A DNA stretch of 64,000 nt from Sinomonas sp. P10A9 (GTDB taxonomy: Bacteria > Actinomycetota > Actinomycetes > Actinomycetales > Micrococcaceae). The translations under genes and the position numbers were made by a program. The notes under the pieces were generated by a model. That model saw nothing but the letters and a program-made list of their open reading frames with translations, was not told the origin of the DNA and did no database searches. The stretch spans positions 4,216,001 through 4,280,000 of the forward strand of contig NZ_CP163302.1 in the NCBI RefSeq assembly GCF_041022165.1, written 5' to 3'. Shown here piece after piece: positions 1 to 64,000 of this stretch (positions within the stretch are counted from its first letter, which is position 1; the number at the start of each line of letters is the position of its first letter).

Positions 1-58
1 AGGGGAGGTCGTTGTGGCCGTCGAAGATCGGGGCGTGCTCAGGGGCTGCGGGCTGCAT
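1..58 (-). CDS. Membrane dipeptidase (peptidase family M19), N-terminal fragment
   Basis: Only the first 19 codons lie in the window; the gene continues beyond base 1. The peptide ends in FDGHNDLP, the opening strand of M19 (renal-dipeptidase-like) amidohydrolases, whose His and Asp (HxD) bind the active-site zinc. These enzymes hydrolyse dipeptides. The ATG at 56-58 is supported by a -10-like hexamer TACGAT (complement of 65-70) ending six bases upstream, the geometry of a leaderless transcript. The family call rests on this short motif alone. Confidence 0.6.
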   Translation of the reverse strand, partial: MQPAAPEHAPIFDGHNDLP

Positions 59-151
59 TCGGCCATCGTACGTCTGGACGTCATCTCCTGAGAGCCACAT
101 GATGTGACCTCAGTGTGATGACCTCCTGACGATGGGTTCCGGGAGGTGGTC

Positions 152-832
152 TCAGACGGCGTCGGCGCCGGTGAGGTCTGCGAGGAGCTCCTCGAAGGAC
201 TTGTCCTCGGGCCGCGTCGCGACCTTTGGCAGTGTGGCGGCGGGACGGTCGTCGGCGGCCGCGCCCTGCTCGCGGGCGAGCTCGAGGACGAGCTCCGTCG
301 CGGCACGCTCGATGCGGGCAGTGAGGCCTCCGCCGAGAGTACGGTCTCCCGCCGCGCCCTGACCCCAGTCGGTCGGGGCCGCGAACACCGTGGTCGGCAG
401 GATGCGCGTGCGCAGGTAGCTGAAGAGTGGACGCATCGCGAAGTCGAGCATGAGGCTGTGGCGGGCCGAACCTCCGGTCGCAGCCAACAGGACGAGCTTC
501 CCCTCGAGGGAACGCGGCTCAAGCACATCAATGAAGGACTTGAACAGACCGCTGTAGCTCGAGGAGAACACTGGGGTCACCGCGATGATCGCATCGGCGC
601 GCTCGACGACGGCGATCGCCTCCGCGAGATTGGGCGCCGCATAGCCGGTCACGAAGTTGTTGGCGATATCCACGGCGAGGTCGCGGAGCTCGATCGTGGT
701 CACGGACGGCGCAAATCCGGCCCCGCGCGCGAGCCGCTCGGTGGCGGCGGAGAGTTGGTCCGCGAGGAGCCTGCTCGACGACGGCACGCCGAGGCCTGCG
801 GAGATGACAACGATGTTGGTGTTCTCGGCCAT
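152..832 (-). CDS. NADPH-dependent FMN reductase (CE1759-type flavodoxin fold)
   Basis: A 226-residue protein that opens with the flavodoxin-fold beta strand and phosphate loop (NIVVISAGLGVPSSSRLLAD). It also carries the TPVFSSSYSGLFKSFID segment typical of NADPH-dependent FMN reductases. Such enzymes supply reduced flavin to partner monooxygenases or act as quinone reductases in the cytoplasm. An upstream in-frame Met exists at 868, but the ATG at 832 is preferred because GGCAGGACAC precedes it as a ribosome-binding site. No flavin-dependent partner is visible beside it in this window. Confidence 0.8.
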   Translation of the reverse strand: MAENTNIVVISAGLGVPSSSRLLADQLSAATERLARGAGFAPSVTTIELRDLAVDIANNFVTGYAAPNLAEAIAVVERADAIIAVTPVFSSSYSGLFKSFIDVLEPRSLEGKLVLLAATGGSARHSLMLDFAMRPLFSYLRTRILPTTVFAAPTDWGQGAAGDRTLGGGLTARIERAATELVLELAREQGAAADDRPAATLPKVATRPEDKSFEELLADLTGADAV

Positions 833-915
833 GTGTCCTGCCCTGGTTGGAAGTTCATGCATTTGCATCTAGTTCCTCCAACGGGGGGAAGCCAGCAGCT
901 ATTCCCGCGGACGCG

Positions 916-949
916 AAAAGCCCCTTCCGCGCGAGGGGAAGGGGCTTTT
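916..949 (-). terminator. Intrinsic terminator of the rpsF-ssb-rpsR-rplI operon
   Basis: A 13-bp perfect stem (AAAAGCCCCTTCC at 916-928 pairing with 937-949) with an 8-base loop and a U-run within the 3' arm on the minus strand. It lies about 40 bases past the rplI stop codon. Confidence 0.85.
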
Positions 950-991
950 CAGGCGCGGTCCGTGCATAATGACGGGCCGCGACCAGCGCGA

Positions 992-1444
992 CTACTTCGC
1001 GGGGACAACCTCGAGGTTGACCACAGCGGAGACGTCGTCGTGCAGGCGCACGGCGACCTCGTACTTGCCGGTGGACTTGATGTGGCCGGGGATGACCACC
1101 TTGCGCTTGTCGATGGCGCCGAGACCGGCGGCCTCGACTGCACCGGCAACGGCCTCGGCGCGGACGGTGCCGAACAGGCGGCCTTCCTTGCCGGCCTTCA
1201 CCTCAAGGCGCACCGAAGTGCCCGCAAGGGCAGCGGCCTGGGCCTGAGCGGCCTCGAGCGACTTGTGGGCGCGTGCCTCACGTGCGGCGCGGATCTGCTC
1301 GACCTGCTTCTCGCCGCCCTTGGTCCAGGCGACGGCGAAACTGCGCGGCAGCAGGTAGTTGCGCGCGTAGCCGTCCTTGACCTCGACGACGTCACCGGCA
1401 GAACCGAGACCCGTCACCTCGTTCGTCAGAATGAGCTTTGCCAT
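992..1444 (-). CDS. rplI: 50S ribosomal protein L9
   Basis: A 150-residue protein starting [20 protein letters not shown], the bL9 N-terminal domain with its [17 protein letters not shown] signature. A long connecting helix and a C-terminal domain follow. It binds 23S rRNA near the L1 stalk. It is the last gene of the rpsF-ssb-rpsR-rplI operon and is followed by a strong terminator. Length is normal for the family. Confidence 0.98.
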
Positions 1445-1461
1445 GAAAGTTGCTTCCCTTC

Positions 1462-1701
1462 TCAGCCGCGGCCAGCGCCGGAGTAGGGGAGCAGGGCGAC
1501 CTCGCGGGCGTTCTTGATCGCCTGGGCGATCTTGCGCTGCTCCTGCACGGTCACGCCGGTCACCCGACGGGCGCGGATCTTGCCGCGGTCCGAGATGAAC
1601 TTGCGCAGCAGGGCGACGTCCTTGTAGTCGATGACAGTGATGTCAGCGGCCTTCAAGGGGTTGGACTTTGGTTTCGGCTTGCGAATTTCAGCCTTGGCCA
1701 T
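1462..1701 (-). CDS. rpsR: 30S ribosomal protein S18
   Basis: A 79-residue bS18 protein with the conserved core [19 protein letters not shown]. In the 30S platform it pairs with S6, whose gene is three genes upstream in the same operon. It begins 72 bases after the ssb stop and ends 17 bases before rplI. There are no cysteines, so it looks like a zinc-independent form. Confidence 0.98.
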
Positions 1702-1773
1702 CGTGGAGCTCCTTAGATCTCTGGAGCCCGTGGCTGCGCCACGGGATGGTTGATGTTGTGGAAAGGAAGTCGA

Positions 1774-2373
1774 TCAGAACGGGGGCTCAGACTCGTTGCC
1801 GTTGCCCCAGCCGCCGCCAGCATTGCTGACGCCCGGGGTCGCCCACGGGTCGTCCTGCTGCTGGCCGCCGCCCCAGCTGCCGCCGGAGTTGCCGCCGCTC
1901 GGGGCCTGAGACCCCTGGCCGCCACTCCAGCCTCCGCCGGCATTGCCGCCGCCGAAGTTGCCGCCGCCCTGCCCGCCGCCGAAGTTGCCGCCACCCTGAC
2001 CGCCGGAGCGCTGGGTGCGGTTGACCTTCGCGGACGCGTAGCGCAGGCTCGGGCCGATCTCGTCGGCCTCAAGCTCGATGACGGTGCGCTTCTCGCCTTC
2101 CTTGGTTTCGTACGAACGGCTCTTCAGGCGCCCGGTCACGATCACACGCATGCCCTTGGTGAGGGACTCGGCGACGTTCTCGGCAGCCTCGCGCCAGATC
2201 GACGCGCGGAGGAACAGGGTTTCCCCGTCCTTCCACTCATTCGACTGGCGGTCGAAGGTACGCGGCGTGGAGGCCACGGTGAAGTTGGCGACGGCCGAAC
2301 CGGACGGCGTGAACCGCAGCTCGGGGTCGTTCGTCAGATTGCCGATCACCGTAATGGTGGTCTCGCCTGCCAT
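1774..2373 (-). CDS. ssb: Single-stranded DNA-binding protein
   Basis: A 199-residue SSB. Residues 1-110 form the OB fold ([21 protein letters not shown]). A long Gly/Asn/Gln-rich linker follows, with repeated GGGNFGGG blocks. The protein ends in an acidic Phe-terminated tip (NESEPPF) that in this family recruits replication and repair partners. It coats ssDNA as a tetramer. It sits between rpsF and rpsR, the usual bacterial order. Confidence 0.97.
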
Positions 2374-2439
2374 GCTTCCTCCTGGTTCCGTGCGTGCGTA
2401 CTGAAAATCGTTGTACTGGGTGAGGGATTCACGCCAAGA

Positions 2440-2745
2440 CTACTTGGCGGAAACCTTCTGGTCCTCGGGGCGGATGATCTTGGTACGCAGGATCGTCTCG
2501 TTGAGGGACAGCTGGCGGTCCAGCTCCTGCGCCGTGGCTGGCTCCGAGGTGAAGTTCACGACGGCGTAGATTGCCTCGTTCTTCTTCTTGATGTCGTAGG
2601 ACAGGCGACGACGACCCCAGATGTCCACCTTGTCGACGGTTCCACCGTCGTTGGTGATCACAGAGAGGAACTTGTCCAGCGACTGCTGGACTGAGCGCTC
2701 GTCGACCTCGGGGTCGATGAGGACCATCAGTTCGTAAGGACGCAT
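2440..2745 (-). CDS. rpsF: 30S ribosomal protein S6
   Basis: A 101-residue bS6 protein starting [19 protein letters not shown] and containing the [15 protein letters not shown] segment. The open frame extends 30 codons further upstream, but ATG 2745 is preceded by the near-perfect site AAAGGAGGTGGG and gives the family length. It is the first gene of the rpsF-ssb-rpsR-rplI operon and forms the S6:S18 heterodimer on the 30S platform. Confidence 0.97.
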
Positions 2746-2774
2746 GTGTGAACCCACCTCCTTTGGGCTAAGCG

Positions 2775-2793
2775 GTTGCGGTCTTTCCGCAAC
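2775..2793 (-). promoter_or_regulatory. Leader hairpin upstream of rpsF
   Basis: In the transcript GUUGCGG pairs perfectly with CCGCAAC around a 5-base loop, about 30 bases before the rpsF start. In many bacteria the S6:S18 complex represses its own mRNA through an rpsF leader that presents a CCG motif. This hairpin lies in the right place and carries ACCGC on its 3' arm. Matching it to that leader class is inference. Confidence 0.4.
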
Positions 2794-2855
2794 AGGAGGT
2801 TCATGTGCGTGTCCACGCGCAGCATCACCCGACAAAAAGGTCGAAGCTGGCGCAC

Positions 2856-2870
2856 AGACTGCACAAGTCT
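2856..2870. promoter_or_regulatory. Small palindrome in the rpsF promoter region
   Basis: AGACT-GCACA-AGTCT is a perfect 5-bp inverted repeat. Read on the minus strand it overlaps TAGACT, a plausible -10 element for the rpsF operon. No matching -35 hexamer is obvious, so promoter assignment is tentative. Confidence 0.3.
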
Positions 2871-3033
2871 ACCGGATCCAGCGCGTCCGCTTGACCCGGA
2901 ACCATCCCTCGACCAACGCTATCGGCGACCACACGACGTCGTACGAGCCGGACGCCGTATGTGGACGACACGCCACGGCGCACCGCTGTGGACGAGCAGC
3001 GGATTCCCAGAGTCCGCTGGCAGGATCGTGTGC

Positions 3034-3693
3034 ATGACACCTGAGGCACAGCCTTCCCCCCGTGCGCAGAACGCCCGCCGACGCCTCTGGACCATGCTCG
3101 CCGTCGGCGCCGTCGTCCTGATCGCCGTCGGATTCCTGTGGTCATGGTGGGTTGCGCCCGCCGCCGGCTGGGGCGCGGCCGCGCTCATCTACGACATCTG
3201 GGTCTGGACCGTCATCGCCCCGATGGACACCGAGAAAACACGGATCCACGCGCGCATGGAGGATCCCCGGCGGTCCACACGAGACTTCCTGATCCTGTGC
3301 GCGAATGCCGCAGCGATCATCGCCGTCGTCTTCGTGATCGGCAACGGGAGCAACGCGCCCAAGGGCGAGAAGATCGCGCTTGCGGTCGTCGCCCTGACAG
3401 TCGTCGCGGCGTCGTGGCTCATGCTGCACACCCTGTTCACGCTGAGGTACACAGAGCTGTACTACGCGGCGCGGCCCGAGGGCGGCATCGACTTCAACCA
3501 GGAAGAGTCGCCGCGCTACACGGACATCGCGTACATGGCCTTCAGCCTCGGCATGACCTACCAGGTCTCGGACACGGCCATCAAAGACCACGCCATCCGT
3601 GCCGAAGCGCTCAAGCACAGCCTGCTCGCGTTCGTGTTCGCCACGCTCATCCTCGCCACGACGATCAACCTGGTCATCAACCTCGCGAGCTGA
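3034..3693 (+). CDS. DUF1345 family membrane protein
   Basis: A 219-residue protein with about five hydrophobic segments. Its signature block is HTLFTLRYTELYYAARPEGGIDF followed by a YTDIAYMAFSLGMTYQVSD stretch, which marks the DUF1345 family of unknown function. It is predicted to lie in the plasma membrane. ATG 3034 is favoured because CAGGAT ends seven bases upstream as a possible leaderless -10; GTG 3028 is an alternative. The gene ends convergently and overlaps the stop of the neighbouring tetR by 17 bases. Confidence 0.8.
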   Translation: MTPEAQPSPRAQNARRRLWTMLAVGAVVLIAVGFLWSWWVAPAAGWGAAALIYDIWVWTVIAPMDTEKTRIHARMEDPRRSTRDFLILCANAAAIIAVVFVIGNGSNAPKGEKIALAVVALTVVAASWLMLHTLFTLRYTELYYAARPEGGIDFNQEESPRYTDIAYMAFSLGMTYQVSDTAIKDHAIRAEALKHSLLAFVFATLILATTINLVINLAS

Positions 3694-4318
3694 GCAATTC
3701 CCACCTCAGGACGCCCTCGAGCCACGCGGCAAACCGATCGAGGCCCCACCCTGCGTCGCGGACGAGCGCGTTGAAAGGTCCCGCTCCCCCGTACATGAGC
3801 ACCAGCTCGAGGGCGTCCTCCCGCGCGAGGCCCGGCCGGAGGCCGAAGCGCTCATCGAGGAACGCAATGATCTCGGCGTAGCCCTCGCGCCGGAGCCGCT
3901 CGTTGTAATCGCGGACAGCTCGGGCCTCGGGCTCATGCCGAGCCTCCCGCGCCACCTCCTCAATGCCGGCAGCCCGGGCCTGGATCTGGGCATTGCCGAA
4001 CGCGAAATGGCCGAGCAGCTCCTCGCCGCTGCGGGCAGTCATGACCGCCGCGTAGAAGGGCTGCTCCTGGGGTGGGCGCGGATCATCATCCCCGAGCACG
4101 GCACGCGTGTAGCAGGCCTGGAGCAGCTCGGGCTTGGTGTGGAAGACGAAGTAGACAGTCTGGACGGCATACCCCGCCTCCCGCGCGATGTCCGCCATCC
4201 GCGTGCCCGCGTAGCCCCGCTCAGTGAAGAGCTTCGCCGCCGCCACGACGATGGCGTGACGGGTCTGTGCCGACTTCTCGCGGCGGGCCGACGACGCGGA
4301 ACTCGCGTGCTCCGGCAT
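3677..4318 (-). CDS. TetR family transcriptional regulator
   Basis: A 213-residue regulator. Residues about 15-60 form the TetR helix-turn-helix (ARHAIVVAAAKLFTERGYAG followed by MADIAREAGYAVQTVYFVF). The rest is a helical ligand-binding domain. A longer frame begins at 4345, but the ATG at 4318 has an excellent site (AGAGGAGGTGCGTCAAG). It is divergent from the small monooxygenase-like gene at 4419, and a perfect palindrome lies between them, suggesting control of both. Confidence 0.9.
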   Translation of the reverse strand: MPEHASSASSARREKSAQTRHAIVVAAAKLFTERGYAGTRMADIAREAGYAVQTVYFVFHTKPELLQACYTRAVLGDDDPRPPQEQPFYAAVMTARSGEELLGHFAFGNAQIQARAAGIEEVAREARHEPEARAVRDYNERLRREGYAEIIAFLDERFGLRPGLAREDALELVLMYGGAGPFNALVRDAGWGLDRFAAWLEGVLRWELLSSRG

Positions 4319-4361
4319 CTTGACGCACCTCCTCTGCAGACGCACACTGAGTGATGTAAGT

Positions 4362-4382
4362 CACTAGAGTATACCTCTAGTG
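4362..4382. promoter_or_regulatory. Perfect palindromic operator between tetR and the 4419 gene
   Basis: CACTAGAG, a five-base spacer TATAC, then CTCTAGTG: an exact 8-bp inverted repeat centred in the 100-bp divergent spacer. It fits the size of a TetR-family operator. The adjacent tetR is the obvious candidate binder, which is inference. Confidence 0.65.
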
Positions 4383-4418
4383 AACGTCCCCAGCAGGTCC
4401 TTCCAGAAGGTGAGTCCC

Positions 4419-4694
4419 ATGCCAGTCGCCATGGTTTCCTACGCCAATTCCCGGGCCGAATACGACTCAGTCCCCGGAGTCCTCGACCCCAAGCCCGACG
4501 GCCTCCTCGTCCACGCCGCGAGCGAACTGCCGGACGGCCGCATCCAGATCGTCGACGTATGGGAGAGCCAGGCGGCTTCCCAGAAGTTCGCCGAGACCAC
4601 GCTGTTCCCCGCCTTCCAGAGCGCGGGCGTGCTCGAGCAGATGATGTCCGGCGAGCAGCCCGTGGCCTACGAGGCCTTCGACTTCGTCCAGTAG
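4419..4694 (+). CDS. Small antibiotic-biosynthesis-monooxygenase-like protein
   Basis: A 91-residue protein with alternating strands and the block DGRIQIVDVWESQAASQKF, reminiscent of dimeric alpha/beta-barrel (ABM-like) folds. No catalytic residue set can be assigned. ATG 4419 follows AGAAGGTGAG; an upstream ATG at 4380 lacks a site and overlaps the operator. Being divergent from a TetR gene suggests an inducible small enzyme or ligand-binding protein. The family assignment is tentative. Confidence 0.6.
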   Translation: MPVAMVSYANSRAEYDSVPGVLDPKPDGLLVHAASELPDGRIQIVDVWESQAASQKFAETTLFPAFQSAGVLEQMMSGEQPVAYEAFDFVQ

Positions 4695-4711
4695 GCCGCG
4701 GCCCCAGACCG

Positions 4712-4759
4712 GCGGTTCTTCCGGGGAGGAATCCCCAGCATCAGCCCCGGAAGAACCGC
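4712..4759. terminator. Bidirectional terminator between 4419 gene and M18 aminopeptidase
   Basis: A perfect 15-bp inverted repeat: GCGGTTCTTCCGGGG (4712-4726) with CCCCGGAAGAACCGC (4745-4759). The right arm overlaps the last codons of the aminopeptidase gene. It serves two convergent genes. Confidence 0.8.
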
Positions 4760-6087
4760 TCCGCGACGCGCGAGAGGCGCCACGGGTCCTGCACCCCGGC
4801 GAGCTCGCGCGCAGAGTGCATCGACAGCAGCGGCACGCCGACGTCCACGGTCCGGATCCCGAGCCGCGTCGCCGTGAGCGGGCCGATCGTCGAGCCGCAC
4901 GGCACGTCGTTGTTCGAGACGAACTCCTGGTACGGCACCTCGGCCTCGGCGCACAGCCGCGCCCACAGAGCCGCACCCGGCGCGTCCGTCGCATAGCGCT
5001 GGTTCGCGTTGATCTTCAGGAGCGGGCCGCCGTTGAGCAGCGGGTGGTTGGCCGGATCATGGCGCTCGGCGTAGTTGGGGTGCACGGCGTGGCCGGCATC
5101 GGCGGAGACGTGCCACGAGGCGGCGAAGGCCCGACGGCGCTCGCTCGCCGAGGCGTCGAGGCCATCCGCGATGCGGGCCAGCACGTCCTCGAGGAACGGG
5201 CCCGAGGCGCCCGAACGGGAGGCCGAGCCGACCTCCTCGTGGTCGAACGCGGCAAGCACCGGAATCGGATCGGTGGAACGGGATGTCGACTCGGCTCCTC
5301 CGCCGCGGCTCCGCTCCGCTCCACTCGACGAACGCCCCTCGACCACCGGATTCGTGTATTGCCCGATGAGCGCCACGAGGCCCGCGTGGACCGAGGACAG
5401 GTTGTCGAGCCGGCCCGAGGCGAAGAACTCCCCGTTCGCCCCGAAGATCGCCGGCTCCTGCGTGTCGGCCACGACGACGTCATACCCGCCGACCCGCGCC
5501 GGGTCGAGCCCCGCGGCCTCGGCCAGGACCGCGACCAGATCCGCTCCGGAGGGGTCGCCGAGGCCCCAGACCGGGTTCATGTGCTGCTGCTTGCCCAGCA
5601 CGAGGCCCTCGTTGACCGCACGGTCGAGGTGGATGGCGAGCTGCGGGAACCGCAGGAGCGGGCCGGACGCGGCGAGGTGCTGCGCGCCGTCGTGCGTCAC
5701 GAGACGACCGGCGAGGCGCAGCTCGCGGTCCAGCCACGAGTTCAGCAGCGGGCCGCCGTACACCTCAACGCCAGCCTGGAGCCAGCCGAAGCGACCGGTA
5801 GTGGGCTTGGGCTTGAGCTTGAAGGAGGGCGAGTCGGTGTGTGCGCCGAGGATGCGGAAGGGCGTGGTCGGGCCGGCGCCGTCGGGCAACGTCCAGGCGA
5901 TGAGCGCGCCGTCGCGGACCACCGCATAGCCGCCGGGAGCGCTCGGCCAGGAGTCAGCCTCGTCGAGGATCTGGAACCCCGCCTCGGCGAGCCGGCGCGC
6001 GCCCTCCGCGACGGCGTGGAAACTCGACGGCGAGGCCATGACGAAGCGGCCGAGGTCAAGGGCATGCAGATGCGCGGCGGTAGGCAT
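4741..6087 (-). CDS. M18 family aminopeptidase (aspartyl aminopeptidase-like)
   Basis: A 448-residue cytoplasmic dinuclear-zinc aminopeptidase. It shows the family blocks GAHTDSPSFKLKP (zinc His/Asp), FASGRLDNLSSVHAGL, AAFDHEEVGS (Glu pair) and NDVPCGSTIGP, with a C-terminal MHSARE. M18 enzymes release N-terminal, often acidic, residues. The start has TAGACT (complement of 6094-6099) exactly six bases upstream and no ribosome-binding site, so translation is probably leaderless. A Ser/Arg/Gly-rich stretch of about 25 residues just before the AAFDHEEVGS block is foreign to the family and is encoded by a palindromic insert. Confidence 0.92.
   Translation of the reverse strand: MPTAAHLHALDLGRFVMASPSSFHAVAEGARRLAEAGFQILDEADSWPSAPGGYAVVRDGALIAWTLPDGAGPTTPFRILGAHTDSPSFKLKPKPTTGRFGWLQAGVEVYGGPLLNSWLDRELRLAGRLVTHDGAQHLAASGPLLRFPQLAIHLDRAVNEGLVLGKQQHMNPVWGLGDPSGADLVAVLAEAAGLDPARVGGYDVVVADTQEPAIFGANGEFFASGRLDNLSSVHAGLVALIGQYTNPVVEGRSSSGAERSRGGGAESTSRSTDPIPVLAAFDHEEVGSASRSGASGPFLEDVLARIADGLDASASERRRAFAASWHVSADAGHAVHPNYAERHDPANHPLLNGGPLLKINANQRYATDAPGAALWARLCAEAEVPYQEFVSNNDVPCGSTIGPLTATRLGIRTVDVGVPLLSMHSARELAGVQDPWRLSRVAERFFRG
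5268..5346. repeat. Palindromic mini-element inserted in-frame in the aminopeptidase gene
   Basis: About 80 bases with GGTGG/CCACC outer ends and an internal GTCGA/TCGAC pair. It is rich in GGAGCGGAG and encodes the low-complexity stretch EGRSSSGAERSRGGGAES. It splits the normal spacing between the DNLSSVHAGL and AAFDHEEVGS blocks without breaking the frame. Its makeup resembles the shorter element in the histidine kinase at 48241-48273. Confidence 0.5.
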
Positions 6088-6146
6088 GGCCCGAGTCTAG
6101 CCAGCGGGGAAGCGGCGATGACCGCTGACGGCTTCGGGAGGCCGCG

Positions 6147-7490
6147 TCAGCGGGCGGGCGGCTCTGGTCTGCCCAGCATCCCCGCGAGACCCTCGACTGG
6201 CCTCCACACGAACTGTTTCCCGGCCTTCGAGCGCACCATGTACCCGAGCCGGACCAGCTGGGCGAGGTCCTGGCGTGCGGTTTCCCCTGAAACGCCGTAG
6301 TGGCCGGCGTACGCCCTGGCGGTGACCGTCTCGGAGTCTCGCACAGCATCCTCGATGGTCTGGAGCTGACGCTGGTTGAGCTCATGGGCATGCTCACGCA
6401 GGGCTGAGCGTGCCGATCGGAGCTCGCGCCCCTTGGCATCGAGGTAGTTGTTAAGCTCGCGGATGGCCCGCAGGATGACGTCGACCTGGAAGTGCACGAA
6501 GTAGGTGAGGTCACCGTCGTCGTCCTCGGTGTGGCGATAGGCGAGGCTGTAGCGCGACGGTGCCTTGCGCAGGATCTTCGAGATCGCCACGTACTGGCTC
6601 AGCCAGTAGCCCTCGTGGAGCATGCTCCAGTAGAACAGCGCTCGGGCCGTGCGTCCGTTGCCGTCGGCAAAGTAGTGGTCGTAACCGACCATGAAATGCA
6701 CGACGACGGCCCTCACCACTGGGGGCAGGTACACGTCCGGCTCGAGCGTCCCGTTGGCGAAGTCACATACGCGTTGAAGGCGCTCGGGCAGCTGTTCGGC
6801 GGGCGGCGGGGTGTGCACCTTCACGTCGTTGTCCCAGACCGCGACCCGCTCGACGTCCGGGGTCTCGAGCCGGCCCGCGTCGTCGGGGTCTTCGAGCGTC
6901 CCATCGGTAAGGATGCGATGAAGCTCCAGGACGAGATCCGGTGTGAGCGGCTGTTCCGCGACGTCCCGGATGCGCTGCATCGCCGCATAGTTGTTGACGA
7001 TCATGAGCTCGGACTTCGTGGCCGGTTCGCGACCCGAATCCAGCATCTCGCGGGCCACTCGTCGCGACGTCGAGGCGCCCTCAAGCTGCGATGAGGTAAT
7101 GGCCTCCTCGACGAGCGAGCGCACGATGAACTGGTTCCGGTCAGAGGGCCCCAGGACGTCCTCGGGCAGGCCCAGCCGCCCCCCCGTCTCGCGAGCGATC
7201 CGTTCAGAGGCCTTGAGGGTCCGGTCCGTGAGGACCAGGCCGAACGGTCTCCCGTCCGCCTGTAGCAATCCGAGGTCACGGCGGCGTGCGCGGCGGGATA
7301 GCACGAGGGCGGCCCACCACAGCTCGTGGTCAGCATCGCTGCCCAGGAACGACGGGACGGTGCGGTATCGCAGCTCGTCCCACGGAAGGTACGCCGAATC
7401 ATCGAGTTCCGGACTGAACAAGGCGCTGACGTGGTTCATGGCACGTTCCATGTACGTGTCCGGATGAGGCGGACGCATCGGCAGCTTCAC
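6147..7490 (-). CDS. Fic family AMP-transferase with C-terminal winged helix
   Basis: A 447-residue Fic protein. The N-terminal inhibitory motif SSQLEG lies near residues 133-138 (S/TxxxEG, class II). The catalytic loop HYFADGNGRTAR is near 272-283 with His, Asp, the GNG anion hole and the last Arg all present. The C-terminal 70 residues (VTARAYAGHYGVSGETARQD) form a DeoR-like winged helix-turn-helix. Fic enzymes usually transfer AMP to hydroxyl groups of target proteins. GTG 7490 is chosen because GGGAGA precedes it; ATG 7478 is an alternative. Two matching inverted repeats just upstream suggest autoregulation. Confidence 0.9.
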   Translation of the reverse strand: MKLPMRPPHPDTYMERAMNHVSALFSPELDDSAYLPWDELRYRTVPSFLGSDADHELWWAALVLSRRARRRDLGLLQADGRPFGLVLTDRTLKASERIARETGGRLGLPEDVLGPSDRNQFIVRSLVEEAITSSQLEGASTSRRVAREMLDSGREPATKSELMIVNNYAAMQRIRDVAEQPLTPDLVLELHRILTDGTLEDPDDAGRLETPDVERVAVWDNDVKVHTPPPAEQLPERLQRVCDFANGTLEPDVYLPPVVRAVVVHFMVGYDHYFADGNGRTARALFYWSMLHEGYWLSQYVAISKILRKAPSRYSLAYRHTEDDDGDLTYFVHFQVDVILRAIRELNNYLDAKGRELRSARSALREHAHELNQRQLQTIEDAVRDSETVTARAYAGHYGVSGETARQDLAQLVRLGYMVRSKAGKQFVWRPVEGLAGMLGRPEPPAR

Positions 7491-7505
7491 GCAATCTCCC
7501 AGTTT

Positions 7506-7532
7506 GCTCCAAGTAGAACTTGAACTTGGAGC
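7506..7532. promoter_or_regulatory. Fic operator 1 (perfect 9-9-9 inverted repeat)
   Basis: GCTCCAAGT, a nine-base spacer, then ACTTGGAGC, beginning 16 bases upstream of the fic GTG. It overlaps the position where a core promoter is expected, so binding should repress transcription. The Fic protein's own winged helix is the candidate ligand. Confidence 0.65.
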
Positions 7533-7554
7533 GAGTCTACCCTCCTCCAATTTT

Positions 7555-7581
7555 GTTCCAAATGGACCTCGTACTTGGAGA
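7555..7581. promoter_or_regulatory. Fic operator 2 (imperfect copy)
   Basis: GTTCCAAAT, nine-base spacer, ACTTGGAGA: the same 9-9-9 design as operator 1, offset by 49 bases, a little under five helical turns. Conservation of half-site and spacing argues that both are bound by one protein, perhaps cooperatively. Confidence 0.55.
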
Positions 7582-7606
7582 AGCAGGAGCGAAGCTCCAG
7601 CGGTTC

Positions 7607-8338
7607 TCAGGCGCCGTACCGGGCCACGAAGTTGGCCAGGATCTTCTGCGGCTCGGTCACGAGCACTCCGCGGGCGCGCTCCTTGACCGACTCGGCCTCG
7701 TGGGGCGGGAAGTACCCCGAGTGCCGGTACGCGTCGATGCGCCGCTCGAGCCCCGTGTGGTCGAGTTCGGGGTGGAACTGCGTCGCGTAGAGGTTCTTCC
7801 GGAAGCGGAACATCTGCACGGGGCACGTGTCAGAACCGGCGAGCAGCGCGGCGTCCGGCGGCAGGGTGCGCACGGCCTCCTTGTGCCCCACGAACGCAAA
7901 AAACGCGGGGTCGAGGCCCGCGCAGATCGGGTCGTTGAGCCCCACGGCTGAGAGCCTCACCTTGACCGCGCCCACGGGCTCGCCGAAGCGACGGTCGACG
8001 ACGGCACCCCGGTGAGTGCCCAGGATGCCGACGCCGTAGCACGCCCCCAGGAACGGGAAGTCCGCGGCGACGATCCGGTCCAGCAGTGCGCGGATCTCGG
8101 CCTCGACGCGGATCTGGACCGGTCCCTTGTCCTCGACCGGGTCCGACGCGGTGAACGGGCTGCCGCCGAGGATCACACCCGAGTAGTCCTCGAGCCGAAT
8201 CTCCGGCAGCGACGCGGCTTCGGCCCGAACCCGATGCAGCTCGTCCGGTGCGAGCCCGCTGTAGGCGCAGAAGGCGCGGTACTCGTCGTCGGCCACCTCG
8301 TCATGGTCGCGGGCGGCGAGGAGCAGGAACGGCCTCAT
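7607..8338 (-). CDS. Class I glutamine amidotransferase-like protein
   Basis: A 243-residue GATase1 domain. The nucleophile elbow is GACYG near residue 99-103 and the His-Glu pair is in ATQFHPELD. The motif YSGVILGGSPF matches GMP-synthase-like amidotransferases. Stand-alone members transfer ammonia from glutamine to unknown acceptors or act as gamma-glutamyl hydrolases. It lies upstream of fic in the same orientation, with the fic operators in the 116-base gap, so the two are probably transcribed separately. Confidence 0.85.
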   Translation of the reverse strand: MRPFLLLAARDHDEVADDEYRAFCAYSGLAPDELHRVRAEAASLPEIRLEDYSGVILGGSPFTASDPVEDKGPVQIRVEAEIRALLDRIVAADFPFLGACYGVGILGTHRGAVVDRRFGEPVGAVKVRLSAVGLNDPICAGLDPAFFAFVGHKEAVRTLPPDAALLAGSDTCPVQMFRFRKNLYATQFHPELDHTGLERRIDAYRHSGYFPPHEAESVKERARGVLVTEPQKILANFVARYGA

Positions 8339-8431
8339 GGACTCATTTTCCGTTCCATTGGGTGTCCACGGAAGGCCGCGGAAGGCCGCGCCCGCTCCCC
8401 ACGTCGGTTTCCCGCCAGGGTCTGCCCTGCG

Positions 8432-9028
8432 TCAGTCCCGGGCCGCCGTGTCCTGCCCTCCTCGCGCCACGGCTCGCCGGACAAAGAACGCCAGGCCCAC
8501 GACGGCGGCCACCGCCACCACTGCGATGACAAGCCACAGGACGAGGCCGTCGTTCGAACCGGACGACGCCGGAGCCGCCGACGCGGGGCCGCTGGCCGCC
8601 GCGCTCTGGGCACCCGCGCTCGCGGCCGCCGACCCGCTCGCCGCGGCCTTCGCGGTGAACGTGAAGGTGCCTTCGATGGGGTGCGAGTCGGCGGAGACCA
8701 CCCGCCACACGACCGTGTAGACCCCGGCCGGTGCGCCCGGCTTGATCGGCTGGGTGACGTTGGTGTCCACGATGTTGGCGGGGCCGTTGGAGACGTTGGT
8801 CCCCGACGGATCCTTGACCTGGATCTCCGTGCCGATGGCAATCGGCGTGTGGTCGAAGGTCAGGACCACCGAGTCAGGCACCGTCTGCACGGTGGAGCCG
8901 TCTGCCGGGTTCGTCGACTCGATGACGTCGTGGGCCTGGGCGGCCGCCGCTGCGGGCAGCAGCATGGCGGCCACGAGGAGAGCGGCGGTCGCGGCCTTCC
9001 TCAGCACGGTGAGCGAGGGGATGCGCAT
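8432..9028 (-). CDS. CopC-domain copper-binding membrane-anchored protein
   Basis: A 198-residue exported protein. The signal peptide ends around AAAAAQA. The mature protein starts with HDVIESTNPADGS, whose N-terminal His is a copper ligand in CopC proteins. An immunoglobulin-like CopC fold follows with WRVVSADSHPIEGTFTF, which holds the second copper His. An Ala/Ser linker and one C-terminal transmembrane helix complete it. It follows the ycnI-like gene by eight bases and probably hands copper between the cell surface and membrane carriers. Confidence 0.9.
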   Translation of the reverse strand: MRIPSLTVLRKAATAALLVAAMLLPAAAAAQAHDVIESTNPADGSTVQTVPDSVVLTFDHTPIAIGTEIQVKDPSGTNVSNGPANIVDTNVTQPIKPGAPAGVYTVVWRVVSADSHPIEGTFTFTAKAAASGSAAASAGAQSAAASGPASAAPASSGSNDGLVLWLVIAVVAVAAVVGLAFFVRRAVARGGQDTAARD

Positions 9029-9036
9029 GGTTCCTC

Positions 9037-9795
9037 CTACTTTGCGGCCTTGCGGCGTCCGGTCAGGACAAGGGCCAGGGCCGCGGCGCCGAGGACCGCC
9101 CCGAGCGCGCCGAGGCCCAGACCCCAGGCCCCGGTCGCGTCGCCGGTCTGCGAGGCCGGGGCTGCCGTCGCCGGGCTCGCCCCGGTCTCGCCGGACGCGG
9201 TGGGCGGGGCCGAGGCCGTGGCGGACTCCTTGGCGTCGTCGGCCGCGGTCGTGGTGAACGACGGCGCGGGGTGCTCAGGCTCGGCCTGACCCTCCTGGGC
9301 CTCCTCGTCCCAGTTCACGACGGTGCCGTCGGTGTACGTCTGGGCGGTCGGGAGGGTGACCTTGGTCCCGGCAGCGGGGAGTCGGCCGACGGAGAGGGAG
9401 AAGGCCTGGTACTGGTTCTGGCCGATCTGGTGGGCGTCGTCGTTCGCGGTCCAGACGACCTCGGTCGGGGCTTTGGTCACGGTCGCGCCGGCCACGGTGA
9501 CGGGCTTGGGCAGATCGGAGGTGACGACCTGCGCGGTCCAGCCCTCGACCGGCTTGACCGAGACGGAGGTGAACGGGGTGTCGGTGGGGAGCTTGACCTC
9601 GAGCTTGTTCGTCTTGGCCGTGGCCGACTCGTTGGGCATGTTGAACGTCAGGTGCGAGTAGCCGTTGGCGCCGGTGTCATCGGGGCTCACCGTGACGTGC
9701 GCGTTCGCGGCGGCCGCGCCGGCAACGATCAGCGCGGCGGTTGCGGTGACGGTGCCGATCGCCGTGGCGGCGCGGCGGAGGGTGTTCTTCATCAT
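9037..9795 (-). CDS. YcnI family (DUF1775) copper-associated surface protein
   Basis: A 252-residue protein with a signal peptide ending NAH. The mature protein starts HVTVSPDDTGANGYSHLTF; YcnI domains bind copper through the N-terminal His. The domain (to about residue 170) is followed by a disordered Pro/Ala/Thr tail and a C-terminal membrane anchor with RRKAAK. It is the middle gene of a three-gene unit with a membrane protein upstream and CopC downstream, matching actinobacterial copper clusters. Start at ATG 9795, seven or eight bases after GAAGG. Confidence 0.9.
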   Translation of the reverse strand: MMKNTLRRAATAIGTVTATAALIVAGAAAANAHVTVSPDDTGANGYSHLTFNMPNESATAKTNKLEVKLPTDTPFTSVSVKPVEGWTAQVVTSDLPKPVTVAGATVTKAPTEVVWTANDDAHQIGQNQYQAFSLSVGRLPAAGTKVTLPTAQTYTDGTVVNWDEEAQEGQAEPEHPAPSFTTTAADDAKESATASAPPTASGETGASPATAAPASQTGDATGAWGLGLGALGAVLGAAALALVLTGRRKAAK

Positions 9796-9901
9796 GTGCT
9801 TGGCCTTCGGGTGTGGTCCCACCGGCGCGCTCGCGCGGGTGGGCAGGGGTGAGGGAGGCCCGCGGTCTGCGGGGTGTCGTACTGTGCCTCGAGCGGTAGA
9901 C

Positions 9902-10489
9902 TCAGGCGGCGCACGACGCCGGCGGGCCGCGCAGCGCTGGCAGCCGCAGGCCGCGCTGGGGTCCAGGGGGGCTCTCTCGGGTGACGGCTGGCACCGTCGG
10001 CACCGGGTGGAGCAGGGGGAGGACGAGGACCCGCACCAGAGGGCGCAGCCAGTCGCGCAGCGTCCAGAGGGCAGTCTCCCCCTTGGCCAGCAGCAGCGCC
10101 GTGGCCACCGTCGCGATGACGTGCGCAATGAGCATCGCCACGCTCTCGGCCTGCGCAGGGCCTCCAGCGCCGTGCGCGGTCGCGGTGCCGAGTACATGGA
10201 CGTGCCCGGCGGTCGGGGCGTAGAGAGGAACGGTCCCCGAGGACTCCGAGAGGGTGGAGAACGCCTCGTGGAGGAACAGCTGCCCAGAACCGAGCAGGGC
10301 CAGCATCGTCGTCGTCCGCACCCTGCGAGCACACAGCCAGACGGCTGGAAGGAGCGTCAGCGCGAACAGCCCGGCGGCGATGAACGGATCGGGCAGGCGC
10401 CCGGCCGCCGCGGTATGGGCGGCGGCTGCGAGGACGAGGGTGGATCCGGCGACGAGCCCAGCTCGGGAGAGCCTGAACAGCGCACGCAT
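9902..10489 (-). CDS. Membrane protein of the CopC/YcnI cluster
   Basis: A 195-residue protein with about four hydrophobic helices, a His-containing loop (LYAPTAGHVHVLGTATAHG) and a Pro/Arg-rich tail. Proteins of this kind often accompany ycnI and copC in actinobacteria, and their function is not established. The GHVH and HGAGG histidines could bind metal, which is speculation. ATG 10489 is preceded by GAAGGCGGTG. The long upstream open frame has no ribosome-binding site. Confidence 0.65.
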   Translation of the reverse strand: MRALFRLSRAGLVAGSTLVLAAAAHTAAAGRLPDPFIAAGLFALTLLPAVWLCARRVRTTTMLALLGSGQLFLHEAFSTLSESSGTVPLYAPTAGHVHVLGTATAHGAGGPAQAESVAMLIAHVIATVATALLLAKGETALWTLRDWLRPLVRVLVLPLLHPVPTVPAVTRESPPGPQRGLRLPALRGPPASCAA

Positions 10490-10749
10490 CCCCGCACCGC
10501 CTTCCGTCCTGTGCCTCCGGGCCTGGGTCCCCTCCACTCTACGTACAGCCGGGCCTCTGCGGGCATCCGCACACGGGGGTACTGGGCTTCGCTGGGAGTT
10601 TGCTGACAATATGTCCGTGAACCTTGATGCAGGCTGGGAGAACTGAGAGGCTCTCACCAGTCGGTTGACGGGTTTTGTAATCCAGTGTGAATCCCTCGCG
10701 ATCCGACCGTACATGTCAGCGCTATTCTCCCCACCCAGGAGGGCACTTG

Positions 10750-11955
10750 ATGAGGAAGATACTCACCGCAGCGGCCGCAGGTCTGCTCCTCGCCGGCGTC
10801 GCCACCACGCCAGCGTGGGCAGCACCCGGCCCGAACCCGCAGTCGGACCACTCCATTCAAGTCTGCGCGACGCCCCGCGCCGGCGACGCTGCGTGCCATG
10901 CGCGGCAGGCGGTGGACGCAAACGGCCACCCGATCGCCAACGCGACCACGCCGCCGTCGTCCGGTCTGACCCCCTCCCAGCTCAGGGACGCATACAAGCT
11001 CACTAGCGCGGCCTCGGGCGGCAAGACCGTGGCGATCGTGGATGCGTACGGCTACCCGAACCTTGAGGCGGACCTCGGCGTCTATCGAGCCCAATTCGGC
11101 CTGCCCGCGTGCACGACGGCCAACGGCTGCCTGAAGGTGATGAACCAGAACGGCGGCACGAGCCTCCCGCGGTTCAACACCGGCTGGGCGCAGGAGCAGT
11201 CGCTCGACGTCGACGCCGTCTCTGCCGCGTGCCCCGACTGCAAGATCGTGGTCCTCCAGGCCAATTCGGCGTCGTTCGCCGACCTTGGCACTGCGGTGCA
11301 GACGGCCGCGAAGCTCCCCGGCGTCGCAGCGATCTCGAACTCGTACGGCGGCTCGGACGCGGCCGACTCGACCTACGGCAACTACTACAACTTCCCGGGC
11401 ATCGCTGTGACGGCGAGCGCCGGCGACAACGGCTACAAGGGCGCCTCCTACCCGGCATCCTCGAGCTACGTTGTGGCGGTGGGTGGAACCTCGCTCAACT
11501 CAGCGCCGGGTACCTCACGGGGCTGGAGCGAGTCGGTGTGGAGTGGGACCGGCTCGGGCTGCTCGAGCCTCAACGCGGCCCTTTCGGCGGCATCCTCGTC
11601 CAACACAGGCTGCGCCGGACGCGCGATGAACGATGTCTCCGCTGCCTCGGATCCGAGCAATGGCGGGCTCGCCGTGTACTACCCGACCTCGAAGACTTCC
11701 TCGACCTGGGGCCAGTTCGGCGGCACGAGTGAGGCCTCGCCGATCATCGCCTCGGTCTATGCGCAGAGCGGCAACACCGGCTCCGCCGCGACCGGAACGT
11801 ACGCGAACTCGATCCCGTACGCCCACACGTCGAGCCTGTTCGACGTGGCTTCCGGCAACAACGGCACCTGCCCGACCACCCAGTGGTGCACGGCCGGAGC
11901 CGGCTGGGACGGCCCCACCGGGGTCGGCACGCCGAACGGCACCGGGGGCTTCTAG
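10750..11955 (+). CDS. Secreted S53 (sedolisin) family serine-carboxyl peptidase
   Basis: A 401-residue secreted protein with a signal peptide ending in AWAA. The catalytic set of sedolisins is visible: Glu and Asp in EQSLDVD (ExxxD), Asp in TASAGDNG, and the nucleophile in GGTSEASP. Unlike most sedolisins it lacks a long prodomain, with only about 60 residues preceding the core, so it belongs to the short subgroup found in actinobacteria. Members are acid-active endopeptidases. ATG 10750 follows CCAGGAGGGC. The gene is monocistronic and ends in a repeat-bearing hairpin. Confidence 0.88.
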   Translation: MRKILTAAAAGLLLAGVATTPAWAAPGPNPQSDHSIQVCATPRAGDAACHARQAVDANGHPIANATTPPSSGLTPSQLRDAYKLTSAASGGKTVAIVDAYGYPNLEADLGVYRAQFGLPACTTANGCLKVMNQNGGTSLPRFNTGWAQEQSLDVDAVSAACPDCKIVVLQANSASFADLGTAVQTAAKLPGVAAISNSYGGSDAADSTYGNYYNFPGIAVTASAGDNGYKGASYPASSSYVVAVGGTSLNSAPGTSRGWSESVWSGTGSGCSSLNAALSAASSSNTGCAGRAMNDVSAASDPSNGGLAVYYPTSKTSSTWGQFGGTSEASPIIASVYAQSGNTGSAATGTYANSIPYAHTSSLFDVASGNNGTCPTTQWCTAGAGWDGPTGVGTPNGTGGF

Positions 11956-11997
11956 CCCCAACGATGCGGGGTCACGTCCCCCGGATGCGGGGGCTAC
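11954..11997. repeat. Intergenic copy of the 21-bp GATGCGGGGTCAC repeat, forming a hairpin
   Basis: One full 21-bp unit starts at 11963 and a second, diverged unit at 11984. Flanking TAGCCCC and GGGGGCTA pair, so the stretch can fold as a nested hairpin just after the peptidase stop and may terminate transcription. The same 13-mer begins repeat units inside hrpB at 45221, 45326 and 45347. Confidence 0.6.
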
Positions 11998-12177
11998 AGT
12001 GCGGGATCGGGCACGACGCCGGCCGCTCGCCGCGCCGGGTGGTCGTCGGCAAGGCGCGGGCCGGCACCGAGGACCGTCTCAAAGCGGACGTGTCACGAAT
12101 GTTCACAGGGCCTCAGGACTCAGCGCGCAGCCCGTCCTATCTGCTCCAAGGAGGACGCGCGCGCGGAGCAGAGCTCG

Positions 12178-12930
12178 TCAGAAGTCCGGGTTGCTCGGGA
12201 TGATGAGCCCGGTCTCGTAGCCGTACACGACGGCCTGGACGCGGTCCCGCAGGTGCAGCTTGGTCAGGATCCGCCGCACGTGGCTCTTGACGGTCGCCTC
12301 GGAGAGGAAGAAGCGGTGCGCAATCTCGGCGTTGCTCAGGCCCTCGCAGATCGCCCGGAGCACCTCGAGCTCGCGCGGCGTGAGGTCCTTGAGGAGGGGG
12401 TCGAGCGCGGGGTCCGACTCGGCAGGCTGGCCGGGCGACGCGCCGCGCACGTAGGTCTCGAGCAGGCGCTGGGTCACGCGGGGGCTCACGACGGCGTCGC
12501 CGCTCGCCACGAGGCGCACTGCCTGGACGAGCTCGGCCGGAACAACGTCCTTGAGCAGGAATGCGGAGGCGCCGGCCTGAAGGCCCGCGAAGGCGTACTC
12601 GTCGAGATCGAAGGTCGTGAGGATGATGATCCGCGCCGCGGAGTGCTCGGCCGCGATGCGCCGTGTGGCCTCGATGCCGTCCATGACGGGCATCCGCACG
12701 TCCATGAGCACCACGTCCGGCGCGAGCGAGCGCGTGAGGCGCACCGCCTCCTCGCCGTTGCCGGCCTCGCCGACCACCTCGATCCCGTCCTCGGATTCGA
12801 GCACGAGCCGGAAGCCCATCCTCAGCAGCGGCTGATCGTCGACGAGGAGCAGGCGCAGTGGCGCGCCGCCGTGCGCCACCTCATGCGGTCGTCCGGCAGG
12901 GTCGGCCTCCATCCGGTGCGCCTCGTCCAT
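12178..12930 (-). CDS. NarL/LuxR-type response regulator
   Basis: A 250-residue regulator. The receiver domain (LRLLLVDDQPLLRMGF, phospho-acceptor in DVVLMDVRMP, Lys in AFLLKD) spans about residues 25-140. A LuxR-type helix-turn-helix (LTPRELEVLRAICEGLSNAEIA) lies near the C terminus. Its ATG overlaps the stop of the upstream kinase gene (ATGA), implying translational coupling. It presumably controls the adjacent ABC exporter genes. Confidence 0.93.
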   Translation of the reverse strand: MDEAHRMEADPAGRPHEVAHGGAPLRLLLVDDQPLLRMGFRLVLESEDGIEVVGEAGNGEEAVRLTRSLAPDVVLMDVRMPVMDGIEATRRIAAEHSAARIIILTTFDLDEYAFAGLQAGASAFLLKDVVPAELVQAVRLVASGDAVVSPRVTQRLLETYVRGASPGQPAESDPALDPLLKDLTPRELEVLRAICEGLSNAEIAHRFFLSEATVKSHVRRILTKLHLRDRVQAVVYGYETGLIIPSNPDF

Positions 12931-14147
12931 CAGCGATCCCCCTCGATCCAGTGGAGTTCGGTCTCCACGACCCATCCTCCTCCAGGCCGCGGACCGGCGT
13001 GTAGTGTCCCCCCGTACAGGGCGGCCCGTTCGCGCATCCCGGCGAGTCCCCCGCCGGTCCCGAGGCGAGGCTCCGCGCCGTCGTGCGTCCCGCCGTCGTT
13101 CTCGACCCGGATCCGCACGCGACTGCCCTCCCGCTCCACCGTCACGTCGACCCTGCCGACGCTGCGCCCGTACCGCAGGGCATTGGTGAGGGACTCCTGG
13201 ACGATGCGGTAGATGGCCAGCTGGAAGGCCGGATCGGGCGGCGGCGGCGCGCCGGTGAGAGTCAGCACCGCCGGCAGCCCCGCCGTTCGGAAACCGGCCA
13301 CGAGCGCGTGCAGGCTCTCCATCCCTGGCGTGGGCGCGAGGCTGGTCCCGGGGTTCTCCCGCAGGACGCCGAGCACGCGCCGCATATCCGCGAGTGCCGT
13401 CCGGCCGGTCCGGGACAGCTCGCCGAGCACCTCTTGGGCCCGTTCCACGTCCTTGGGCGCGACCTTCGCGGCGCCGTCGCTCAGGGTGACCATGACCGTG
13501 AGGGAGTGCGCGACGACGTCATGCATCTCCCGCGCGATCCGATTCCGCTCCTGGACCGAGGCGAGTTCGGCGCGGCGCATGGCCCAGGCCCTGACCTCGG
13601 CCTGGTGCTCGCGACTGCCCCGCACCCACGCGCCGAGACCGGCTGCGATGACGTCCATGAGCAGCACGGACACGGCCGCTACGAGGCCAACGTACCGGGC
13701 ATTGGCAGAGATCTCGGGGCCGTGCGGCGTGTACACGAACGCGTAGTACACCGAGGCAGGCACGGAGGCGAGGAGGGCCGCGCCGAACGCGACCAGGGCC
13801 GGCGCCGCAACCGCCACGGAGTAGAGGGCGAAGAACATCGCCCCACTCATGACGGAGCTGTTCGGAGACTGGTACAGCAGGGCGGCATCGATCGCCACGG
13901 TGACGACAAGAACGGCCCAGGGCGAGCGCCGTCGGGCTCGCAGGGCGAGCTGCTGGACCGCGAGGAGCGCGAACCTCACCCAATGGCCCTGTATCGCGAA
14001 TTCGGCGAAGAGTGGAAGCGTCAGGAGGGTCGCGGCCGCGACGACGATCCAGTCCATCGCCACCGGGTGGTCGGCCAGGTACGCGCGAAGGCGGCCCCGC
14101 CGGGGCGGGGCCGCGAGCACGAGGTTCTGCGCGGGCAGCGCTGGCAC
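12930..14147 (-). CDS. Sensor histidine kinase (HisKA_3 type)
   Basis: A 405-residue kinase with four or five transmembrane segments in residues 30-190. The dimerisation/phospho-acceptor helix is RNRIAREMHDVVAHSLTVM. The ATPase domain shows QESLTNALRYG (N-box) and GTGGGLAGMRERAALYGG (G-box). GTG 14147 is preferred because CAGGAGGGAAA sits just upstream. Together with the downstream regulator and upstream ABC genes it resembles exporter-linked systems in Gram-positives that sense membrane-active compounds. Confidence 0.92.
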   Translation of the reverse strand: MPALPAQNLVLAAPPRRGRLRAYLADHPVAMDWIVVAAATLLTLPLFAEFAIQGHWVRFALLAVQQLALRARRRSPWAVLVVTVAIDAALLYQSPNSSVMSGAMFFALYSVAVAAPALVAFGAALLASVPASVYYAFVYTPHGPEISANARYVGLVAAVSVLLMDVIAAGLGAWVRGSREHQAEVRAWAMRRAELASVQERNRIAREMHDVVAHSLTVMVTLSDGAAKVAPKDVERAQEVLGELSRTGRTALADMRRVLGVLRENPGTSLAPTPGMESLHALVAGFRTAGLPAVLTLTGAPPPPDPAFQLAIYRIVQESLTNALRYGRSVGRVDVTVEREGSRVRIRVENDGGTHDGAEPRLGTGGGLAGMRERAALYGGTLHAGPRPGGGWVVETELHWIEGDR

Positions 14148-14172
14148 TTTCCCTCCTGGCCTGTCCGGTCTC

Positions 14173-16383
<2,211 letters not shown>

Positions 16384-16896
16384 ATGCCTATCCTTCGTTC
16401 ACCGCGGCTCCTCGCGGCCCTTGCAGCCTGCGCCCTCGTCACTGGAGCGTCTGCGGCCCCTGCCCTCGCCGACTCCGGACACACCGTCACCAACACCGTC
16501 ACCCAGCACGGGACGTGGACGGAGTACGGAGACCACGACTTCTGCACCGGCGAGACCATCAACCCCACCATCACGGGCAACTCCGTCATGCACGTCACGT
16601 ACTTCCCGGGCGGAGACGAAGCATGGGGAACGTTCACGACCGAGGGAACCGCGACCTTCGTCCAGCCCTCGACCCAGCTGGACTTCAGCGGCCGGGTCAC
16701 GGTGTGGGGCAACTTCAACATGAACAACCGCAACTCGAACAGCACGTTCACCGCGAACTTCAAGGCCTCCGCAGTGGACTCGGCGGGCGTCACCCACTAT
16801 GAGACGGGCCACGAGACGTTCCACATCGGCTTCAACGCGGTCGATCCCGGCACCCCGATCGTCATCGTCGACAAGATGAACGTGACCTGCAGCTGA
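16384..16896 (+). CDS. Secreted protein of unknown function
   Basis: A 170-residue protein with a clear signal peptide (hydrophobic LLAALAACALVTGASA, cleavage near APALA). The mature part is rich in Thr, Asn and beta-prone sequence with two cysteines (Cys in HDFCTGE and the penultimate Cys), which could form a disulphide linking its ends. It is preceded by AGAAAGAAGAAA as a ribosome-binding site. I do not recognise a family; the regular beta pattern suggests a small extracellular beta-sandwich. Confidence 0.7.
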   Translation: MPILRSPRLLAALAACALVTGASAAPALADSGHTVTNTVTQHGTWTEYGDHDFCTGETINPTITGNSVMHVTYFPGGDEAWGTFTTEGTATFVQPSTQLDFSGRVTVWGNFNMNNRNSNSTFTANFKASAVDSAGVTHYETGHETFHIGFNAVDPGTPIVIVDKMNVTCS

Positions 16897-16903
16897 CTCG
16901 CGG

Positions 16904-16936
16904 GTGGACGGCGGCGCCACGGGGCCGCCGTCCCAC
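16904..16936. terminator. Terminator after the 16384 gene
   Basis: GTGGACGGCGGC (16904-16915) pairs with GCCGCCGTCCCAC (16924-16936) with one bulge around an 8-base loop, starting seven bases past the stop codon. There is no long U-run, as usual in high-GC actinobacteria. Confidence 0.65.
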
Positions 16937-16994
16937 TGCCCGTCCCCGGGATTTGCACAGCCTCCGCATAGCCCGGGCCCATAGTCTTCTCCCC

Positions 16995-18587
16995 GTGAAT
17001 CGCCGAACCCTCGTGATCAACAGCGCCCTCGGGGCCGCTGCCCTCCTCCTGAGCGGGGGAATCTGGGCGACCGTGTCCGCAACCGCCCGTCCGGCGAGCA
17101 CCGTGAGCAGCCGGACTACCCCCGTCGCACGCGCCTCGCTCCAGCAGACGGCAACCGCCTCGGGCAACGTCTCCTCGACCACGACCACAAGCGTCGGTGC
17201 AGGCAACTGCTCGGGCGCCGTCACCGCAGTGAAGGTCACGGTCGGACAGGCGGTCAAGGCCGGCGACGTCCTCGTTGACCTCGACCCCACCAACGCGCAG
17301 AACGCCGTGGACACGGCGCAGGCAGCGCTCGACGCCGCGAGCGCCCAGTCCGGCCAGCAGGCGTCCCAGCTCTCGAATGCGGTGGCCCAGGCCCAGCAGC
17401 AGCTCGTGAACGCGCGCCAGACCCAGTCGCTCGACTCCCAGCAGCAGGCCGCCGCGGTGGCCGCAGCGCAGAAGCAGGTCGACGCCGACCAGGCCACCGT
17501 CACCCAGGAGCAGGCCACAGCGTCCGCGAGCCCGACGAGCACGCAGGCCGCCAACGCGCTCACAGCGGCCCAGACCCAGCTCACCAAGGACCAGCAGTCC
17601 CTCACCCAGGCCCAGAACCAGCAGGCGTCCTCGGCCCTGAAGGACCAGCAGCAGACGGCCTCCGCGGGCGTCTCGCTCACGTCGGCGCAGAACTCGCAGG
17701 CCAACGCCGCCCCCGGGAACACGACGAGTGCCCAGATCGCCCTCACGACGGCCCAGAAGAACCTCACGGACTGCACGGTCAAAGCGCCCTCCGATGGCAC
17801 GGTGACGGCGGTCGGCGCGGTCGTGGGAGCCACAGCGGCCTCGGGCGGATCGTCCTCGTCCGGCTCCTCGGGAGGCTCCACGGGCTCCGGCGGTTCAGCA
17901 GGCTCCGGCTCGTCGGGATCGAGCGGTTCGAGCGCGTCGTCGTCCTCCGCGGGAGGGCTCGTGACGCTCACCGACAGCGGGCACCTCCAGGTGGTCGCGG
18001 CGTTCTCGGAATCGGATGTCGCGGCGATGAAGGCCGGCCAGACGGCCACGCTCACGTTCCCTGCGCTCAAGGCCGACGTCGGTGCCGCGCCCGTGACCGG
18101 CGCAGTCACCTCGATCGCTGCGACGTCGACGACGACGAACGGCGTCGTGACCTATGGCGTGACGGTCTCGATTGCCAACCCACCCGCCGCGGTCCGCCTC
18201 GGCGAGACGGCCAACGTTGCCGTCACGACTGCGTCCGCGGACAATGCGCTCGTGGTGCCCACCCTCGCGATCACCACTACGGGCACCCGGCAGACCGTCA
18301 CCGTCCAGCGCAACGGGACCGAGGCACCCGTGGTCGTGACGACGGGCGTCACCGCCAACGGCCGCACGCAGGTCCTCACGGGCCTCAGCGAGGGAGACGA
18401 GATCGTCCTTCCGAGCGTCACCGGCAGCACCGACACATCGACCCAGAACCCGCGCGGACTCCTCGGCGGCGGGACCGGCGGCGGTGGCACGGGCGGGTTC
18501 GGCGGGGCCGGGACCGGCGGTTCCGGGGGAAATGGCGGAACCCGAGGGGGCACGGGTGGCACAGGCAACTCCAGCACGGGCAGGTAG
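16995..18587 (+). CDS. HlyD/RND-type membrane-fusion adaptor of a MacB-like exporter
   Basis: A 530-residue protein with an N-terminal membrane anchor. A half-lipoyl motif (VTVGQAVKAGDVLVDLDPT) is followed by a long Gln/Ala-rich coiled-coil hairpin (about 100-250), the second lipoyl half (KAPSDGTVTAVGAVVG), a Ser/Gly-rich linker and beta-barrel domains. The tail is Gly-rich. GTG 16995 is used because TAGTCT ends seven bases upstream (leaderless design) and no ribosome-binding site is seen. It should link the MacB-like permease to the cell wall. Confidence 0.88.
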   Translation: MNRRTLVINSALGAAALLLSGGIWATVSATARPASTVSSRTTPVARASLQQTATASGNVSSTTTTSVGAGNCSGAVTAVKVTVGQAVKAGDVLVDLDPTNAQNAVDTAQAALDAASAQSGQQASQLSNAVAQAQQQLVNARQTQSLDSQQQAAAVAAAQKQVDADQATVTQEQATASASPTSTQAANALTAAQTQLTKDQQSLTQAQNQQASSALKDQQQTASAGVSLTSAQNSQANAAPGNTTSAQIALTTAQKNLTDCTVKAPSDGTVTAVGAVVGATAASGGSSSSGSSGGSTGSGGSAGSGSSGSSGSSASSSSAGGLVTLTDSGHLQVVAAFSESDVAAMKAGQTATLTFPALKADVGAAPVTGAVTSIAATSTTTNGVVTYGVTVSIANPPAAVRLGETANVAVTTASADNALVVPTLAITTTGTRQTVTVQRNGTEAPVVVTTGVTANGRTQVLTGLSEGDEIVLPSVTGSTDTSTQNPRGLLGGGTGGGGTGGFGGAGTGGSGGNGGTRGGTGGTGNSSTGR

Positions 18588-18594
18588 GCCGGGA

Positions 18595-19365
18595 GTGGGT
18601 TCCGACGCGGGTCAGCCCGGCTTCGCTCAGGCACCGGGACCCCGCCCGGTCATCGCCCTGAACAGCATCCGCAAGGTCTACGGCCAGGGCGAAGCGGAGG
18701 TCCGTGCGCTCGACGGCGTGAACCTGACCATCCAGCGCGGCGAGTTCGTGGCGATCGTGGGCGCCTCGGGCTCGGGGAAGTCGACGATGATGAACATCAT
18801 CGGATGCCTCGACGCGCCGAGCACCGGCCAGTACCTCATGGACGCGATCCAGACCGGCGAGCTCGACGAATACCAGCTCGCACAGATCCGCAACCGCAAG
18901 ATCGGCTTCGTGTTCCAGAGCTTCAACCTCATCCCCCGCACACGCGCCGTCGACAACGTGGCCATGCCGCTCGCGTACCGCAAGGTGCACCGCCGCGAAC
19001 GCCACGAGCTCGCGCTCGAGGCCCTCGACGCCGTCGGCCTCTCCTCCCGCGCCGGGCACCTGCCCTCGCAGCTCTCGGGCGGGCAGCAGCAGCGCGTCGC
19101 GATCGCTCGTGCCCTCGTCGGGCAGCCGGTCCTCCTCCTCGCGGACGAGCCGACAGGCGCCCTCGACACCCGCTCCTCGCACGAGATCCTCGACCTGTTC
19201 GCGGAGCTGCACTCCCGCGGCCGCACGATCGTGATGATCACCCACGAGCCCGAAGTCGCTGCCCGCGCCGACCGAGTGGTGCGCATGCAGGACGGCCGCA
19301 TCATCGAGGACTCCGTCTGGGCGTCCGTAGGACCGACGGAATCGGCAGTGGGCGGCGCCGCATGA
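18595..19365 (+). CDS. MacB-like ABC transporter ATP-binding protein
   Basis: An ATPase of the LolD/MacB class: Walker [11 protein letters not shown]-loop [11 protein letters not shown], signature [15 protein letters not shown], Walker [13 protein letters not shown], switch His in [11 protein letters not shown] 18595 lies seven bases after the adaptor stop. Starts further upstream (ATG 18532 or 18484) would overlap the adaptor gene and are less likely. It powers the permease encoded next, with which it overlaps by ATGA. Confidence 0.9.
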
Positions 19366-20591
19366 TCGCCGAGTCCATCCGGTTCGCCCTCTCGGGCATC
19401 GCGGCGAACAAGATGCGCTCCGTCCTGACCACGCTGGGCATCGTGATCGGCATCAGCGCCGTCATCACCCTCCTCGCGGTCGGCGCCGGTACCTCGAACC
19501 TGATCAAGGACCAGATCGGCAAGCTCGGCACCAACGTGCTGACCGTCAATCGCGCCGTCGCCACCGGCGGCCGGACCACGGGCGGCAGTGCGACGGCGAC
19601 CCGCACCCGCTCGACGTCGCTCACCATTGCAGACCAGCAGTCGCTCGGGGATCCCGTGCTTGCGCCGGACGTAGCGACTGCCGCACCGGTGGTCCAGGCG
19701 CAGTCCGTGACGGCCACGCTGGGCTCCTCGACGCACTCGATCTCCTCGACGCTGGGGACCTCGCCCTCGTACTTCGGGATCACGGCGTTCACGGCCGCGG
19801 CGGGCCGCGTGCTCGACGACGCCGATGCGGGCCAACGTGCCGTGGTGCTCGGCAACAGCGTGGCCGCGGACCTCGCGCAGAACGTCGCCTCCCTCGTGGG
19901 TCAGACCGTCTCCCTCAACAACCAGGACTTCACGGTGGTCGGTGTCCTCGCGCCGAAGGGCACGAGCGGCCTCAACGACCCCGACGACGTGGCCATGGTC
20001 CCGATCGACACCGCACAGGGCACCTTCACGGGCTACACGCAGAGCCTGTCCTCGATCGCCGTTCAGGCCAAGAGCGCCGACGTCATGACCGAGGCGCAGA
20101 ACGAGATCCAGCAGATCCTCGATGCGCGGCACCAGGTCACGAGCGACACCCGCGACTATCAGGTCCGCAACCAGGCCCAGGTGCTCTCGACGGCCACGTC
20201 CACGACGCAGACCCTCACGATCCTGCTCAGCGCCGTGGCCGGCATCAGCCTCCTCGTCGGCGGGATCGGCGTCATGAACATCATGCTCGTGACCGTCACC
20301 GAGCGCACGCGCGAGATCGGCATCCGCAAGGCGATCGGAGCGACGCGGGGCAACATCGTCCTGCAGTTCCTCGTCGAGTCCCTCATCATCTCGACGCTCG
20401 GCGGCATCGTGGGGATCCTCATCGGCTTCGGCGCCTCGAGCTTCCAGCTCTTCGGCATCCGTCCCGAAGTCCAGTGGTGGACCGTGTGGCTGAGCGTGGC
20501 CGTGTCCGCCGGGATCGGCCTCGTGTTCGGGATCTACCCGGCCAACAAGGCCGCCAAGCTCCGCCCCATCGACGCCCTCCGCTACGAATAG
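19362..20591 (+). CDS. MacB-like ABC transporter permease
   Basis: A 409-residue permease with the MacB layout. One N-terminal helix starts after [20 protein letters not shown], a large extracytoplasmic MacB_PCD domain spans about 40-280, and three C-terminal helices follow with the [18 protein letters not shown] motif before the coupling helix. The ATG overlaps the ATPase stop. Such tripartite pumps expel macrolides, peptides or lipids, and the substrate here is not evident. Confidence 0.9.
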
Positions 20592-20598
20592 AGCACCC

Positions 20599-21255
20599 AT
20601 GCGCGACCACACCCCAGACGCCACCGCCCCGACCGAGCGGATCACCACCGCGGGCCCCACGTCCCCGGTTCCGACGTCCCCGGTTCCCGCGGCCGGCGTC
20701 CCCCAAGGCAACGCCCCGCTGGCGCCAGTCCCCCCAGCCATGGCCGCACCCGCCGCCGTGCCGTGGGGCAGCCCGGCACCCACTGAGCCGGTCGACCTCC
20801 TGGGCACCCGCGAGGATGCCGTGCCGTGGGGCAGCCCGATGGCGAACCGCCGTGGCGAGGTCCCCCACGAGGGGCCCGTCGCCGCGGACGGCCTGCTCCC
20901 GGCAGGACCGGCCTTTTCCGCGGACTCGGTCGACGAGCCGTTTGTCCCCGCTCCGCGCTGGCGCGCCGGCAGGCTCACGAAGGTGCTCGTGGCGGTGTGC
21001 CTCATCCTGGCTGGCGGGCTGGGCGGGGCGGCCCTGCAGAAGGCCGTGGATGTGCGCTCCGGGGTGAGCGGGCGCGTGGGCCAGACCCAGTTCGGCACGG
21101 GGACGCAGAACGGAACGGGCCCCGGACAGACGGGCACCGGCGAGAACGGCAGCGGGTTCGGCGGCAGGAACCGCTCCTCGCAGTCACCGGGCAGCGCGCC
21201 GTCCTCGCCGCCCACGGCGGCGTCGGGCACTCCGTCGGGCGCGCCGACACCCTAG
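20599..21255 (+). CDS. Single-pass membrane protein, last gene of the MacB-like operon
   Basis: A 218-residue protein, unrecognised. The first 120 residues are Pro/Ala-rich and presumably cytoplasmic, with two copies of AVPWGSP about 30 residues apart. A single transmembrane helix ([21 protein letters not shown]) follows near 125-147, then a Gly/Thr/Asn/Ser-rich external tail. It begins seven bases after the permease stop. Its composition resembles the disordered tail of the adaptor, so a role in assembling that pump is possible. Confidence 0.65.
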
Positions 21256-21330
21256 CCGCACCGAGAGGCTACCGCCCCCCGGCCGCTCCCCTGCCGGCGA
21301 GTAGGCCGTCAGCGGCGCAAGGGGTCCACG

Positions 21331-22584
21331 CTAACCGCGGACCTCGGCGGGCGCGCCCTCCTTGCGGGTCACACCAGCGAGCGCGAGGGCCACCAGGATG
21401 GGCACGAGGATCACGAGGAGCGCGTGGCGCAGGCCCAATTGATCGCCGAGGAATCCGAGGAACGGCGGCCCTGCAAGGAAAGCAATGTAGCCGATGGTGG
21501 AGACCACCGCGACGCGTGCGGCCGCCTTCCGTGGGTCGTCCGCGGCTGCGGACATCCCCATCGGGAACGCGAGCGCCGCTCCAAGGCCCCAGAGCACCGC
21601 GCCCACGGCCGAGAGCCAATATGTGCCTGCCAAGGAATATGTTGTGAGTCCGATCGCCGCGGAGACCATGCTGATCCGGAGGGCGGCGACCCTCCCGATC
21701 CGGTCGATCACGCGGCCGCCGAACCAGCGCGCGAGGGTCATTGCACCGACGAACACTGCGAACAGCCCGGCACCTGCGGACTCGCTCGAACCGAGCCCGT
21801 CCACCGCACCCTTGGAGATCCAGTCATTGCCCGCACCCTCGGTGAGGGTCGCGCCAAGCACAACGACTCCGATCAGCACCGTGCGCGGGTGCCGCCAGGC
21901 GTCGAGCATGTTGGGCTTAGGCCCACTGGCCTCGGGAACAGGGATCGCAGCGCCGGCGAGCTGGTCAGGCGAGCCTCCAGCCTCAGGCGCGTGCCCAGCG
22001 TCGTGCGGAAGGAAGTACCGCGGAACCACCGCGATGATCACCACGACGACCACCATGATCCCGAACAGGTGCAGTGGCAGCGCCACACCCGCCGCGCTCA
22101 GGCCCGCACCGACGAGCGCTCCGAGCACGGCGCCGCCGCTGAACGCCGCGTGGAGCTTGGGCATGATCGTGCGGCCGAGCCGGTGCTCGACGTCCGCGCC
22201 CCCGATGTTCTGCGCGACGTCCCAGAACGCGACCCCCGAGCCGAAGAGCACCATCCCGACCGTCACCACCCACACGGACTGGATCAGCAGGCCAGAGGCG
22301 ATCACGGCTCCGGCCACGACTGCCATGGTCCCCCCGAACCGGACCGTGGCCTTGAGTCCGATCCGGTCCACGACTGCCCCCGTCAGCGGAAGCGACACGA
22401 GCGAGCCGATGGCACCCACGAGGAGCACGGCCCCCATCTGCCCCGTCGAGAGCCCGAGCGTTTCCGTGACGGACGGGATACGCGCGGCCCAGCTGGCGAA
22501 GATGAAGCCGTTCGTGCCGAAGACGATGAAGATCGCAAGGGCCGCGACGCTGACGGCGTCGCGGGACATGATGCGGGTGCTCAT
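21331..22584 (-). CDS. MFS transporter (YbjJ-like)
   Basis: A 417-residue protein with about 12 transmembrane helices. It begins with AALAIFIVFGTNGFIFASWAARIPSV, typical of the YbjJ/inner-membrane MFS group, and contains the loop motif VDRIGLKATVRFGG. It is divergent from a MarR regulator at 22748, with palindromes in the gap, so expression is probably ligand-induced. The substrate is unknown. Confidence 0.85.
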   Translation of the reverse strand: MSTRIMSRDAVSVAALAIFIVFGTNGFIFASWAARIPSVTETLGLSTGQMGAVLLVGAIGSLVSLPLTGAVVDRIGLKATVRFGGTMAVVAGAVIASGLLIQSVWVVTVGMVLFGSGVAFWDVAQNIGGADVEHRLGRTIMPKLHAAFSGGAVLGALVGAGLSAAGVALPLHLFGIMVVVVVIIAVVPRYFLPHDAGHAPEAGGSPDQLAGAAIPVPEASGPKPNMLDAWRHPRTVLIGVVVLGATLTEGAGNDWISKGAVDGLGSSESAGAGLFAVFVGAMTLARWFGGRVIDRIGRVAALRISMVSAAIGLTTYSLAGTYWLSAVGAVLWGLGAALAFPMGMSAAADDPRKAAARVAVVSTIGYIAFLAGPPFLGFLGDQLGLRHALLVILVPILVALALAGVTRKEGAPAEVRG

Positions 22585-22708
22585 GGCGCCGCCACGCAGA
22601 TCCCGTGGTGGGTGGAGGTGATGGTGGATCGCATGGGTCTACTCAATCACCATTTGGCGCGCCGCATCAGATCACGCCGCAAATCGATGGAGATAATCTC
22701 GCACAGCC

Positions 22709-22743
22709 AAAGTACTTTTCTAGCTACTTATCTAGTAAAGTAG
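22709..22743. promoter_or_regulatory. MarR operator/promoter region
   Basis: Two dyads lie close together: AAAGTACTTT, a perfect 10-bp palindrome at 22709-22718, and CTACTT-8-AAGTAG at 22724-22743. TAAAGT (22736-22741) ends exactly six bases before the marR ATG, so it is a good leaderless -10 buried in the second dyad. Autorepression by the MarR protein, and control of the divergent MFS gene, is inferred. Confidence 0.6.
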
Positions 22744-22747
22744 TTGC

Positions 22748-23269
22748 ATGCCCTCAGCCAGCCCCACCGCCCCCACGGACTACGTCGACGGCGTCCGCAG
22801 CCAGTGGAACCGACTCTTCCCGGGACTGGACACGGGCGCCGTGGACATCGTCGGGCGGATCAACCGCATCTCCCAGATCATCCAGCTCCGCAGCGACGCC
22901 GTGCTGGCCGCCAACCGCATCACGAGGGCCGAGTTCGACATGCTCTCGCTGCTGGCCCGCGCCGCGAGGCCGATGGCCCCTACCGAGCTCGCCGCAGAGC
23001 TGCTCATCTCCGGACCCGGCACCACCAAGAGGATCAAGAAGCTCGTGGACGCCGGACTCGCGGAACGTGAGGCCAATCCGCTCGACGGCCGCGGCACCCT
23101 CATCCGCCTCACCCCTCACGCGGCCAGCGTGCTTCGGCCCATCCTGGAAGACGTCCTCAGGCTCGAGGAGAGCCTGATCTCCGCCTTGGACCCCGCGGCT
23201 GCCAGCGCCCTGGCTGGGCACCTGCGCGCCCTGCTCTCGAGCCTCGAGCCGCAGTCCGGCGGTTCCTGA
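22748..23269 (+). CDS. MarR family transcriptional regulator
   Basis: A 173-residue winged-helix regulator: FDMLSLLARAARPMAPTELAAELLISGPGTTKRIKKLVDAGLAER is the recognition region, followed by the wing NPLDGRGTLIRLTPHA. There is no ribosome-binding site. The -10 hexamer TAAAGT six bases upstream implies a leaderless mRNA. It lies between a divergent MFS gene and a co-directional FUSC transporter gene 63 bases downstream, either of which it may control. Confidence 0.9.
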   Translation: MPSASPTAPTDYVDGVRSQWNRLFPGLDTGAVDIVGRINRISQIIQLRSDAVLAANRITRAEFDMLSLLARAARPMAPTELAAELLISGPGTTKRIKKLVDAGLAEREANPLDGRGTLIRLTPHAASVLRPILEDVLRLEESLISALDPAAASALAGHLRALLSSLEPQSGGS

Positions 23270-23332
23270 AGCCGGCCGCACCGACCCTCATTTTCCCCAT
23301 ACCCAGCGACGCACAGGAGGCGCCCCTCAGCC

Positions 23333-24409
23333 GTGAAACAGCATGCCCGAGAGTTCTTCCACCTTCCCCCCGCCCGCGGCCATCGCATCCCCGCACTCCG
23401 CGTCGCCGCAGGCATCGTCATCCCCCTGATCGCCCTCGTCCTCCTGGGCAGGGCGGATCTGACGATCTACGCGGTGTTCGGGGCGCTCACGGGCGTCTAC
23501 GGGCGGATGGAGCCGCATTGGCTCAGGCTCAAGCACCAGACGTACGCAGGGATCCTCATGTGTGCCAGCGTGGCCGGCGGCGTCGCCCTCGCCGCGGCGC
23601 ACGCGTCGGCGTGGGCCCTCACCGGGCTGGCCACGATCCTCGCCGGGGTGCTCTCGGTGGTCTCCGACCGCCTCAGCCTGCGCCCGAGCGGCCCGTTCTT
23701 CTATCTCTTCGCCTTCACCGCGAGCGCGTCCGTCCCGTTCGACGGCCAGCTCTGGGAGGCGGCCACGACGGCTGCGGCGAGCGTCGCCGTCGCGCTTCTC
23801 ATCGGGTTCGCGGGTCGCCTGCGTGCGCACCGCCACCACCCCGACCGCGGACTGCTCGAGGACCCGCACGCCCCGTGGCCCAGAATGCTCCGGCACGCGG
23901 GCCGGTACGTTGCGGCCATGGGCCTCGCCGGTTCGCTCGCGACCGCGCTCGGGCTCGGCCACTCCTACTGGGCCATGATCGCGGCGGCGGCCCCGATCGC
24001 CGCGGCGGACGCCACGCGCGGGCTGGTCCGGGCCGTGCACCGCGTGGTGGGCACCTACGGCGGGGTGGCGCTCACCGCTGGCCTGCTCACGCTGCACTGG
24101 GCCGCGCTGCCCTTGGCGGTGCTCCTCGCGGGCCTGCAGTTCATCGGCGAGGTCTTCGTGGTCCGCCACTACAGCATCGCCCTCGTGTTCATGACGCCGG
24201 TTGCCCTCATGATGACCGGGTTCGTTGCAGCGAGCCCCTCCCAAGGGCTCGTGGCCGACCGTGCCGTGGAAACCACGATCGGCGCGGCCATTGCCTTCGC
24301 CGTCATCCTGCTCACCACCAGCAGACGTCGCAGCGGGGCCGCCGGTGCCCCCGCCTCCCCCGCGCGCGTGCTGGCTGAGCACGGTCCAAGAGCCTCTGAC
24401 GCTGGCTGA
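23333..24409 (+). CDS. FUSC family transporter (aromatic acid exporter-like)
   Basis: A 358-residue protein with two sets of transmembrane helices flanking short cytoplasmic loops. The motif YAVFGALTGVYGRMEPHWLRLKH and the second-half HSYWAMIAAAAPIAAADATRG block are typical of FUSC/fusaric-acid-resistance proteins. GTG 23333 follows ACAGGAGGCGCC. It is likely cotranscribed with marR. Exporting aromatic acids under MarR control is a common arrangement, so this is a reasonable but unproven role. Confidence 0.85.
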   Translation: MKQHAREFFHLPPARGHRIPALRVAAGIVIPLIALVLLGRADLTIYAVFGALTGVYGRMEPHWLRLKHQTYAGILMCASVAGGVALAAAHASAWALTGLATILAGVLSVVSDRLSLRPSGPFFYLFAFTASASVPFDGQLWEAATTAAASVAVALLIGFAGRLRAHRHHPDRGLLEDPHAPWPRMLRHAGRYVAAMGLAGSLATALGLGHSYWAMIAAAAPIAAADATRGLVRAVHRVVGTYGGVALTAGLLTLHWAALPLAVLLAGLQFIGEVFVVRHYSIALVFMTPVALMMTGFVAASPSQGLVADRAVETTIGAAIAFAVILLTTSRRRSGAAGAPASPARVLAEHGPRASDAG

Positions 24410-24446
24410 CTCGCCATGTGACGAGAACCGCGGGTGCTCAGCCAGC
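24401..24446. terminator. Convergent terminator-like inverted repeat
   Basis: GCTGGCTGA (24401-24409) pairs perfectly with TCAGCCAGC (24438-24446). Each arm contains the stop codon of one of the two converging genes, so both proteins end in the same codons. An inner CTCG/CGAG pair strengthens the fold. It lacks U-runs. Confidence 0.5.
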
Positions 24447-26489
24447 CGCCTTCACGAGGAAGTTCTTCAGCAGTGGACCCGAGACCGTAGCGCCGAGACC
24501 GCCCTCGTCGACGAACACCGCGACCGCGAGGTCGCCGTGCGTGCCGATGATCCACGCGTGGGTCTTGAGCGGAGTGTCCGAGCCGAACTCCGCCGTGCCC
24601 GTCTTGGCGCCCACCGGAGCGCCTGGCACGTCGGCGAGGAACCCCGCGTGGCCGCTCGTCACGACGGCACGCATCATGTCCTGCAGCGTCGCGGCCTCCG
24701 CGGCATTGAGCGGGGGGCCGGCCTGCGCCGTCGGGCTCGCGGACGCTGCGGGTGCGGACGACGCCGCACCGCCGGTCGCGCTGGAAGCAGCCCCCGCCGT
24801 CGTGCTCCCGGCAGACGCCGAGGCGGCCGGTGATGCTGTCCCGGACGGCGATGCGCCCGCCGTCGTGCCCGCCTGGCCGTTGAGCACGAGCTGCACCGAG
24901 ACCGGCGAGCCCTTCGCAACGGAGCCTGCCATGATCGCGGCGGCGAGGGGGGAGAAGAGGATCTTGCCCTGGCCGATCATCGAGGCCGCGTGCTCGGTGC
25001 TGCCGGCGTCGCCGGGCACCGAGCCGAGGAACGCGGGGGCGCCGAGCCTCGGCGCGTCGACGGCCACGCCGAGAGAGGTTGCCGCCGATTCGAGCTGGGC
25101 CTGGGAGAGCTTGTCCCGCAGCGAGATGAAGGCGGTGTTGCACGAGTGCGCGTAGGCGTCGCGCAGTGTGATGTTGCCGAGCGACGACTCGGGGTATCCC
25201 GTGGCGTTCTGGAACGTCTTGCCGTCCACGACGAGCGTGGAGGTGCAGTCCACGCGGGTATCCACGGTGCCGCCTTGGCGGAGGAGCGCGAGGGAGTCTA
25301 CGGTCTTGAAGATCGAGCCGGGCGCGTACTGGCCGAGCATCGCGGTGTTGTACCCGTTGCCGCCTGGGCCGGACACGACGGCGAGCAGGGCGCCGTCGGA
25401 GGGGCGCAGCGCGACGATCGCCGAGGCCGGAGTGACGCCCGCGAGCTCGTCTTCGGCGATCTGCTGGAGCTTGGGGTCGATGGTGGTCTTGAGTGGCGTG
25501 CCGGGGACGGGCGCCTTGTCGAAGAGCGTGCGACGGGCGGCCGGGTTCGCCTTGAGCTTCTCGGCCGTGAGGTCCGCGGGCTGGGCGTAGACGGTGACAC
25601 CGTCGAGGCCGCGCAGCTGGGAATCGTACTGGGCCTGGAGGCCGCTCGAACCGGTCGTGTCGCCGCCCTGCACCGCCCCGCCGGAGTTCTTGACCTGTTC
25701 CGCCGTGGCCGCTCCGACGGCGCCGAGGACGGGCCGGGCGAACGTCCGCGTCGGGGCCAAGGGCATCGTGTCCTTGACAGTGATGGCGCCGGGTACCGCG
25801 GCGATCTGCTCGTCGGTGGGCGTCCTGCCGGCCTCGTCGCGGAGCGTGATCGCCTCGACGAATGCCTTCTCGCCGGCGCCCGCGACCTGCTTCGCGTACT
25901 CACCGGGATCGGTCTTCACCAGGTCCGCGAGCTTCGCCGCCGAGTCCGCCTGCTGATCCGCGGCGACCTTCGTCTTGTCGATGCCCACGCGCACCACGGG
26001 TCGCGCTGTGACGAGCTTCGCGTCCCCCGCGCCGAGGATGTCCGCGCGCGGCGACGCCTGCGTCGCGAGGGTGAGGACCTCGGTCTCGGCGAGGTGCGGC
26101 GCGAGGAGGTCCGGCTTCCACTGGGTGAGCCATCGGTCCCCGCTCCTGATGAGCTGCGCCGTCGTGGTGTACGTCCAGTCCTGCCCGCCGAGCTTCCAGT
26201 CGAAGTTCAGGGCGACGTCAGCCTTGTCGCCGTCGAGCTTCGGCTCCCCGGCGGTGACGGCGGGCTTGACCTCGCCGATGCCCTTGAGGGCGGCCTCGAG
26301 CTGCTGCTGCGCGGCCGCCGGCTCCTTGCCCTGCATCGGCACGCCGCTGACGTCGCGTGCAGCGAAGGCAGAGGCGAGCTGGCTGCCGGCCTGCTTCGCG
26401 GCAGCTTGGCGGCCGTCATCGCACGAGGTGAGTGCCGCGCCCATGATGGCGGCGGCAAGGACCAGAGAGACCACTCGGAATTTCCCCAC
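24438..26489 (-). CDS. Lipoprotein penicillin-binding protein (class B transpeptidase with NTF2-like domain)
   Basis: About 683 residues. A lipobox (ALTSC) near residue 25 anchors it to the membrane. An NTF2-like MecA_N domain spans ~30-140, a PBP dimerisation domain ~150-310, and a transpeptidase domain ~335-680 with SxxK (SIFK, ~394), SxN (SCN, ~451) and KTG (~631). It cross-links peptidoglycan outside the cell. A Ser/Ala/Thr/Gly insert of about 55 residues (~541-595) interrupts the transpeptidase domain. The start is the second of two close GTGs because TAGGCT ends exactly six bases before it (leaderless); GTG 26495 is the alternative. Confidence 0.92.
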   Translation of the reverse strand: MGKFRVVSLVLAAAIMGAALTSCDDGRQAAAKQAGSQLASAFAARDVSGVPMQGKEPAAAQQQLEAALKGIGEVKPAVTAGEPKLDGDKADVALNFDWKLGGQDWTYTTTAQLIRSGDRWLTQWKPDLLAPHLAETEVLTLATQASPRADILGAGDAKLVTARPVVRVGIDKTKVAADQQADSAAKLADLVKTDPGEYAKQVAGAGEKAFVEAITLRDEAGRTPTDEQIAAVPGAITVKDTMPLAPTRTFARPVLGAVGAATAEQVKNSGGAVQGGDTTGSSGLQAQYDSQLRGLDGVTVYAQPADLTAEKLKANPAARRTLFDKAPVPGTPLKTTIDPKLQQIAEDELAGVTPASAIVALRPSDGALLAVVSGPGGNGYNTAMLGQYAPGSIFKTVDSLALLRQGGTVDTRVDCTSTLVVDGKTFQNATGYPESSLGNITLRDAYAHSCNTAFISLRDKLSQAQLESAATSLGVAVDAPRLGAPAFLGSVPGDAGSTEHAASMIGQGKILFSPLAAAIMAGSVAKGSPVSVQLVLNGQAGTTAGASPSGTASPAASASAGSTTAGAASSATGGAASSAPAASASPTAQAGPPLNAAEAATLQDMMRAVVTSGHAGFLADVPGAPVGAKTGTAEFGSDTPLKTHAWIIGTHGDLAVAVFVDEGGLGATVSGPLLKNFLVKAAG

Positions 26490-26638
26490 GGGCACAGCCT
26501 ATGCGGTCGCGGATGTGGGCTCGGACACAAGGACAGTGCATGTGCTCCCGCCCGGTTGATGAGTTCCAAGCCCCCGTATGCACGGTGTGTCGCCGCGCGG
26601 CGCGGAGGCAAGGCCTCAGAAGTGGGCTGGCCCGAGCC

Positions 26639-27196
26639 TCAAAGCCGCAGCTCGAGCAGCACAGTGTCCCGCCACGTCCCCGCTAGGCGGCCGTGGGCCA
26701 TGAGCGCGATCCGCTCGCGGCGCCCGACCTCGCGGAACCCGAACCTGCGGTGCAGGGCGAGGCTCGCGGCGTTCTCGGGGAAGACCGTGGCCTGCACGGT
26801 CCAGATCCCGTGGGCTCGGGACTCGTCGAGCAGCGCACGCATGAGCAGGGTGCCGATGCCGCGGCCGCCGTCGGCCGGGTCCACGTATAGGGAGTGCTCG
26901 ACGACGCCCCGGTACACCGCGCGCGCCGACACGCGGCCCGCTCCGGTCCAGCCGAGAACACGCCCCGCGCCGCCCGCGCCCTCGCCGGTGTCCTCCGCGA
27001 CCAGGACGAACTCCTTGGCCGCCGCGAAGGCCTCCCACGTGGCTGGCGGCGCCGACTCGAAGGTCGCATCGCCAGCCTCGATCCCGGCCGCGTAGATGTC
27101 GCGGATGCGCGGCCAGTCCGCCGCCGTGGCCGGGCGGGTGGCGAGTGTGGATTCGGGTGGGCGGGTGGGCTGCATCGGTCCGGCGGGAGCGTCCAT
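26639..27196 (-). CDS. GNAT N-acetyltransferase (phosphinothricin/MnaT-like)
   Basis: A 185-residue GNAT protein. It shows the N-terminal TRPATAADWPRIRDIYAAGI motif, the acetyl-CoA loop DGGRGIGTLLMRALLDE, and the ENAASLALHRRFGFREVGRRERIAL block seen in phosphinothricin and methionine-sulfoximine acetyltransferases. Such enzymes acetylate small amines. The ATG has TAGCAT ending six bases upstream and no ribosome-binding site, so it is probably leaderless. Substrate specificity cannot be read from the sequence. Confidence 0.87.
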   Translation of the reverse strand: MDAPAGPMQPTRPPESTLATRPATAADWPRIRDIYAAGIEAGDATFESAPPATWEAFAAAKEFVLVAEDTGEGAGGAGRVLGWTGAGRVSARAVYRGVVEHSLYVDPADGGRGIGTLLMRALLDESRAHGIWTVQATVFPENAASLALHRRFGFREVGRRERIALMAHGRLAGTWRDTVLLELRL

Positions 27197-27238
27197 GGGG
27201 CGATGCTACGCGTCGGCCCATGGTCGCAGACCGGTCAC

Positions 27239-28921
27239 CTACCGCGCCCGTTCCACCCGCTCCTCGTCCCACACGGGCCCGGTCGTCTCGCGGACCTTGC
27301 CGTCGGAGCCGAACACGAGGAACCGGTCGAAGGACCGCGCGAACCAGCGGTCGTGGGTCACGGCGAGGACGGTGCCCTCGAACGCGTCGATGGCCCGCTC
27401 GAGCGCCTCGCCCGAGTGCAGGTCGAGGTTGTCGGTGGGCTCGTCGAGGAGCAGGAGTGTGGCCCCCGAGAGCTGGAGCAGGAGGATCTGGAACCGGGCC
27501 TGCTGGCCGCCCGAGAGCGATTCGTACTTCTGTTCCGCCTGCCCGGCGAGCCCGTACCCGTCGAGGGCGCCTGCTGCGGCCTCGCGGGCCAGGCCGGAGC
27601 GGTGCTCGTCGCCCCGGTGCAGGATTTCGAGCAGCGTCCGGCCGGCGAGGTCGGGCCGCGAGTGGGTCTGGGCGAAGTACCCGGGCCGGATCCGGGCCCC
27701 CAGCTTGACGGTCCCCTCGTGTGGGACTGGCGCGATCACGACGTCGGAGACCGGCTGGTGCTCACGCTCCGGATCGGTCCCGCCGAGCGCGAGCAGCCGC
27801 AGGAAGTGGCTCTTCCCCGAACCGTTCGAGCCCAGCACGGCCACCCGGTCGCCGAACCAGATCTCGGCGTCGAACGGCTTCATGAGCCCGGTGAGCCCGA
27901 GCTTCTCGGCCACGATCGCGCGCTTTCCGGTCCGCCCGCCGCGCAGCCGCATGTGCACGTTCTGCTCCACGGGCAGCGCTTCCGGTGGCCCGGCGGCGAG
28001 GAACTTCTCGAGTCGGGTCTGGGCCGCGTGGTAGCGGTTGGCCATGTCGGAGCGGAAGGCGGCCTTCGTCTTGTACATGGTCACGAGCTCCTTGAGCTTC
28101 GCGTGCTCCTCGTCCCAGCGCTTGCGAAGCTCCTCGAAGCGGACGTTCCGCTCTGCGCGCGCCTCGACGTAGGATGCAAAGCCGCCGCCGTGGATCCACG
28201 CGCTCGCGCCGTTGATGCCCGGCTCGAGCGTCACGATGCGCTGGGCGGCGTTGTTGAGCAACTCGCGGTCGTGGCTGATGAAGAACACCGTCTTGCGGGA
28301 CTCGTTGAGCTTCGCCTCGAGCCAGCGCTTGCCCGGGACGTCGAGGTAGTTGTCCGGCTCGTCGAGGAGCAGGAGGTCGTCGGGGCCCGCGAAGAGCGCC
28401 TCGAGCACGAGCCGCTTCTGCTCGCCGCCGGAGAGGGTCGACGCCGCGCGGTGCTGTGCCCGCTCGTACGGCATCCCGAGCGCGGCCATGGTGACCTCGT
28501 CCCAGACGGTCTCCCACTCATAGCCGCCGGCATCGCCCCATTCGGCGATCGCGTGCGCGTAGGCCATCTGGGTGGCCTCGCCGTCGTCTTCCATCATGGC
28601 CAGTTCGGCGGCGTCGAGCGCGCGGCCCGCAGTGGCGACGGACGACGGCGCGGCCCCCAGGAGGAGGTCCCGCACCGTCGATTCATCCCTGACCTGCCCG
28701 ATGAACTGCCGCATGACACCCATCGAGCCGGACCGGCCCACCACGCCCTCGTCCGGGGTGAGATCCCCGGCGATGATCTTGAACAGCGTCGTCTTGCCCG
28801 TGCCGTTCGGCCCGATGAGGGCGGTCTTTGAGCCCTCTGGGACCTTGAACGTGACGCCGTTCAGGAGCGGGGTGCCGTCGGAGAGGACATAGTCAATGCC
28901 GGAGAGGTCGAGGTGGGCCAC
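27239..28921 (-). CDS. ABC-F family ATPase (translation factor / antibiotic-resistance type)
   Basis: A 560-residue protein with two ABC domains and no membrane segments. Walker A motifs are GPNGTGKTT and GSNGSGKSH, and signatures are LSGGEQKRLVLEAL and LSGGQQARFQILLL. Both Walker B-Glu motifs (LLLLDEPDNYLD, LLLLDEPTDNLD) are intact. The interdomain linker (~240-310) is Arg/Lys-rich and helical, as in ribosome-binding ABC-F proteins. GTG 28921 has TACGCT exactly six bases upstream, a leaderless design. It could act in translation rescue or drug resistance. Confidence 0.93.
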   Translation of the reverse strand: MAHLDLSGIDYVLSDGTPLLNGVTFKVPEGSKTALIGPNGTGKTTLFKIIAGDLTPDEGVVGRSGSMGVMRQFIGQVRDESTVRDLLLGAAPSSVATAGRALDAAELAMMEDDGEATQMAYAHAIAEWGDAGGYEWETVWDEVTMAALGMPYERAQHRAASTLSGGEQKRLVLEALFAGPDDLLLLDEPDNYLDVPGKRWLEAKLNESRKTVFFISHDRELLNNAAQRIVTLEPGINGASAWIHGGGFASYVEARAERNVRFEELRKRWDEEHAKLKELVTMYKTKAAFRSDMANRYHAAQTRLEKFLAAGPPEALPVEQNVHMRLRGGRTGKRAIVAEKLGLTGLMKPFDAEIWFGDRVAVLGSNGSGKSHFLRLLALGGTDPEREHQPVSDVVIAPVPHEGTVKLGARIRPGYFAQTHSRPDLAGRTLLEILHRGDEHRSGLAREAAAGALDGYGLAGQAEQKYESLSGGQQARFQILLLQLSGATLLLLDEPTDNLDLHSGEALERAIDAFEGTVLAVTHDRWFARSFDRFLVFGSDGKVRETTGPVWDEERVERAR

Positions 28922-28938
28922 CCGTCAAGCGTAGTGGT

Positions 28939-30429
28939 TCACACACTCGCGGCTTCAGCGGCGGGTGCGTCGACCACGGCGGAGGGAGCGCCGTCGTCGT
29001 GCGGCGCGAGCCTCTTGACGAAGAGCGAGACGAGGATCGCCGCGAGGGACACCATGCCGCCGAGGATGAAGGCGCCGTGCGTGCCGTTGGCGAGCGCCTC
29101 GGCGACGCCCGTGCCGGCGGCAGCGGCGGCCGCGCCGACGCTCAGCGCGGTCACGAACAGGGCGGTGCCGGCCGCGCCGGCAAGCTGCTGCATCGTGTTG
29201 ACGATCGCGCTGCCGTGGCCATAGAGCTCACGGGGCAGCGAGCCGAGGGAGACGGTCCTGAGCGGGGTCATGACCATGGCCATGCCGACGGAGAACAGCA
29301 CGTGCATCGCAACGACCGCGGCGAGGGCGGTGCTCTCGCCCATCGTGGTGAACCACCACTGGCCTGCGGCCATGAGGACGGCGCCCGGGATCACGAGCGG
29401 GCGCGGGCCGATGCGGTCGTAGACGCGGCCGATGATCGGCGAGATGATGCCCTGGATGAGGCCACCCGGGAGCAGGAGCAGGCCCGTGGTGAGCACGCTG
29501 ACCGCGAGGCCGTCCTGGAGGTAGATCGGCAGGACGACGACGGTCCCAAGCATCATGCCCATGGCCATCATGATGACGACGAGCGAGACCCGGAAGTTCT
29601 TCACGCGGAACGGGCGAAGGTCCAGGAGCGCCCCACCGCTCTCGCGGGTGAGTCGGCCCTGGCGGCGGATGAACACGGTGAGGGCCATGACGCCGACGAC
29701 GAACGCGACCACGGGTGCCCAGCTGCCCTCGAAGAGGGTCTCGATGGTCGCGAGGCTGTACACGAGGCCGCCGAAGCCGAAGGCGGAAAGCACCACGGAG
29801 AGCGCGTCGAGGCGCGGTGACTGCGCCGCGTGGGGCATGCGGATCACGGAGACGCCGAGGATCCAGAGGATCACGATGAGAGGGAGCAAGAGGCCGAAGA
29901 TCCAGCGCCAGTTGAGGCTGTGCATGACCACGCCGGCGAGGGTCGGGCCGATGGCCGGAGCGACGGAGATCACCACTGAGTTGAGGCCCATCACCGTGCC
30001 GCGGTGCGAGGGGGCGACCCAGTGGAGCGTCGTCGTCATCAGCAGCGGCAGGATGATCGCCGTGCCGAAGGCCTGGACGACGCGGGCCACGAGCATGACG
30101 CCGAACGTCGGGGCGAAGGCCGCGATGGCCGTGCCGGCGAGGAAGAAGAGGATCGCGGTGGCGAAGAGGCCGCGCGTGCTGAAGCGCTGGAGCAGGTAGC
30201 CGGTGGTCGGGATGACCACGGCCATGGTGAGCATGAAGCCCGTGGTGAGCCACTGGGCGGTGGCCGCGCTGACGGCGAAGTCGGTCATGAGCTGCGGGAG
30301 CGCAACGCTCAGCACGGTCTCGTTGAGGATCATCACGAGGGCCGCGAGGACCAGGACGGTGATGGCGACGGTGATCGAGCGGGTGGCGGGTGTCTTCTGG
30401 GCGGAAGCGGGCGGCGGGGCAGCAGACAT
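28939..30429 (-). CDS. MFS multidrug transporter (DHA2/EmrB-QacA family)
   Basis: A 496-residue protein with 14 predicted transmembrane helices. Motif NETVLSVALPQLMTDFAVSAATAQWLTTGFML (helices 1-2) and GYLLQRFSTRGLFATA match the DHA2 drug:H+ antiporters. ATG 30429 follows GGAAAGGCC. It is divergent from a TetR gene, with two palindromes between, the typical layout of an inducible efflux pump. Substrate unknown. Confidence 0.9.
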   Translation of the reverse strand: MSAAPPPASAQKTPATRSITVAITVLVLAALVMILNETVLSVALPQLMTDFAVSAATAQWLTTGFMLTMAVVIPTTGYLLQRFSTRGLFATAILFFLAGTAIAAFAPTFGVMLVARVVQAFGTAIILPLLMTTTLHWVAPSHRGTVMGLNSVVISVAPAIGPTLAGVVMHSLNWRWIFGLLLPLIVILWILGVSVIRMPHAAQSPRLDALSVVLSAFGFGGLVYSLATIETLFEGSWAPVVAFVVGVMALTVFIRRQGRLTRESGGALLDLRPFRVKNFRVSLVVIMMAMGMMLGTVVVLPIYLQDGLAVSVLTTGLLLLPGGLIQGIISPIIGRVYDRIGPRPLVIPGAVLMAAGQWWFTTMGESTALAAVVAMHVLFSVGMAMVMTPLRTVSLGSLPRELYGHGSAIVNTMQQLAGAAGTALFVTALSVGAAAAAAGTGVAEALANGTHGAFILGGMVSLAAILVSLFVKRLAPHDDGAPSAVVDAPAAEAASV

Positions 30430-30480
30430 TGAGGCCTTTCCAGGGGCAGGGTGGGATTTCACTCCACTATGGCACGTTGT

Positions 30481-30523
30481 GACAAGTTGTCGTAAGCTGA
30501 CATGAACGTGAGCGTTCTCACGT
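30481..30523. promoter_or_regulatory. TetR operators between the MFS pump and tetR-map
   Basis: Two exact dyads: GACAA-G-TTGTC at 30481-30491 and ACGTGAG-CGTT-CTCACGT at 30506-30523. The latter also contains AACG-TGAG-CGTT. They lie about 50 bases upstream of both divergent genes, so the TetR protein encoded next door is the natural ligand; this is inferred. Confidence 0.6.
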
Positions 30524-30560
30524 CCCGCCCACCCGATCCAGCCGTGATACACAGGTGTCC

Positions 30561-31220
30561 ATGCACGAGCCATCCCGCCCTGGCCTCCGCGAGCGACGCC
30601 GTCGCGACACCCAGCAGGACGTCCATGAGGCGGCGCTCGCCCTCTTCGAGGCCCAGGGCGTGCGCGGGACCACGGTCCAGCAGATCGCCGAGCGCGCAGG
30701 CATCTCATCGCGCACGTTCTTCCGCTATTTCTCCTCCAAGGAGCAGGCGGCCATCCCCGGCCAGCGACGCCTGCTCGAGGCGATCGAGGGGCACACGGTG
30801 TCCGAGCAGGCCCGGGCTGCAGGCCTCGGCGCCGTGCTGCGCGAGGTCGGGTCCGCCGTGGAGGCCGTGATCGCGGGCGAGGGCGGCCCGGACCTCGAGG
30901 ACCACCGCCGCGTCACGCGCCTTCTCGCGAGCGAGCCCGACCTCGCGCTCCTCGCGGCGGCCCAGGAGCAGGAGCTCGTGGTGCGCCTGCGGGAGCGGCT
31001 CACCCCCCAGCTGCCCAACGCCGAACGCCTGGCCATCCGCGTTCTGGCCGAGGTCGCCGTGGTCCTGTGGAGGAGTTCGTGGGAAGAATGGGCCGAGACT
31101 GTGCGGGACGGGGACGCGCCGGACCCCCTCGAGGTCTTCCGCCGCTCGCGCGAGACCCTGCTCGCCGTCGTCGGCTCCGGGGACATCACCCAAGGGCTCA
31201 ACCTGAGGAGAACGATGTGA
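30561..31220 (+). CDS. TetR family transcriptional regulator
   Basis: About 219 residues. The helix-turn-helix is in RGTTVQQIAERAGISSRTFFRYFSSKEQAA (residues ~35-65). The C-terminal domain resembles the MftR/TetR_C_23-like group by its ELVVRLRERLTPQLPNAERLAIR segment, though that is a weak assignment. ATG 30561 follows AGGTG; GTG 30555 is an alternative. Its stop overlaps the GTG of the methionine aminopeptidase gene (GTGA), implying translational coupling. Confidence 0.9.
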   Translation: MHEPSRPGLRERRRRDTQQDVHEAALALFEAQGVRGTTVQQIAERAGISSRTFFRYFSSKEQAAIPGQRRLLEAIEGHTVSEQARAAGLGAVLREVGSAVEAVIAGEGGPDLEDHRRVTRLLASEPDLALLAAAQEQELVVRLRERLTPQLPNAERLAIRVLAEVAVVLWRSSWEEWAETVRDGDAPDPLEVFRRSRETLLAVVGSGDITQGLNLRRTM

Positions 31221-31999
31221 TCGAGATCCTGACCGCAGCCGAACTGGCCCAGGCGCGGGAGACGGGTGCGCTCGTCGCCGACATCCTGCAGACCCTCAAG
31301 CGTCGCAGCGCCCCCGGAGTCAACCTCCTGGACATCGACAGCTGGGCGCGAACCATGATTATCGAGGACGGGGCGATGTCCTGCTATGTGGATTATGAGC
31401 CGTCCTTCGGCCGGGGCGCGTTCGGGCACTACATCTGCACGTCCGTCAACGACGCCGTGCTCCACGGGCTGCCGCGCGACTACCTGCTGGCAGACGGCGA
31501 CCTGCTGACGCTAGATCTCGCCGTCAGCAAGGGCGGTGTCGCCGCGGACTCTGCCATCAGCTTCATCGTGGGCGACTCACGGCCCCCCGAGAGCGTGGCT
31601 TTGATCGCCGCGACCGAACGCGCGCTGGACGCGGGCATCGCCGCGGCCCGCCCCGGGGCCCAGATCGGCGACATCTCCGCGGCCATCGGCTCGATCCTGA
31701 GCGAGGCGGGGTACCCGGTCAACACCCTGTTCGGGGGCCACGGCATCGGATCGACCATGCATCAGGACCCGCACATTCCGAACACCGGACGCCCCGGCCG
31801 CGGCTACCGGCTGCGCCCCGGGCTGCTGCTCGCCCTGGAGCCGTGGGTCATGGCGGACACCGCCGAGCTCGTCACCGATGCCGACGGGTGGACGCTCCGG
31901 AGCGCAACGGGCTGCCGGACGGCGCACAGCGAGCACACGATCGCCATCACGGAGGACGGGGCCGAGATCATCACCCTGCCGCGGCAGGCTCACGGCTGA
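31217..31999 (+). CDS. map: Type I methionine aminopeptidase
   Basis: A 260-residue pita-bread-fold peptidase. Metal ligands are visible in order: Asp in DLLTLDLAVSKGG and VAADSAISF, His in GGHGIGSTMHQDP, Glu in LLALEPWV and the final Glu in SEHTIAI. It removes the initiator Met from new proteins. It lacks the N-terminal zinc-binding or SH3-like extension. GTG 31217 has GAGGAGAACG upstream and overlaps the tetR stop. Pairing with a drug-efflux regulator suggests a conditional second copy rather than the housekeeping one. Confidence 0.92.
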   Translation: MIEILTAAELAQARETGALVADILQTLKRRSAPGVNLLDIDSWARTMIIEDGAMSCYVDYEPSFGRGAFGHYICTSVNDAVLHGLPRDYLLADGDLLTLDLAVSKGGVAADSAISFIVGDSRPPESVALIAATERALDAGIAAARPGAQIGDISAAIGSILSEAGYPVNTLFGGHGIGSTMHQDPHIPNTGRPGRGYRLRPGLLLALEPWVMADTAELVTDADGWTLRSATGCRTAHSEHTIAITEDGAEIITLPRQAHG

Positions 32000-32025
32000 G
32001 ACCACCCGGCGTCCCCCACCCACGG

Positions 32026-32074
32026 AAGGGCGGCGTACGACGTCGGGTGCCCACCCGCCGTCGTACGCCGCCTT
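32026..32074. terminator. Strong bidirectional terminator between map and the catabolic operon
   Basis: A stem of about 23 bp, with AAGGGCGGCGTACGACG on the left arm and CGTCGTACGCCGCCTT on the right. It has one bulge, one mismatch and a tiny loop, and lies between two convergent genes. Confidence 0.8.
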
Positions 32075-32090
32075 GCGCCGAGACCCGGCC

Positions 32091-33815
32091 CTACTCCGCC
32101 GTGCGCGTGGTGAACGGCAGCACGAGCCGGGACGGGTGCGTCGCGTCGCGGTACACCTTGTGGGTGACGGGCCGGCCCACGGGGAGGTGGAACGCGTCCG
32201 GGGGCAGGAGCGAGTTGTGCTCGTCCACGAGGGGCTCATCGTTGGAGAGCTCCACGGTGAGCCGATGCCCGGGCAGGAACGTGTTCGCGAACGGGTACAG
32301 CCGCACCACGTACTCCTCGATCTTCCCCGGCTCCACGGGCACGGTGCGCGTGTGCGGGTGGTACGGGCTGCCCTCGGTGGTGCGCTCGTCGAGCTCGCGG
32401 TGCGAGGCCTTGAGGTAGCCCGTGGTGATGAGCTGCCGCTTGCCGTTCGGGGCCGTGTCCCATAGGCGCAGGATGAAGTTCGTGTCGTCTTGGTCGATCT
32501 CGGCGAACAGGTGCGCGGCGCCGGTGCCCATCATCTCGGTGCGCTCGTCGAACACCTCTGTGGTCCAGGAGAGGACCTCGACCTTGTCCGTGACGGTGAG
32601 CGGGGCCTGGTAGAACCCGTCCGGTGCGGCGTGGGCGGTGCCCATGGGCTCGGGCTCGGCCGAGAGCTTGCGGCGCGGGCGGAGGTACAGCGGGCGGTAC
32701 TCGATGTCCTTGGGCGGGAACGCGGTGCCGGTGACGTGCTCACGGGAGCCCTCGACGAACACCGAGACCGCGGGCTCGTCCATGATGCCGTTGTCGATGC
32801 CCTTGATCCAGTAGTCGTACCAGCGGAACATCTTCTCGTGCTCCTCGATGAAGGGGCGCGACTGCATGGGCGGGTACGGGCCGATGTCCAGCTTCTTGGG
32901 GCCCTTGAGGGTGTTGAACAGCTCGATCGTGCCGTCCAGCGTCCAGCCTCGGCCCTGGTCGAGCTGGAGGTAGACCGGGATGTCGATGTTCTTGGCGAGG
33001 TTGACCGGGTTGCGCTCCTCGTACCACTCGCCGTCGAGCTCGTTCATGACGATGTCGAACCACGCTTCGTGGTTCTTCGGGTAGTTCAGCGTGTGGACCA
33101 GGTTCGGCCACGCGGCCGCGTCCGGATCCGCGAGCCGCTCCGCGACGAGCTTCTTGATCTCCTCCGGCGAATGCTGCTCGAGCATGCGGGACTTCACCCG
33201 GTCCGTGAACGCCCACCCGGAGTCGCCGCCGCGGCCTTCGCGCGCGGCACGCGGCATGAACCACATGACGCCGCCGTGGTACGTGGTCTCGTAGAAGTCG
33301 TAGTGGCCGCCGGAGACGAAGATCGCCTTGAGGTGCGGGGGCCGCTCGGCCGCGGCGAGGATCTGCATGGACCCGAAGTAGGAGATGCCGATCATGCCCA
33401 CGTTGCCGTCGCACCACGGCTGCTCGGCGACCCACTCGATGAAGTCGTAGGCGTCCTGGCCCAGAGATACGCCGCCGGCGTTGTAGTTGCCGATGTGCTC
33501 CCCGCCCGAATCGCCGGAGCCGCGCAGGTCCCCGATCACGTGGGCGTACCCCTCGCCGACCACCCGGGCGATGTCCCCGGCCTCGATGCAGCCGTCCCAC
33601 ATGGGGCTCGGCCGCCGCTGCGGCGGCATGGTCAGGGCGAGGGCCTGCAGCTCCTTGCCGTACGGGCTCAGCGCCACGAGCGCCGGCCGCGGCGCATCAT
33701 CGGTGCCGTGGTACACGTCGAGCGCGAGCTCAACGCCGTCCCGCATCGGGGCGCGGAGGTGCTTGCGGACGGTGATGCTGTGGCCTCCCGCGTCGATGTT
33801 CTCGTACTCAGCCAT
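32091..33815 (-). CDS. CocE/NonD family hydrolase (S15-like alpha/beta hydrolase)
   Basis: A 574-residue esterase of the cocaine-esterase/X-Pro dipeptidyl-peptidase family. The nucleophile elbow is GISYFGS (near residue 128). The acidic residue and catalytic His are expected in the LDQGRGWT and PYPPMQSRPF regions, and a C-terminal jelly-roll (about 370-570) completes the architecture. No signal peptide is present. ATG 33815 follows CAGGAGC and overlaps the last eight bases of the upstream MBL gene. It is the final gene of the six-gene leftward catabolic unit and probably cleaves an ester or amide in the pathway substrate. Confidence 0.9.
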   Translation of the reverse strand: MAEYENIDAGGHSITVRKHLRAPMRDGVELALDVYHGTDDAPRPALVALSPYGKELQALALTMPPQRRPSPMWDGCIEAGDIARVVGEGYAHVIGDLRGSGDSGGEHIGNYNAGGVSLGQDAYDFIEWVAEQPWCDGNVGMIGISYFGSMQILAAAERPPHLKAIFVSGGHYDFYETTYHGGVMWFMPRAAREGRGGDSGWAFTDRVKSRMLEQHSPEEIKKLVAERLADPDAAAWPNLVHTLNYPKNHEAWFDIVMNELDGEWYEERNPVNLAKNIDIPVYLQLDQGRGWTLDGTIELFNTLKGPKKLDIGPYPPMQSRPFIEEHEKMFRWYDYWIKGIDNGIMDEPAVSVFVEGSREHVTGTAFPPKDIEYRPLYLRPRRKLSAEPEPMGTAHAAPDGFYQAPLTVTDKVEVLSWTTEVFDERTEMMGTGAAHLFAEIDQDDTNFILRLWDTAPNGKRQLITTGYLKASHRELDERTTEGSPYHPHTRTVPVEPGKIEEYVVRLYPFANTFLPGHRLTVELSNDEPLVDEHNSLLPPDAFHLPVGRPVTHKVYRDATHPSRLVLPFTTRTAE

Positions 33816-34782
33816 GGATGGAATGCTCCTGGTTCTGAAGGGCACGGGTCAGGTAGCCGTCGAGGGTCGTGAAGAACGGGGACGGCTCGAGGGTCGGGTC
33901 GCCGTCGTACCCGAGCTCCCGGGCGACCCGCTCGAACGGCGAGTAGACCGACTCGGTCGGGACCACGCCGTCGTGCACATAGCGTTCGACGACGCCGCGG
34001 ATGCGCGCCTCGAGCGCGAGGCTCTCCTCGAGCGCGCGGTGGGCCTGCGCGGCGTCGAGTTCGACGCCGAACGGCTCGCCGTCCGCGCCGCGGTAGGGGT
34101 GCCCGAGGTACAGGCGCTCGGGGCGCACCTCGTCCCGGAGGTGCTCAAGGCTCGAGCGGTAGGCGTCCGGGTCGGTGTAGCCGGGGAACCGGTTGGCCGC
34201 TCCGTGGATCTGGACGGCGTCGCCCACGAAAACGGCGTTCTGCCCGCTGAGATTCTGCGTGGCGAGGCGGTAGGCCACCGAGCCGGGGGTGTGGCCGGGC
34301 ACGGGGTGCACCGAGAGGGTCACGTCCCCGCCGAGGGAGATGGTCTCGCCGCCGTGCACGAGGACGGTCGGCTCCATCTCGCCGGAGATAGCCGACGCCG
34401 CGGTCTGGGCCTGCTGCTGCACGCCGTCAGGGTTCTTGAGGTACTTCTGGCGACCCGCGGCGTACTCCTCGACGTGCCCGTCACGCGAGCGGAGCATGTG
34501 CGCGTCGGCCTCGTGGATCACGACCTTGGCGCGGCCTCCGGTGAGCTCCCAGAGGGCCTTCGCGCCACCGAGGTGGTCGATGTGCCCGTGGGTGAGGAAG
34601 ATCCACTTGATCTCGTCGATGCTGCGGCCGAGCTGCTCGAGTGCGGGGATCATGCCCTCCCGGGGGGAGGAGGCGATGCCCGTGTCGACGATCGCCGGCT
34701 CGGGCGCATCGATGAAGTAGCTGTAGAGGCCGAATCGGCCCCACGGCGAGACGAGCGGGTGGACGGTGGCGGTGCCGTTCAT
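33808..34782 (-). CDS. MBL-fold metallo-hydrolase
   Basis: A 324-residue metallo-beta-lactamase-fold protein. The metal motif THGHIDHLGG (HxHxDH) is intact, followed by later ligands in HPVPGHTPGSV and VFVGDAVQIHG. A helical C-terminal domain of about 90 residues resembles those of lactonase- or thioesterase-like members. It overlaps both neighbours (ATGA with the upstream esterase gene, 8 bases with the CocE gene). A lactone, thioester or ester substrate is likely. Confidence 0.9.
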   Translation of the reverse strand: MNGTATVHPLVSPWGRFGLYSYFIDAPEPAIVDTGIASSPREGMIPALEQLGRSIDEIKWIFLTHGHIDHLGGAKALWELTGGRAKVVIHEADAHMLRSRDGHVEEYAAGRQKYLKNPDGVQQQAQTAASAISGEMEPTVLVHGGETISLGGDVTLSVHPVPGHTPGSVAYRLATQNLSGQNAVFVGDAVQIHGAANRFPGYTDPDAYRSSLEHLRDEVRPERLYLGHPYRGADGEPFGVELDAAQAHRALEESLALEARIRGVVERYVHDGVVPTESVYSPFERVARELGYDGDPTLEPSPFFTTLDGYLTRALQNQEHSIHG

Positions 34783-35726
34783 CGTCCGCTCGCCTTCTCA
34801 GCCAAGGCGCCGGCGAGGAAGTCCCGGGTCTGGGCGAAGGCCGCGGCGTACTCCGGGATCCAGCCGAAGTTCGCCACGAAGCCGTGATTCGCGCCGCTAT
34901 ACCGCGTGACGGTCGCGTCGACGCCCACCTCCGCGAGGCGCCGGCCGTAGAGCTCGCCCTCGTCCCGCAGCGGGTCGAACTCCGCGGTGAGGATGAGGGC
35001 CGCCGGAAGGCCGGTAAGGTCCTCGCGTTTGATCGGGGAAACGAGCGGGTCGGCGGGATCGGCGCCGCTGTCGAGGTAGAACGCGTTGAACGGCTTCAGG
35101 CCCGCGGTCTCGAGACCGTAGCCCGTCGCATTCTCCCGCAGCGAGGCATAGCGGGCCTCGTCGAAGTCGAGGTCCAGAGACGGGTAGTAGAGGATCTGGT
35201 GGGTGATCCGGTCGAACCCGTCGTCGTGCGCCATGGCAGCGACGGCGGCGGCGAACGTGCCGCCGGAGCTGTCGCCGGCCACGGCGAGCGTGGTCCTGTC
35301 CCACGTGAGGTCCTCGCCGTGCTCGGCGACCCAGCGGACCACGCCGTAGCAGTCGGTCAGGCCTGCGGGGAAGGCGGCCTCCGGGGCCCTGCGGTACCCG
35401 ACTGATATGACCTTGACGCCGGTCTCCTTGGCCAGCGCACGGGCCACGTGGTCGTGGGTGTCGAGGCTTCCGAGGAAGAACGCGCCGCCGTGAAAGTACA
35501 CGATGACCCCATACGAGTCGGCCTCGGCGGGCGTGTAGATCCGGACCGGGACGTCGCCCGACGGCGTGGCGGCGACGGCGTCGTCGACCGCGTGCAGCGG
35601 GAGGCGGTCGTCGGGGGCGGGGACGTGCGACTCCTCGTCGGCACGGAGCACGGCAGGGTCGATCGGGCCCGGCGGCGGGGCGGGGAGACTGGCGACGATA
35701 CGGGCGATCTCCGGATGCAGCGCCAT
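34779..35726 (-). CDS. HSL-family alpha/beta hydrolase (lipase/esterase)
   Basis: A 315-residue hormone-sensitive-lipase-type esterase. The oxyanion loop is FHGGAFFLGS, the nucleophile is in AVAGDSSGGTFAA, the Asp is in TAEFDPLRDEG and the His is in GANHGFV. It acts on short acyl esters in the cytoplasm. ATG 35726 lies four bases after the flavin monooxygenase stop. It belongs to the same unit as two other hydrolases, so the pathway seems to include several ester- or ring-opening steps. Confidence 0.93.
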   Translation of the reverse strand: MALHPEIARIVASLPAPPPGPIDPAVLRADEESHVPAPDDRLPLHAVDDAVAATPSGDVPVRIYTPAEADSYGVIVYFHGGAFFLGSLDTHDHVARALAKETGVKVISVGYRRAPEAAFPAGLTDCYGVVRWVAEHGEDLTWDRTTLAVAGDSSGGTFAAAVAAMAHDDGFDRITHQILYYPSLDLDFDEARYASLRENATGYGLETAGLKPFNAFYLDSGADPADPLVSPIKREDLTGLPAALILTAEFDPLRDEGELYGRRLAEVGVDATVTRYSGANHGFVANFGWIPEYAAAFAQTRDFLAGALAEKASGR

Positions 35727-35730
35727 GGGC

Positions 35731-36879
35731 TCAGGCCTCGACGGTCTCGGCCGGTGCCGACTGCTGCTGGGACTCGGGCTTCTGGCCGGGGAAGACGGAG
35801 TTGACCTCGTCTTCGCTCCAGCCCTGGCGCGAGATGCGCTGCAGCTCGTCGGTGACCGGCTTGCGGGTGGCCTGGTACTGCGCGAGCGCCTCCTTGACCG
35901 TGTCGGCCTCGGCGAGGGCGTCGGCGAGGGCACCAGCGTCGAGGATCGCGGAGTTGGCGCCCTGCCCCTGGTGGTGGAGCATCGAGTGGGCGGCGTCGCC
36001 GACGAGGACCACGGAGTCGGAGTGCCAGACGTCGACGGGGTCGATGTCGTAGACCGCGCGGACATTCACAGTGTCCATGTCGAGCTCGCGGGTGATGTCC
36101 ACGATGCGCTGGTCGAAGCCCTCGACGGTCTTGAGGAGGTCCTCCTTCGTGATGGACGGCGCCCACGTGCTCTCCGGGTTCAGGACCGTGATGTCGAAGG
36201 AGACCTGATTGCGGTGGCGCAGCGGCAGGAAGTAGACCTTCGTGCCGTGGCCGATGTACATGCGCAGGTTGTCATCGATGGTCAGGCCGTGCGTGGCGTC
36301 GGAGTCGATGACGGCGCGGTAGGCGTGCTCGCCGGAGAAGACCGGGCCCTTGTCGCTGAAGAGCTGCTCGCGCACCACGGACTTGATGCCGTCGGCGCCG
36401 ACCACGAGGTCGGCCTCGACGACGGCGCCGTTGGTGAAGGTCAGGACGGACTTGTCCCTGTCATTGCCTTCGGCGGCCTCGATCTTCTCGAGCTTGTGGC
36501 CCAGCTTGACCATGCCTTCGGGGAGCACGCCGATGAGGGCCTCGATGAAGTCGCCGCGGTGGATGAGGTGCGTGGGGCCGTACTTCTCGATCTCGGGCCA
36601 GGAGTCCTTCATGATCGGCTCGCCGGTGGCGGTCAGGATCTCGAAGTAGTCGCTCGGGGAGGAGACGGCGGCGATCGCGTCACGGATCCCCCACTCGCGG
36701 AAGCGCTCCATGGAGTTGGGGCGGAGGCCGATGCCGGCGCCGACCTCGCGGGTCTGGCCGGCCTGCTCGTAGACGGTGACGTTCGCGCCCAGCAGGCTCA
36801 GGGCCTTGGCCGAGGCGGCTCCGGCGTAGCCGGCCCCGATGATGGCGATGTTCAGGTTCTTCAGCATTGAAGAGTTCAT
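35731..36879 (-). CDS. FAD-dependent aromatic-type monooxygenase (class A flavoprotein)
   Basis: A 382-residue flavoprotein hydroxylase. FAD-binding GxGxxG in IAIIGAGYAGAASA, the DG motif in LVVGADGIKSVVR, and the GD motif in VLVGDAAHSMLHHQGQGAN are all present. Length and motifs match salicylate/3-hydroxybenzoate hydroxylase-like enzymes, which use NAD(P)H and oxygen to hydroxylate phenolic rings. It lies between the phosphotriesterase-family and hydrolase genes of the operon. The substrate is not inferable. The C terminus is a Gln/Ala-rich tail. Confidence 0.9.
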   Translation of the reverse strand: MNSSMLKNLNIAIIGAGYAGAASAKALSLLGANVTVYEQAGQTREVGAGIGLRPNSMERFREWGIRDAIAAVSSPSDYFEILTATGEPIMKDSWPEIEKYGPTHLIHRGDFIEALIGVLPEGMVKLGHKLEKIEAAEGNDRDKSVLTFTNGAVVEADLVVGADGIKSVVREQLFSDKGPVFSGEHAYRAVIDSDATHGLTIDDNLRMYIGHGTKVYFLPLRHRNQVSFDITVLNPESTWAPSITKEDLLKTVEGFDQRIVDITRELDMDTVNVRAVYDIDPVDVWHSDSVVLVGDAAHSMLHHQGQGANSAILDAGALADALAEADTVKEALAQYQATRKPVTDELQRISRQGWSEDEVNSVFPGQKPESQQQSAPAETVEA

Positions 36880-36901
36880 GGCTGGGTCTCTTTCTGGGAA
36901 G

Positions 36902-37855
36902 TCAGTTCTTGATGCTCAGGAAGTCGGCGGGGCTCTCGACGAAGATCTTGGTGATGGTCTCCTCGTCGACGCCGGCCTTGCGCAGGTCGGGGATGAGCTG
37001 CTCGAAGATGTAGTTCACGGTGTGGCCCTTGACGCCGGGCCAGCCCAGCGGGCTGCAGTTCGCGTCGGCAGAGGCGAGGACCTGGTCGGCGTGGCCGCCC
37101 TGGACGAAGCGCAGGAAGTGCTCGAGCCGCTTGTTGCGCGGCCGGGCCCAGAAGGGCGGGTCGGGCAGCTCGGTCTCGTAGCCGAACGTGTCGAAGCCGA
37201 GGCGGCCGCCCTGCTCGACGATCCAGGTGTCCTGGGTCTTCTCCGCATTGACGCCGTCGTCCACGTGGCCGAAGAGCACGCGGTCCAGCGGCAGGCCCTC
37301 CTCGCGGAAGATCGCGATGGCGGGTTCGGCGTCGATCGCGAGGTGGGTCAGGATCGGTACGCCGGTCTGCACGGCGGCGCGGGCGGCGGCGCGGTAGATG
37401 CGCTTGTCCAGTTCGGTCATGCGCCCGCCGCGGCTCACGCCGACCTTGATGACGCCGGCTTTGGCCCCCGTGGCGCCGATGCCCACGGTGATCTCGTGGA
37501 TGAACTGGGCCGCGAGGTACTCGACGGGCGCGTTCGCGAAGTGCGGCAGCGCCGTGTCGCCGCCCACGAACCCGGTGCACGCGACGATGTGCACGCCGGT
37601 CTTGGCGGAGAGGGACTTGTAGTAGTCCACGTCGCGGCCGTTGCAGATGCCGGTCGCGTCCACGAACGTCCCGCCGCCGTTCTCATGGAAGGCGCGCAGC
37701 TTCGGCACCGTCTCCTCGTACCGCTGCTCGGGGGTTTTCCACCACGTCGTGTCCAGCTCGGAGCCCGGCATGCCGTAGCCGATGTGCTCGTGGATGGCCA
37801 CGAGGCCGAGTTCTTCCGCGGGGATGGTTCCCAGGACCGTGTTCACCTTGGACAT
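36902..37855 (-). CDS. Phosphotriesterase-family metal hydrolase (lactonase-like), active-site intact
   Basis: A 317-residue TIM-barrel amidohydrolase. All six PTE-family metal ligands are present: H22 and H24 in IHEHIGYG, K137 in VIKVGV, H171 in ILTHLA, H197 in LFGHVDD and D264 in ASADAN. Family members hydrolyse lactones or phosphoesters at a binuclear metal site. ATG 37855 lies four bases after the stop of a homologous gene whose metal site is lost. The two probably arose by duplication and may work together. Confidence 0.92.
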   Translation of the reverse strand: MSKVNTVLGTIPAEELGLVAIHEHIGYGMPGSELDTTWWKTPEQRYEETVPKLRAFHENGGGTFVDATGICNGRDVDYYKSLSAKTGVHIVACTGFVGGDTALPHFANAPVEYLAAQFIHEITVGIGATGAKAGVIKVGVSRGGRMTELDKRIYRAAARAAVQTGVPILTHLAIDAEPAIAIFREEGLPLDRVLFGHVDDGVNAEKTQDTWIVEQGGRLGFDTFGYETELPDPPFWARPRNKRLEHFLRFVQGGHADQVLASADANCSPLGWPGVKGHTVNYIFEQLIPDLRKAGVDEETITKIFVESPADFLSIKN

Positions 37856-37859
37856 GGGG

Positions 37860-38897
37860 TCACGCAGCCTTTGCGATCGAGAGGGCCAGGAGGTTGCGCG
37901 GGTTGTCCACGAGGATGCGCTGGGCGTCCTCGTCGGCCAGGCCCTGCGCCGCCAGGAGGGGCATGAAGGCTGAGAGGAGGTAGCTGAACGGCACGTCCGA
38001 ATCCGGCTGGCCCTTCGCGACGCCGATCGCGTTGGACGAGAGCAGGATCCGGTCCGCGTGCCCCTCCCTGACGAGCTCGAGCACCGCGGCAACCCGCTCG
38101 GCGTCGGTGAGGTGGTCGGCGTCGTCGTCCAGGCCCACATGGTCGAACGCGACGAAGGCGCCCCGACGGGCGACCTCCAGCGGCGCGCCCGCAGCGACCG
38201 CATCCTTGCGGTCGAGACCGCCGACGACGACGCGGGCGGCCGGGAGCTCCTCGTCCAGGACGACCTCGAGCTCGGCGACGGCATCCTTGCCGTAGCGGAT
38301 CGAGAGCGGGACCCCCGTGGCGAGGGCGGTCCGGGCCGCGCCGCGGAACAGGCTCTCGTCCGTGGGCGTCATGCCCGCGCGGGTGGCAGCGGTGGCCACC
38401 AGCCCAGCGGCGCCGCGCCGCTCGACGCGCGGCACCACCATGCCCTCCGTGACCTCCTTGGTGAAGAGGACAGCGAACTTCTCGGCCGGCCACGGCGTGG
38501 GCGGATTGGTCTGCGGCGTGAGGAAGTAGCCCCCGAGCATCTCCTCCGGGCCCATGCCCGTCGAGGCGACGATGTGCACGCCGGTGCTGCGCGAGAGCGC
38601 TTCGAGGAGCAGGACGTCGCGGCCGTGGAACATGCCCGTGCTGTCAACGATGGCCGTTCCGCCGTGCTCGCGGAAGTCCGCGAGCTTGGCCGCCAGGGCC
38701 TCGAAGATCTCGGCGCGGTCCATCGTGACGTCGAACGCGTACTCGGCGCCCGGGACCACCGAGAGCAGCGCCTCGTGGACCGCGACCACCCCCAGCTCGT
38801 CGGCGGGGATCGGGCCCAGAACAGTATTGACGGACGTGCCGGAGCGCGGCTCGTCCGTGTGGATATCGCCGAGGGCGATGGCTGTGGGGTGACTCAA
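37860..38897 (-). CDS. Phosphotriesterase-family paralogue lacking the metal site (probable pseudoenzyme)
   Basis: A 345-residue homologue of the next gene, with shared VNTVLG-IP-ELG-VA-HE, GRDV and TGVHIVA blocks. Five of six metal ligands are replaced: HEH is HEA (A43), Lys is A168, and the two strand His are R201 and G227. The Asp is N289. Length and fold are otherwise intact, so decay by random mutation looks unlikely. The start is a TTG at 38897, preceded by AAAGGAGAGG; no ATG fits. It is the first gene of the leftward operon. A structural, regulatory or substrate-binding role beside its active paralogue is my inference. Confidence 0.85.
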   Translation of the reverse strand: MSHPTAIALGDIHTDEPRSGTSVNTVLGPIPADELGVVAVHEALLSVVPGAEYAFDVTMDRAEIFEALAAKLADFREHGGTAIVDSTGMFHGRDVLLLEALSRSTGVHIVASTGMGPEEMLGGYFLTPQTNPPTPWPAEKFAVLFTKEVTEGMVVPRVERRGAAGLVATAATRAGMTPTDESLFRGAARTALATGVPLSIRYGKDAVAELEVVLDEELPAARVVVGGLDRKDAVAAGAPLEVARRGAFVAFDHVGLDDDADHLTDAERVAAVLELVREGHADRILLSSNAIGVAKGQPDSDVPFSYLLSAFMPLLAAQGLADEDAQRILVDNPRNLLALSIAKAA

Positions 38898-38974
38898 GGC
38901 CTCTCCTTTGGAGCTTGGGGACGGGGGCTTGGCGAAGGGGAAACACCCGGCGAGAGCCCGGCGTACTGTGCCTA

Positions 38975-39097
38975 GCATCACACTCTCTTTACATGATGTC
39001 AAGAAACTTTCCATCGCGTTTCTATCGTCACGTCCGCGAATCATGCATCACGTTGTGACTCTTGACACTATGTAAAGATACAGGCAAACTGTGATGC
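38975..39097. promoter_or_regulatory. Symmetric divergent promoter/operator of the catabolic locus
   Basis: Two 17-bp near-palindromes of type CTTKACATNATGTMAAG lie at 38987-39003 and 39061-39077, in mirror orientation. Each contains a TTGACA hexamer directed toward the gene set it faces, so a bound repressor would cover both -35 elements. Outer GCATCACA (38975) and TGTGATGC (39090) form a further inverted pair. Transcription starts are not proven. The TetR regulator at the right end of the locus is a candidate binder, though an unlinked GntR- or LacI-type protein is also possible. Confidence 0.65.
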
Positions 39098-39140
39098 AGC
39101 ACACCCCTCTTCCTCACTTGGAAACGAAGGAGTTTCATCG

Positions 39141-40898
39141 ATGAGTCAGGTCAGCACGACGCCGGGCGGAGGCTCGGCACGTGCCACGTTCGTGGCCGCC
39201 TACAGCGCAGTCACCCTCGCCCAGATCACCAACGCCCTGCCCGGCGCCCTCAACGGCACGTTCGCCAACGACTTCCATACGTCGGGTGCGGGCCTGACTT
39301 GGATCGCGGGCATGTTCATGATGGGCATCGTCGTCTTCGAGCTCAGCTGGGGGCTCCTCGGCGACCTGTTCGGACGGAAGAAGCTCATCTACGCGGGGGC
39401 CGTGGCCACCGCCGTCGGCTCTGTCCTCGCCGCGCTCGCGCCGACCACCGGGATGATGATCTTCGCCCAGGCGATCGGCGGCATCGGCGCCGGCATCCTC
39501 TTCCCCATCTCGCTGTCGATGATCGCCGCCATCACACCGGATCACCGGGCGCGAGCGCGGGCCATCGCCACGTGGGCGGGCTTCCTCTCGCTCGGCGCAG
39601 TCATCTCCCCCGTCCTCGCGGGCCTCACCGCGCAGATCTTCACGGTTCCCAGCGCGGCCGGAGCTCCGGGAGGCGCTACGGCCGTGTTTCACGGCTGGCG
39701 CGTCGCCTACTACGTCGCGGCCGCACTCGCCGTCGTCGTCCTCGTCGTTGCGGTCCGCGCCACTGACTCCGCCGCCCCCCAGGGACGGAAGCTCGACCTC
39801 CCGGGGCAGTCCACCCTCGCGCTCGGCCTCATCGCCGTCCTCTTCGCGACGGTCCAGGCTGTCGATGCGGGCTTCGGCTCGCCCGAGGTCATCGCGAGCT
39901 ACGTCGTGGGCGGCATCCTGCTCGTCCTCTTCGTGGTCATCGAGTCGCGGACCCGCCAGCCGCTCATCCACCTCTCGCTGTTCAAGAACAGCGCCTACTC
40001 GATCACCGGAATCGTCGCTGTCACCGGCATGTTCGCGTTCCTCGCGATCGCCTTCAGCACCAGCGTCGCCGTCGGCGGGCTCGCGCTGGCAGACACCTGG
40101 AAGGTGGGCGTGCTGTTCGTCTTCATCCAGGGTCCCGCCTTCCTCCTGATCCCCGTGGTGGGGTGGCTCATCCACCACGTTGCGCCGCGCTGGGCGCTCA
40201 CCGCCGGCTTCGCCTTCATGGCCTTGTCCGGCTACTGGCTCTCCACGTTCTCCCTCGGCGTCCCGGAGCAGTTCGGCGGCACCCCGTGGACGGCCTTCAT
40301 CCTTCCCCTCCTGTTCCTCGGCATCGGCTTCGCACTCACGATCGGTTCCATCACCGCCGTCGCGATCAACACCGTCCAGCCGAAGGACATCGGCATGGCC
40401 TCGGCCACGACGAACCTCCTGCGCGACCTCGGGTTCGCCCTCGGTCCGGTGATCGGCTCCGCCATCGCGTTCAGCATCGGCGCGTCGGTCTTCGCGGGCC
40501 CCCTCGCCGGCATCCTCAACGGGGCCGGGCTGCCCGCGGACGCCGTCGCCGGGCTGTCCCAGATACCGCCGCTCGGATTCCTCTCGGGCTGGGATGGCGT
40601 CATCGCGCAGTTCTCAGGTCAAGCGCTTGCCGGGGGCGCGCCCCAGCAGGCAGTCAGCGGCATGGTCGGCGCCCTCGGCGCAGTCCAGCACCAGATCCAA
40701 GGTGTAGCCGGCACATCGCTGGGCCAGGGCTTCCAGATGGTGTACCTCGTGGCCGCCGTCGCGGCGACGATCTCCGCCCTCCTGACCCTCTTCATCTCCG
40801 GGCGCTCGACGGCACCCTCCGCTGATGCGATCGCAGAGACCACCGAGGCCAACGCCGAGGCTGCGGCCGATGCGGCCGCCGTGACCTGCAGGGACTGA
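39141..40898 (+). CDS. MFS transporter (DHA2 family) of the catabolic locus
   Basis: A 585-residue, 14-helix transporter with the loop motif GLLGDLFGRKKLIYAGAVATAVG and the helix-5 segment GFLSLGAVISPVLAGL. The C-terminal hydrophilic tail is Ala/Glu-rich. AAGGAG sits 11 bases before the ATG. It is the first gene of the rightward arm, and the P450 gene follows after 53 bases. Uptake of the pathway substrate or export of a toxic intermediate are both possible. Confidence 0.9.
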   Translation: MSQVSTTPGGGSARATFVAAYSAVTLAQITNALPGALNGTFANDFHTSGAGLTWIAGMFMMGIVVFELSWGLLGDLFGRKKLIYAGAVATAVGSVLAALAPTTGMMIFAQAIGGIGAGILFPISLSMIAAITPDHRARARAIATWAGFLSLGAVISPVLAGLTAQIFTVPSAAGAPGGATAVFHGWRVAYYVAAALAVVVLVVAVRATDSAAPQGRKLDLPGQSTLALGLIAVLFATVQAVDAGFGSPEVIASYVVGGILLVLFVVIESRTRQPLIHLSLFKNSAYSITGIVAVTGMFAFLAIAFSTSVAVGGLALADTWKVGVLFVFIQGPAFLLIPVVGWLIHHVAPRWALTAGFAFMALSGYWLSTFSLGVPEQFGGTPWTAFILPLLFLGIGFALTIGSITAVAINTVQPKDIGMASATTNLLRDLGFALGPVIGSAIAFSIGASVFAGPLAGILNGAGLPADAVAGLSQIPPLGFLSGWDGVIAQFSGQALAGGAPQQAVSGMVGALGAVQHQIQGVAGTSLGQGFQMVYLVAAVAATISALLTLFISGRSTAPSADAIAETTEANAEAAADAAAVTCRD

Positions 40899-40951
40899 CC
40901 GGCCCTCGACGCCCCCAGACCAATTCCAACTTCCCACAGAGAGCACCACCA

Positions 40952-42124
40952 ATGAGCACTCCACTCGAATCAGACATCGACATCTGGTCCGACGAGATCG
41001 TCGTCGACCCCTACCCCGCCTACGCCGAACTGCGCGAGCAGGCCGGCGTGGTCCACCTCCCCAAGAACGACCTCTACGTCCTCACCCGCTATGACGTCAT
41101 CCGCGACGCCCTCGGTGATCCGGCGACGTTCTCGTCGACCACGCTCGGCTTCAACCCGATGGTCAACGAGGCGCTGCAGGGGACCTCGCTCGCATCCGAC
41201 CCGCCGATGCACACGCAGCTGCGGGCCACGCTGTCGGAGAACCTCACACCGCGCGCACTTCGTGGGCTCAAGGTCGTCATCGACGAGAAGGCAGAGAAGC
41301 TCGTCGCCGAACTCGTCGCCGCGGGCAGCTTCGAAGCCATCGACTCGCTCGCACGGGCCTTCCCGCTCGAGATCGTCGCCGACCTCATCGGCTTCAGCGG
41401 GCACGTCAAGGACAACATGCTGCGTTGGGGCCAGGCCGCCATGCAGGTGCTCGGCCCGATGAACCAGCGCACGCAGGAGAGCTTCCCCATCGCGGGCGAG
41501 CTCTACGGCTGGTGCTCCTCCGTCAAGGCCGAGGACCTCACTCCGGGCTCGATCGGCCGGGGCATCTTCGACGCCGAGGCCCGCGGCGACATCCCCGAGG
41601 GCACGGCCGGCCACATCATCCACCAGTACCTCGGCGCCGGCGTGGATACGACTATCGCCTCTATCGGGAACATCGTGGCCCTCTTCGGTCGCCACCCCGA
41701 GCAGCTCGAGATCGTCTGCGAGAACCCGGACCTCGTGCCTGCGGCCTTCGCCGAGGTGCTGCGCTACTGGGTGCCGATCCACATCTGGGGCCGCACCACG
41801 ACCCGCGAGGTCGAGATCGACGGCTACACCGTCCCGAAGGGCGCCCAGATCGGACTCCTCATCGGCGCGGGCAACCGCGACCCGCGCCACTACGAGAACC
41901 CGGACACCTTCGATGTCCGACGCAACCCGACCGACCACCTCTCGTTCGGCTACGGCCCGCACGGGTGCGCCGGCCAGGGCCTCGCACGGCTCGAAGGACA
42001 CGCGATCGTCAGCGCGCTGGCCCGCCAGGTCCAGTCGATCACGATCTCGGAGCCGGTCCGGGTCCCGAGCAACATGACCCGCAGCATTGAGTCCCTCCGC
42101 GTCCTCGAGGTGGTCGCAGCATGA
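40952..42124 (+). CDS. Cytochrome P450
   Basis: A 390-residue soluble class I P450. I-helix oxygen-activation motif GAGVDTT (~228-234), ExxR in EVLR (~268-271), and heme loop FGYGPHGCAGQG with the thiolate ligand at about Cys339. Its redox partners are encoded immediately downstream with overlapping stop/start codons, so it has a dedicated electron chain. The likely role is hydroxylation of the locus substrate; regio- and substrate specificity are unknown. Confidence 0.96.
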   Translation: MSTPLESDIDIWSDEIVVDPYPAYAELREQAGVVHLPKNDLYVLTRYDVIRDALGDPATFSSTTLGFNPMVNEALQGTSLASDPPMHTQLRATLSENLTPRALRGLKVVIDEKAEKLVAELVAAGSFEAIDSLARAFPLEIVADLIGFSGHVKDNMLRWGQAAMQVLGPMNQRTQESFPIAGELYGWCSSVKAEDLTPGSIGRGIFDAEARGDIPEGTAGHIIHQYLGAGVDTTIASIGNIVALFGRHPEQLEIVCENPDLVPAAFAEVLRYWVPIHIWGRTTTREVEIDGYTVPKGAQIGLLIGAGNRDPRHYENPDTFDVRRNPTDHLSFGYGPHGCAGQGLARLEGHAIVSALARQVQSITISEPVRVPSNMTRSIESLRVLEVVAA

Positions 42125-42321
42125 GCGGCCGGATCGAACTCGACCGCCCCCGCTGCGAGGGCCACGGCCTCTGCGAGGAGGCCGCACCCCGGCTCATGCA
42201 CCTCGACGACGACGGCGATCTGGTGATCGATGTGGAGGAGGTCGACGGCGCGGATCTCGAGGCCGCCAAGGCGGCCGTCCGCGTATGTCCAGTCGCCGCC
42301 CTCCGCCTGGTCTCGGCATGA
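42121..42321 (+). CDS. Ferredoxin ([3Fe-4S]-type, His-variant)
   Basis: A 66-residue acidic ferredoxin with the pattern CxxHxxC at the N terminus (CEGHGLC) and a final CP (VCPVAAL). His replaces the cysteine usual at the second cluster position. This variant occurs among actinobacterial P450 ferredoxins and generally carries a 3Fe-4S cluster. It overlaps both the P450 stop and the reductase start (ATGA each time). It should shuttle electrons from the reductase to the P450. Confidence 0.95.
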   Translation: MSGRIELDRPRCEGHGLCEEAAPRLMHLDDDGDLVIDVEEVDGADLEAAKAAVRVCPVAALRLVSA

Positions 42322-43529
42322 CGGCACCTCTCCGGCGCATCGTCGTCGTCGGCAACGGCATCGCCGGGCTCACCGCCTGCGACTCGCTACGCTCCGGCGG
42401 GTTCGACGGCGAGCTAACGGTCGTCGGCGCCGAAACGCACCACCCGTACAGCCGCCCGGCTCTGTCGAAGGCGCTCCTGCACGGCGATGATGACCTGAAC
42501 GCGCACCAGCTGCCCGAGCCGACGCACGAGGCATCGGTGCTGCTCGGCGTCGGTGCCGCCGGTCTGGACGTCGAGGCGCGCGTCGTCAAGCTCGACGACG
42601 GCGGCGAGGTTCCGTACGACGGCCTGGTCATCGCGTCGGGCTCGCGGGCGCGGCGCCTCGCTCCCGAGGCCGGCCGGTCCCCTGACGGGGCCGGAGCGCA
42701 GGACGTCACCCTCCGCACGATCGAGGATGCGATCCTGCTCAAGCAGCGCGTCGAGTCCCGGCCCTCCGTCGTCGTCGTCGTCGGCGGCGGGCCCCTCGGC
42801 ATGGAGGTCGCCTCCGGCTGCCTTCACGCCGGCTGCGAGGTCACGCTCGTCACGGACGGCCAGCCTCTCGCGCGCCAGCTCGGAGGCTACCTGTCCGAGG
42901 TCTTCACCTCTGCAGCCGCGCGGCGCGGGCTCCGGTTCGTCCAGGGCGGCACGGCCCGTCTGGCCGGATCCGGCGCGGACGCGCGGGTGGCCCTCGCCGA
43001 CGGAACGGTGCTGGAGGCGGACCTGATCGTCGCGGCGGTGGGAGATGAGCCGAACACGGGCTGGCTCGCGGGCTCCGGGATCCTTGCCGGGGACGGCTCG
43101 CTGCGCGTCGACTCGCGGGGCCGCGTCCGCCCCGACATCGTGGCGGCCGGGGACGTGGCGCACTTCCCGACCCGGCGGGGCATGGGCCGCGTGCCGCTGT
43201 GGACGAGCGCGATCGATCAGGCCAAGTCCGCGGCGGCGGGCCTGCTCGAGGGCGACTCGGCACCCGAGTTCGACTTCGAGCCATACTTCTGGACCGAAGC
43301 CTTCGGCCTTTCTCTCAAGGCGGTCGGCTTCACGCCGATGGTCGGCGTCCCGGACTACCTCGAAGAGGGCGCCGCTGCCGAATCGAAGCTGCTGCGATGG
43401 CAGCACGGGGACGGGTCCGGGACGGCCGCGGCGATCAACTACCGGATCGCCATCCCGAAGCTGCGGCGCCTGGCCGGTTCCGGCCCGGAGGCGCTCGCGC
43501 GCCCATCGCTCACCGCACTCCAGCATTAG
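42318..43529 (+). CDS. FAD-dependent ferredoxin reductase
   Basis: A 403-residue rubredoxin/ferredoxin reductase-type flavoprotein. FAD-binding VVVGNGIAGLTACDSLR at the N terminus, NAD(P)H-binding VVVVGGGPLGMEVASG mid-protein, the second FAD motif DIVAAGDVAHFPT, and a C-terminal reductase domain. It is the third gene of the overlapping P450-ferredoxin-reductase set and completes the electron chain. Confidence 0.94.
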   Translation: MTAPLRRIVVVGNGIAGLTACDSLRSGGFDGELTVVGAETHHPYSRPALSKALLHGDDDLNAHQLPEPTHEASVLLGVGAAGLDVEARVVKLDDGGEVPYDGLVIASGSRARRLAPEAGRSPDGAGAQDVTLRTIEDAILLKQRVESRPSVVVVVGGGPLGMEVASGCLHAGCEVTLVTDGQPLARQLGGYLSEVFTSAAARRGLRFVQGGTARLAGSGADARVALADGTVLEADLIVAAVGDEPNTGWLAGSGILAGDGSLRVDSRGRVRPDIVAAGDVAHFPTRRGMGRVPLWTSAIDQAKSAAAGLLEGDSAPEFDFEPYFWTEAFGLSLKAVGFTPMVGVPDYLEEGAAAESKLLRWQHGDGSGTAAAINYRIAIPKLRRLAGSGPEALARPSLTALQH

Positions 43530-43538
43530 GATCAATCC

Positions 43539-44171
43539 ATGCCTTCATTGCGGGAAGCCCAGAAGCAGCTGACTCGCGACAGGATCGTGCAGCGGGCCCT
43601 CGAGCTGTTCGTCGAGAAGGGGTACTCCGCGACGACGATCGACGAGATCGCCGCCGCGGCGGGCACCACGCGGGTCACGTTCTACGCCTATTACCCGTCC
43701 CGCACGGACCTCATGAAGGACTTCATGGCGCGTGTCAACGAGATGCTCGACCGCGCCTACGGACCCAACAGCGCCTCGACGGCGGCAGAGCTCGTGGACG
43801 TGGTCCACGAGGGCGCGCTCGAGGGGGTCCTCGCGTGGCTCGAGTCCCGCGCCGCGCTGTGGCCGGTGTTCCGTCCGTACCTCGACGTCCTCGACGAGGC
43901 CGCCGCCGTCGATGCCGAGGTGCGGGACATGGTCGAGTCCTGGCACGAGGAGGTCATCTCGGACATCGTCCGGGGGATGGATCTGGCGGGCCGCTTCCAG
44001 GAGGAGACCCGCCACATCCGCGGGACGCTGGCCTTCACACAGCTCGACTACGTCGCGACGCTGTGGACCCGGCGCAAGTACGAGCCGAACCGCGAACATG
44101 CGATCGAGGTGCTCGCCGACAGCTGGTACCACCTGCTCTGCGACGAACCCCGGCCGATCGAGGGCCCGTAG
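43539..44171 (+). CDS. TetR family regulator of the P450/catabolic locus
   Basis: A 210-residue regulator with helix-turn-helix GYSATTIDEIAAAAGTTRVTFYAYYPSRTDLMKDF. It has its own leaderless-type -10 (TAGGAT, 43527-43532) six bases before the ATG, overlapping the reductase stop codon. It can therefore be expressed apart from the operon. Its position at the end of the rightward arm suggests it senses a pathway compound, but where it binds is not shown. Confidence 0.92.
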   Translation: MPSLREAQKQLTRDRIVQRALELFVEKGYSATTIDEIAAAAGTTRVTFYAYYPSRTDLMKDFMARVNEMLDRAYGPNSASTAAELVDVVHEGALEGVLAWLESRAALWPVFRPYLDVLDEAAAVDAEVRDMVESWHEEVISDIVRGMDLAGRFQEETRHIRGTLAFTQLDYVATLWTRRKYEPNREHAIEVLADSWYHLLCDEPRPIEGP

Positions 44172-44178
44172 GCCTAGG

Positions 44179-47019
44179 TCAGCCCTCCATCCGCCGCTTC
44201 GTCCTCGCTGTCGCCACCGCGCTCCACGGGTCCTCGGGCCACGGGTGCTTGGGGTAGCGCCCGCGCATCTCGGCGCGCACCTGGGCGTACGGCCCCGACC
44301 AGAACGACGCGAGGTCGCCTGTGATGGCCAGCGGGCGACCAGCCGGGGAGAGCAGCTGGAAGACAACGGGCACCCGCCCGTCCACGAGCCGGGGCGTCTC
44401 GGCCCAGCCGAAGCACTCCTGGAGCTTCACGGCGACCACCGGCCGAGGGCTTGAAGCTGCGGGTACGTCGTCGGCCACCGTCGAGCCCGAACCGTCGGGA
44501 ACTGCCGGGTACTCGATCCGGACCCGGGATCCGCTGGGCACCTCGAGCCGCTCGGGCGCGAGTTCGTCGAAACGCGCCGCCTCGGGCCAGGGCAGGAGCC
44601 GCCGCAGGGGTTGGGAGAGGTTCACGGATCGAACTGACGCGCCGCCAGCCAGCGCGTCGAGCTCGGGGGCGAGCCAGTCCTCGAGCCGGGACAGCAGACC
44701 GGTCTCCGTCACGTCCGGCCACGGGTCGCCCAGCTCGCGGCGCACGAGGGCGAGCCGACGGCGCAGCGCGTCCGCGGCGTCGGACCAGCCGATCATCCCG
44801 AGCCCCTCCGCCGCGAGCGCACGCACGACGGCGCCGTGCCCTTCCTCGCGCGTCGGCCTCACCGGGGTCGACACGAGGACAATCGCGCCGAGCCGCCGTT
44901 CCCGCCTCGCCGCGACCCTGCCGTTCTCGAATCGGGCCTCGACCCTGTCGGTGAGCAGGTGCGCCGCGGCGCGCTCGGCCGCTTGCTGGCTGATCGGAGC
45001 GGCCGCACGCACGACGGCGCCGGTCCCCGCGGCGTCCCGGCCCGCCGCCCGCGCGGCGTCGGCAACGGCGAGCCATTCGTGACCCGCGAGCGAGCTGCCC
45101 GCCGGCAGGCCGGCCCGCGTGCCAGAGGCCAGAAGGTACTGCTCGCGGCCCCCACCGGAGCCCGCGACGCGGCGAGCCACGAAGCTGGGGAACGCCAGCG
45201 CGATCACCGTCCCCACCCCCGATGCGGGGTCACCTCCCACCGATGCGGAGTCACCTCCCACCGATGCGGAGTCACCTTTCGCGGATGAGGAGTCACCTTT
45301 CGCGGATGAGGAGTCGCCTCCCACCGATGCGGGGTCACCACCCGCGGATGCGGGGTCACCCGCGCGAGGCCTCGTCCCGCGCCGGGCTACCTGGCTAGAG
45401 ATCTCCCGGGCGAGGCGCTCGAAGCGCCCCACCTCCTGCGCCCAGGCCCTCGCCTGCGGGTCCGGGCCTGACCGCAGCGACCCGAGCAGCCGGCCCAGGT
45501 CGGCACCGGGAGGCCGGAGATCTCGGGCCACCATCGCCACGGCCTCGGCGGCCAGCCTTGGGCTGACGAGCGCGGCGCCGTCGAGCAGCGCCCGCCCAAG
45601 CCGGGGGTCGGCAGGAATGCGCGCAAGGGTCCTGCCCAGTTCGGTCGCATGGCCCAGATGATCGATCGCACCGATGGCGGAGAGCACGGCGAGGGCGTCC
45701 GCCAGCGCTGCCCGCGGCGGCGGATCCGGCAGCGCGAGCCCCTCCCCGCCCGGCGCGCCCCAGCATGCAAGCACCAGCGCGGCCTCGGTCAGGTCCGCGG
45801 AGGCGATCTCGGGCGTCGAATGGGCGGGAGCGGCGGCATACGCGCGTTCGTCGTAGCACCGCACCACGCGTCCAGGTCCTTGGCGTGCCGCGCGTCCGGC
45901 GCGCTGCTCGGCCGAGGCCCGCGAACACGAGACCGTCACCAGGCCCGACATCCCGCGCGACGCATCGCGCCGAGGCTCCCGAGAGAGCCCCGAGTCGACC
46001 ACGAGGCGCACGCCCGGGACCGTCAGGGAGGATTCCGCGAGAGCCGTCGAGACGACGATTCGGGGCAGATCCCCGGGCGCACGGCCCGACACGGCCCGGT
46101 CCTGTTCGGCGGCCGGCGCCTGGCCGTGCAGCTCGAGGACCTCGACCCCGGCTCCGCGGACCAGCCCCTGCAGTCGCTGAGCCACCACATTGACCTCGCG
46201 CGCGCCGGGCACGAACACGAGTGCGTCGATATCGCGCCCCGCGGAGAGCGCCGCGGCGTGCTCGGCAAATGCCACGTCCGCGACATGGTCGAGGAACGCG
46301 CGCGTCACCCCACGCTCATCGAGCCTTGGAGCGGACGACGGCGCCCACCCCACCTCGAGCGGGTACAGCGCCGACGGCGAGTCGACCACGGGAGCCGGGC
46401 CGCCGCCGTCGTGCGTGCCGGGCTCGTCCGCGAGGAGGGCCGCGAACCGCGGGGCGTCGACGGTAGCGGACATCGCGACGACCGTGAGATCCGCGCGCAG
46501 CTGCCGCACCTCGGCGAGCATCCCGACGAGGAGGTCGGTCTCGAGGCCGCGCTCGTGGACCTCGTCGAGGACCACGGCGGCGGTGCCCTCGAGCCCGGGA
46601 TCCGCGAGGAGGCGGCGCAGGAGGATGCCCGGGGTCACGAACTCGACGACCGTCCCGGGACCGGCCTTCCGCTCGCCGCGGACCGTGTACCCAACGCGGC
46701 CGCCCACGGCCGTGCCATCGAGCGCGGCCAGTCGGCGGGCGGCCGCCCGCACGGCGACCCGCCGGGGCTGCGTGACGACGACACGCGGCGCGGCGACGAC
46801 ACGCGGCGCGGCCGCGCGGTCGTCTGCCCACCTAGCGAAGGCGAGATTCGCCACGAGCGGCGGGACGAGGGTCGTCTTGCCCGTGCCGGGAGGGGCCTGC
46901 ACGACGGCGGCCGGCCCGGGCCCCGCCGCCAGCACGCCTTCGAGCGCGGGGAGCGAGCCGGCGAACGTCAGGCCGCGGCCGATCCGGTCGAGGTCGAAGG
47001 GCTGACGCGCGGAGGTCAC
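44179..47019 (-). CDS. hrpB: ATP-dependent helicase HrpB
   Basis: A 946-residue DEAH-family helicase. Walker A is APPGTGKTT, motif II VLDEVHERGL, motif III SATV, and motif VI QRAGRAARQGPGR. A C-terminal HrpB domain (to ~940) includes PWPEAARFDELAPE and GDLASFWSGPYAQVRAEMRGRYPKHPWPEDP. GTG 47019 is preferred, since CACAAT ends six bases upstream; earlier frame is rejected for lack of signals. A 49-residue tract of seven 7-residue repeats (around residues 551-600) is encoded by a 21-bp tandem repeat in a linker region. The cellular role of bacterial HrpB is poorly defined. Confidence 0.93.
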   Translation of the reverse strand: MTSARQPFDLDRIGRGLTFAGSLPALEGVLAAGPGPAAVVQAPPGTGKTTLVPPLVANLAFARWADDRAAAPRVVAAPRVVVTQPRRVAVRAAARRLAALDGTAVGGRVGYTVRGERKAGPGTVVEFVTPGILLRRLLADPGLEGTAAVVLDEVHERGLETDLLVGMLAEVRQLRADLTVVAMSATVDAPRFAALLADEPGTHDGGGPAPVVDSPSALYPLEVGWAPSSAPRLDERGVTRAFLDHVADVAFAEHAAALSAGRDIDALVFVPGAREVNVVAQRLQGLVRGAGVEVLELHGQAPAAEQDRAVSGRAPGDLPRIVVSTALAESSLTVPGVRLVVDSGLSREPRRDASRGMSGLVTVSCSRASAEQRAGRAARQGPGRVVRCYDERAYAAAPAHSTPEIASADLTEAALVLACWGAPGGEGLALPDPPPRAALADALAVLSAIGAIDHLGHATELGRTLARIPADPRLGRALLDGAALVSPRLAAEAVAMVARDLRPPGADLGRLLGSLRSGPDPQARAWAQEVGRFERLAREISSQVARRGTRPRAGDPASAGGDPASVGGDSSSAKGDSSSAKGDSASVGGDSASVGGDPASGVGTVIALAFPSFVARRVAGSGGGREQYLLASGTRAGLPAGSSLAGHEWLAVADAARAAGRDAAGTGAVVRAAAPISQQAAERAAAHLLTDRVEARFENGRVAARRERRLGAIVLVSTPVRPTREEGHGAVVRALAAEGLGMIGWSDAADALRRRLALVRRELGDPWPDVTETGLLSRLEDWLAPELDALAGGASVRSVNLSQPLRRLLPWPEAARFDELAPERLEVPSGSRVRIEYPAVPDGSGSTVADDVPAASSPRPVVAVKLQECFGWAETPRLVDGRVPVVFQLLSPAGRPLAITGDLASFWSGPYAQVRAEMRGRYPKHPWPEDPWSAVATARTKRRMEG
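45221..45367. repeat. Seven tandem 21-bp repeats inside hrpB
   Basis: Seven contiguous units, each starting GATG (GATGCGGGGTCACC or GATGCGGAGTCACC variants), with no gaps. They encode GGDPASV/GGDSSSA-type heptads in-frame, so copy number can change without breaking the gene. Two diverged groups (CCTCCCACC and CCTTTCGCG ends) occur as adjacent pairs, indicating duplication of neighbours. A related intergenic copy lies at 11963. Confidence 0.9.
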
Positions 47020-47151
47020 CGGTCCATTGTGCCGGGATCCGCAACGGTCGCTACGCGCCTCAGCCCGACTTCCCGCCCTGGACCCGGCCACGGGGCTCAT
47101 CCGGCTATGAGCCGAACCGGGCTGGAGCGCACCCTCGGACGGAAACCCCGC

Positions 47152-47781
47152 CTACTTCCGGATGATCCGGCGCCGCCGCGCCTCGGCGATCGCAGCGGTC
47201 CGGTTGTCCACGCCGAGCTTCGCGTAGATGTGCACGAGGTGCGTCTTGACGGTCGCCTCGGAGATGAAGAGCGTCCTGGCGAGCTGCCGGTTGCTCGCGC
47301 CGCCGGCGAGCCGCTCGAGGAGCTCGAGCTCGCGGTCCGAGAGGGCGTCCTCGGCCCGGGTCCGCTCAATTCGCGCCTCGACCCCGGGCGCGAGCACTCG
47401 GGACCCGGCGGCGGCCGCGAGGACTGCCCTGCGGATGTCCTCGGGTGGTGCGTCCTTGAGCATGTATCCGGCGGCCCCGGCCGCAAGGGCGGCGCGGATG
47501 TCCGCGTCGGTGTCGTAGGTCGTGAGGATGAGGACCGGCGGCGCGGCGTCGAGCGCACGCATCATTCCGGTGGCCGTGACGCCGTCCATGCCGGCCATCT
47601 GGAGATCCATGAGCACCAAGTCGATCGGCTCGCCGAGCGTGCGGGCCTTCTCGAGCTCGGCGAGGGCGGCCGCGCCGTCGGACGCCTCGGCACCGACCTC
47701 GACCTCCTCGAAATCCGAGAGCATCGCGCGCAGCCCCGCGCGCACCACGGGGTGGTCGTCGACCAGCAGCACCCGGATCAT
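47152..47781 (-). CDS. NarL/LuxR-type response regulator
   Basis: A 209-residue regulator. Receiver domain starts IRVLLVDDHPVVRAGL with phospho-acceptor in DLVLMDLQMAG and Lys in GYMLKDA. The LuxR helix-turn-helix is LSDRELELLERLAGGASNRQLARTLFISEATVKTHL. Its ATG overlaps the upstream kinase stop (ATGA). It forms a stand-alone two-component pair with no obvious target gene next to it. Confidence 0.94.
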   Translation of the reverse strand: MIRVLLVDDHPVVRAGLRAMLSDFEEVEVGAEASDGAAALAELEKARTLGEPIDLVLMDLQMAGMDGVTATGMMRALDAAPPVLILTTYDTDADIRAALAAGAAGYMLKDAPPEDIRRAVLAAAAGSRVLAPGVEARIERTRAEDALSDRELELLERLAGGASNRQLARTLFISEATVKTHLVHIYAKLGVDNRTAAIAEARRRRIIRK

Positions 47782-49169
47782 GCGTCCCCTTGTCCTGTGC
47801 CCGCCGCTCCGAAGACTCCTCCGCCAGGCGCCGGAAGCCGCACCGCCACGACCGTTCCCTCGCCCGGAGCCGATTCGATCGCGAGGGTTCCGCCGATCCC
47901 CTCGACGCGCTCGCGCAGCCCACGCAGCCCGTACCCGGTCCCGTCGGGGCGCGGCGCCTCGGGCAGCGCGGCCGGGTCGAACCCGGCGCCGTCGTCGAAC
48001 ACGTCGAGCATCACCTCGCCGTCGAGGTAGGCCAGGCTCACGACGGCGGTGCGCGCCGCCGCGTGCGCCCACACGTTCGCGAGGCTCGCCTGGGCAGCCC
48101 GCAGGAGCACCTCCTCCGCTGCGGTGGTGAGCGGGCGAGGCTCTCCGTCGAGGTCGAAGCGGCACTCGAGCCCGTTGCCGCGGGCGGACGACTCGGCGGC
48201 AGTGCGGACGCAGAGCCCGCGCAGCGCGTCCGGGAGCCGGCCCCGGGGGTTGAGCGGAGTCGAAACCCCGGGGCCGGCGTCGCCCCGCTCCCCGGCCGCA
48301 GGCGCGAGCGCCGGCGAGGAGAGCCCCCGGACAAACGCCCGCGCCTCCGCGAGGGAGTCGGCGGCGGTGGCCTGCACGATCCCGAGCCGCTCGCGCGCGG
48401 CGGGTGCATCGCCCTCGTCGAGGGCCTTGGCCACAGACCGGCCCATGAGCACGATCGAGGAGAAGCCCTGCGCGAGCGTGTCGTGGATCTCTCGCGCGAG
48501 CCGCTCCCGCTCGGCCAGGACACCTGCGCGGTGCTGGCTCTCGGCGAGTGCCGCCCGGGTGCGGCGCAGCTCGTCGGCGGCGGCGCGCTGCGCCTCGGCC
48601 TCCGTATAGAGCGCGCGGTACGCGAACGAGGTCACGACGGCGAACGCAGCGCCGAACAGCGGCCCGAGCAGTGTCGCGGGGGCGATGGGGCCGCCTCCGC
48701 CGTGCCGCCAGAGGGCCAGGACCACGAGCTCGGCGGTGACGACCACCGCGATGACGCCCCACCACCGCGCAAGCAGATGCAGCTGCAGGAAGAAGAGCGC
48801 GAACGCAACCCAGGCGAATTCGGCGCTGGACGCCACGAGCACGAGCCACAGCCCGCAGACCACCCCGAGCCACGGCAGCACGTACCGCGCGGGATCGAAG
48901 GTCGCCCCCTGGGCGTGCCGCTTCTCGGCCACGGTCCCCGCGAGGTAGACGGCCGCGAGGAGCGCCGCGGCGGGAAGCACGACGCCGAGAGGTGCTGGCG
49001 CGCGCATGGCACCGTCCGTCGTCGTGCCCGCCAGCGACGGGGAGGGAAGCACGGATCGGACCGTCCCCACCAGGAGGAGGGCCGCGAAGCCTACGTGAAG
49101 GGCGACGCGCAACCAGCGCAGGACCTGCTCGGTGCTCGTCGTCGTGGCGTCCACAGCGTTCGCGGCCAT
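47778..49169 (-). CDS. Sensor histidine kinase (HisKA_3 type)
   Basis: A 463-residue kinase with about six transmembrane helices in residues 15-200. The phospho-acceptor helix is ERERLAREIHDTLAQGFSSIVLMG. The ATPase domain has GAGFDP and GTGYGLRGLRERVEGIGG. A loop of about 20 residues (VSTPLNPRG) between the helix and the ATPase domain is encoded by a palindromic insert at 48241-48273. ATG 49169 is chosen; a longer GTG-initiated frame cannot be excluded. Confidence 0.92.
   Translation of the reverse strand: MAANAVDATTTSTEQVLRWLRVALHVGFAALLLVGTVRSVLPSPSLAGTTTDGAMRAPAPLGVVLPAAALLAAVYLAGTVAEKRHAQGATFDPARYVLPWLGVVCGLWLVLVASSAEFAWVAFALFFLQLHLLARWWGVIAVVVTAELVVLALWRHGGGGPIAPATLLGPLFGAAFAVVTSFAYRALYTEAEAQRAAADELRRTRAALAESQHRAGVLAERERLAREIHDTLAQGFSSIVLMGRSVAKALDEGDAPAARERLGIVQATAADSLAEARAFVRGLSSPALAPAAGERGDAGPGVSTPLNPRGRLPDALRGLCVRTAAESSARGNGLECRFDLDGEPRPLTTAAEEVLLRAAQASLANVWAHAAARTAVVSLAYLDGEVMLDVFDDGAGFDPAALPEAPRPDGTGYGLRGLRERVEGIGGTLAIESAPGEGTVVAVRLPAPGGGVFGAAGTGQGDA
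48241..48273. repeat. Palindromic mini-element in the kinase gene
   Basis: CCCCGGGG ends pair across 33 bases, with a TTGAGCGGAGTCGAAA core. The core resembles dispersed GGTTTCGACTCCGCTCAACC-like palindromes I recall from Micrococcaceae genomes. It is in-frame and lies between the two catalytic halves of the kinase. Confidence 0.5.
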
Positions 49170-49206
49170 GTCCCCGGACTCTGGCACCGCGCTGCCTGCG
49201 GTGGCG

Positions 49207-50670
49207 TCAGGCACGGCCCGCCCGCAGTCCGGCACTGACCTTCCGGCGGAGATCGGCCCACGTGAGCGCATCCGGCGCGCCGTCGAACGCGCCGCCCTGC
49301 GGATCGTCCTGCCGGGAGAGGCGGATCGGGTCACCGGAGGGCTCGTAGATGTCCATGAGCACGCGCGCACACAGGTAGCCGACCGCGATCATGTGCAGGA
49401 GGATCGCGCCCACGTAGTAGGGCGAATCGATGTTGTTCGTCGACGGACCCCCGCTCGTCGTGGCCCCCAGGTACATCCACACCGCCCACCAGTGCAGCGC
49501 CTCGGCGAGCATCCAGAGGAGGAAGTCCCGCCAGCGCGGCCGCGCGAGGGCCAGGAGCGGGATGAGCCAGAGGACATACTGCGGCGAGTAGACCTTGTTG
49601 GTGAGGATGAACGCGGCGACGATGAGGAACGTCAGCTGGGCCAACCGCGGCCGCCGCGGCGCGTGCAGGGCCACGAACGCGATCGCGAGGCACGCGAGGC
49701 TGAAGGACACGGTCGCGATGACGTTGACGGCAGGCGTCTCGAGCGGTGCGCCGTAGCGGATGCGTTCCACGACGAGGTTCCACGCGAAGTAGATGGACGA
49801 GAATCCGGCGGTGCGGTCGCGGGCGAAGTCGAAGAAGTACACCCAGCCACGCGGGTCGAGGAGCATCGCCGGGAGGTTCGCGGCGAGCCACGTCACCCCT
49901 GCGGCCGCGGCCGTGAGCCACAGCGGCCTGTACCGTCCGGTGCGCACTGCGAGCAGCACGATGGCCCCGAGCACGAGCACCGGGTACAGCTTCGTGGCCG
50001 CGCCGAGGCCGATGAGCACGCCCGCCCACACGGGCTGGTTCCGGGCGAACAGGTACATGCCCACCGCGAGCAGCGCCACCGACCACAGGTCCCAGTTGAT
50101 GAACCCTGCCAGGATGGCGCCGGGGGCAATGGCGAGCATGGCCGCGTCCCACGGGCGCCGCCGGTTGGAGCGCGCGGTCGCGACCACCGCCACGATCCAC
50201 ATGACCGCGAGGAGCACGGCGTTGACGTCGAAGTATCCCGTGGCGCGCGCCTCGGTGGTCCCGGTCCCGGGCACGACCAGCGCAGTGAGGCCCGCGATGA
50301 GGCTCGTGAGCACTGGGTACTCGAAGGGCGCGCCCTGGCCCAGGAGCGGCAGGATGCCGTCGGCGAAGCCCCGCTCCTTGAACAGGACGGGCAGGTCCGA
50401 GTAGCAGGCCGCATAGAAATGCTGTGGCGTCGTCCAGCCGTTGACGCGGCAGTAGCCCTTGATCACGACGCCGAGCACGGCAGCCAGGGCGGTGAGGATC
50501 ACGAGCACGCGCTCGGGCGTCCAGAATCCACTGCGGACTATGCCGGGGGCCGCGTGGTCGCCGAGGGGCCCTCCGATAGCCTCGGAAAGCGTGTGCAGGA
50601 GGGGGTCATTGCGGGTCGGCGAGATGACCGCCTGCCGTGCATCGGGCTTCTCGTCGGGGCTCGGCTGCAT
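49207..50670 (-). CDS. GT87 family membrane glycosyltransferase (mannosyltransferase-like)
   Basis: A 487-residue polytopic protein with about ten helices and the GT87/DUF2029 blocks YCRVNGWTTPQHFYAACYSDLPVLF (first external loop) and EYPVLTSLIAGL. It also carries NWDLWSVALLAVGMYLFAR and GLGAATKLYPVLVLG. GT87 enzymes transfer sugars from polyprenyl-phosphate donors to envelope glycolipids. TAGGCT ends six bases before the ATG, a leaderless design. Homologues often sit close to rpsF in related genomes; here rpsF is about 47 kb away in the window. Confidence 0.9.
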   Translation of the reverse strand: MQPSPDEKPDARQAVISPTRNDPLLHTLSEAIGGPLGDHAAPGIVRSGFWTPERVLVILTALAAVLGVVIKGYCRVNGWTTPQHFYAACYSDLPVLFKERGFADGILPLLGQGAPFEYPVLTSLIAGLTALVVPGTGTTEARATGYFDVNAVLLAVMWIVAVVATARSNRRRPWDAAMLAIAPGAILAGFINWDLWSVALLAVGMYLFARNQPVWAGVLIGLGAATKLYPVLVLGAIVLLAVRTGRYRPLWLTAAAAGVTWLAANLPAMLLDPRGWVYFFDFARDRTAGFSSIYFAWNLVVERIRYGAPLETPAVNVIATVSFSLACLAIAFVALHAPRRPRLAQLTFLIVAAFILTNKVYSPQYVLWLIPLLALARPRWRDFLLWMLAEALHWWAVWMYLGATTSGGPSTNNIDSPYYVGAILLHMIAVGYLCARVLMDIYEPSGDPIRLSRQDDPQGGAFDGAPDALTWADLRRKVSAGLRAGRA

Positions 50671-50789
50671 GCGTCGAGCCTACCGCCCGACGTCGCGGGC
50701 CCCCTCCAGCTTTCGACGTCCACGGTCCGGCAGGCCGCCCCACAGGAGGACGGCCCGCCGGATGACCCGCGGCATCGGGAGGCCGGAGG

Positions 50790-51638
50790 TCAGGGAGTGA
50801 CGCCGAACCCCGCGAGCCAGGTCTGGGAGCTCGGGATGTCCACGCGCTGGTAGCCATCGGTACCCCGGCAGTTCGCGGTGCGTCCGAAACTCGTCACGCC
50901 GACGATCACCCCGTCGAGGAAGACCGGCCCCCCGGAGTCTCCGAAGCAGGTCCCGCCGGTGTCCTGTGGGGTATTGACGTTGGCGTGGGTCTGGAAGACC
51001 TGGGTGTCGAGCTTCTGGAACCGCATGTCCACGGAGCGGCGGATGAGGGGGTAGCTCATGGGTGCCGGCTTCTGCGGTCCGGAGTCCGGCTTGCGCACCT
51101 CCGTCCCGTAGCCCACAGCCGTCACGACCGTCTGGGCCAGGTCACCGGGACGGATCGCATCGAGCGTCCCCGCCGCGGCGATCGGGTAGGTGGGCCTGTC
51201 AGTCACCGGGCTGTCGAGCACGACGACGCCGAGATCGTTCCAGTTCCGCAGGTCGGTGAAGCCGGAGTAGTCCGGATGGGCCTGCGCGGTGCCGGTGATC
51301 CTGCCCGCGAGATCAGTCGCCGTGTAGCCCGCACTCGGGTGCGCGGCCGTGGGGAGCCCGGACGGCGGCGCCTCGGCGACCACAGGCCTGAAGTCCACGA
51401 GGACCTTGCCCACCGTGTCCGAGGTGCAGTGGGCGGCGGTGAGGAGCACGGTGGGCGAAACGAGCGCCGCCGAGCAGCGGAAACGCCCGTCGGGTGAGTA
51501 GAACGCAATCATCGCGACCCCCGGGTGGGCGTCACCATCGGCGGTGCCGCCGGTGCTCGCCTGGGCGGGGGCCGCGATGAAGGCCAGACTGCAGACTGTC
51601 GTGAGAGCCGCGAGGATGGCGGCCAGTTTCGTGCGCAT
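50790..51638 (-). CDS. Secreted trypsin-like serine protease (S1)
   Basis: A 282-residue protein with a signal peptide (cleavage near APAQA). Catalytic residues: His in LLTAAHCTS, Asp in WNDLGVVVLDS, Ser in FGDSGGPVF. Cysteine pairs typical of S1 folds are present (RCSA/AHC; TCFGDSG/ANCRG). ATG 51638 follows GAAGGAGAATCG. No prodomain is obvious, so it may be active on export. A TCTCTG-AA-CAGAGA palindrome about 85 bases upstream could control it. Confidence 0.92.
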   Translation of the reverse strand: MRTKLAAILAALTTVCSLAFIAAPAQASTGGTADGDAHPGVAMIAFYSPDGRFRCSAALVSPTVLLTAAHCTSDTVGKVLVDFRPVVAEAPPSGLPTAAHPSAGYTATDLAGRITGTAQAHPDYSGFTDLRNWNDLGVVVLDSPVTDRPTYPIAAAGTLDAIRPGDLAQTVVTAVGYGTEVRKPDSGPQKPAPMSYPLIRRSVDMRFQKLDTQVFQTHANVNTPQDTGGTCFGDSGGPVFLDGVIVGVTSFGRTANCRGTDGYQRVDIPSSQTWLAGFGVTP

Positions 51639-51721
51639 CGATTCTCCTTCCGGTGCACGGGTGCAGTGCACGTGAAGGAGATTCTTCACGAATTGTCCTT
51701 GTCTGGGAAGAGGCTGCGCAT

Positions 51722-51735
51722 TCTCTGAACAGAGA
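51722..51735. promoter_or_regulatory. TCTCTG/CAGAGA palindrome upstream of the S1 protease
   Basis: TCTCTG-AA-CAGAGA, a perfect 6-bp inverted repeat in the 106-base gap between the protease and the small gene upstream. The same CAGAGA/TCTCTG half-sites recur at 52670-52684. Confidence 0.4.
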
Positions 51736-51744
51736 CTGACAGCT

Positions 51745-51999
51745 TCAGAGGATCGGCCGGGACAGTCCGAGCTCGCGCTCCACGGTGTCCCGGTGCGCGT
51801 CGATGCGCACGCTGTCGATGCGGGCTGAGCCGATCGCGGACAGGACGCGACGGATGCGGCGGCCCATGGTGGTCACCTCCTCGGAGGGTCTCGGACGTGC
51901 GGTGCCGGATCCGGCGGACGACGGCGTGTTGGCCGCCTGAGTGTTGGCGGCCGGCTGTGGCTGGGTGTTGGGCAAATGCAGGGTCTGACGCGAGGACAT
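51745..51999 (-). CDS. Small protein of unknown function (84 aa, or 40 aa from an internal start)
   Basis: Not recognised. The N-terminal 44 residues are Gln/Asn/Ala/Pro-rich and disordered. The last 40 (starting MGRRIRRVLSAIGSARIDSV) are basic and amphipathic and end in ELGLSRPIL. Two starts are credible: ATG 51999 after GGAGATCACC, and ATG 51867 after the stronger GAGGAGGTGACCACC. The product may be a 40-residue cationic peptide. It is upstream of the secreted protease in the same orientation. Confidence 0.5.
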   Translation of the reverse strand: MSSRQTLHLPNTQPQPAANTQAANTPSSAGSGTARPRPSEEVTTMGRRIRRVLSAIGSARIDSVRIDAHRDTVERELGLSRPIL

Positions 52000-52407
52000 G
52001 GTGATCTCCGTGCGGAGGACAGCGCAGGATGGCGCGGCCGGGGAGTGGACCGATCGACGAGCCGATCAGAGGACAAGCGCCATCAGGGAATGAGCGGCGC
52101 GGAATTCGCACATCCGATCAACTCAAAGGCACGCTGAAATAGCCCGAGCGAATTGATCGGGGCAAAATGACCCAGGAAATACCAGAAATCCATGGGACGT
52201 GCCGCCAGCACGAGGAGCAGCATCAAGGCACTGCCTTGGTGGGCGCTGCCTCAGTAGGCGGGGAAGAGGAGGGCGGCTCAGCAGGCGGGCTTCACAACGC
52301 TCTGCGTGCGAGGCCCGTACCCTAGGCGCGAGGCGAACAGGCCACAAGAGTCGGCGGTCAGGCCGCGCAGGTGATGTGGCGTCGCAGGAGATTCGCTGCC
52401 GTGAGGG
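52000..52407. other. Gap without a supportable gene
   Basis: About 400 bases. A plus-strand frame over 52199-52639 has no ribosome-binding site, atypical composition and covers the small reverse-strand ORF, so I reject it. The sequence is somewhat less G+C-rich than the rest and holds no clear repeat. It may be the 3' region of the 31-codon transcript unit. Confidence 0.4.
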
Positions 52408-52503
52408 TCAGGCGCCCGTGGCGCCAAAGACCGGAACGAGGCCGCGTCGACCGCACTCAAAGATATCGGTCCAACCCTGCTTGAGGACTCCGGTCATCGT
52501 CAT
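52408..52503 (-). CDS. 31-residue peptide ORF with strong ribosome-binding site
   Basis: It opens MTMTGVLKQGWTDIFECGRR and continues as RGLVPVFGATGA, ending at TGA 52408. It is too short for standard callers, yet the ATG follows GAAGGAGGCTGGACCG, the best-looking site in this stretch. One Cys and two Trp/Phe-containing segments are present. I do not recognise it. Upstream lie 12-bp repeats and a CAGAGA/TCTCTG palindrome. A secreted peptide, leader peptide or chance ORF are all possible. Confidence 0.4.
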   Translation of the reverse strand: MTMTGVLKQGWTDIFECGRRGLVPVFGATGA

Positions 52504-52553
52504 CGGTCCAGCCTCCTTCGCTGTCGTTCGGTCTTGGTGCTTGAGCCGGCTGA

Positions 52554-52613
52554 TCGGTGATCGACTCGATAATCGGATCGGTAATCGGGCCCGTAATCAA
52601 CTCGGCAATCACA
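52554..52613. repeat. Five degenerate 12-bp tandem repeats
   Basis: Five contiguous units with consensus TCGGTAATCGGN: TCGGTGATCGAC, TCGATAATCGGA, TCGGTAATCGGG, CCCGTAATCAAC and TCGGCAATCACA. They lie 50 bases upstream of the 31-codon ORF start. The spacing is close to one helical turn, which would suit an iterated protein-binding site. Confidence 0.65.
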
Positions 52614-52669
52614 GGCCGTCAGCTCATAACAAAAGGTAGACCACTCTCTGGATAAACCGCAAGAGAATG

Positions 52670-52684
52670 CAGAGAAATTCTCTG
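52670..52684. promoter_or_regulatory. CAGAGAA-A-TTCTCTG palindrome
   Basis: A perfect 7-bp inverted repeat around one base, with weaker outer CAAGA/TCTTG arms extending symmetry to about 35 bases. It lies between the histidine phosphatase stop and the small-peptide ORF. Its half-site recurs upstream of the S1 protease and near 52644 (CTCTCTGG). Confidence 0.5.
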
Positions 52685-52761
52685 GAGATTCTTGGCGGAC
52701 GGCCGCGGGAACTCGCTGCTGTGCGCCGATTGAGCTCAGATTAGCCCCGGGAGGACCAGCC

Positions 52762-53361
52762 CTACAGTCCCCAGGCCTCGATCGCGGGCGTCTTCTTGTC
52801 CCACCCGAGCCGGCAGGCCTCGGCTGTCCCGAGGATGAAGTGCCGGCCCGAGGCCGCTGGCAGGCCGAGCCAGCGTGCGGCGAGGATCCGGCAGAAGTGC
52901 CCGTGCGCCACGACGAGGGCGTGCTCGACTCCCGCAGTCCGCACCCGCGCAACGATCCGGTCTGCCCGCTCCCCGACGTGTTCGAGCGTCTCGCCGTGGG
53001 GCACCCCGTCATTCCAGATGAGGTAGTCCGGGTTTTCCTTACGGATGTCGGCAGAGCGCACCCCCTCGTAGTCGCCGTAGTCCCACTCGACCGCGTTCGG
53101 CTCGGGCTGCGCGTCGGGGAAGCCCGCAAGCTCCGCGGTGCGCCGGGCACGCTGCAGGGGCGAGGTGAGCACGAGACCGAACTCCACGCCGTCGAACGTC
53201 TTCCGGGCCGAGCGCGCCTGCTCCTCGCCCTCCGCAGTGAGCGGAAGATCCGTGAGCCCCGTGTACTGGCCGCTCCTGGACCACTCCGTCTCACCGTGGC
53301 GCAGGAGCCACAGCCTCGTGAGCCCGAAGTCCTCCATGCCGGGAAGCCCCATGCCGTCCAT
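52762..53361 (-). CDS. Histidine phosphatase family protein (phosphoglycerate mutase-like)
   Basis: A 199-residue acid-phosphatase-fold protein. The catalytic LWLLRHGETEWSRSG (RHG) is near residue 20, a second His is in VVAHGHFCRILAARWLG, and the Glu is in WDYGDYEG. Substrates range from phospho-sugars to nucleotides. ATG 53361 overlaps the CCA-enzyme stop (ATGA), so the two genes are translationally coupled. Confidence 0.93.
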   Translation of the reverse strand: MDGMGLPGMEDFGLTRLWLLRHGETEWSRSGQYTGLTDLPLTAEGEEQARSARKTFDGVEFGLVLTSPLQRARRTAELAGFPDAQPEPNAVEWDYGDYEGVRSADIRKENPDYLIWNDGVPHGETLEHVGERADRIVARVRTAGVEHALVVAHGHFCRILAARWLGLPAASGRHFILGTAEACRLGWDKKTPAIEAWGL

Positions 53362-54833
53362 CACGCGTTCTCGCTCTCGTCGGTCCGATCGGTGCACACG
53401 GCAGATTCAGGCTGCGCTGCCCACCATTCAAGCAGCCGTTCCCGCGCCTCGTCCTCGGACACGGGCCCATTGTCCATCCGCTCGTTGAGGAGGAACTTGT
53501 ACGCGCGGCCCACCACGGGGCCCGGGCGAACTCCCAGAATCGCCATGATCTGCTCGCCGTCGAGGTCCGGGCGGATGGCCGCGAGCTCCTCCTGCGAGGC
53601 GAGCTCGGCGATGCGGTGCTCAAGGTCGTCGTAGGCGAACGAGAGCCGGTCGGCCTTGCGCTGGTTCCGCGTCGTGACGTCCGAGCGCGTGAGCCGGTGC
53701 AGCCGTTCCAGGAGCGGACCCGCGTCCGTCACGTAGCGCCGCACTGCCGAGTCCGTCCACCCCGCATCGCCGTACCCGTAGAAGCGCATGTGGAGCTCGA
53801 CGAGGCGGGCGACCGCCTTGATGGTGTCGTTGTCGAAGCGGAGCGCCTTCATGCGCTTCTTCACGAGCTTCGCCCCGACGGCGTCGTGGTGGCGGAAACT
53901 GACCCCGCCGCCAGGTTCGAATCGACGCGTTGCCGGCTTGCCGACGTCGTGCATGAGCGCGGCGAACCGCAGTACGAAGTCCGGTCCCGGCACCGGGCCC
54001 TCCGGACCGGTCTCGAGGCTGGCTGCCTGCTCGAGGACCTGGAGCGAGTGCTGGTAGACGTCCTTGTGCCGGTGGTGCTCATCGGCCTCGAGGCGCAGCG
54101 CCGGGACCTCGGGGAGCACGCGGTCCGCGAGGCCGGTCTCCACGAGCAGGTCGATTCCGGCGCGCGGAGCCGCTCCCTTGATGAGCTTCACGAGTTCGTC
54201 ACGGACGCGCTCGGCGGAGATGATCTCGATCCGCTCCGCCATGTCCGTCATGGCCGCCCTGACTTCGGGCGCGACGCCGACGCCCAGCTGAGACGCGAAC
54301 CTCGCCGCCCGCATCATCCGCAACGGATCGTCGGAAAAGGACAGTTCGGGGGTTCCGGGCGTGCGGAGGATCCCCGCGTGGAGGTCCGTCAGCCCGCCGA
54401 ACGGATCGACGAGCTCAAGGGACGGCAGCCGGAGGGCCATCGCATTCATGCTGAAGTCGCGGCGCTCGAGGTCCGCCACGAGGTCCTTGCCGAACGCGAC
54501 GGCAGGCTTGCGCGACTCGGGGTCATAGGCGTCGGCGCGGTACGTCGTGATCTCAATCTGGTGCCGGCCCTTGCGCAGGCCGATCGTGCCGTACTCCCGG
54601 CCGATGTCCCAGTGCGCATCCGCCCAGCCTTTGATGACGGCCAGCGTCTGGTCGGGCCCGGCGGACGTGGTGAAGTCCAGATCCGGCGAGGTGCGCCCGA
54701 GGAAGATGTCCCGCACGGGTCCGCCCACGAGGGAGAGCTCGAATCCCGCGTCCACGAATCGCTGCCCCACCTCTAGGACCACGGGGTCCACTGCGAACTG
54801 GGGGTCCTGCACTGCCGTCTCATCTGTTGCCAT
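53361..54833 (-). CDS. CCA tRNA nucleotidyltransferase
   Basis: A 490-residue class II CCA-adding enzyme. The head domain holds FELSLVGGPVRDIFLGRTSPDLDFTTSA, with the catalytic DxD in PDLDF, and the RRDFSMNAMALRL motif. An HD domain (LMHDVGKPATRR) follows, then a C-terminal DEAR tail. It adds or repairs the CCA end of tRNAs. ATG 54833 follows AAAGGACT. Its divergent neighbour is the NUDIX gene, and murJ and trxBA follow, an actinobacterial origin-proximal order. Confidence 0.95.
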   Translation of the reverse strand: MATDETAVQDPQFAVDPVVLEVGQRFVDAGFELSLVGGPVRDIFLGRTSPDLDFTTSAGPDQTLAVIKGWADAHWDIGREYGTIGLRKGRHQIEITTYRADAYDPESRKPAVAFGKDLVADLERRDFSMNAMALRLPSLELVDPFGGLTDLHAGILRTPGTPELSFSDDPLRMMRAARFASQLGVGVAPEVRAAMTDMAERIEIISAERVRDELVKLIKGAAPRAGIDLLVETGLADRVLPEVPALRLEADEHHRHKDVYQHSLQVLEQAASLETGPEGPVPGPDFVLRFAALMHDVGKPATRRFEPGGGVSFRHHDAVGAKLVKKRMKALRFDNDTIKAVARLVELHMRFYGYGDAGWTDSAVRRYVTDAGPLLERLHRLTRSDVTTRNQRKADRLSFAYDDLEHRIAELASQEELAAIRPDLDGEQIMAILGVRPGPVVGRAYKFLLNERMDNGPVSEDEARERLLEWWAAQPESAVCTDRTDESENA

Positions 54834-54921
54834 AGTCCTTTAAGCTTGGCAGATCCCGGCGCGGGCGCCTTCCACGCCCCGATGCAGTCCGGGGTTGGGC
54901 TCTTTCGTTAGAGTGGACTGC

Positions 54922-55476
54922 ATGGTCATCCCGTTGCCGAGCGATCCTCAGAGGAGGAAGAGTGCGCCCCTGCCGTCGGCTGTCGGGCCGCACATCGCCC
55001 CGGCCGGCCAGGCCTACCCGTCGTCGCTGCCGACCGTAGAAGAGGTCTCGGCGGGCGGCGTCGTCGTCGACACTACCGATCCGAACCTGCCCGTCGCGAT
55101 CATCGCCCGCATCAACCGCGGCGGCCGCCTCGAGTGGTGCCTGCCCAAGGGCCACCCCGAGGGCCGCGAGTCGAACGAGCTCGCCGCGATCCGCGAAATC
55201 GGCGAGGAGACGGGCATCATGGGTAACATCCTCGCCCCGCTCGGCAGCATCGACTACTGGTTCACGGTCACGGGCCACCGCGTCCACAAGACGGTGCACC
55301 ACTACCTCCTGCGAGCCGTGGGCGGGAACCTGACCATCGAGAACGATCCGGACCACGAGGCGGTGGACGTCGCGTGGGTCCCGATCTCGGAGCTCGCGCG
55401 GCGCCTGTCCTTCCCGAACGAGCGCCGCATCGCGGATCTGGCCCGCGAGGTGCTGCCCGAGCACCTCCTCTCGTGA
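54922..55476 (+). CDS. NUDIX hydrolase
   Basis: A 184-residue protein with the complete Nudix box GHPEGRESNELAAIREIGEETGI. It removes nucleoside diphosphates or similar pyrophosphates in the cytoplasm. The long N-terminal leader of about 40 residues is Pro/Ser-rich. ATG 54922 has TAGAGT ending seven bases upstream, indicating a leaderless transcript; the frame reaches back to 54895 with no signal. It overlaps nothing and precedes murJ by seven bases, so the two form an operon. Confidence 0.93.
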   Translation: MVIPLPSDPQRRKSAPLPSAVGPHIAPAGQAYPSSLPTVEEVSAGGVVVDTTDPNLPVAIIARINRGGRLEWCLPKGHPEGRESNELAAIREIGEETGIMGNILAPLGSIDYWFTVTGHRVHKTVHHYLLRAVGGNLTIENDPDHEAVDVAWVPISELARRLSFPNERRIADLAREVLPEHLLS

Positions 55477-55483
55477 GGTAGCC

Positions 55484-57427
55484 GTGGCAGCGACCAGATC
55501 CGCACCTGCCTCTGAGGCCCGCTCGAGCGCGATCATGGCCGTCGGCACCCTGGTCTCGCGGGCGCTGGGCTTCATCCGCTCGTGGCTGCTCATCCTCGCG
55601 CTCGGCCTCGGCTCGACCGTCGCCGATACGTTCGTCAACGCGAACAACCTGCCAAACCTCATCTTCCTGCTCGTTGCCGGCGGCGTGTTCAACTCCGTGC
55701 TCGTGCCGCAGATCATCAAGGCGAGCAAGGCGCGGGACGGCGGCGCGGACTACATCAGCCGCCTCCTGACACTCGGCGTCCTCGTCATGCTGGTCCTCAC
55801 GGCCGCCGTGACGCTCGCCGCGCCCTGGGTCATGCAGCTCACGACGTCCGGCTACAGTCCCCCTCAGCTCGCCATCGCGACGGTCTTCGCCTTCTGGTGC
55901 CTCCCGCAGATCTTCTTCTACGGCCTCTACGCGCTCTTGACCCAGGTGCTCAATGCGCATGGGGCCTTCGGGCCGGCGATGTGGGCCCCGATCGTGAACA
56001 ACGTCGTCGCGATCGCGGGGTTGGGCATGTTCGTGTGGATCTTCGGAGCGAACCGGACCAATCCCCACAGCCTGGACAACTGGACCGGCGGCCACACGTT
56101 CATGATCGCCGGGATGTCCACGCTCGGCGTCGTCATCCAGACAGCGCTCCTGATGCTCCCCGTGCTGCGGCTGAGGCTCGGGCTCTCCCCGCGGTTCGGG
56201 TGGCGGGGCGTGGGCCTCGGGGCCGCAGCGCGCCTCGGCGCGTGGACCCTCGCAACCACCGCGGTGGGCCAGCTGACGTTCCTCTATGTCATGAAGGTCG
56301 CCTCCCAGCCCGGCGCCGAGCGCGAGCGGCTGCAGGAGGCCGGCAATCCGCTGTGGCAGCAGGTCCCGGGCAACACCGTCCTCGAGATCGCGTCCCAGCT
56401 CTATCTCCTGCCCCACTCAATCATTGCGCTCTCGCTCGCGACGGTCCTCTTCAACCGCATGACGGAGGCGTCCCAGGCGGGCGACCGCGCTGGCGTCCGC
56501 GAAGCGCTCTCGCACGGACTCCGCACTATGGCGGTGGCGACGGTGTTCGCAGCGTTGGCGCTGTTCGCACTCGCCGCGCCGCTGGGCATGTTCTTCTCGG
56601 GCGGCCGCGCATCCGACGGCGTCATGCTCGCCCAGACGTTGAGCATCCTCGCGCTGAGCACGCCGTTCATGAGCGCCAACTTCATGATGGCGCGCGTCTT
56701 CTACGCGAAGGAGGACGCGCGCACCCCGTTCAAGATCCAGCTGTGGCTCGCGATCCTCAACGTAGTCGGCGCCTTCGTCATCCAGTACCTGCCCGCGCGC
56801 TACATCATCTTCGCCATCGCCGGCCTGTACACAGTGGGGAACGTCCTCTCGGTGGTCCTGAGCAGCCACTACCTTCGCCGCCAGCTCGGCCACCTCGATG
56901 GCGCGCACGTGGCGCGCTCGTACATCCGCATGGGCTACGCCGCGACGGGATCCGCAATCGTGGGAGCGGTCGCGGTCGGGCTCCTCGGCGGCTACAACCC
57001 CAGCGGGTTCATCTGGAGCTCGAACTTCGCCGCGCTGGCCGCCATCGTGATCATTGCCGTGCCGATGCTCATCGCGTACTTCGTTCTCCTGCGGGTCTTC
57101 CACGTCACCGAGGTACGCGATCTCCTCCGTCCGATCCTCGGCCGGGTCGGTGGGCGTCTCGGCCTTGGTGACGCCGCGCCGTCGCCCGCGCGGTCGACGC
57201 ACGACGCCGGTGCTGCCGCCGGCTCACGCGGCGAGCCCAGCGAGCCTCCCATCACCGCCGCGATCACCACGATCTCGAACGACACGGGCATCATCCCGCG
57301 CATTTCCGGGCAGTTCGATCCGGTGATGTACCGCGCGCGTCCCACCAGTCCGACACCCGAGCGGCTCCCTGGACGGCGCTCGTTCCAAGGGCCGCCGGGA
57401 GAGAACCCGAATTTTCCCGAGGACTGA
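55484..57427 (+). CDS. murJ: Lipid II flippase MurJ (MviN)
   Basis: A 647-residue protein with 14 transmembrane helices in the first ~530 residues. Typical blocks are AVGTLVSRALGFIRSWLL, GSTVADTFVNANNLPNLIFLLVAGG and APIVNNVVAI. It translocates lipid II for peptidoglycan synthesis. GTG 55484 follows GAGGTAGCC. The cytoplasmic C-terminal tail (about 100 residues, Ala/Ser/Pro-rich) ends before a separate pseudokinase gene, whereas in mycobacteria these are fused. Confidence 0.95.
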   Translation: MAATRSAPASEARSSAIMAVGTLVSRALGFIRSWLLILALGLGSTVADTFVNANNLPNLIFLLVAGGVFNSVLVPQIIKASKARDGGADYISRLLTLGVLVMLVLTAAVTLAAPWVMQLTTSGYSPPQLAIATVFAFWCLPQIFFYGLYALLTQVLNAHGAFGPAMWAPIVNNVVAIAGLGMFVWIFGANRTNPHSLDNWTGGHTFMIAGMSTLGVVIQTALLMLPVLRLRLGLSPRFGWRGVGLGAAARLGAWTLATTAVGQLTFLYVMKVASQPGAERERLQEAGNPLWQQVPGNTVLEIASQLYLLPHSIIALSLATVLFNRMTEASQAGDRAGVREALSHGLRTMAVATVFAALALFALAAPLGMFFSGGRASDGVMLAQTLSILALSTPFMSANFMMARVFYAKEDARTPFKIQLWLAILNVVGAFVIQYLPARYIIFAIAGLYTVGNVLSVVLSSHYLRRQLGHLDGAHVARSYIRMGYAATGSAIVGAVAVGLLGGYNPSGFIWSSNFAALAAIVIIAVPMLIAYFVLLRVFHVTEVRDLLRPILGRVGGRLGLGDAAPSPARSTHDAGAAAGSRGEPSEPPITAAITTISNDTGIIPRISGQFDPVMYRARPTSPTPERLPGRRSFQGPPGENPNFPED

Positions 57428-57529
57428 GCCCGAGCGCTCCCGAAGGCCCGAGACGCCCTTCCGCTAGGATCACTAGCAGCACAAGGTGCGGCCACCGGTC
57501 GTGCCCGCGCCCGCGACCAGGAGGTTTCC

Positions 57530-59251
57530 GTGTCCCAGTCCATCGACGTCGGCACCGTGCTCGGGGGACGGTACAAAGTCACGTCTTCGATCGTGACATC
57601 CCGTGAGGGTGATCTGGTCCTTGACGGCGTGGACCAGGTCCTGAACAGGCCCGTCAGCATTCTCGTGGCCGGCGCCTCCAACTCGGACCAGCTGGCGCAG
57701 AGCGCACGCGAGGTCGCAATGGGCGAGCGTCACGGTGCCGTCCAGGTCCTCGACCTCGGCATCAGCCACGGGGCCACGTACCTCATCACGAACCATACAT
57801 CTCCCGCCGATCTGCTCGACCTGATCGTTGCGCAGGAGACTCCGTATGTGGAGCCGTTCTTCACCGACACTCTCGGCAGCGAAATCTTCGGCGAATCGCG
57901 CTCACACGAGCCGGAGACGTACGACGGAACGGTCAGTCCCGGCAGGCCAGACAACTACATCCGCTATAACGAACGCGGGGAGCCCATGCCCCATGGGCCG
58001 GGGGCCGGGGGCGCCGCGCCCCGCGGCGCGGCAGGTGCCGCGGCCGCCGCGGCTGCTGCAGCGGCCGCGGCACGCCAGAATCGCGCGCCAGGCACATACC
58101 CACCCGCGCCTTCCCGTCCCACGCAGCCTGGCCAACAGGGCGGGCCCCAGACGGCTGACTACCCTGCGGCGCCCGGCGGTCCGGCGTCCTATAACGGCGG
58201 CCCCGCCGCATCGATTCCGCCCCCACCAGCAGCGCCCCCGCAGTCCGCACCGTCGGGAACCCAGCCCCAGCGCTCAGACGAACCATCTCCTCGAGGTCGG
58301 GAGGAACTGACCTCCGGTGGAGCTTCGGCCGGATACGGAGCCGCCGGAGGAGCAGCGGCTGCTGCCGCAGCAGGTGCCGCACGTCCCGGCACTCCGCGAG
58401 TCACCCCGTGGCAGGCTCCGCAGAATGCGGGGGGCACCGAGCCCACGCCTACGGCTGCCTCACCGGTTCAGGGCCACGCTCCCGCCGAACCACGTCAGCA
58501 CTGGCCTTCCCAGCGCCCCGCCGCCGTGATGCCCGAGGCGGCCAGACCGTCGTCGTCCGCCCCATACGAAGACTACGAAGACGATGAGAGGACCAAACCG
58601 CGTTCCATGCCGTGGCTCGTGGGGGGCATCCTCGCTGTCGTTCTCATCGCGGCGCTGATTTTCGCCTTCACGACCCTCGGCAACCTGTTCCAGCCCCAGG
58701 CGGCGAGCACCGCGAGTTCCACACCGCACCCGTCGCAGGGCCAGAGCGGAAGCTCCGCCGCGAGTTCGTCATCGTCAGGGACCGCCCCCGCCCCGACGGC
58801 CGCACCAGCCATCGATTCGGTGACTCGGATCAATCCCGACGAACTGAGTTTTGCCAACGACTTCGACAGCAAGCTCCCTCTGACGTTTGACGGAAACCCG
58901 GCAACCTACTGGTCCGATATGGAGTTCGCCCGTGAGGACTGGGGCGGATTCACCAAGAGCGTCGCCCTCGCCGTGAAGCTCAAGGATCAGGCCCAAATCA
59001 AGCAGGTTACGCTGCTGCAGTCCGGTGGTTCGGGCGGTAACTTCAGCGTCTACACGAATGATCAGCCGAGCCTGACGGGTGCCACGCTCGCCGGGACGAG
59101 CTCCTTCACCGGGCCGCAGGTGGTTGTCCCCGTCACCGGAACTCCGACGGCAAAGTACGTCATCATTCAGATCAACTCGCTCCCGCGGCTGTCAGCCCCG
59201 AAGACCCAGTACCCGTTCGGTCTGCGTCTCGCCGAGATCAAGGTGGACTAG
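57530..59251 (+). CDS. MurJ-associated pseudokinase-like membrane protein
   Basis: A 573-residue protein. Residues 1-110 look like a kinase N-lobe (GTVLGGRYKVTSSIVTSREGDLVLDGVDQVLNRPVSILV), but the beta-3 Lys is absent and no HRD or DFG motif follows. A long Pro/Ala/Gln-rich linker includes an almost pure Ala run. One membrane helix (WLVGGILAVVLIAALIFAFTTLG) lies near 365-390. The external C terminus (~440-573) resembles a discoidin/galactose-binding domain. In mycobacteria similar parts form the C terminus of the fused MviN. GTG 57530 follows CAGGAGGTTTCC. Confidence 0.8.
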   Translation: MSQSIDVGTVLGGRYKVTSSIVTSREGDLVLDGVDQVLNRPVSILVAGASNSDQLAQSAREVAMGERHGAVQVLDLGISHGATYLITNHTSPADLLDLIVAQETPYVEPFFTDTLGSEIFGESRSHEPETYDGTVSPGRPDNYIRYNERGEPMPHGPGAGGAAPRGAAGAAAAAAAAAAAARQNRAPGTYPPAPSRPTQPGQQGGPQTADYPAAPGGPASYNGGPAASIPPPPAAPPQSAPSGTQPQRSDEPSPRGREELTSGGASAGYGAAGGAAAAAAAGAARPGTPRVTPWQAPQNAGGTEPTPTAASPVQGHAPAEPRQHWPSQRPAAVMPEAARPSSSAPYEDYEDDERTKPRSMPWLVGGILAVVLIAALIFAFTTLGNLFQPQAASTASSTPHPSQGQSGSSAASSSSSGTAPAPTAAPAIDSVTRINPDELSFANDFDSKLPLTFDGNPATYWSDMEFAREDWGGFTKSVALAVKLKDQAQIKQVTLLQSGGSGGNFSVYTNDQPSLTGATLAGTSSFTGPQVVVPVTGTPTAKYVIIQINSLPRLSAPKTQYPFGLRLAEIKVD

Positions 59252-59275
59252 CGGCGCGCGTCGCTGCATTGCGAG

Positions 59276-59303
59276 AGGGGCTCCGGTCTGACCGGGGCCC
59301 CTT
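59276..59303. terminator. Terminator before trxB
   Basis: AGGGGC-TCCGGTC-TGA-CCGGGG-CCCCT: two stacked stems about 25 bases past the pseudokinase stop. A direct repeat TGTGAAGGGTTC (59310 and 59326) follows at once. Confidence 0.6.
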
Positions 59304-59386
59304 CCCATGTGTGAAGGGTTCCATCTGTGAAGGGTTCTCGACGCCTCGCGCCTCCCCTTGGGTACGCTTGTACGGGAGAGCTCCAT

Positions 59387-59413
59387 GGAATATCGATACC
59401 TATCGATGTGTTG
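59387..59413 (+). promoter_or_regulatory. Sigma-R type promoter of trxB
   Basis: GGAAT, exactly 18 bases, GTTG. This is the consensus of actinobacterial SigR/SigH (thiol-oxidative stress) promoters, GGAAT-N18-GTT. The expected transcript start leaves about 45 bases of leader before the trxB GTG. Thioredoxin reductase genes are classical members of that regulon. Confidence 0.8.
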
Positions 59414-59464
59414 TGGCTGCTGACACCGTTATCGTTCGATCGCCCAAAGAAGAGGTATACACCT

Positions 59465-60439
59465 GTGAGCACTGCTGAGACTGCCGCAGACGTGCGCGAC
59501 GTCATCGTCGTCGGTTCCGGTCCCGCGGGGTACACCGCAGGCATCTACACAGCACGCGCCAACCTGAATCCGTTGATTATCGCGGGGTCGGTCACTGCCG
59601 GCGGTGAGCTCATGAACACCACCGAGGTCGAGAACTACCCGGGATTCCCCTCAGGAGTTCAGGGGCCGGAGCTCATGGACATGTTCGAGCAGCAGGCGTC
59701 CAAGTTCGGGGCACAGATCGAATTCGAGGACGTCGAGTCCGTGGAGCTCGACGGCGAGATCAAGTCGGTCACCCTCGCGAGCGGTGAGACCTATAAAGCC
59801 CGAGCGATCATTCTTGCCACAGGCTCGGCCTACCGGGAACTCGGTCTCCCCAACGAGAAGCGCCTGTCCGGCCACGGCGTCAGCTGGTGTGCCACCTGTG
59901 ATGGTTTCTTCTTCAAGGACCAGGACATCGCCGTTATCGGCGGCGGCGACTCCGCAATGGAGGAAGCCCTGTTCCTGACCCGGTTCGCCCGCTCCGTGAC
60001 GGTCGTCCACCGCCGTGACAGCCTCCGCGCCTCCAAGATCATGGCCGATCGCGCCCTCTCCCACGAGAAGATCAAGTTTGCCTGGAACTCCGAGGTCGCC
60101 GACGTCGTCGGTGGTGAGAAGGTCACCGGTCTTCGTCTCCGCAACCTCCTCGACGGCACCGAAACCGAGCTCGCCGTGACGGGTATCTTCGTGGCCATCG
60201 GCAACGATCCGCGCACGAGCCTGGTCAAGGGCGTTCTCGAACTCACCGCCGAGGGCACCATCGCCGTTGAAGGACGCTCCTCGAAGACCAGTCTTCCCGG
60301 CGTCTTCGCGGCTGGCGACGTTGTTGACCCCACCTACCGTCAGGCCATCACCGCAGCCGGTTCCGGGTGCGTGGCGGCGCTCGACGTCGAACACTATCTG
60401 GCCGACGTCGAATCCCGTTCCCTCGCAGCCCAGGCCTAG
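59465..60439 (+). CDS. trxB: Thioredoxin-disulfide reductase
   Basis: A 324-residue flavoprotein: FAD motif [25 protein letters not shown] motif [18 protein letters not shown], redox pair in SWCATCDG (CATC), and C-terminal FAD-binding [21 protein letters not shown]. It reduces thioredoxin. GTG 59465 is chosen; the frame stays open upstream but no signal supports it. trxA follows 27 bases later. Control by the sigma-R promoter is inferred from position and match. Confidence 0.97.
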
Positions 60440-60466
60440 TTCCTTCCAACAGATCGGATCATCCAG

Positions 60467-60796
60467 ATGAGCAACGCCAAGAACGTCACTGACGCCGAGT
60501 TCACCGACGAGGTCCTCATGTCCGAGAAGCCTGTAATCGTGGACTTCTGGGCCGAATGGTGCGGCCCTTGCCGCAAGGTTGGCCCCATCCTCGACGACAT
60601 CTCCGTCGAGTACGCCGACCGTGTCGATGTGGTCAAGGTCGATGTGGACAACAATCCAAATATCGCGGCTGAGTATGGCATCACCTCCATTCCTGCTGTG
60701 TACCTGTTCGAGAAGGGTAGGGTCACCGGAACGGTGATCGGCGCCCGCCCGAAGCAGTACTTCGAGAAGGAGTGGAGCGAGGTTCTCGTCAAGTAG
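60467..60796 (+). CDS. trxA: Thioredoxin
   Basis: A 109-residue thioredoxin with active site FWAEWCGPCRKVGP and the cis-Pro in TSIPAVYLFEKG. It is the substrate of the reductase encoded just upstream and provides electrons for ribonucleotide reductase and disulphide repair. Its position next to parS sites matches the origin-proximal trxBA-parAB order of actinobacteria. Confidence 0.98.
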   Translation: MSNAKNVTDAEFTDEVLMSEKPVIVDFWAEWCGPCRKVGPILDDISVEYADRVDVVKVDVDNNPNIAAEYGITSIPAVYLFEKGRVTGTVIGARPKQYFEKEWSEVLVK

Positions 60797-60818
60797 ACAC
60801 TTGGGCGAGTCCCCCCGC

Positions 60819-60850
60819 GGGGAGGTGCGGCGCATGCCGTGCCTCCCCTT
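60819..60850 (+). terminator. Terminator after trxA
   Basis: A 13-bp stem (60819-60831 with 60836-60848, two wobble pairs) around the tetraloop GCAT, followed by TTCTTC, 22 bases past the stop codon. Confidence 0.8.
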
Positions 60851-60916
60851 CTTCATGGCCGCGGCTCTACTTGACCCGGCGCTACCTTCGGTCGTGCCCG
60901 GCCCCGAGCGCCAGCC

Positions 60917-60932
60917 TGTTTCACGTGAAACC
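60917..60932. other. parS site 1
   Basis: TGTTTCACGTGAAACC matches the near-universal parS palindrome TGTTTCACGTGAAACA at 15 of 16 bases. ParB loads here for origin segregation. Confidence 0.85.
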
Positions 60933-62461
60933 GGCCACCATTTGAGTTCGCCCTCGGCTCGCTACGCCCGCCGCCAGTCGGAATTTTGGCTTCGCTGACC
61001 CTCGGCACACATGTCCTATCAGTTGAACCGCACGGCACCTTCAAGTCTCGATCCACAACGCGGATCGGGTGGTTAGACGGATGGTGACCGCACAGGTTGC
61101 AGGAATGCGACGGACAGATAGTTCGGGCACGTGGTGCGCCAATTCCTCCAGGAGCATCCAGCTCCGCGCCGCTAAGGTGGCACGGCGGATGACTTGAAGG
61201 GGCTTCAGTGCTCATGGGTTTCCTATACGCCAGCGCACTGGTCGCGCAGCACCAAGTTTCGGCCGCCTCCAGCTGAACTCAAGCCCGCTAGCTTGGTGCA
61301 GCGACATCGAAGCGGAGCATGGAAATGACTCGACAAGTCGACTCCGCCGTCTCGATCCAGCCCCTGAATCGCCCCCTCGACCTAGCTGTTCCCTGATTCG
61401 GAGGGATGATCTCCACCCCTACTATCGACCAGGGCCTCTTGTTTCACGTGAAACAGCGCTGTCGGTCTCTCATCAGGCTCGGAAGTTGCGCATTCGGCCT
61501 TCTGAAAACCGGCCGTACACGAGATCCAGCTGACCAACCCGACATCTCATACGTGGGCCGCTTTCACGGCCGATGACCCGTTGAATCAACTCAAGAGGGT
61601 GTATCGGCCGGCGGAGGCAGTAGTCTTCCGTAGTGACTCAACGCTCAGGAAAGAGTGAAGCCAACGACTTTCACTACCACTCCCTCATCTCGCCTGTGGG
61701 CCATTGCCAATCTTCTGTCTCGCGCCCGAGCGCGACAAGCGGGACGTTCACATACCCCGTGACTGTCGATCCTGACTAGATTCGCGAACCAGTCCGAGCC
61801 CAGACGATAGCGGTCTGCTGAGCACCAAGCTGTTCATCATGACCATCAGGGGCAATCAACGTCCTAGCATTGCCCGATCCGGCTCCTCGAGCAGGTATCG
61901 GCCCGACAACTCTTTGGTCGATAGTGCCACTGCGCGACATATCCCTGTCGCGCAACCGACCATCGTCACACGCTCCCCAAGTCTCAAGAAACTAAATACT
62001 CAGGTTCAAGATCTCCAGGACTGCGCACTCCAAGTTTCGGCTCCTCCGGGCAAGCGTGCGCCCAGCAATGCCGCGACCATGCCCGATCGCGACGCTCCCA
62101 TCGTTCCCACCAGCACTCAAGTCGGGATCGCGCCGAGGTAGTCAGGCCCATCAGCGTTCGTGCGCCCAGTGATGGACACACCACAGCTGATGCGCGGAAG
62201 CGCCTTGTGGTGACCCTCAGACCGTCAAGTTGCAGGTAATGGTGTCGCGATCGCCTCGGCATCATGGCTTCCCGTAGTCATCGGGAAGCCTTCGATAATC
62301 AAGCCACGGGTCCACGAACCACCCATGACGCGTGTGTGTTGATCGTTGCGGTGAGACCTACGAGCGTCGGTAACGAGTCGGACGCGAGCCGCCGACAATC
62401 TATCCCAAGTGTCCTGGCGCGCGTGTCCTGCGGGTCATCGGTGTCTCCTGAACGGTCGGAG
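60933..62461. other. Gene-poor stretch between trxA and the transposase remnant
   Basis: About 1.5 kb with visibly lower G+C than the rest. Frames are short and frequently stopped, with no ribosome-binding sites, no family motifs and random-looking composition. A leftward reading around 61900-62100 keeps a protein-like run (SGRYLLEEPDRAML) between stops and could be a gene remnant. Apart from the parS at 61440 nothing is assignable. Confidence 0.5.
61440..61455. other. parS site 2 (perfect)
   Basis: TGTTTCACGTGAAACA, an exact 16-bp palindrome and a perfect match to parS. Confidence 0.92.
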
Positions 62462-63290
62462 TCAGAGGATGGTTACAGTGACCATGAGTTCACACGGTAA
62501 TAGGCGACGCGTTTGGCGTAGCGGGTGGCGAGGTCGGAGCTGCTCAAGGCGGTTAAGGCAGTCGTAGACAACATTTGGTGCGGCAGTCCTCGTGGGGTCG
62601 AATGCTAACGGTCGCCCGCCCGACGTCCCTTGCCCTTGGTCACGCGGCAGGGTCCTCCGGTCGGCTCGCTCGCGCCCATGGAGCGGATTCTGCGCCTGCG
62701 CGGCGCTACCGAGATCGAGGGGTGAGAGTAGATCTTGCCAGCCAGGACGGCTGCAATCGTGCTATGCGGTCTGCCGGGGCCAAGCCAGAGCCGATGCGTT
62801 GGCCGCTACCCGTCTCGCGCAGGGCCTCGGCTGAGGGCGCGTTCCGCGTCCTGAACCGAGTGTCGGATCACTCATCGGTAGCCCCCTCCCGTCGACCGCG
62901 AGGTGGATCCTGCAGCTCAGTTCGTGCGGAGAGTTTCGATGCCGTCACTATCCGTTGCGATGGGCTCGACCGCGGGCTGACAGCCCTCTGATTCTAGGTC
63001 CAGGCGGCGTGCTGGTGAACCCCGAACGACGGTGGAGTCGATGCTGAAGACCCATTCGGCTTCCCCAACGGCGTCGCCCTTTGACGGCGGGATCAGCCAT
63101 TCTCCGATGGTCCGTCCAGAGAACACTTCCGCAGTCGCTCGCGCGCGGTCTCCCACGGGCCGTCGGAAAGCTCCCGTCATGGGACCCCGGTGCACAGCAT
63201 GAATTGGTATCGCTCTTGTCAGGTGCCCGTGATCGCACCAAGGTCCGAGACGGGAGGCGCCGGTTCGCTTCCGCCCCGCGCCCTGTCACT
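62462..63290 (-). pseudogene. Decayed IS5-family transposase
   Basis: Fragments of a DDE transposase occur in proper order but in different frames. N-terminal GVP*RELSDGPWETARERLRK lies near 63125-63200, EAEWVFSIDSTVVR near 63020, RIHLAVDGRGLPMS near 62870-62905, and GGRPLAFDP followed by NVVYDCLNRLEQLR near 62530-62625. The last fragment ends at TGA 62462. IS5-type equivalents are VSVDSTVVRAHQ, KIHLAVDGRGLPL and GGRPPAFD...NVVERCFNRLKQ. Several frameshifts and an internal stop (where W is expected in GVPWR) show it is dead. Terminal repeats were not found. Confidence 0.75.
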
Positions 63291-64000
63291 GAACCCGCCT
63301 CTGCCAACCACCCGCCGGACCCAACACTGCCCCCAGCACCAGCCCCCATTCACAGGAAACCTTTGCCAGCCGGCGTCGAGAGCGGCGTTGATGTTCTGGC
63401 GGAAGACGTTGGCAGGGTCCCACCCGCACTTGTGCGCCGACAGCTGAGCCACTGCGCATCTCTCCAGCCCGCAGGCCACAGCCACCGTTCTGGCCTCACC
63501 TCACCGATCTCACTGGCGCCCCCTCTTCAACCAAATGGTTTCACGTGAAACATGAGCGCCTCGCTACCCGCTACCCAGAGGGCCACTCATGGTTTGACAT
63601 GCCTTCTATCGACTTCACTCCTTCCACAGCGAGAATCCATGGCGCACCGGCTCGATAGCCGCTTGATGGGTTATGGTGCTCGACCATCCGACGCATCATT
63701 CAACCCGCGTACCAATCGAAGGCGGAGTCAATCGTCGGGCACACCATCAGCGCAGTCGGGGTCGGGCAGACCCCGTGACGACAGACCATGCCTCGAGCAT
63801 CCGTTCCTTGGGACAGCCGAGAGGCCTCCCACACAGCCGAACCCATACTCGCGCATATTTGATCTTTCACGTTGGTTAGGTATTCGTCCATCGCTCGCAC
63901 TCCAGGGAGTGTCGTCACTCGAAGCCGGATATAGGTGGGCAGGAAGGCCTCTCACCTCTAGCCGGAAAGGTGATGCGGTGGTGCCCACTCCCCGCGCAGC
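63291..64000. other. Gene-poor stretch to the window end
   Basis: No supportable gene. On the minus strand around 63360-63450 a run WDPANVFRQNINAALDAGW resembles the C-terminal WDPxNVFR motif of FAD-linked (berberine-bridge-like) oxidoreductases, without any surrounding domain; it may be a remnant. The parS at 63537 lies here. A half-match TTTCACGTTGG at 63866 is too diverged. Confidence 0.4.
63537..63552. other. parS site 3
   Basis: GGTTTCACGTGAAACA differs from the parS consensus only at the first base. With sites 1 and 2 it forms a 2.6-kb cluster, the usual sign of the origin-proximal parABS region. Confidence 0.88.

Follow-up and report, generated by a model that had tools for sequence, protein, structure and literature searches.

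Two adjacent genes of the phosphotriesterase (PTE) family lie on the minus strand of the Sinomonas sp. P10A9 window, by which we mean the whole stretch of 64,000 nucleotides that was analysed. The upstream gene (37860..38897, TTG start, 345 aa) encodes a protein without the family's full set of metal ligands, which we call the ligand-less copy and propose to be a pseudo-subunit, and the downstream gene (36902..37855, 317 aa) encodes an active copy with all six metal ligands. Both open reading frames were found where the first-pass annotation, made from the letters of the DNA, had placed a pair of homologues. The ATG of the active copy follows the stop codon of the ligand-less gene by 4 nt (TGA CCCC ATG). 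The TTG is preceded by AAAGGAGAGGCC, a ribosome-binding site (AAAGGAGAGG, 38900..38909, minus strand) can be read from the sequence, and the Arthrobacter homologues L021 and L039 have a start codon at the matching point, in agreement with the TTG start and good ribosome-binding site that had been proposed. Since the next upstream gene, encoding an MFS transporter, is divergent, with a 19-bp inverted repeat in between, the ligand-less gene is also first in its operon, as had been claimed.

At an E value of 0.001, each copy matched PF02126 and no other Pfam family (175.3 bits for the active and 122.7 bits for the ligand-less copy; cut-off 22.4), and the pair supplied the only two matches to this family in the 4.29 Mb genome; PF04909, the family of the AibH1H2 type, was not matched. 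The match of the ligand-less copy spans profile positions 3-297 of 298, which places it in the family by sequence over the full domain. Neither copy reached the cut-off of the NCBIfam equivalogs for OPH (organophosphate hydrolase; cut-off 500, active 110.1, ligand-less 62.5 bits), PRK09875 (cut-off 486, 104.6 and 78.7 bits) or phospho-furanose lactonase (cut-off 630, 60.5 and 61.6 bits). The aligned metal positions (active/ligand-less: H22/H41, H24/A43, K137/A168, H171/R201, H197/G227, D264/N289) are exactly those given in the first-pass annotation. The active copy thus carries the binuclear metal ligands (HxH, K, H, H, D) as H-H-K-H-H-D, whereas the ligand-less copy reads H-A-A-R-G-N and lacks the set. 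By its sequence and predicted fold the ligand-less copy is a PTE homologue, and judged from its ligands it is not a catalytic PTE.

Downstream of the pair, on the same strand, follow genes for an FAD-dependent monooxygenase (PF01494; 35731..36879), an alpha/beta hydrolase (Abhydrolase_3; 34779..35726, start inferred), an MBL-fold hydrolase (33808..34782) and a CocE/NonD-family hydrolase (32091..33845). Relatives of the monooxygenase and of the alpha/beta hydrolase were found in 61/61 related loci, and relatives of the MBL-fold and CocE/NonD hydrolases in 59/61 each, some of the loci ending ahead of these last two genes. The gene set is not a single transcript everywhere, because 13 of the 59 MBL matches lie on the opposite strand. 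On the plus strand, the divergent MFS transporter (39141..40898) is followed by a cytochrome P450 (40952..42124) whose closest solved relatives are CYP199 (each with matches in 36/61 loci, some of them weak), a small ferredoxin-like ORF (42121..42321, start inferred) that overlaps the P450 stop and by eye resembles a Caballeronia plasmid ferredoxin, a pyridine-nucleotide-dependent (ferredoxin) reductase (42318..43529, start inferred; matches in 33/61 loci, some weak) and a TetR-family regulator (43539..44171). The operator-like inverted repeat between the divergent genes has two 19-bp arms of the TTGACANNATGTAAAG type, at 38986..39004 (plus strand) and 39060..39078 (minus strand), which read TCTTTACATGATGTCAAGA and TCTTGACACTATGTAAAGA. 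Such sites recur in related loci: in the 250 bases before the ligand-less gene, 30/61 loci had one with no more than one mismatch (20 mononucleotide shuffles averaged 0.0), and 43/61 had one when up to three mismatches were allowed (shuffle average 0.45). The repeat is possibly the TetR operator.

The entire gene set is also present in one row on plasmid p2 of Caballeronia insecticola (L161, NC_021295.1, locus 11464-24131), in the order TetR, P450, ferredoxin, reductase, ligand-less copy, active copy, FAD monooxygenase, alpha/beta hydrolase, MBL, CocE, transporter, MFS. The two PTE-family genes overlap there by 4 nt, and their ligand positions read SSVRGS (ligand-less) and HHKHHD (active). It appears that the genes travelled between phyla together, as one set. 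Among the plasmid matches listed, the Caballeronia record alone exceeds 50% identity, and a search of virus contigs found no relative.

How uniform is the loss of ligands among homologues? We compared the ligand-less proteins of the window and the 61 related loci (n = 62) with the active copies of the window, 59 related loci and G005 (n = 61); interrupted active copies (L052, L057), the frameshifted ligand-less gene of G005 (L067) and the weak match L064 were omitted from the ligand counts. The full ligand set was missing in 62/62 ligand-less proteins, and all six ligands were kept in 61/61 active copies. At the six positions in turn, the ligand-less proteins had H in 62; A in 59 and S in 3; A in 40, T in 19 and V in 3; R in 61 and T in 1; G in 45, D in 16 and N in 1; and N in 56 and S in 6. 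The pattern recurred in 22 further loci from family and phylum genomes (HHKHHD in 22/22 active copies, the set in none of the ligand-less copies, G005 being read in part), which are not independent, because several share percentages with the 61 loci. A wider set of 240 ligand-less homologues was formed from the best 120 of 1983 matches to the window protein (its own entry included) and the best 120 of 2099 matches to the Caballeronia protein, in searches that return only proteins of 0.55-1.75 times the query length. None of these 240 had the full set: no ligand was kept in 120, one in 119 and two in 1. Conversely, the six ligands were all present in each of the best 120 matches to the active copy, itself among them. 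As the full set occurs in 0/240 of the best homologues, a number that counts the window's protein, the difference is neither chance nor recent decay. The best 120 of the 2099 Caballeronia-query matches kept none of the six ligands, and even the position of H41 was occupied there by S in 93, G in 10, C in 9, A in 5, R in 2 and a gap in 1. Among the matches listed, most of which are nameless, relatives of the Caballeronia protein came from Caballeronia, Paraburkholderia, Cupriavidus, Pusillimonas, Marinobacter and Marinobacterium, so that the uniform loss among the best 240 extends over two phyla.

Other residues are strongly conserved. In the best 240 homologues, 99 residues reach at least 98% conservation, among them a single His (H253), no Cys and no Lys, a composition that speaks against a replacement metal site of a conventional type. 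When His, Cys, Asp, Glu and Lys were listed as candidates for such a site, just H253 and carboxylates reached 98%, the latter being several Asp and Glu residues including D85, D229, E118, E148 and E159; a site formed by carboxylates only may still exist. Arg occupies the H171 position (R201) in 228/240 and Asn or Ser the D264 position in 234/240. R201 and H253 thus stay conserved in the emptied pocket and form a possible anion-binding site.

We then asked whether the ligand-less gene is under selection. Pairwise dN/dS (Nei-Gojobori) was calculated for the 1453 of 1770 pairs with dS of 0.1-1 in both genes. For the ligand-less copy the median was 0.27 (0.09-0.59), compared to 0.22 for its active partner, and the ligand-less ratio was the higher one in 1237/1453 pairs. 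The ligand-less copy is thus constrained, slightly less so than its partner, and this somewhat faster evolution is a point against an obligate subunit. A locus from Sinomonas sp. ASV486 (L003) matches at 97% identity; between it and the window, dN and dS were 0.017 and 0.041 for the ligand-less gene (a ratio near 0.4, from few changes) and 0.012 and 0.188 for the active gene. Open full-length frames of the ligand-less gene, with more than 280 aligned residues, were present in 61/61 related loci. The scattered stops or absence of purifying selection named in the first-pass annotation as evidence against a conserved protein were not what we found in these loci. Some assemblies do deviate. In one genome of the same genus (G005, C1:3358196-3359160), the ligand-less gene is frameshifted beside an intact active gene, either a real loss, which would weigh against an obligate subunit, or an assembly error. 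The active copy is in pieces in Arthrobacter sp. Hiyo8 (L052), where several other members of the gene set match just in part, and in Microbacterium elymi (L057); sequencing errors are possible in both. The C-termini of the ligand-less proteins are shortened or altered in the L053 and L048 assemblies.

The two copies are inherited together. A close active copy (at least 74% identity) is present in 22 of the 245 family genomes, and the ligand-less copy adjoins it in the same 22, in G005 in its frameshifted form; among 396 genomes of the phylum (E limit 1e-20), either copy occurred only in the window's genome and in G293, both of which have both. No orphan of either copy was thus found among these 245 and 396 genomes, and the other PTE-family matches listed in these searches were at most 37% identical to the query. 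The ligand-less gene precedes the active gene in 59/59 uninterrupted loci, with a gap of 3-63 nt (4 nt in the window). A presumably inactive paralogue is therefore co-encoded with an active one across the set, Proteobacteria being represented by one record, that of Caballeronia. Taken together, the uniform loss of ligands, the purifying selection and the co-occurrence without orphans point to a conserved pseudoenzyme, as the first-pass annotation had suggested.

To place the two copies within the family, we built a midpoint-rooted tree in which 16 pairs and that of Caballeronia were joined by 42 further members of the PTE family, including near-duplicates such as L117 and L133. The ligand-less and active groups are sister clades, with support of 100 for the joint node, 100 for the active group and 72 for the ligand-less group. 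The string HHKHHD was found in 39 of the 42 other proteins, and the 3 that deviate do so at the lysine position alone. The tree is most simply explained by a duplication within this lineage and a subsequent loss of the ligands, before the gene set spread. The separate trees of the two partners (60 loci) had 15/57 splits in common in all, compared to a mean of 0.22 and a largest value of 3 in label shuffles. Among well-supported splits (17 in one tree, 25 in the other), 12 were common and one pair conflicted, and the partners' pairwise protein distances had a correlation of 0.77. When support is ignored, just these 15/57 splits are shared, which weighs against an obligate partnership, and the co-occurrence of the copies could stem from transfer of the operon without physical contact.

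Conservation within the ligand-less protein is concentrated in one region. Mean column entropy (61 rows, L053 omitted) was 0.72 bits, and the 50-residue stretch with the lowest value, residues 88-137, had 0.23 bits; none of 2000 position shuffles, which ignore the correlation between neighbours, was as low. Residues 121-140 had 0.10 bits, and the C-terminal half was the more variable half. The loop that comes after beta-strand 3 lies here; together with the segment behind it, it takes up residues 113-161 (38415..38561, minus strand), and it is longer in the ligand-less than in the active copy. Residues 121-138, LGGYFLTPQTNPPTPWPA, do not differ between the window, Corynebacterium L061 (overall identity 56%) and Caballeronia (57%); 16/18 of them are invariant across the 62 proteins, and the segment is nearly invariant from Actinobacteria to Burkholderiales. 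PTE-like lactonases are homodimers (PMC3468530), and residues 97 and 98 of SsoPox line an interface cavity that joins the two active sites (PMC7084321). We matched the strand-3 loop to SsoPox 97-98 because of the shared numbering, and by this analogy the loop should face the dimer cavity.

Structure prediction was done with AlphaFold2 on a fused chain, in which the intervening stop codon was read as a residue. With 18 rows the model had a pLDDT of 71.4 and a pTM of 0.49, and with 97 rows a pLDDT of 87.8 and a pTM of 0.54. Both barrels fold in these models and their relative placement is not confident, the short linker and the 18 paired rows limiting this test. In the 97-row model the ligand-less barrel was confident overall, the strand-3 loop being one of its less certain parts (block 101-110 of the model, pLDDT 58), which could fit a loop that binds a partner. 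Foldseek placed PTE structures first; the VIA-align rows cover the active half alone (337-653), so that sequence and pLDDT are the basis for the fold of the ligand-less half.

As ligand-less relatives are kept beside a metal-bearing copy in many soil bacteria, the ligand-less gene is probably not in decay but codes for a non-catalytic partner subunit, and we consider it fairly probable that this subunit pairs obligately with its metal-bearing PTE-family partner. An ancestral PTE-family gene would have been duplicated; one copy would have retained the binuclear metal site and catalysis, and the other would have lost its ligands while retaining the barrel and the long, near-invariant strand-3 loop. 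By analogy with the homodimeric relatives, this loop most likely packs at the subunit interface, where it would shape or cap the active site of the partner, and the pair would act as a hydrolase (opening an ester or a lactone) in an inducible aromatic-degradation pathway. A bolder version is a tentative one that we hold to be somewhat doubtful: this would be the first obligate hetero-oligomeric PTE-family enzyme, in which the LGGYFLTPQTNPPTPWPA loop inserts at the partner's active site and completes the substrate pocket, within an undescribed aromatic-degradation pathway common to Actinobacteria and Proteobacteria.

Could the emptied pocket serve another purpose? The conservation of H253 and of Arg at the H171 position suggests that it may still bind something, which weighs against a pure pseudo-subunit, and the ligand-less protein could then be a separate carrier of substrate or product, or a soluble sensor, without a stable complex with the active copy. 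The polar pocket residues kept in the best 240 homologues (R in 228/240, N or S in 234/240, H253 at least 98%) would suit such a role, as would the clustering of four hydrolases, an FAD monooxygenase and a P450, which makes labile intermediates plausible. However, the most conserved part of the protein is the strand-3 loop and not the more variable C-terminal half, the gene set already has a TetR regulator, and the adjacency to the active paralogue in 59/59 loci would be superfluous for a carrier, so that we regard this role as unlikely. The same conserved residues, that is H253, D85, D229, E118, E148, E159 and the Arg, together with a barrel predicted with high confidence, could instead belong to an enzyme that converts a neighbouring intermediate by a new, metal-free chemistry or with another metal site. 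This, too, is improbable: the 99 conserved residues of the best 240 offer no Cys or Lys and a single His, even H41 is replaced in the Caballeronia-query set (best 120 of 2099), and the His/Asp ligands are present in all 42 other proteins in the tree, with the complete six in 39. As for a decaying duplicate or an annotation artefact, to which the frameshifted copy in G005 and the C-termini of L053 and L048 might point, the dN/dS values and the homologue set rule out a pseudogene, and with purifying selection, open frames in 61/61 loci, many homologues in two phyla and co-inheritance this explanation is scarcely credible. The non-catalytic partner subunit remains the reading that we prefer.

The neighbouring genes hint at the substrate. 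CYP199 enzymes, the closest relatives of the P450, act on substituted benzoates, and the FAD enzyme is closest to tropone 2-monooxygenase and 6-hydroxynicotinate 3-monooxygenase. The substrate of the pair is probably an aromatic compound, and the likeliest reading of the gene content, held with low certainty, would be an aromatic ester or lactone that is funnelled to a ring-cleavage route. A trio resembling the gentisate pathway was observed within 10 kb of the pair in 12/61 loci (L004, L009, L025, L035, L058 and 7 others), a hint to the end of the pathway. The best model for its cupin was gentisate 1,2-dioxygenase, at 234.9 bits, below the curated cut-off of 442.1, and its other members belong by NCBIfam/Pfam to the maleylpyruvate isomerase family (above cut-off) and the FAA hydrolase family. 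No gentisate-like genes were found within the window; elsewhere in the genome there were two matches to gentisate dioxygenase, both below cut-off.

Finally, we compared the pair with known systems. The fold of the active copy (the active half of the model) is common to PTE, OpdA, SsoPox and SisLac. Dihydroorotase belongs to the amidohydrolase superfamily. In the aspartate transcarbamoylase of Pseudomonas, an inactive dihydroorotase-like chain (pDHO) is necessary for the activity of its partner (PMC7053772). The role proposed here resembles that of pDHO and of the auxiliary subunit AibH1 described below; the partner of pDHO, however, is ATCase, an unrelated protein, in a dodecamer, whereas here it is a sister paralogue of the same family. 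The 2-aminoisobutyrate hydroxylase AibH1H2 of Rhodococcus combines a catalytic subunit related to the amidohydrolase superfamily with an auxiliary one, together with a ferredoxin and a ferredoxin reductase (PMC12141560). Yet AibH2 belongs to PF04909 and not PF02126, the auxiliary AibH1 still binds metal, and AibH2 homologues sometimes occur without AibH1, whereas we found no orphan here, and the ferredoxin of the window adjoins a P450. Closer to the proposed role of the loop is the non-heme oxygenase pair TlxI/TlxJ, which in its active form depends on a loop of the catalytically incompetent paralogue to bind substrate (PMC12141560); the chemistry differs, and the loop role was shown for Tlx and is inferred here. 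The ligands of SisLac (H22, H24, K137, H170, H199 and D256; PMC3468530) have nearly the same numbers as those of the active copy, and in the lactonases named in that paper both chains of the homodimer have a metal centre, whereas here one partner is ligand-less. Titles and abstract starts in the open-licence PMC literature, which are weak evidence of absence, yielded neither a ligand-less PTE partner nor a phosphotriesterase pseudoenzyme, and none that we found names this gene cluster.

Databases label the ligand-less proteins phosphotriesterase or aryldialkylphosphatase despite the lost metal site. The PTE family serves as a model in studies of enzyme evolution and pesticide detoxification. 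The characterised relatives considered here are homodimers, and a conserved ligand-less sister would be a natural test case for the transition from homodimer to obligate heteromer that may follow duplication, as well as for the contribution of an inter-subunit loop to catalysis. The pair also marks a conserved catabolic gene set.
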